From: Gemmatimonadaceae bacterium
GTDB lineage: Bacteria > Gemmatimonadota > Gemmatimonadetes > Gemmatimonadales > Gemmatimonadaceae
DNA length: 14,921 nucleotides
Direction of reading: 5' to 3'
NCBI GenBank assembly: GCA_019689955.1
Contig: JADGGM010000011.1
Location: 1-14,921, forward strand
The notes beneath the pieces are model-generated. The model was not told the origin of the DNA. It saw nothing but the letters and a program-made list of their open reading frames with translations, and did no database searches. Both the position numbers and the translations under genes were made by a program. Positions 1-14,921 of this stretch are shown piece after piece; the first letter of the stretch is position 1, and each line of letters starts with the position of its first letter.

Positions 1-42
1 TCTTGTGGGTGTCGTGGGGTCGGTGATGTTTATAAGAGACAG
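1..42 (+). other. Residual Nextera sequencing adapter at contig end
   Basis: Bases 11-42 align to the Illumina Nextera read-2 adapter with a 2-base gap and about three mismatches. The last 12 bases, TATAAGAGACAG, match the Tn5 mosaic end exactly. Bases 1-10 look like further low-quality adapter sequence. No reading frame of the neighbouring sugar transferase continues sensibly into this stretch, and genuine coding sequence begins at 43. It is an assembly artefact and not biology, so nothing should be annotated across it. Confidence 0.93.
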
Positions 43-180
43 CACCCGCTCCTGACGAAAAAAGACCGGCCCCCAGTCGTCGAGCACGATCGCCAGCGCG
101 ATCAGGAGCCCCACGGGCCAGAGCACCACCAGGCCGAGCACGGCGCCGCACAGGTCGAGCGCGCGCTTCCCCACCGTCAT
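43..180 (-). CDS. Initiating sugar-phosphate transferase (bacterial sugar transferase family), N-terminal fragment
   Basis: Only the first 46 codons are present; the 3' part is lost at the contig end where the adapter begins. The protein starts MTVGKRALDL, followed by a hydrophobic stretch (about residues 8-32) and then GPVFFRQERV. This is the N-terminal signature of the PF02397 sugar transferases (WcaJ/PglC type): a KRxxD entry, a membrane segment, and the conserved D-x-GPVFFRQ-x-RV motif. Family members transfer a sugar-1-phosphate from a nucleotide sugar to undecaprenyl phosphate at the inner membrane, the first committed step of polysaccharide assembly. The ATG shares the ATGA overlap (177-180) with the stop of the aminotransferase upstream, so translation is probably coupled. 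Sugar specificity cannot be read from this fragment. Confidence 0.88.
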
Positions 181-1541
181 CGCCGATACGTGCGAACGAC
201 GTCCAGCACCGCGGTGATCACGTCATCCACGTCGCGCCCGGTGAGGCGTGGGTTGAGCGGAAGGCTCAACATCCGCTCGAACGCCTCGTACGCCACCGGG
301 AAGTCGGTCGGGGTCCAGCCGTACCGATCCCGGTAGTACGGGTGTAGATGGACGGGGATGAAGTGCACCGACGTTCCGATGTTCCGTTGCGCGAGCTCGT
401 CGATGAACCGGTCGCGTCCGATGCGGAGCGCCTCGGGGCGCAGCCGCAGGACGTAGAGGTGCCACGCGTGCCGGACATCGGGGCGCTCCACGGGGAGCTC
501 GAGCGCGTCGCTCTCCCCGAAGGCGGCGTGGTACGCGGCCACCACCTCGCGCCTACGCGCGTCGAAGCGCTCCAGCTTGCGCAGCTGGCAGCGCCCCATG
601 GCGGCCTGGATGTCCGTCATGTTGTACTTGAAGCCGGGGGAGAGGATCTCGTAGCGCCAGCTCCCCCCGCGCTCGTAGCGGCGGAGGGCGTCGCGCGTCA
701 TGCCGTGCAGGCTCACCGGCCGCGCGCGCTCAAGGAACTCGGCGCTCCCGGTGAGCATCCCCCCCTCGGCCGTCGTGAGATTCTTCGTCGCGTAGAAGCT
801 GAACGCGGTCGGGTTCTCCCCCGCGCCGATCATGCGCCCGCGGTACCAGGCCGGGAGCGCGTGCGCCGCGTCCTCGATCACCGCGAGCCCGTGCCGCGCA
901 GCGATCGCCTCGATCGCGTCGAGGTCCGCGGGGTGCCCGCTGTAGTGCACGGCGATGATCGCCTTGGTGCGCGGCGTGATCGCCCGCTCGATCTCCACCG
1001 GGTCGATGTTCAGCGTGTCGGGCTCCACGTCGACGAGCACGGGGCGCGCGCCCACGTGCTCGATCACGTTCACCGTCGCCGCGAACGTCATCGGGGTGGT
1101 GATCACCTCGTCCCCCGCCCCGGTCCCCAGCGCGACGAGCGACGTGTGCAGCCCCGCCGTGCAGGAGTTGAGCGCCAGCGCGCCCTGCGCGCCGACGTAG
1201 TGCGCGAACTCCTGCTCGAAGCAGCGCGTCTTGGGACCCGTGGTGAGCCAGTCGGAACGCAGCGTGTCGACCACCTCGGTCACCTCCTCCTCCCCGATCA
1301 CCGGGGGGGAGAAGGGGAGAAACTCGGCGCGACGGATGTACCGACGGCTCGCCGGCACGACCACCCGGTCGACGACCGCCTCCTCACGGTAGGTGGCGAT
1401 CGGCGCGACCCGCTCCCCCGAGACGCGCGCCGGCGCGGGCGCCGCGGGCGCGGCCGACGCCGCCGCGACCTTCACCCGGGGGAGCACGTCGCCGGACCCA
1501 ACGGCGGTGGAACGGACCGGATTGGCTTCCGATGGCGGCAT
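177..1541 (-). CDS. DegT/DnrJ/EryC1/StrS family PLP-dependent sugar aminotransferase
   Basis: The 454-residue protein belongs to the DegT/StrS (ArnB/PseC/PglE-like) family, which transfers an amino group from glutamate to a nucleotide-linked 4-keto or 3-keto sugar. The core starts near residue 72 with FLPFSPPVIGEEE and DWLTTGPKTRCFE. NSCTAG (125-130) is the phosphate-binding region, VIEDAAHA (221-228) carries the cofactor aspartate, and FYATKNLTTAEGG (249-261) holds the Schiff-base lysine K253. HFIPVHLHPYY near the C-terminus is also typical. The family usually has about 370-390 residues; here about 66 extra N-terminal residues, rich in Ala, Pro and Val, precede the core. The ATG is supported by GGAG (1549-1552) seven bases upstream. 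A promoter lies at 1631-1659, and the gene overlaps the sugar transferase start by four bases. The exact sugar substrate is unknown. Confidence 0.93.
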   Translation of the reverse strand: MPPSEANPVRSTAVGSGDVLPRVKVAAASAAPAAPAPARVSGERVAPIATYREEAVVDRVVVPASRRYIRRAEFLPFSPPVIGEEEVTEVVDTLRSDWLTTGPKTRCFEQEFAHYVGAQGALALNSCTAGLHTSLVALGTGAGDEVITTPMTFAATVNVIEHVGARPVLVDVEPDTLNIDPVEIERAITPRTKAIIAVHYSGHPADLDAIEAIAARHGLAVIEDAAHALPAWYRGRMIGAGENPTAFSFYATKNLTTAEGGMLTGSAEFLERARPVSLHGMTRDALRRYERGGSWRYEILSPGFKYNMTDIQAAMGRCQLRKLERFDARRREVVAAYHAAFGESDALELPVERPDVRHAWHLYVLRLRPEALRIGRDRFIDELAQRNIGTSVHFIPVHLHPYYRDRYGWTPTDFPVAYEAFERMLSLPLNPRLTGRDVDDVITAVLDVVRTYRR

Positions 1542-1630
1542 GAGAATGCTCCAGCACGCCTGAGAATTTCTTGCTCAGGGTGCGGCAAAATTTCGATTTC
1601 TTAGGCGCTTCTAACCGTTCGTGGCGGTCT

Positions 1631-1659
1631 AGCATAAGAGCGCCCCAGAAGGGGGTCAA
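1631..1659 (-). promoter_or_regulatory. Sigma70-type promoter for aminotransferase
   Basis: On the minus strand, TTGACC (1659-1654) and TATGCT (1636-1631) are separated by exactly 17 bases. That is 5/6 and 4/6 to the sigma70 consensus at ideal spacing. Transcription would start near 1624, giving a leader of about 83 bases before the ATG at 1541. The spacer contains a CCCC-TTCT-GGGG dyad. The match is by eye; the surrounding AT-rich composition supports it. Confidence 0.6.
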
Positions 1660-1711
1660 TAGACCAAAACGCCAGCAATACAGGGAGTTAAGGCCCAATA
1701 GAGGGGGTTAA
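1657..1711 (-). repeat. Three TATTG-containing elements about 20 bp apart (candidate operator)
   Basis: Two imperfect 16-base direct repeats, TTAACCCCCTCTATTG and TTAACTCCCTGTATTG, lie 20 bases apart. A third TATTG follows 19 bases on, running into the -35 box. The helical phasing (about two turns) directly upstream of and touching the -35 suggests a tandem activator or repressor site. No known regulator is recognised. Confidence 0.35.
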
Positions 1712-1769
1712 CTTCACGCGCGAGACAGACCCATCCTTTCCCGCGTTCAGTTGTCGTGGCGTTGCCACA

Positions 1770-2501
1770 TCAGGTGTCACAACGACCGAGCAGCGTGCCA
1801 GCGGGTCGGATGAACCCCACGTAGTGGGTGCACAGCACGGGGAGCGAGCTGAGGAGGGATGCGAGTGGCCACAGCCGCGGGGCGAGGGCGCGCGCGAGGG
1901 GCGGGGCGAGGGTGACGCGGCGGACGTGGATCTCGCAGTCCGGGAAGAGCGCGTCGAGCTCGCGGCGGCGCACGCCGCGCACGTCGGGGTTGCGCGGGTT
2001 GTCGGCGAAGAAGTCGTACCAGAGCACGATCCCGCCGGGGCGGAGGACGCGCACCATCTCGCGCGCGACGCGCTCGCGCATGCCGCGCTCGAGGATGGAG
2101 GTGAGCACGGTCGACTGCAGCACGACGTCGAAGGTGCCGGCGGCGAAGGGGAGCTCGGCGCCGCTCGCGACGGCGACGCGCACGGCCGCGGCGCACCGCG
2201 CGCGGGCTTCGGCGATGCGGTGCGCGAGGAGGTCCACGCCGACGAGGTGCTCGGGGCGCGCGCCCCACTGCACGAAGGCGCGCAGCCAGTGCCCCGTGCC
2301 GCACCCCACCTCGAGCACACGCAGCTCGTCGAGCGCATCGACGCCGGCGCGGCGGAGTGCGTCGAGCAGCCCGCGCTCGGCCCCCTGCACGATGAGCTGC
2401 TGCCCGCGCGCGAGCCACGAGTAGCGCGCGTCGTCGTGGCGCGCCTCGTAGGCGCGGCGGATGCGCGCTTCCTCGGTGCGCAGCCGCTCGGGCTCGCTCA
2501 C
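1770..2501 (-). CDS. Class I SAM-dependent methyltransferase
   Basis: The 243-residue protein has the Rossmann-type methyltransferase fold. Motif I is VLEVGCGTGHWL (62-73), the acidic residue after strand 2 is D90 in VGVDLL, and ELPFAAGTFDVVLQ is followed by VLRPGGIVLWYDFF (motif III region, as in Methyltransf_11/25 families). Such small-molecule methyltransferases in polysaccharide clusters O- or N-methylate a sugar; the acceptor is not predictable. The GTG start overlaps the stop of the upstream glycosyltransferase (GTGA, 2498-2501) and has GGAG eight bases upstream. It is the last gene of the five-gene overlapping unit and is followed by the promoter-bearing gap. The C-terminal third (about 190-243) is basic and hydrophobic and may contact the membrane, which is an inference. 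Confidence 0.88.
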   Translation of the reverse strand: MSEPERLRTEEARIRRAYEARHDDARYSWLARGQQLIVQGAERGLLDALRRAGVDALDELRVLEVGCGTGHWLRAFVQWGARPEHLVGVDLLAHRIAEARARCAAAVRVAVASGAELPFAAGTFDVVLQSTVLTSILERGMRERVAREMVRVLRPGGIVLWYDFFADNPRNPDVRGVRRRELDALFPDCEIHVRRVTLAPPLARALAPRLWPLASLLSSLPVLCTHYVGFIRPAGTLLGRCDT

Positions 2502-3721
2502 CGCGCCAGCTCCGCCTCGAGCGTGCGAATGAATCGCGCGGCGATCTCCGCGCGGTCGAAGTGCCGCTCCACCGCGCGCCGCCCGTTCGCTCCCAGCTCC
2601 GCGCGCAGCGCCGGCTGGTCGCGCAGCGTGCGCAGCGCCGCCGTGAGCCCGGCGATGTCTCCCGGCTCCACGACGATCCCGGCGCGATGCTCGCGCACCA
2701 CGTTCGCCGCTTCCCCCGTGGCGACGAGGACGACGGGGCGCCCGGTGGCCATCGCCTCGTACATCTTCGAGGGCACCGCGCCGGGGATGCCGAGCCCCAG
2801 CGGCACGACGAGGATGTCCGCCGCGGCGAGGAGCGGGGGGAGCGCGGCCGCGGGGCGCGGGTCGAGGAAGCGCACGCGGTCCCCGAGCCCGCGCGCCGCG
2901 GCGTCGGCCACGAGCGCGGCTTTGGTCGGGCCCTCGCCCATGAGCACGAGGTCCGGCCCGCCGGCGTCACCGCGCATCGCGTCGGCGGCATCGAGGAGCT
3001 GCCCCAACCCCTGTGCGATCCCGTGCAACCCGGCGTAGAGCGCGATGCACCGGCCGTTCGCGCCGAGCGTGGCGCGCGCCTCGGCGGTCGCGCGCTCGGG
3101 GCCGAACGCGGAGCACTCGACGCCGTTCGACAGATGGTAGGTGCGGCAGCTCGGGAAGCGCTCGGCGACGTTGGCGATGATCTCCCGGCTCTGCCCCGTG
3201 ACCATCCACGCGCGCCGGTAGCAGAACGCCTCGAGCCGCGCGCTCACGCGATGCACCATGCTCCCCTCGCGCACCACGCCGAGGCGCACGGCGCTCTCGG
3301 GCCAGAGGTCGGAGACGTTGAAGATCACGCGCGTGCGCTTGATCGCGCCGAGCCACGCCCCCGAAAGCCCGAGGAAGAGCGGCGGGCTCTCGACGAGCAG
3401 GTAGTCGGGGGAGTCGAGCTCCACCGTGCCGTACACCGCCGAGGAGAGCACGAAGGAGAAGTAGTTCGCCAGGCGGCGCGCGTAGTCGGTCTTCTGCGTG
3501 GGGTAGATGAACGTGCGCAGCACCTGGACGCCGTCGATCACCTCACGCCGCGTGAGGCCGCCGTACCCCGGGTGCACTCGCCCCAGCGGGTAGGTGGGCA
3601 TCGCGGTGAGCACCGTCACCTCGTGCCCCGCGCGGAGAAAGTGGCTGGCGAGGCTCGCCAGCCGCCGCTGCGGCGCGCCGATCTCCGGCGGGTAGTACTG
3701 CGTGAGCATGGCGAGCTTCAC
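2498..3721 (-). CDS. WbuB-like GT4 family glycosyltransferase
   Basis: The 407-residue protein is a retaining GT-B glycosyltransferase of the WbuB/WcaI type. It begins (V)KLAMLTQYYPPEIGAPQ, the classic start of this family. NVSDLWPESAVRLG (135-148), LYAGLHGIAQGLGQLL (228-243) and GIPGAVPSKMYEAMATGRPV (311-330) follow, the last containing the donor-binding acidic motif near E322. The open frame continues far upstream, but homology starts at the GTG at 3721-3719. That start lies in the GTGA overlap with the CapK-like gene, so the shorter start is chosen. There is no Shine-Dalgarno sequence, consistent with coupling. Members transfer a sugar or amino sugar to a lipid-linked intermediate on the cytoplasmic face of the membrane. 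Confidence 0.92.
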   Translation of the reverse strand: MKLAMLTQYYPPEIGAPQRRLASLASHFLRAGHEVTVLTAMPTYPLGRVHPGYGGLTRREVIDGVQVLRTFIYPTQKTDYARRLANYFSFVLSSAVYGTVELDSPDYLLVESPPLFLGLSGAWLGAIKRTRVIFNVSDLWPESAVRLGVVREGSMVHRVSARLEAFCYRRAWMVTGQSREIIANVAERFPSCRTYHLSNGVECSAFGPERATAEARATLGANGRCIALYAGLHGIAQGLGQLLDAADAMRGDAGGPDLVLMGEGPTKAALVADAAARGLGDRVRFLDPRPAAALPPLLAAADILVVPLGLGIPGAVPSKMYEAMATGRPVVLVATGEAANVVREHRAGIVVEPGDIAGLTAALRTLRDQPALRAELGANGRRAVERHFDRAEIAARFIRTLEAELAR

Positions 3722-5160
3722 GGGGCACGCTCGCGGCTCGCGGTGACGTCGCCCGCGCGAAGACGGGCGCGCTCGTCCGGGGAGAGCGCGCACACCACGG
3801 CGCGCAGCTTCCCGTTGGACGTGCGCGGGATCGCGGACACCGGCTCGAGCACCACGTCCACGTCGCCCATCCGGTCGCGGATGCGCGCGGCGATCGCCTC
3901 GCCGTCGGCCGGGGTGAAGCCGGCCGCGGGAACGTAGCGCACGCGCACGCGGTCGAGCGCTTCCTGGATGATCTGCGCCTCGTGCACGGGGAGGCGGCTC
4001 TTGAACACCGGGTCCATGCGCCCCACCGCGCGCCCGTCGCGCGTGTAGAGCACGTCGTCCGCGCGCCCCTCGATGCGGGCGAGGCGCGGGAGGGTGCGGC
4101 CGCACGGGCAGGGCGCATCGCTCGGGTCGAGCGCGGCGCGGTCGCCGACGCGATAGCGCACGAGGGGCATGTCGGCGTTGACGAGCCCCGTGCACACGAG
4201 GTCCCCCGTCTCGCCGGGGGGGACGGGCGCGTCACCGTCGAGGAGCTCCACGACGCCGGCGTCGGGCCAGAGGTGGAGGCGGTTGTGCTCGCACTCGCCG
4301 GCCGCGGTCACGATCTCCGCCATCCCGTACGTCTCGCGGAGCGGGGCGCCGAAGGCGCGCTCGATGGCCTCGCGCTGGTGCGGGAGCACGGGCTCGGCGT
4401 TGGCGATCACCACCGCGAGGCCGAGCGCGCGCAGCGACCCCGGCTCCGCCCCCTGGGCGAGCGTGTGGAGCGCGGACGTGTAGCCGAAGAGGTAGCGGAT
4501 GCGATGCTGACGCAGCGCGGTCACGTAGTGCGGGATGAGGTCGGGCGCGAGGTGATACGAGGAGAGGTAGAGCTGGTGCAGCGCCGGGTTCCACACCCAG
4601 AAGGGAGGCGTGCGATGCGCCACGGGGACCACGAGCTGTCCGCCGAGGATCGCCCACCGGTCGTGGCGGCTCACCCCGTACCACCGCCGCCAGCGCGCCT
4701 CGAAGAGCGCATACCAGGTGCGCACCGTCGCGCGGCTCCACCAGAGATCGAGCGAGGTGCCGGTGGTGCCGCTCGTGTGCTCGTGGAACATCGTGCGCGG
4801 GTTACAGTCGTCGGCGAGGAAGGCGCGCGGGGCGGTGCGCACGGCCTCCTTCTCCAGCACGGGCCAGTTGGCGAGGAGCTCCCACGAGGCCCGGTCCCCG
4901 CGCCGCCGGCGCGCGGCCCATTGGTCGCGGTAGTAGGGGACGCGCGTGGCCGCGCGCTCGAGCAGTTGGGCGAGCCGCTCCTCGCGCCACGCGGCCCACT
5001 GCGCGCTGGACCACCGCTCGCGCGCGAGCGCGGCGTCGGCGAGGCGGTCCGTCTCGGGACCGTAGCGCCAGGCGCGGAGATACCACCCCCGTGCCCCGGC
5101 GGCGGCGGACCGCACGACCGGGGGCATGGCGTGATAGAAGCGCAGCGTCCACGCATTCAC
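3718..5160 (-). CDS. CapK/PaaK-like adenylate-forming enzyme (phenylacetate-CoA ligase family)
   Basis: The 480-residue protein is an AMP-forming acyl-adenylate enzyme of the PaaK/CapK branch. TSGTTGTSLDLWW (129-141) is the nucleotide-binding P-loop, ETYGMAE (276-282) the A5-like motif, MPLVRYRVGD (331-340) the A7/A8 region, and CPCGR (351-355) the Cys motif common in PaaK homologues. NGK near the C-terminus fits the catalytic A10 lysine. Homologues are frequent in capsule and exopolysaccharide loci, where they are often called CapK; their acyl substrate is usually unknown. The GTG start sits in a GTGA overlap (5157-5160) with the amidotransferase stop, so a longer upstream reading of the frame is rejected. 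It may activate a carboxylate used to acylate an amino sugar, which is an inference. Confidence 0.88.
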   Translation of the reverse strand: MNAWTLRFYHAMPPVVRSAAAGARGWYLRAWRYGPETDRLADAALARERWSSAQWAAWREERLAQLLERAATRVPYYRDQWAARRRRGDRASWELLANWPVLEKEAVRTAPRAFLADDCNPRTMFHEHTSGTTGTSLDLWWSRATVRTWYALFEARWRRWYGVSRHDRWAILGGQLVVPVAHRTPPFWVWNPALHQLYLSSYHLAPDLIPHYVTALRQHRIRYLFGYTSALHTLAQGAEPGSLRALGLAVVIANAEPVLPHQREAIERAFGAPLRETYGMAEIVTAAGECEHNRLHLWPDAGVVELLDGDAPVPPGETGDLVCTGLVNADMPLVRYRVGDRAALDPSDAPCPCGRTLPRLARIEGRADDVLYTRDGRAVGRMDPVFKSRLPVHEAQIIQEALDRVRVRYVPAAGFTPADGEAIAARIRDRMGDVDVVLEPVSAIPRTSNGKLRAVVCALSPDERARLRAGDVTASRERAP

Positions 5161-7043
5161 GGCCGTGCGACCGAAGCGGCGGCAGGGGTCCACGAGTCGA
5201 CGCACGCCTGATGCCAGAGCGCGATCACCACGAGCTGCCGCACCAGCGCGTCGGTGCGGCGGTCGCCGGCGAGGAACGCGCTCGTGAGGCGCACGAGCGC
5301 GCGGCGGTCGAAGGGGCCGTCGCACACGGGGCGCGTGTCCGGGAGGTCGTTCACGATGGCGCGGAGCTCCGGGACCTGCCGGAGGTACGTGCTCCACGGC
5401 ACCCCGAACCCCCATTTGCGTCCGGCCAGCACGCTCGCCGGGAGGCGATCGCCGAGCGCCGACCGGAGGAGCGGCTTGCTCTCGCGCCCCGAGAGGAGCT
5501 GGCGCGACGGCGCGGCGGCGAGGCGCTCGACGATGCGATAGTCGAGGAACGGCACCCGGCACTCGATCGACGCGCCCATGGTCATCCGGTCGTTCCGGTC
5601 GAGGAGGGAGCAGAGGAAGGTGTGCTGGTCGAGGTACATCGCCTGCCGCATCGGCTCATCGGGGTACACGCGCGCGGCTTCGGCGAGCAGCTGTGCGCGG
5701 TACGCCGCCGCTTCCCCCACCGGCACGCCGAGCGCGTGGAGGTCCGCGGGGAGCACTTCGCAAGCGTTGTAGAGGACGAACGCCTCGCGCGATCCGAGCC
5801 CGAGCATCCGCGCGAGCTTGCGCGCCCGGCCGCGCCCGAGGCGCGCGAGGAGGCGGCGCGGCACGAGGGCGCGCGCGGCGTCGAAGAGGCGGGGGGAGCG
5901 GAGCGGGCGATAGCGCACGTAGCCGCCGAGCGTCTCGTCGGCCCCCTCCCCCGAGAGGAGCACCGTGACGCGCGGCTTCGCGTGCTCGGAGATCGCCCAC
6001 AGGTGGAGCTCGTTCCCGTGGGCGAGCGGCTCATCGTTCAGCCACGTCGCCCGCAGGAGGCGCGGGAGGAGCTCCGCTTCCGCGACGCGAATGTCGTGGT
6101 ACACGAGCCCCCACCGGTCGGCCACCTGGCGGGCGAGGGGCGCCTCGTCGAACCCCGCCTCGCCGAACGACACGGTGAAGCTGTGGACCCCGCCCCCGGC
6201 CTGCGCGGCGAGCGATGCGGCGACGGTACCCGAGTCGAGGCCGCCGCTCAGGAGCACGCCGACGGGGACGTCGCTGATGCGCCGCAGGCGCACGGCGTCG
6301 TCGAAGGTGGCGCGATACCAGGGCGACAGCGCGTCGTCCGCCGGCGCGGCGCGCAGCTCGGCGACGCGCTCGGCCAGGCGCCACCACCGGCGCGTCCGCA
6401 CCGCGCCGTCGCGCCAGAGGAGGTAGTGGCCGGGGAGGAGGCGGCGCACGCCGGCGTAGGGGGTCGCTTCCCCGGCGACGTACCGGAAGCAGACGAGCTC
6501 CTCCCACGCCGCGGGGTCGAGGCGCGGCACGACGCCGCCGGCGAACAGCGCCTTCTGCTCAGAGGCGAAGCGCAAGGTGTCGCCGTCGTGCACGTAGTAC
6601 AGCGGCTTGATCCCCAGCCGGTCGCGCGCGAGAAAGAGCGTCCGCTCGCGCGAGTCCCAGATCGCGATGGCGAACATCCCGTTGAGCTGGTCGAGCATCG
6701 CGGGCCCGTGGGCCGCGTAGAGCTGGAGCACCACTTCCGTGTCGCTCCGCGAGCGGAAGGTGTGCCCCCGCCCCTCGAGAGCACTCCGCAGCTCGGCCGC
6801 GTTGTACACCTCGCCGTTGTAGACGATGTGATAGCGCCCGTCGTCGGTGGACATCGGCATGTGGCCGCGCGGGGAAAGGTCCACGATCGCCAACCGGCGC
6901 GAGCCCAGCCCGACCCCGGGCTCCACGTGCTGCCCGCCGTCGTCGGGGCCGCGGTGGAGGATGATGTCGCACATCGCGGCCAGCTCGGCGGGGTCGATGG
7001 ACGCGGCCGGGTCGCGATGGACGATGCCGCAGATGCCGCACAT
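5157..7043 (-). CDS. asnB: Asparagine synthase (glutamine-hydrolysing)-like amidotransferase
   Basis: This 628-residue AsnB-type protein is full length for the family. The N-terminal Ntn glutaminase domain begins MCGICGI, with the nucleophile Cys2, RGPDDGG (31-37), RLAIVDLS (50-57) and YNGEVYN (75-81). The C-terminal synthetase domain has the PP-loop SGGLDSG (266-272), SGEGADE (364-370) and ECRVPFLDYR. In polysaccharide clusters such enzymes often amidate a carboxyl group such as a uronic acid rather than making asparagine (known for WbpS-like proteins; inferred here). The ATG overlaps the preceding glycosyltransferase stop as TGATG (1-base overlap at 7043) and is preceded by a strong purine-rich GGAGGGAGGGG. 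The open frame extends further upstream, but MCGICG fixes the start because Cys2 must become N-terminal. Confidence 0.95.
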   Translation of the reverse strand: MCGICGIVHRDPAASIDPAELAAMCDIILHRGPDDGGQHVEPGVGLGSRRLAIVDLSPRGHMPMSTDDGRYHIVYNGEVYNAAELRSALEGRGHTFRSRSDTEVVLQLYAAHGPAMLDQLNGMFAIAIWDSRERTLFLARDRLGIKPLYYVHDGDTLRFASEQKALFAGGVVPRLDPAAWEELVCFRYVAGEATPYAGVRRLLPGHYLLWRDGAVRTRRWWRLAERVAELRAAPADDALSPWYRATFDDAVRLRRISDVPVGVLLSGGLDSGTVAASLAAQAGGGVHSFTVSFGEAGFDEAPLARQVADRWGLVYHDIRVAEAELLPRLLRATWLNDEPLAHGNELHLWAISEHAKPRVTVLLSGEGADETLGGYVRYRPLRSPRLFDAARALVPRRLLARLGRGRARKLARMLGLGSREAFVLYNACEVLPADLHALGVPVGEAAAYRAQLLAEAARVYPDEPMRQAMYLDQHTFLCSLLDRNDRMTMGASIECRVPFLDYRIVERLAAAPSRQLLSGRESKPLLRSALGDRLPASVLAGRKWGFGVPWSTYLRQVPELRAIVNDLPDTRPVCDGPFDRRALVRLTSAFLAGDRRTDALVRQLVVIALWHQACVDSWTPAAASVARP

Positions 7044-8257
7044 CAGCCCCTCCCTCCGCGCCACACCGGGGCGAGCTCGTCGAACAGCGCGTCCCACTGC
7101 GCGCGTACCTGCTCCCACGACGACCGCTCGGCCATCGCACGCCCGTTCCGCGAGAGGCGCGCGGCGAGCCCCGGTTCGTCGAGGATGCGCAGGACCGCGG
7201 CGGCCATGGCCGCGTCGTCGCCGTCGGGGACGAGGAGGCCCGTGTCGCCATCGCGGATGAGGTGCGAGACGCCCCCCACGCGGGTGGAGACCACCGGGAG
7301 CCCCATGGCCGCGGCCTCGATCACGGCGACGGGGGTGTTGTCGATGTGGTTCGTGCTGAGGAACACGTCGGCGGCATCCCCCTCGCGCCGCTTGGCCTCG
7401 GGGCCGAGGAAGCCGGGGAAGCGCACGGCATCGGCGAGGCCCAGTCGCTCCGCGTCGGCTCGCACCTCGGCGAGCATCCCGTTGTCCTGCCCCCCCATGA
7501 CCAGCGTGGCGTCGGGGCGCACGACGCGGACACGCGCCAGCACCGCGAGCGCCATCCGCGGATTGTAGATCGAGTGGAAGCTGCGCATCCAGAAGAGGCG
7601 CGGCGCGGGACGCTCGCGGACCCGGAACGGGTAGGCGGCGAGGTCGATCACGTTCGGGATCACGCGCGCCCGGAAGCCGTACGGCACCACCGCCTCGGCA
7701 AGGAAGCTCGACGGCGCCACAATCGCGTCCGCGCGGGCGAGGACGCGGCGCGTCCAGCGCGGGTAGCGGGCGAAGAACTCCGGCATCGCTCCCCCCCGCA
7801 GATGGAGGACGACGGCGCGGCGATGCCATCGGCCGAGCAGGGTGGCCACGTCCTCGACCACGAAGCTTGGCCCCCCGTAGCACTGGATCATCAAAACGTC
7901 GACCGACTGTCGCCACCGCGCCACAGTGACCGCGATGTCGGCGAGGCGCGCGTAGCGGCTGGCCGCGTGGGACACGGCGCGGACGTCGTAGCCGGAGTTG
8001 CCGAAGAGGTCGGCGAGGATCTCCCCCTGCGTGGTCACGCGCCCCGGGTTGCGCCCTACGAGGGGGCCGACCACGCCAAGGCGGGGCCGGGGCGCGCGCG
8101 AGGCGAGCTCGGGCGCAGGCACGACGGCGCGAGGGCGCGGACCACTCGTGCGGCCGCGCGGGGGAGATGCTGGTGGATCGCCGAGCACAGTGTCGAGGCG
8201 GCGGTTGGGGGAACGCTGGTGCGGCCGCACTTCGGTCGCTGCCGCGGCGACATCCAA
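7043..8257 (-). CDS. GT4 family glycosyltransferase (start uncertain)
   Basis: The protein has up to 404 residues and is a GT-B, GT4-type glycosyltransferase. RPRLGVVGPLVGRNPGRVTTQGE starts the recognisable N-domain near residue 58. HLRGGAMPEFF, the APSSFLAEAVV and RVIPNVIDL linker, and SFHSIYNPRMAL follow. NHIDNTPVAVIEAAAMGLPVVST contains the donor-site E-x7-type motif, and GLLVPDGDDAAM follows it. The first ~57 residues are Ala/Pro/Arg-rich and not conserved. The longest start is a TTG at 8257, preceded only by a weak GAGAG. GTG codons at residues 10, 24 and 46 are alternatives, so the N-terminus is unreliable. It is the first gene of the overlapping unit and faces the divergent control region. 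Confidence 0.85.
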   Translation of the reverse strand: MDVAAAATEVRPHQRSPNRRLDTVLGDPPASPPRGRTSGPRPRAVVPAPELASRAPRPRLGVVGPLVGRNPGRVTTQGEILADLFGNSGYDVRAVSHAASRYARLADIAVTVARWRQSVDVLMIQCYGGPSFVVEDVATLLGRWHRRAVVLHLRGGAMPEFFARYPRWTRRVLARADAIVAPSSFLAEAVVPYGFRARVIPNVIDLAAYPFRVRERPAPRLFWMRSFHSIYNPRMALAVLARVRVVRPDATLVMGGQDNGMLAEVRADAERLGLADAVRFPGFLGPEAKRREGDAADVFLSTNHIDNTPVAVIEAAAMGLPVVSTRVGGVSHLIRDGDTGLLVPDGDDAAMAAAVLRILDEPGLAARLSRNGRAMAERSSWEQVRAQWDALFDELAPVWRGGRG

Positions 8258-8298
8258 AAATTATGCCGCTCTCACATTCCGTTCGCCAGAGCCGGGCC

Positions 8299-8327
8299 TT
8301 ATTTCTCTCTCCCTGCCACGATATATT
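8299..8327 (+). promoter_or_regulatory. Candidate promoter for riboswitch 1 / Big_2 beta-helix lipoprotein
   Basis: TATATT (8322-8327) is 5/6 to the -10 consensus, with 17 bases back to a weak TTATTT. It is the only AT-rich patch in the leader and lies about 100 bases before the riboswitch, with a predicted start near 8334. The -35 is poor, so this may be an activated promoter or use another sigma factor. Confidence 0.4.
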
Positions 8328-8338
8328 CCACCCGCGCC

Positions 8339-8356
8339 GGAGCGGTGACCCGCTCC
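8339..8356 (+). other. Perfect hairpin in the leader (7-bp stem, TGAC loop)
   Basis: GGAGCGG and CCGCTCC are exact reverse complements around a 4-base TGAC loop, starting about five bases after the predicted transcription start. There is no T tract, so it is not a terminator. It could be an operator dyad or a structure at the 5' end of the mRNA. Confidence 0.4.
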
Positions 8357-8424
8357 GCGCTCCGTCGTTCTAGCAGGCGAACGTCAAGACCACAAACAGA
8401 ACGGCACGATCGCTCGCCCCTCGG

Positions 8425-8526
8425 GGGGCCGCGACAAGGGCAAACCCGGCGAAAGCCGGGGACGCAAAGCCAACGAAGCTACCGCACGCTTGCCGTGCCA
8501 CGCTGGTCGGGTTGCCGAACGGATCC
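8425..8526 (+). promoter_or_regulatory. Cyclic di-GMP-I (GEMM-I) riboswitch upstream of Big_2 beta-helix lipoprotein
   Basis: The element carries the GEMM-I core. GACAAGGGCAAACC (8433-8446) leads into a helix capped by a GAAA tetraloop (CCCGGC 8445-8450 with GCCGGG 8455-8460). GACGCAAAGCC follows (8461-8471), then a second helix (GCAC 8484-8487 with GTGC 8495-8498) and the closing GGTCGGGTTGCCG. GGGGCCG (8425-8431) can pair imperfectly with CGGATCC (8520-8526) as P1. The base matching the ligand-contacting G20 of the Vibrio Vc2 aptamer (middle G of GGG, 8439) is G, favouring c-di-GMP over 3',3'-cGAMP; the A47 equivalent in GCAAAGC is also kept. P1 ends about 6 bases before a GGGGGTAGGG Shine-Dalgarno tract and 17 bases before the ATG, so control of translation is likely. 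No intrinsic terminator is visible. Confidence 0.93.
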
Positions 8527-8543
8527 TTCACCGGGGGTAGGGC

Positions 8544-11500
8544 ATGCGTGCCTTCTTTCGTGTGAGTCCACCCGCCGTGCTGCTCCTTCCGTTCACGGTG
8601 GTCGGTTGTCTCGATACGGCTGCGCCGACGCTCGATGCACCGCATTCCGTGGCGTCGGTGATGGTACAGCCGGCAGCGGCCAGCGTGAACGTCGGCAAGC
8701 ACGTTTCGCTGAGTGCGACGGTGTTGGATCCGTCGGGCGCGCCGGTGTCGGGGCAGGCGGTGACGTGGACGGTGCAGGACAGCGCGGTTGCCTCGGTGAG
8801 CCCCGACGGCGATGTCACGGCCAAGCGCGTCGGCTCGACGCTCGTCACGGCCGTCAGCGCCAACAAGTCCGGGACGGCGACGATCACCGTCCTCCCTCCC
8901 CCAGTCGCGTCCATCGACCTCTCGCCGACGAGCGTGACGATCGCCATCGGCGACGCCATCACGCTCGTCGCCACCCCGCACGATGAGACCGGGGCCGCGG
9001 TGACGGGGCGCCCGGCCACGTGGGCGAGCGCCGATCCGACCATCGCGACCGTGTCGGCCAGCGGGAGGGTGACGGGGGTGAAGACCGGGACCACGAAGAT
9101 CACCGTCACGATCGACGGCGTGAGCGCGAGCGCCACCGTGACCGTGGCGACGGCGGCCGTCGCCACGGTGTCGGTGAGCCCGACCAGCGTGTCGATCGCG
9201 CCGGGCGCCACGACCCAGCTCGCCGCGACCACGCGCGACGCGCGCGGCGCGGTGCTCACCGGGCGCGCGATCTCGTGGAGCAGCTCGAACACCGCCGTGG
9301 CGACGGTGTCGTCGAGCGGGGTGGTGACGGGGGTCGCGGAAGGGTCGGCGACGATCACCGCGACGAGCGAAGGGAAGCACGGGACCAGCACGGTGTCGGT
9401 GACGAAGGCGCCGGTGGCGAGCGTCAAGGTGTCGCCGACCAGCGTGTCGCTCCAGGCCGGCGCCACGGCGCAGCTCACGGCGACCCCGCTCGACCAGAGC
9501 GGGCAGGCGCTCACCGGGCGGACGATCACCTGGTCGACCGGGAGCACCGCCGTCGCCACGGTGTCCTCGACCGGTCTCGTAAAGGGGGTGGCGCAGGGGA
9601 CGACGACGATCACCGCGTACTGCGAGGGGAAGAGCGCGCCGGTGGCCGTGACGGTGACGGCGACGGTCGTGCCCGTGGCCACGGTGTCGGTGTCGCCGGG
9701 GGCGGACACGCTGATCGTGGGGCAGAGCGGGCAGTTCACCGCCACGCCGAAGGATGGGAGCGGGAACGCGCTCTCGGGGCGCACGATCACCTGGACGTCG
9801 TCGAACACCGGGATCGCGACGGTGACGAGCACGGGCGCGGTGAGGGCCGTGGCCGCGGGGACGGCGACGATCACGGCGACGAGCGAGGGGAAGAGCGGGA
9901 CCGCGACGCTCCTCGTGAAGCCGGTGCCGGTGGCCGCGGTGTCGGTGACGCCGAGCAGCGCGAGCGTGCAGATGGGGAGCACGGTGCAGCTCTCGGCCAG
10001 GACGAGCGACGCGTCGGGGAACACGCTCACCGGGCGCACGGTCACGTGGAGCACGAGCAACAGCGGCGTGGCCATGGTGTCCGGGAGCGGGCTCGTGACC
10101 GCGACCGGGGCCGGCTCGGCGACGATCACGGCGACGAGCGAAGGGAAGTCGGGCACCGCATCGATCACCGTCGCCTCGACGAGCACGTCGCACAGCGGGT
10201 GGTACGTCTCGCCGAACGGATCGAGCAGCGGGAGCGGGAGCAGCAGCTCGCCGTGGAGCCTCGCGACCGCGTTCGCCGGCGGCAACGGCAAGATCCAGCC
10301 CGGCGACACCGTGTGGCTGCGCGGCGGGACTTACCGCGGGAGCTTCCACCCGCAGACCCGCGGGACGGCCAGCGCGCCGATCATCTTCCGCCAGTATCCC
10401 GGCGAGCGCGCCACGATCGACGGCAACCTCTCCGTCGACGGCCAGTACACCTGGTTCTGGGGCTTCGAGCTCACCAGCTCCACGACGAGCAACACCAACC
10501 TCGAAGCGATCACCTCGCACTGCCCGGGGTGCCGCTTCATCAACCTCGTCATCCACGACGAGTCGGGGAGCGGGCTCGGGCTCTGGTCCGAGGGGCCGGA
10601 CCAGGAAGCGTACGGCAACATCCTCTACAACATTGGCTACTACGCGCCCGGCGCCACGGAGTGGGCGCACGGGATCTACGCGCAGAACCAGACCGGTACC
10701 AAGCGGCTCATCAACAACCTGCTGTTCGACACGTTCGGCTACGGGTTCCACATCTACGGCTCGGACGCCGCGTACCTGCGCAACTTCACGATCGACGGCA
10801 ACCTGGTGGTGAACAGCGGGCTGGGCTCGGGGATGGACTACCAGATCGGCGGGAACGTGCCGGTGGAGAACCTCACCTTCACGCACAACATGAGCTACCG
10901 GAGCCCGGGGCAGCGCTACAACACCGCCCGCATCGGCTACGGGTGGGACAGCCCCGTGAGCTCCGGGGCGACCGTGACCGACAATTACTTCGTCGGGCAG
11001 GTGATGATCTCCCACTGGAGCAGCCTCACCTTCCAGCGGAACACCGTGATCGACCCGAGCGGCGCTCTGATCACGTTGGAGCTGGCCAGCGGGCAGAGCA
11101 CGACCACCGGCTCGTGGGGATCGAACAACTACTTCAAGACCACGAGCGGCTCGCCGTTCGCGCTGGTGAACTCCTCGGGCGGGCACGGCTACACGCTGAG
11201 CGGGTGGCAGCAGGCCACCGGCCTCGATGGGAGCAGCACGCTCACGAACGCGACGCCGACGAGCACCAAGGTCGTCGTGCAGCCGAACCAGTACGAGGCC
11301 GGGCGGGCGAACGTGATCATCTTCAACTGGGGGCACCAGGGGTCGGTGAGCGTGGATCTCTCCGGCGTGCTGAAGCCGGGGGAGGCCTACGAGGTGCGGA
11401 ACGCGCAGAACTTCTTTGGCGCACCGGTGACCTCGGCGACGTACGGCGGGGGGACGGTGACGCTTCCGATCACGAGCATCACGCCGCCGACGTCGATCGT

Positions 11501-11561
11501 CGGGAAGACCGGGGCCAGCACCGGGACGGAGCTCAACGTGTATGTGGTGCTCAAGAAATAG
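8544..11561 (+). CDS. Lipoprotein with six Big_2 Ig-like domains and a C-terminal right-handed parallel beta-helix
   Basis: The protein has 1005 residues. A signal peptide ends in the lipobox VVGC, with Cys22 as the lipidated residue. Six bacterial Ig-like (Big_2) domains follow at roughly 36-117, 120-201, 206-287, 290-373, 377-458 and 462-543, each with a 'GRxxTW...VATVS..G.V..V..G.A.ITATSEGKSGTA' core. From about 550 comes GWYVSPNGSSSGS and a PGDTVWLRGGTYRG entry into a right-handed beta-helix, as in pectate-lyase or chondroitinase-B-like proteins. A separate beta-rich C-terminal part (about 910-1005) ends NVYVVLKK. This resembles a surface-anchored stalk presenting a polysaccharide-binding or polysaccharide-modifying head; catalysis is not demonstrated. 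Cys360 interrupts the ATSEGK motif of domain 4, and a CPGC pair is at 660-663. It is preceded by the c-di-GMP riboswitch and GGGGGTAGGG. Confidence 0.9.
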   Translation: MRAFFRVSPPAVLLLPFTVVGCLDTAAPTLDAPHSVASVMVQPAAASVNVGKHVSLSATVLDPSGAPVSGQAVTWTVQDSAVASVSPDGDVTAKRVGSTLVTAVSANKSGTATITVLPPPVASIDLSPTSVTIAIGDAITLVATPHDETGAAVTGRPATWASADPTIATVSASGRVTGVKTGTTKITVTIDGVSASATVTVATAAVATVSVSPTSVSIAPGATTQLAATTRDARGAVLTGRAISWSSSNTAVATVSSSGVVTGVAEGSATITATSEGKHGTSTVSVTKAPVASVKVSPTSVSLQAGATAQLTATPLDQSGQALTGRTITWSTGSTAVATVSSTGLVKGVAQGTTTITAYCEGKSAPVAVTVTATVVPVATVSVSPGADTLIVGQSGQFTATPKDGSGNALSGRTITWTSSNTGIATVTSTGAVRAVAAGTATITATSEGKSGTATLLVKPVPVAAVSVTPSSASVQMGSTVQLSARTSDASGNTLTGRTVTWSTSNSGVAMVSGSGLVTATGAGSATITATSEGKSGTASITVASTSTSHSGWYVSPNGSSSGSGSSSSPWSLATAFAGGNGKIQPGDTVWLRGGTYRGSFHPQTRGTASAPIIFRQYPGERATIDGNLSVDGQYTWFWGFELTSSTTSNTNLEAITSHCPGCRFINLVIHDESGSGLGLWSEGPDQEAYGNILYNIGYYAPGATEWAHGIYAQNQTGTKRLINNLLFDTFGYGFHIYGSDAAYLRNFTIDGNLVVNSGLGSGMDYQIGGNVPVENLTFTHNMSYRSPGQRYNTARIGYGWDSPVSSGATVTDNYFVGQVMISHWSSLTFQRNTVIDPSGALITLELASGQSTTTGSWGSNNYFKTTSGSPFALVNSSGGHGYTLSGWQQATGLDGSSTLTNATPTSTKVVVQPNQYEAGRANVIIFNWGHQGSVSVDLSGVLKPGEAYEVRNAQNFFGAPVTSATYGGGTVTLPITSITPPTSIVGKTGASTGTELNVYVVLKK
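8649..10172 (+). repeat. Tandem array of six ~250-base Big_2-coding units
   Basis: Six in-frame units of about 250-258 bases each encode one Ig-like domain. Phrases such as GGGCGCACGATCACCTGGA and GCGACGAGCGAAGGGAAG recur at the DNA level, and the similarity is strongest from unit 3 on. Units 1 and 2 are the most diverged. This pattern fits growth by unequal recombination. Confidence 0.85.
10189..10796 (+). repeat. Beta-helix-coding direct repeat, copy A
   Basis: This stretch matches 14314-14921 in the same orientation and codon phase (offset 4125). The first ~274 bases differ at two sites (10400 and 10415). Bases 10463-10660 differ at about 34 sites by eye, and 10661-10796 at one (10697). 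It encodes the entry and first rungs of the beta-helix. The match runs to the window edge, so the real repeat is probably longer. Confidence 0.95.
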
Positions 11562-11694
11562 GGTAGTGATTCCGCGCGATTGGTGATAGCTTCTTGGGCG
11601 AAGTACCGCGGCCGCATCCGAGGTTCCGGGTACGGCCGCCGCGCTTCGCCGCTGCTCCACCCCTCGCCGCCGGTCGTCGCGGCCCTCCTCGGTC
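11562..11694 (+). other. Intergenic spacer with GC-rich dyad
   Basis: The 133-base gap between the beta-helix gene and the GT-C gene holds a perfect 7-bp inverted repeat (GCGGCCG 11608-11614 with CGGCCGC 11633-11639, 18-base loop). It has no T tract, so a terminator is not supported and read-through into the next gene is possible. No promoter is evident. Confidence 0.35.
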
Positions 11695-12993
11695 ATGGCC
11701 ACCCCCCTGCACCAGGCTCGCACCACCGCCGAACAGTACGCGCTCGTGAGTCCGACCCTTGCGGCCGTCGTCGGGTCGATCGTGGCGACGCTCGCGTTCT
11801 GGCTCGTCGTGCGCCCCTCGTTCCTCTCGGTCACGCCCGAGCACTTCGCGAGCCTCAACACCGATTACGTGGGGCAGGTGTCGGCGCTGACCGGCGGACA
11901 CGTCGGCTTCAACGTCCGCTACCCGCCCGGCTTCCCGCTCCTGCTCGCGGGGGTGTACCACAGTGCGCGGTTCCTGCACCTTCCGCTTGGCGTCGGCGTG
12001 ACGGTCTTCGTTCTCACGTGCCGCGGCCTCGAGTGCACGCTGGTGTATCGCCTCGCCCGAATGGCGTGGGACACGGGGCCGGCACTGGTCGCGACGCTCC
12101 TGTGGGCCACGTACCTCCTTCCGCTGTGGCTGACGACGTACCCGAGCCCGGAGACGCCGTTCATCCCCGCGCTCATCGGAGGGGTGCTGGTGTACTGGCG
12201 CGCCATCCAGGCGCGACGGCACGCGCGCATGCTTCTCTTCGGCGCGGGGGTGCTCGTGGGGATCGCGATGCTCATCCGGCCGATCGCGCTCGGGCTGGGT
12301 GGGCTCCTGGCGCTGCTGCTCTGGTTCTTCCTGCGCGATGTCGCGCGCGGCCGGCGCCTCGCGCTCGGCGCGCTCCTCGTCGCCGGGAACCTGCTCGCCG
12401 TGCTCCCGTGGGAGATCTGGGCGTACCAGCACGTGGGGCGAGTGATCCCGCTCAGCACCGGCGGCGTGCCGAGCATGGTCGATGGGCTGACGTACGCCGT
12501 GGACCCGCAGGACCATCGCCATGTGCACGTGCCGGCGGACGTGGAGGCGCTGCAGCGGGAGATCCTCGCGCGGCAGGACGTGCTGCGGACCCAGTCGTTC
12601 GGCACGGTCATGTCGTACCTGCGGGAGGAGCTCGCTCGCCGCCCCGCCGCCATGGCGAAATTCGTCGCGCTCAAGGCGGCGAGCAGTTGGTACGCCACCG
12701 ACAGCTCGCGCTACGACCGGTTCGTGCTGCTCGTTCAGGCCATCTATCTGCCCATCATCCTGATCGGGACGTGGAGCGCGTGGCGGCGCGGGGGGTGGAC
12801 GCGGCGCTTCGCCATCCTCGCGTGGGGCACCGCGCTCTGGTTCTGGGCGATGACCATCCTCGTCCTCTCGATCGCGCGCTACATGACCCCTGCCCTCGGA
12901 CTGTTGTTCGCGCTCGTCCCCGGAGCGCTCGTGGACGTCCGACGGCTCAACCTTCGTTTTCGCCGCCGCGCGCTCGTGACGACTGCCGACTGA
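11695..12993 (+). CDS. Multi-pass GT-C type membrane glycosyltransferase (PMT_2/ArnT-like)
   Basis: The 432-residue polytopic protein has about nine to ten hydrophobic segments, for example near residues 21-39, 97-109, 128-147, 157-168, 180-194, 198-213, 222-238, 344-360, 372-392 and 398-413. After the first segment, a loop with NTDYVGQ and VRYPPGFPLLLAG fits the acidic first loop and Y-P-P motif of the PMT_2/GT39/GT83 membrane glycosyltransferases. ARYMTPALGLLFALVPG at the C-terminus is also typical. Such enzymes take sugars from polyprenyl-phosphate donors on the periplasmic side and attach them to lipids, glycans or proteins. The ATG at 11695 lacks a clear ribosome binding site, so a slightly later start (GTG, residue 18) is possible. 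It lies between the two riboswitch-controlled genes and may be co-transcribed with the first. Confidence 0.82.
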   Translation: MATPLHQARTTAEQYALVSPTLAAVVGSIVATLAFWLVVRPSFLSVTPEHFASLNTDYVGQVSALTGGHVGFNVRYPPGFPLLLAGVYHSARFLHLPLGVGVTVFVLTCRGLECTLVYRLARMAWDTGPALVATLLWATYLLPLWLTTYPSPETPFIPALIGGVLVYWRAIQARRHARMLLFGAGVLVGIAMLIRPIALGLGGLLALLLWFFLRDVARGRRLALGALLVAGNLLAVLPWEIWAYQHVGRVIPLSTGGVPSMVDGLTYAVDPQDHRHVHVPADVEALQREILARQDVLRTQSFGTVMSYLREELARRPAAMAKFVALKAASSWYATDSSRYDRFVLLVQAIYLPIILIGTWSAWRRGGWTRRFAILAWGTALWFWAMTILVLSIARYMTPALGLLFALVPGALVDVRRLNLRFRRRALVTTAD

Positions 12994-13081
12994 CGCGCAA
13001 GAGCGATGGGTTCACGCGCGGCGACAACAGATGGTCTGCCTGACCGAACAGTCAACAGGCGGGAAAGCCCCATCTCTTTGC

Positions 13082-13110
13082 TTGAGCGATTCGCCTGTGT
13101 CCCTAATACT
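13082..13110 (+). promoter_or_regulatory. Weak candidate promoter for riboswitch 2 transcript
   Basis: TTGAGC (13082-13087) and AATACT (13105-13110) are 17 bases apart, each about 4/6 to consensus. The stretch is AT-richer than its surroundings. Transcription would start near 13117, roughly 95 bases before the aptamer, similar to the arrangement upstream of riboswitch 1. Confidence 0.35.
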
Positions 13111-13119
13111 ATGGGCACA
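13096..13119 (+). promoter_or_regulatory. Dyad overlapping the candidate -10 (possible operator)
   Basis: TGTG-T-CCC and GGGCACA form a 7-bp inverted repeat with one bulged T around a 9-base centre, TAATACTAT. The centre covers the candidate -10 box, a position typical for a repressor site. No cognate regulator is in the window. Confidence 0.3.
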
Positions 13120-13210
13120 ATTCGCTGCCGAGCTGTCCAATTCGGGTTTGGGCACCAACGCAGCGACGAACCGAGGCGACGGAAGGACGATCGCATGGGC
13201 CCGGAGTGGC

Positions 13211-13312
13211 CCGTCGCGACAAGGGCAAACCCGGCGAAAGCCGGTGACGCAAAGCTACGAGGCTACCGCACCCTGCACGTTGGGGTGCCACGCTCGTCGG
13301 GCTGCCGGACGG
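13211..13312 (+). promoter_or_regulatory. Second cyclic di-GMP-I (GEMM-I) riboswitch
   Basis: The core is nearly identical to the first element for about 38 bases: GCGACAAGGGCAAAC, CCGGC-GAAA-GCCGG (13231-13244), GACGCAAAGC. It ends CGTCGGGCTGCCGG. P1 is clean: CCGTC (13211-13215) pairs with GACGG (13308-13312). The second helix has changed sequence but kept pairing (GCACCC 13268-13273 with GGGTGC 13283-13288, against GCAC/GTGC in copy 1), which is covariation in favour of a functional RNA. The ligand-contacting G (13224) is kept. The aptamer ends 22 bases before the ATG. Unlike copy 1, no purine-rich ribosome binding site follows, so the output mechanism is unclear. Confidence 0.93.
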
Positions 13313-13334
13313 ACGCTACAACCCGGTACCCTCT

Positions 13335-14921
13335 ATGCGGATCACCCGATCTCCGTGGGCGCTCGCCCTCGCTCCCCTCACTCTCCTCTCCTTCACCGCC
13401 TGCTCCGACACCAAAACCCCTGATCCCACCGCTCCCGCCCCGTCGCTCGACGTCGTGGCGGGGGCGATCAGCATGCCGGTGATCTCCGGGATCACGGTCG
13501 GTTCGGGGCGCAAGTACGTCGTCGGCTCCACGGGGATGGCCGTGGGCTCCAAGCTGTTCACAGACCGGAGCTACGCCGCGAAGTCGCCCCTCCCCTCCAT
13601 GGTCGCCGGCGCGGCGTACATCATGGCGGCGGACGACGACAAGGCGGCCAAGCCCGGAAGCAGCAACTTCCTGTCGTTCGATGTGGACCGCGACGTGACG
13701 GTCTACGTGGCGCACGATGCGCGGGTCGCGGTGCCCGATTGGCTCCGCTCCTCCTTCCAGGACGCGGGCACCGCGTTCTATGCGACCGACTACTACAGCA
13801 CGGGCGAGAAGCGCCTGCTGTTCAAGAAGAACTTCCCCAAGGGGCACGTGACGCTGGGGAGCAACGTCCCCGCGAACTACGACGTCGCCGGGAACATGTA
13901 CACGGTGATGGTCGTGAGCGCCTCCGGCTCCTCGGGCGGGTCGGGGGGCAGCACGGGGATCACGGTCGCGCTCAAGACGCCGTCGGACAGCGCCACGGTG
14001 TCGGGCACGGTGCGGCTGGAGGCAACCGCGTCGAGCCCCGCGGGGATCGACCGCGTGCAGTTCCTGGTCGACGGGAAGGCGGTGAGCCCCACCGAGCGGG
14101 CCGCGCCCTACACCGGCTCGTGGAACACGACCACGTTCGCTGACGGGAACCACACGCTCACCGTCGTCGCGACCGACTCGGCCGGGAAGAGCAACTCGAT
14201 GTCGGCGCTGGTGAAGGTCAAGAACGGCAGCGGCAGCAGCGACAGTACCGGGAGCGGCAGCAGCGGCGGCAGCAGCGGCGGCGGCAGCAGCAGCGGTGGC
14301 AGCAGCAGCGGCCCGCACAGCGGGTGGTACGTCTCGCCGAACGGATCGAGCAGCGGGAGCGGGAGCAGCAGCTCGCCGTGGAGCCTCGCGACCGCGTTCG
14401 CCGGCGGCAACGGCAAGATCCAGCCCGGCGACACCGTGTGGCTGCGCGGCGGGACTTACCGCGGGAGCTTCCACCCGCAGACCCGCGGGACGGCCAGCGC
14501 GCCGATCATCTTCCGCCAGTATCCTGGCGAGCGCGCCACCATCGACGGCAACCTCTCCGTCGACGGCCAGTACACCTGGTTCTGGGGGATGGAGCTCACC
14601 AACAGCAGCACGAGCACGACGAATCTGGAAGCCGTGACCTCGCACTGCCCCGGCTGCCGGTTCATCAACATGGTGATCCACGACGCCTCGGGGAGCGGGC
14701 TCGGGCTCTGGTCCGAAGGGCCTGACCAGGAAGCGTACGGCAACATCCTCTACAACGTCGGCTACTATGCGCCCGGAGCGAATCAGTGGGCGCACGGGAT
14801 CTACGCGCAGAACCAGACCGGCACCAAGCGGCTCATCAACAACCTGCTGTTCGACACGTTCGGCTACGGGTTCCACATCTACGGCTCGGACGCCGCGTAC
14901 CTGCGCAACTTCACGATCGAC
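13335..14921 (+). CDS. Second lipoprotein: unassigned beta-rich domain, Big_7-like Ig domain, Ser/Gly linker and right-handed beta-helix (3' truncated)
   Basis: 529 codons are open to the window edge without a stop. MRITRSPWALALAPLTLLSFTAC is a signal peptide with lipobox-like FTAC (Cys23). Residues ~45-195 form a domain I cannot name, containing NFLSFDVDRDVTVYVAHDAR and PDWLRSSF, similar in style to beta-sandwich accessory modules of carbohydrate-active proteins. Residues ~207-296 match the Big_7 type Ig domain (VDGKAV, APYTGSWNTTTFADGNHTLTVVATDSAG). Residues 298-326 are a Ser/Gly linker. From 328 the protein joins the same beta-helix as the first lipoprotein (HSGWYVSPNGSSSGS). Its start lies 22 bases after the second riboswitch. 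No Shine-Dalgarno sequence is visible, but the signal peptide supports this ATG. It probably acts at the cell surface on a glycan, which is an inference. Confidence 0.88.
   Translation, partial: MRITRSPWALALAPLTLLSFTACSDTKTPDPTAPAPSLDVVAGAISMPVISGITVGSGRKYVVGSTGMAVGSKLFTDRSYAAKSPLPSMVAGAAYIMAADDDKAAKPGSSNFLSFDVDRDVTVYVAHDARVAVPDWLRSSFQDAGTAFYATDYYSTGEKRLLFKKNFPKGHVTLGSNVPANYDVAGNMYTVMVVSASGSSGGSGGSTGITVALKTPSDSATVSGTVRLEATASSPAGIDRVQFLVDGKAVSPTERAAPYTGSWNTTTFADGNHTLTVVATDSAGKSNSMSALVKVKNGSGSSDSTGSGSSGGSSGGGSSSGGSSSGPHSGWYVSPNGSSSGSGSSSSPWSLATAFAGGNGKIQPGDTVWLRGGTYRGSFHPQTRGTASAPIIFRQYPGERATIDGNLSVDGQYTWFWGMELTNSSTSTTNLEAVTSHCPGCRFINMVIHDASGSGLGLWSEGPDQEAYGNILYNVGYYAPGANQWAHGIYAQNQTGTKRLINNLLFDTFGYGFHIYGSDAAYLRNFTID
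14226..14312 (+). repeat. GGC/AGC-type simple repeat encoding Ser/Gly linker
   Basis: About 29 codons are almost only GGC, AGC and close variants, giving a flexible Gly/Ser linker between the Ig domain and the beta-helix. Trinucleotide-type repetition in frame allows length change without frameshift. The codons are interrupted by GAC AGT ACC near the start. Confidence 0.85.
14314..14921 (+). repeat. Beta-helix-coding direct repeat, copy B (runs off window)
   Basis: This is the partner of 10189-10796. Identity begins exactly at the junction between the Ser/Gly linker and the beta-helix, so the boundary coincides with a domain boundary. The last 136 bases before the window end differ from copy A at one position, which could explain why the contig stops in or after this point. 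Confidence 0.95.

Follow-up and report, generated by a model that had tools for sequence, protein, structure and literature searches.

The question raised by this locus is why a bacterium would carry two genes for proteins with the same head on different stalks, each gene behind its own c-di-GMP riboswitch. The locus lies in a 14,921-nt stretch of DNA from a Gemmatimonadaceae bacterium; this whole stretch is called the window here. It is contig C401 of the assembly G000 (3.76 Mb, 751 contigs, 88.7% complete). The features of the window are listed in Table 1.

Table 1. Features of the window, with the evidence on which each was placed
Feature	Position	Strand	Basis
DegT/DnrJ/EryC1/StrS sugar aminotransferase	177..1541	-	profile match
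Methyltransferase	1770..2501	-	profile match
ORF with WcaI-like glycosyltransferase; true start inside ORF	2498..4195	-	profile match
ORF with AMP-ligase (phenylacetate-CoA-ligase-like) gene; true start inside ORF	3718..5562	-	profile match
Asparagine-synthase/amidotransferase-like gene	5157..7043	-	start placed by TIGR01536 match
GT4-type glycosyltransferase of the divergent polysaccharide cluster	7043..8257	-	profile match
Aptamer of gene A, c-di-GMP-I riboswitch	8429..8519	+	Rfam RF01051, 74 bits, E 2.8e-13
24-nt linker of gene A with putative Shine-Dalgarno region	8520..8543	+	5' leader comparison
Gene A: lipoprotein, six-Big_2 stalk and beta-helix head, 1005 aa	8544..11561	+	ORF, Pfam
Head A: right-handed beta-helix and C-terminal beta domain	10197..11558	+	Pfam Beta_helix, AlphaFold2, fold matches
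PMT_2-type membrane glycosyltransferase, between A and B	11695..12993	+	Pfam/profile match
Aptamer of gene B, c-di-GMP-I riboswitch	13214..13309	+	Rfam RF01051, 69 bits, E 4.6e-12
Gene B: lipoprotein, GH2-C-terminal-like domain, Big_7 and the head's first 200 residues; cut by contig end	13335..14921	+	ORF, Pfam, fold match
Head B (part); first 203 nt identical to head A	14322..14921	+	alignment

An earlier reading of the sequence alone (the sequence-only reading) had described both riboswitch cores as intact and had placed each within about 25 bases of a lipoprotein gene start. Scoring with the RF01051 covariance model upheld both statements. The two aptamers covered model positions 1–87 of 87 at 74 and 69 bits, against a gathering score of 35, and the ATG codons of gene A (8544) and gene B (13335) lay 24 and 25 bases past the aptamer ends. 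The window's genome contained four RF01051 matches in all, and 14 control genomes searched with the same model gave none. Two aptamers within 4.9 kb are therefore not a chance occurrence, and with these scores false aptamers were ruled out as well. Both aptamers have a G at the position that we take to be equivalent to Vc2 G20; this base, presumably the mark of the c-di-GMP rather than the cGAMP type, was invariant in 32 aligned aptamers. A G20A class-I aptamer bound to cGAMP is on record (cited in PMC6274999), and cGAMP specificity of the window aptamers was rejected on their G20-type base. Placement of the second ligand-contact base, Vc2 C92, was dropped for two reasons: the script may pick up an incorrect C, and in the six protease leaders described below the 3' GCC has T in place of its first C. 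The genome also encodes seven GGDEF domains.

Both N-termini carry a signal peptide with a lipobox Cys, judged by eye and by a home-made rule (..TVVGC-L in gene A, ..SFTAC-S in gene B), and the two products are predicted lipoproteins, probably located at the cell surface. Pfam agreed that one stalk has six Big_2 domains and the other an unassigned domain plus one Big_7: Big_2 was found in six stretches of gene A together with Beta_helix, and gene B (529 aa as present) showed Big_7 and an N-terminal part without a Pfam match. The N-terminal halves had been called unrelated, and indeed stalks A and B gave no BLAST match to each other. In its fold, the stalk-B domain outside Pfam resembles a GH2 glucuronidase's C-terminal domain, and a variant of this stalk has an additional ricin-type lectin. 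The beta-helices, described as nearly identical, shared 95% of amino acids and 94% of DNA over the 200 residues present, but this covers only 44% of the head because the contig ends inside head B.

The divergent cluster upstream of gene A has gene kinds that occur in exopolysaccharide clusters. One product, encoded at 5157..7043, resembles an XrtA-type EPS amidotransferase at a score under that model's cut-off. The position beside a polysaccharide operon, which had been recognised from the letters alone, is shared by relatives: the arrangement of leader, stalk A and head next to polysaccharide-type genes was present in G000, G002, G004 and G005, where the genes of the relatives were classed by eye because they resemble those of the window. 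In G001 and G005, no PMT_2-type gene was found between A and B.

Among 60 genomes, RF01051 was present in 40 and the head in seven, the window's genome being counted in both. Stalk A occurred in five of the six same-genus genomes and stalk B in three. The layout thus recurs: a single contig holds both A and B in G000 and likewise in G005, where leader-A-head and leader-B-head stand in tandem. In G001, the start of A is on contig C168 and its end, with B, on C75. G002 and G004 have A, but contig ends interrupt it at the head. No stalk B accompanies A in G004 (98% complete), and no head was found in G003.

Comparison across these and database proteins showed that stalks and leaders cluster by gene (A or B), whereas heads cluster by lineage. 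Both stalk types were present in four lineages: the window, a contig of 79,241 bases, a contig of 122,594 bases (in which stalk B consists of a ricin-type lectin followed by the same Pfam-unassigned domain), and a clade of G005, G001 and a contig of 50,735 bases. The database head proteins were the best 120 of 642 and the best 120 of 1006 matches, and location on the same contig was inferred from equal contig sizes. In these four lineages, A and B heads of the same genome or contig were 78–95% identical, whereas A heads of different lineages were 51–61% identical; between lineages, A stalks were 44–54% and B stalks 40–56% identical (over 187 residues for the ricin variant). At 198 columns common to the four pairs, A equalled B in all four pairs at 136, and at 87–93 when partners were rotated. 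A and B heads were interleaved in a tree of 32 heads, and AU tests rejected both an A-head clade (p 0.0006) and a B-head clade (p 6e-8). P0047 (wrongly cut) and W_G002A (143 residues) were removed before tree building; nor did the tree include the ends of G004A and G002 (51 residues), the head on a separate G004 contig or further listed heads.

The matching was not uniform. Ten same-contig or same-genome pairs were examined among the matches listed: four were mutual best matches, three fell in two sister groups of one clade, and three were unmatched (head identity 54%, 66% and 42%). This comparison included about 193 heads, with copies of the same proteins set aside and the window pair, one of the four mutual best matches, compared over the 199 residues present. 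For the mutual-best pair P0012/P0023, formed with the A head P0023 from a contig of equal size, a third head was close (83% vs 85%), and in P0040/P0041, also one of the four, the stalks share Big_2 sequence. P0002 has a stalk 92% identical to the window's A stalk with a head only 73% identical. A ricin-B lectin stands ahead of the head in P0012, P0007, P0009 and P0035, and in P0012 also ahead of the stalk-B domain.

These patterns bear on a plain alternative, namely that a recent duplication or a shuffling of domains placed a head cassette on a second lipoprotein gene once or twice, that nothing selected for matched heads, and that the riboswitches are the usual leaders of this family's lipoprotein genes. 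The three unmatched pairs agree with it, as do the frequency of class-I leaders before lipoprotein genes of the family and the sharp left boundary at which identity between the window heads begins, at the head start. Yet both stalk and leader types predate the species split, and the heads, unlike the stalks, match in four lineages, and the patches of 100% identity within diverged heads need repeated exchange. We consider simple duplication quite improbable.

The identical patches were assessed by 5000 codon-order permutations. The 203-nt identical run at the left edge of the two window heads was reached in none of them, nor was a 126-nt identical run between head A and a third head of the same genome (G000:C685). 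Head B and the C685 head gave no tract, since their longest run of 44 nt was matched in 457 of the 5000 permutations, and the A/B pairs of G005 and G001 gave no recent conversion tract by the same procedure. Protein windows revealed a like mosaic in the pairs P0006/P0004 and P0023/P0012. The identical tracts point to gene conversion between head paralogues, and the relatives suggest repeated copying between the two heads of a pair. The C685 head was ruled out as the missing end of gene B, as it has its own linker and is only 83% identical to head B over the part that both cover. G000:C12 was considered as the start of the C685 gene, for which the start of the relative P0122 gave no support.

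Identical tracts and a truncated head B could also come from assembly, if reads of the two paralogues had been merged into chimeras. The contig ends inside head B and starts with adapter-like sequence: window positions 1–45 (frame +1 ..GVGDVYKRQ) are what we take to be Nextera/Tn5 mosaic-end read-through, an artefact outside the genome. Contigs of G002 and G004 also end inside heads, and the G000 assembly is in 751 pieces. Stalk B, its leader and an A/B pair with matched heads are nevertheless present in G005 and G001, and matched heads were found too in proteins from the contigs of 79,241, 122,594 and 50,735 bases, so that we regard an artefact as most improbable.

What the head does was approached from its fold. 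The AlphaFold2 model of head A (pLDDT 95.3, pTM 0.94) matched polysaccharide lyases (PL6 alginate lyases, Pel9A), AlgE C5-epimerases and V. cholerae RbmB, with 11–21% identity in structural alignments to the PDB entries of these proteins. Sequence profiles gave partial matches to alginate lyases of the PL6 type and to a rhamnogalacturonan lyase. Residues E92, H121, H159 and Y162 were present in 58 of 58 heads and H186 in 56; this conserved set looks as much like a catalytic site as a binding site. The heads may be enzymes anchored at the surface (lyases, hydrolases or epimerases) and may trim or tailor exopolysaccharide of the same cell in response to c-di-GMP, one acting near the cell and the other targeted by a CBM-like or lectin domain. 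The nearest folds, the invariant or nearly invariant Glu, His and Tyr along the beta-helix and the partial lyase profiles all speak for such an enzyme. PL6 lyases have a catalytic Lys/Arg pair and a Ca site on the beta-helix, and by sequence alignment no Lys is conserved in 85% of the 58 heads; with profile matches only partial, membership of PL6 is not claimed. AlgE-type mannuronan C5-epimerases have a DPH(E) catalytic motif, and DPH occurred in none of the 58 heads; AlgE membership is not claimed either. We lean towards binding or retention of the cell's own polysaccharide over catalysis, and judge an enzymatic head to be somewhat unlikely.

The direction of the switch was examined in 125 aptamer flanks (119 aptamer hits, less one flank that was too short, plus seven flanks of named loci). 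In 12 of them, a terminator-like hairpin with at least 5 T in a row takes its 5' arm from the aptamer's last bases; ligand binding should block that hairpin, indicating an ON design in those flanks. The aptamers of this kind include G051:C62, G036:C24, G053:C184, G044:C96 and the head-linked L077, and most end in ..GCCGCCAGC. The same hairpin is present at L113, which is linked to a head too (z -6.7); its T-run is weaker. For the 125 flanks together, downstream pairing of the aptamer's 3' strand was slightly higher than in shuffles, 0.654 vs 0.587 (Wilcoxon p 0.003); in the window, this pairing probability was 0.01 for A and 0.99 for B (p 0.2). The linkers in this genus are short, and any control there is probably translational. 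CGGATCCT within the linker is invariant across five A leaders. An anti-Shine-Dalgarno hairpin beat shuffles only in G001A (z -3.1) and G002A (z -3.4), and was no better than shuffles in G005A (-0.8, folded from a stretch that began one base inside GCC), G004A (-0.35), window A (0.2), window B (0.6) and the B leaders G001B (1.7) and G005B (2.2). The hairpin proposed for the window from the A orthologues is thus a weak hint, the window's own leaders behaving like shuffles. We think it fairly likely that both window leaders are ON switches.

The riboswitch family reaches beyond the heads. Genome contigs yielded 118 head candidates, of which 78 distinct loci were kept. A riboswitch was present at ten, nine filed under Gemmatimonadetes, Gemmatimonadaceae or Gemmatimonadales and one (L077) under Chloroflexi; the other 68 had no RF01051 within the flanking sequence examined, which rules out a universal riboswitch-head link. 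The aptamer precedes the head gene in seven of the ten (L075, L076, L077, L085, L087, L113 and L143). At L079 the aptamer stands before a different gene, the contig end truncates the gene at L139, and L135 has a broken frame. Merging tandem aptamers reduced 119 hits to 111 leaders in relatives, of which 59 precede a lipoprotein gene (median distance from aptamer to start codon 25 nt), 48 precede other genes and four are cut off. The lipobox rule, which is home-made and not SignalP and misses some lipoproteins recognised by eye (e.g. G007:C332), was satisfied by 22 of 308 other genes of the same stretches. The expectation in the sequence-only reading that riboswitches and beta-helix genes go together therefore stood for the genus layout and not for those 48 leaders and 68 head loci.

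Several individual loci deserve record. L085 and L077 have divergent polysaccharide-type genes like those of the window, by eye. In L077 (VBIW01000031.1), the riboswitch-stalk-head gene stands beside divergent polysaccharide-type genes that are Gemmatimonadaceae-like; the contig is misbinned or transferred. An operon version of the pair occurs at L113:7056-11401, where one riboswitch is followed by a short-stalk and a long-stalk head gene with heads 50% alike. L087 has three beta-helix heads in 17.8 kb (3281-4690 +, 4739-6145 - and 10004-11416 +), one of them behind a riboswitch, and a second riboswitch before a gene that yielded no head. By eye, some of the 48 other genes have starts that are STAS-like, pilin-like or response-regulator-like; in G032:C425, G059:C3, G048:C34, G017:C87 and G024:C19, the riboswitch directly precedes small STAS-like (anti-anti-sigma-type) genes, by eye. 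Triple tandem aptamers precede a single lipoprotein gene at G036:C3:4761-5163 (1049 aa) and G036:C36:1983-2385 (at least 452 aa), and tandem pairs occur in G053 (C246, C176, C1), G051:C17 and L135. The window's genome also has an orphan c-di-GMP-I riboswitch, L062 (G000:C735:4060-4150, -). In G002, G004 and G005, this leader type precedes a lipoprotein gene and then an rplS-like gene, joined in G002 and G004 by an rnhB-like gene (both named by eye); the G004 lipoprotein is an S8-subtilase/I9/PKD protein by Pfam. G000 lacks the protease gene at this place and has a decayed start between riboswitch and rplS. The six protease-locus leaders (G000:C735, G001:C49, G002:C123, G003:C95, G004:C33:178646 and G005:C135) have GTCG instead of the GCCG of the other aptamers in the genus, so that a highly conserved position of the 3' closing strand is altered.

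Taken as a whole, we favour a c-di-GMP-switched pair of surface lipoproteins whose single, conversion-matched head binds or retains the cell's own polysaccharide, and consider this moderately probable. Synthesis of both lipoproteins would follow c-di-GMP through two separate class-I riboswitches, so that rising c-di-GMP would cause both to be made alongside the matrix. Each would present the same beta-helix head to polysaccharide from the adjoining cluster, stalk A serving as a plain Ig-type spacer and head B being preceded by one CBM-like and one Ig domain. A would tether polysaccharide to the cell, and B may link it to a second glycan, in the manner of RbmC/Bap1 in V. cholerae. If both heads must fit one lineage-specific polysaccharide, selection could favour gene conversion that keeps the paralogue heads matched while stalks and leaders stay separate. 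The idea of one glycan-facing module on two partners under the same messenger, already put forward from the sequence, gains in part from the matched heads, the lyase/epimerase-like fold, the GH2-like or lectin-bearing stalk B and the G20-type base. Against our explanation count the three unmatched pairs of ten, the shared stalk sequence of P0040/P0041, the lack of B in G004, the shuffle-like hairpins of all leaders but G001A and G002A, the 3'-strand pairing in the window leaders, the lack of tracts in G005 and G001 and between head B and the C685 head, the 68 of 78 loci without a riboswitch, the invariant or nearly invariant Glu/His/Tyr, the incomplete head B and the headless G003.

A further step would be that heads co-diverge with the adjoining exopolysaccharide cluster, so that cells bind or process only the matrix of their own kind, like a lock with two copies of the key; we think this unlikely. 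Were the match between head and polysaccharide true, both matrix type and kin adhesion could be predicted from the head sequence in soil bacteria, which are known largely from metagenomes. The favoured pair would mean that in Gemmatimonadota a second messenger is wired twice by RNA to matched surface proteins, and matched heads on unmatched stalks offer a testable handle on how matrix proteins stay specific to a changing polysaccharide.

RbmC and Bap1 of V. cholerae are secreted proteins, not lipoproteins, and are controlled via VpsR/VpsT and not by riboswitches. Both serve as biofilm adhesins: they have in common a domain that binds the matrix polysaccharide, and the domains that face the environment are different, in the manner of "double-sided tape" (PMC10102183, cited part). 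The shared domain is a beta-propeller there and a beta-helix in the window, and head-homogenising gene conversion is not described for RbmC/Bap1 in that part of the source (PMC10102183). Pfam matched neither a beta-propeller nor a beta-prism in A or B, and the parts folded, which lie outside stalk A, were beta-helix and Ig/GH2-C-terminal-like. With a lipid anchor, an Ig spacer or CBM/lectin stalk, a beta-helix head and RNA control, the window pair would follow the same logic, and we regard RbmC/Bap1 as its closest working analogue, not as a family in which to file it. To our knowledge, GbpA is unrelated to the beta-helix head. Its gene, gbpA, which serves surface attachment in V. cholerae, lies behind the class-I riboswitch Vc1 and is positively regulated, according to the cited part of the report (PMC4744006). 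That system has one gene and one riboswitch whereas the window has two of each, and its transcription start lies 225 nt before the annotated start codon, compared with a 24-nt linker past the aptamer here (PMC4744006). In Clostridioides difficile, c-di-GMP riboswitches likewise control surface and adhesion genes; those proteins belong to a Gram-positive surface, and the cited parts of the reports do not mention one head on two stalks (PMC6447587, PMC11477304, PMC6200980). Outer-membrane adhesin paralogues of Helicobacter pylori (bab, hom, alpA) have, in the available part of that literature, been studied for gene conversion, as the window heads were here. We know of no riboswitches among them, nor of separate stalk lineages with one shared head. 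In the accessible portions of the open-access literature, we found no study of c-di-GMP riboswitches in Gemmatimonadetes/Gemmatimonadota or of this lipoprotein pair. Adhesins under riboswitch control are already known, and so, taken singly, are Ig stalks and beta-helix heads; what is new, within the open-access literature searched, is two riboswitch-stalk lineages that share one apparently homogenised head.
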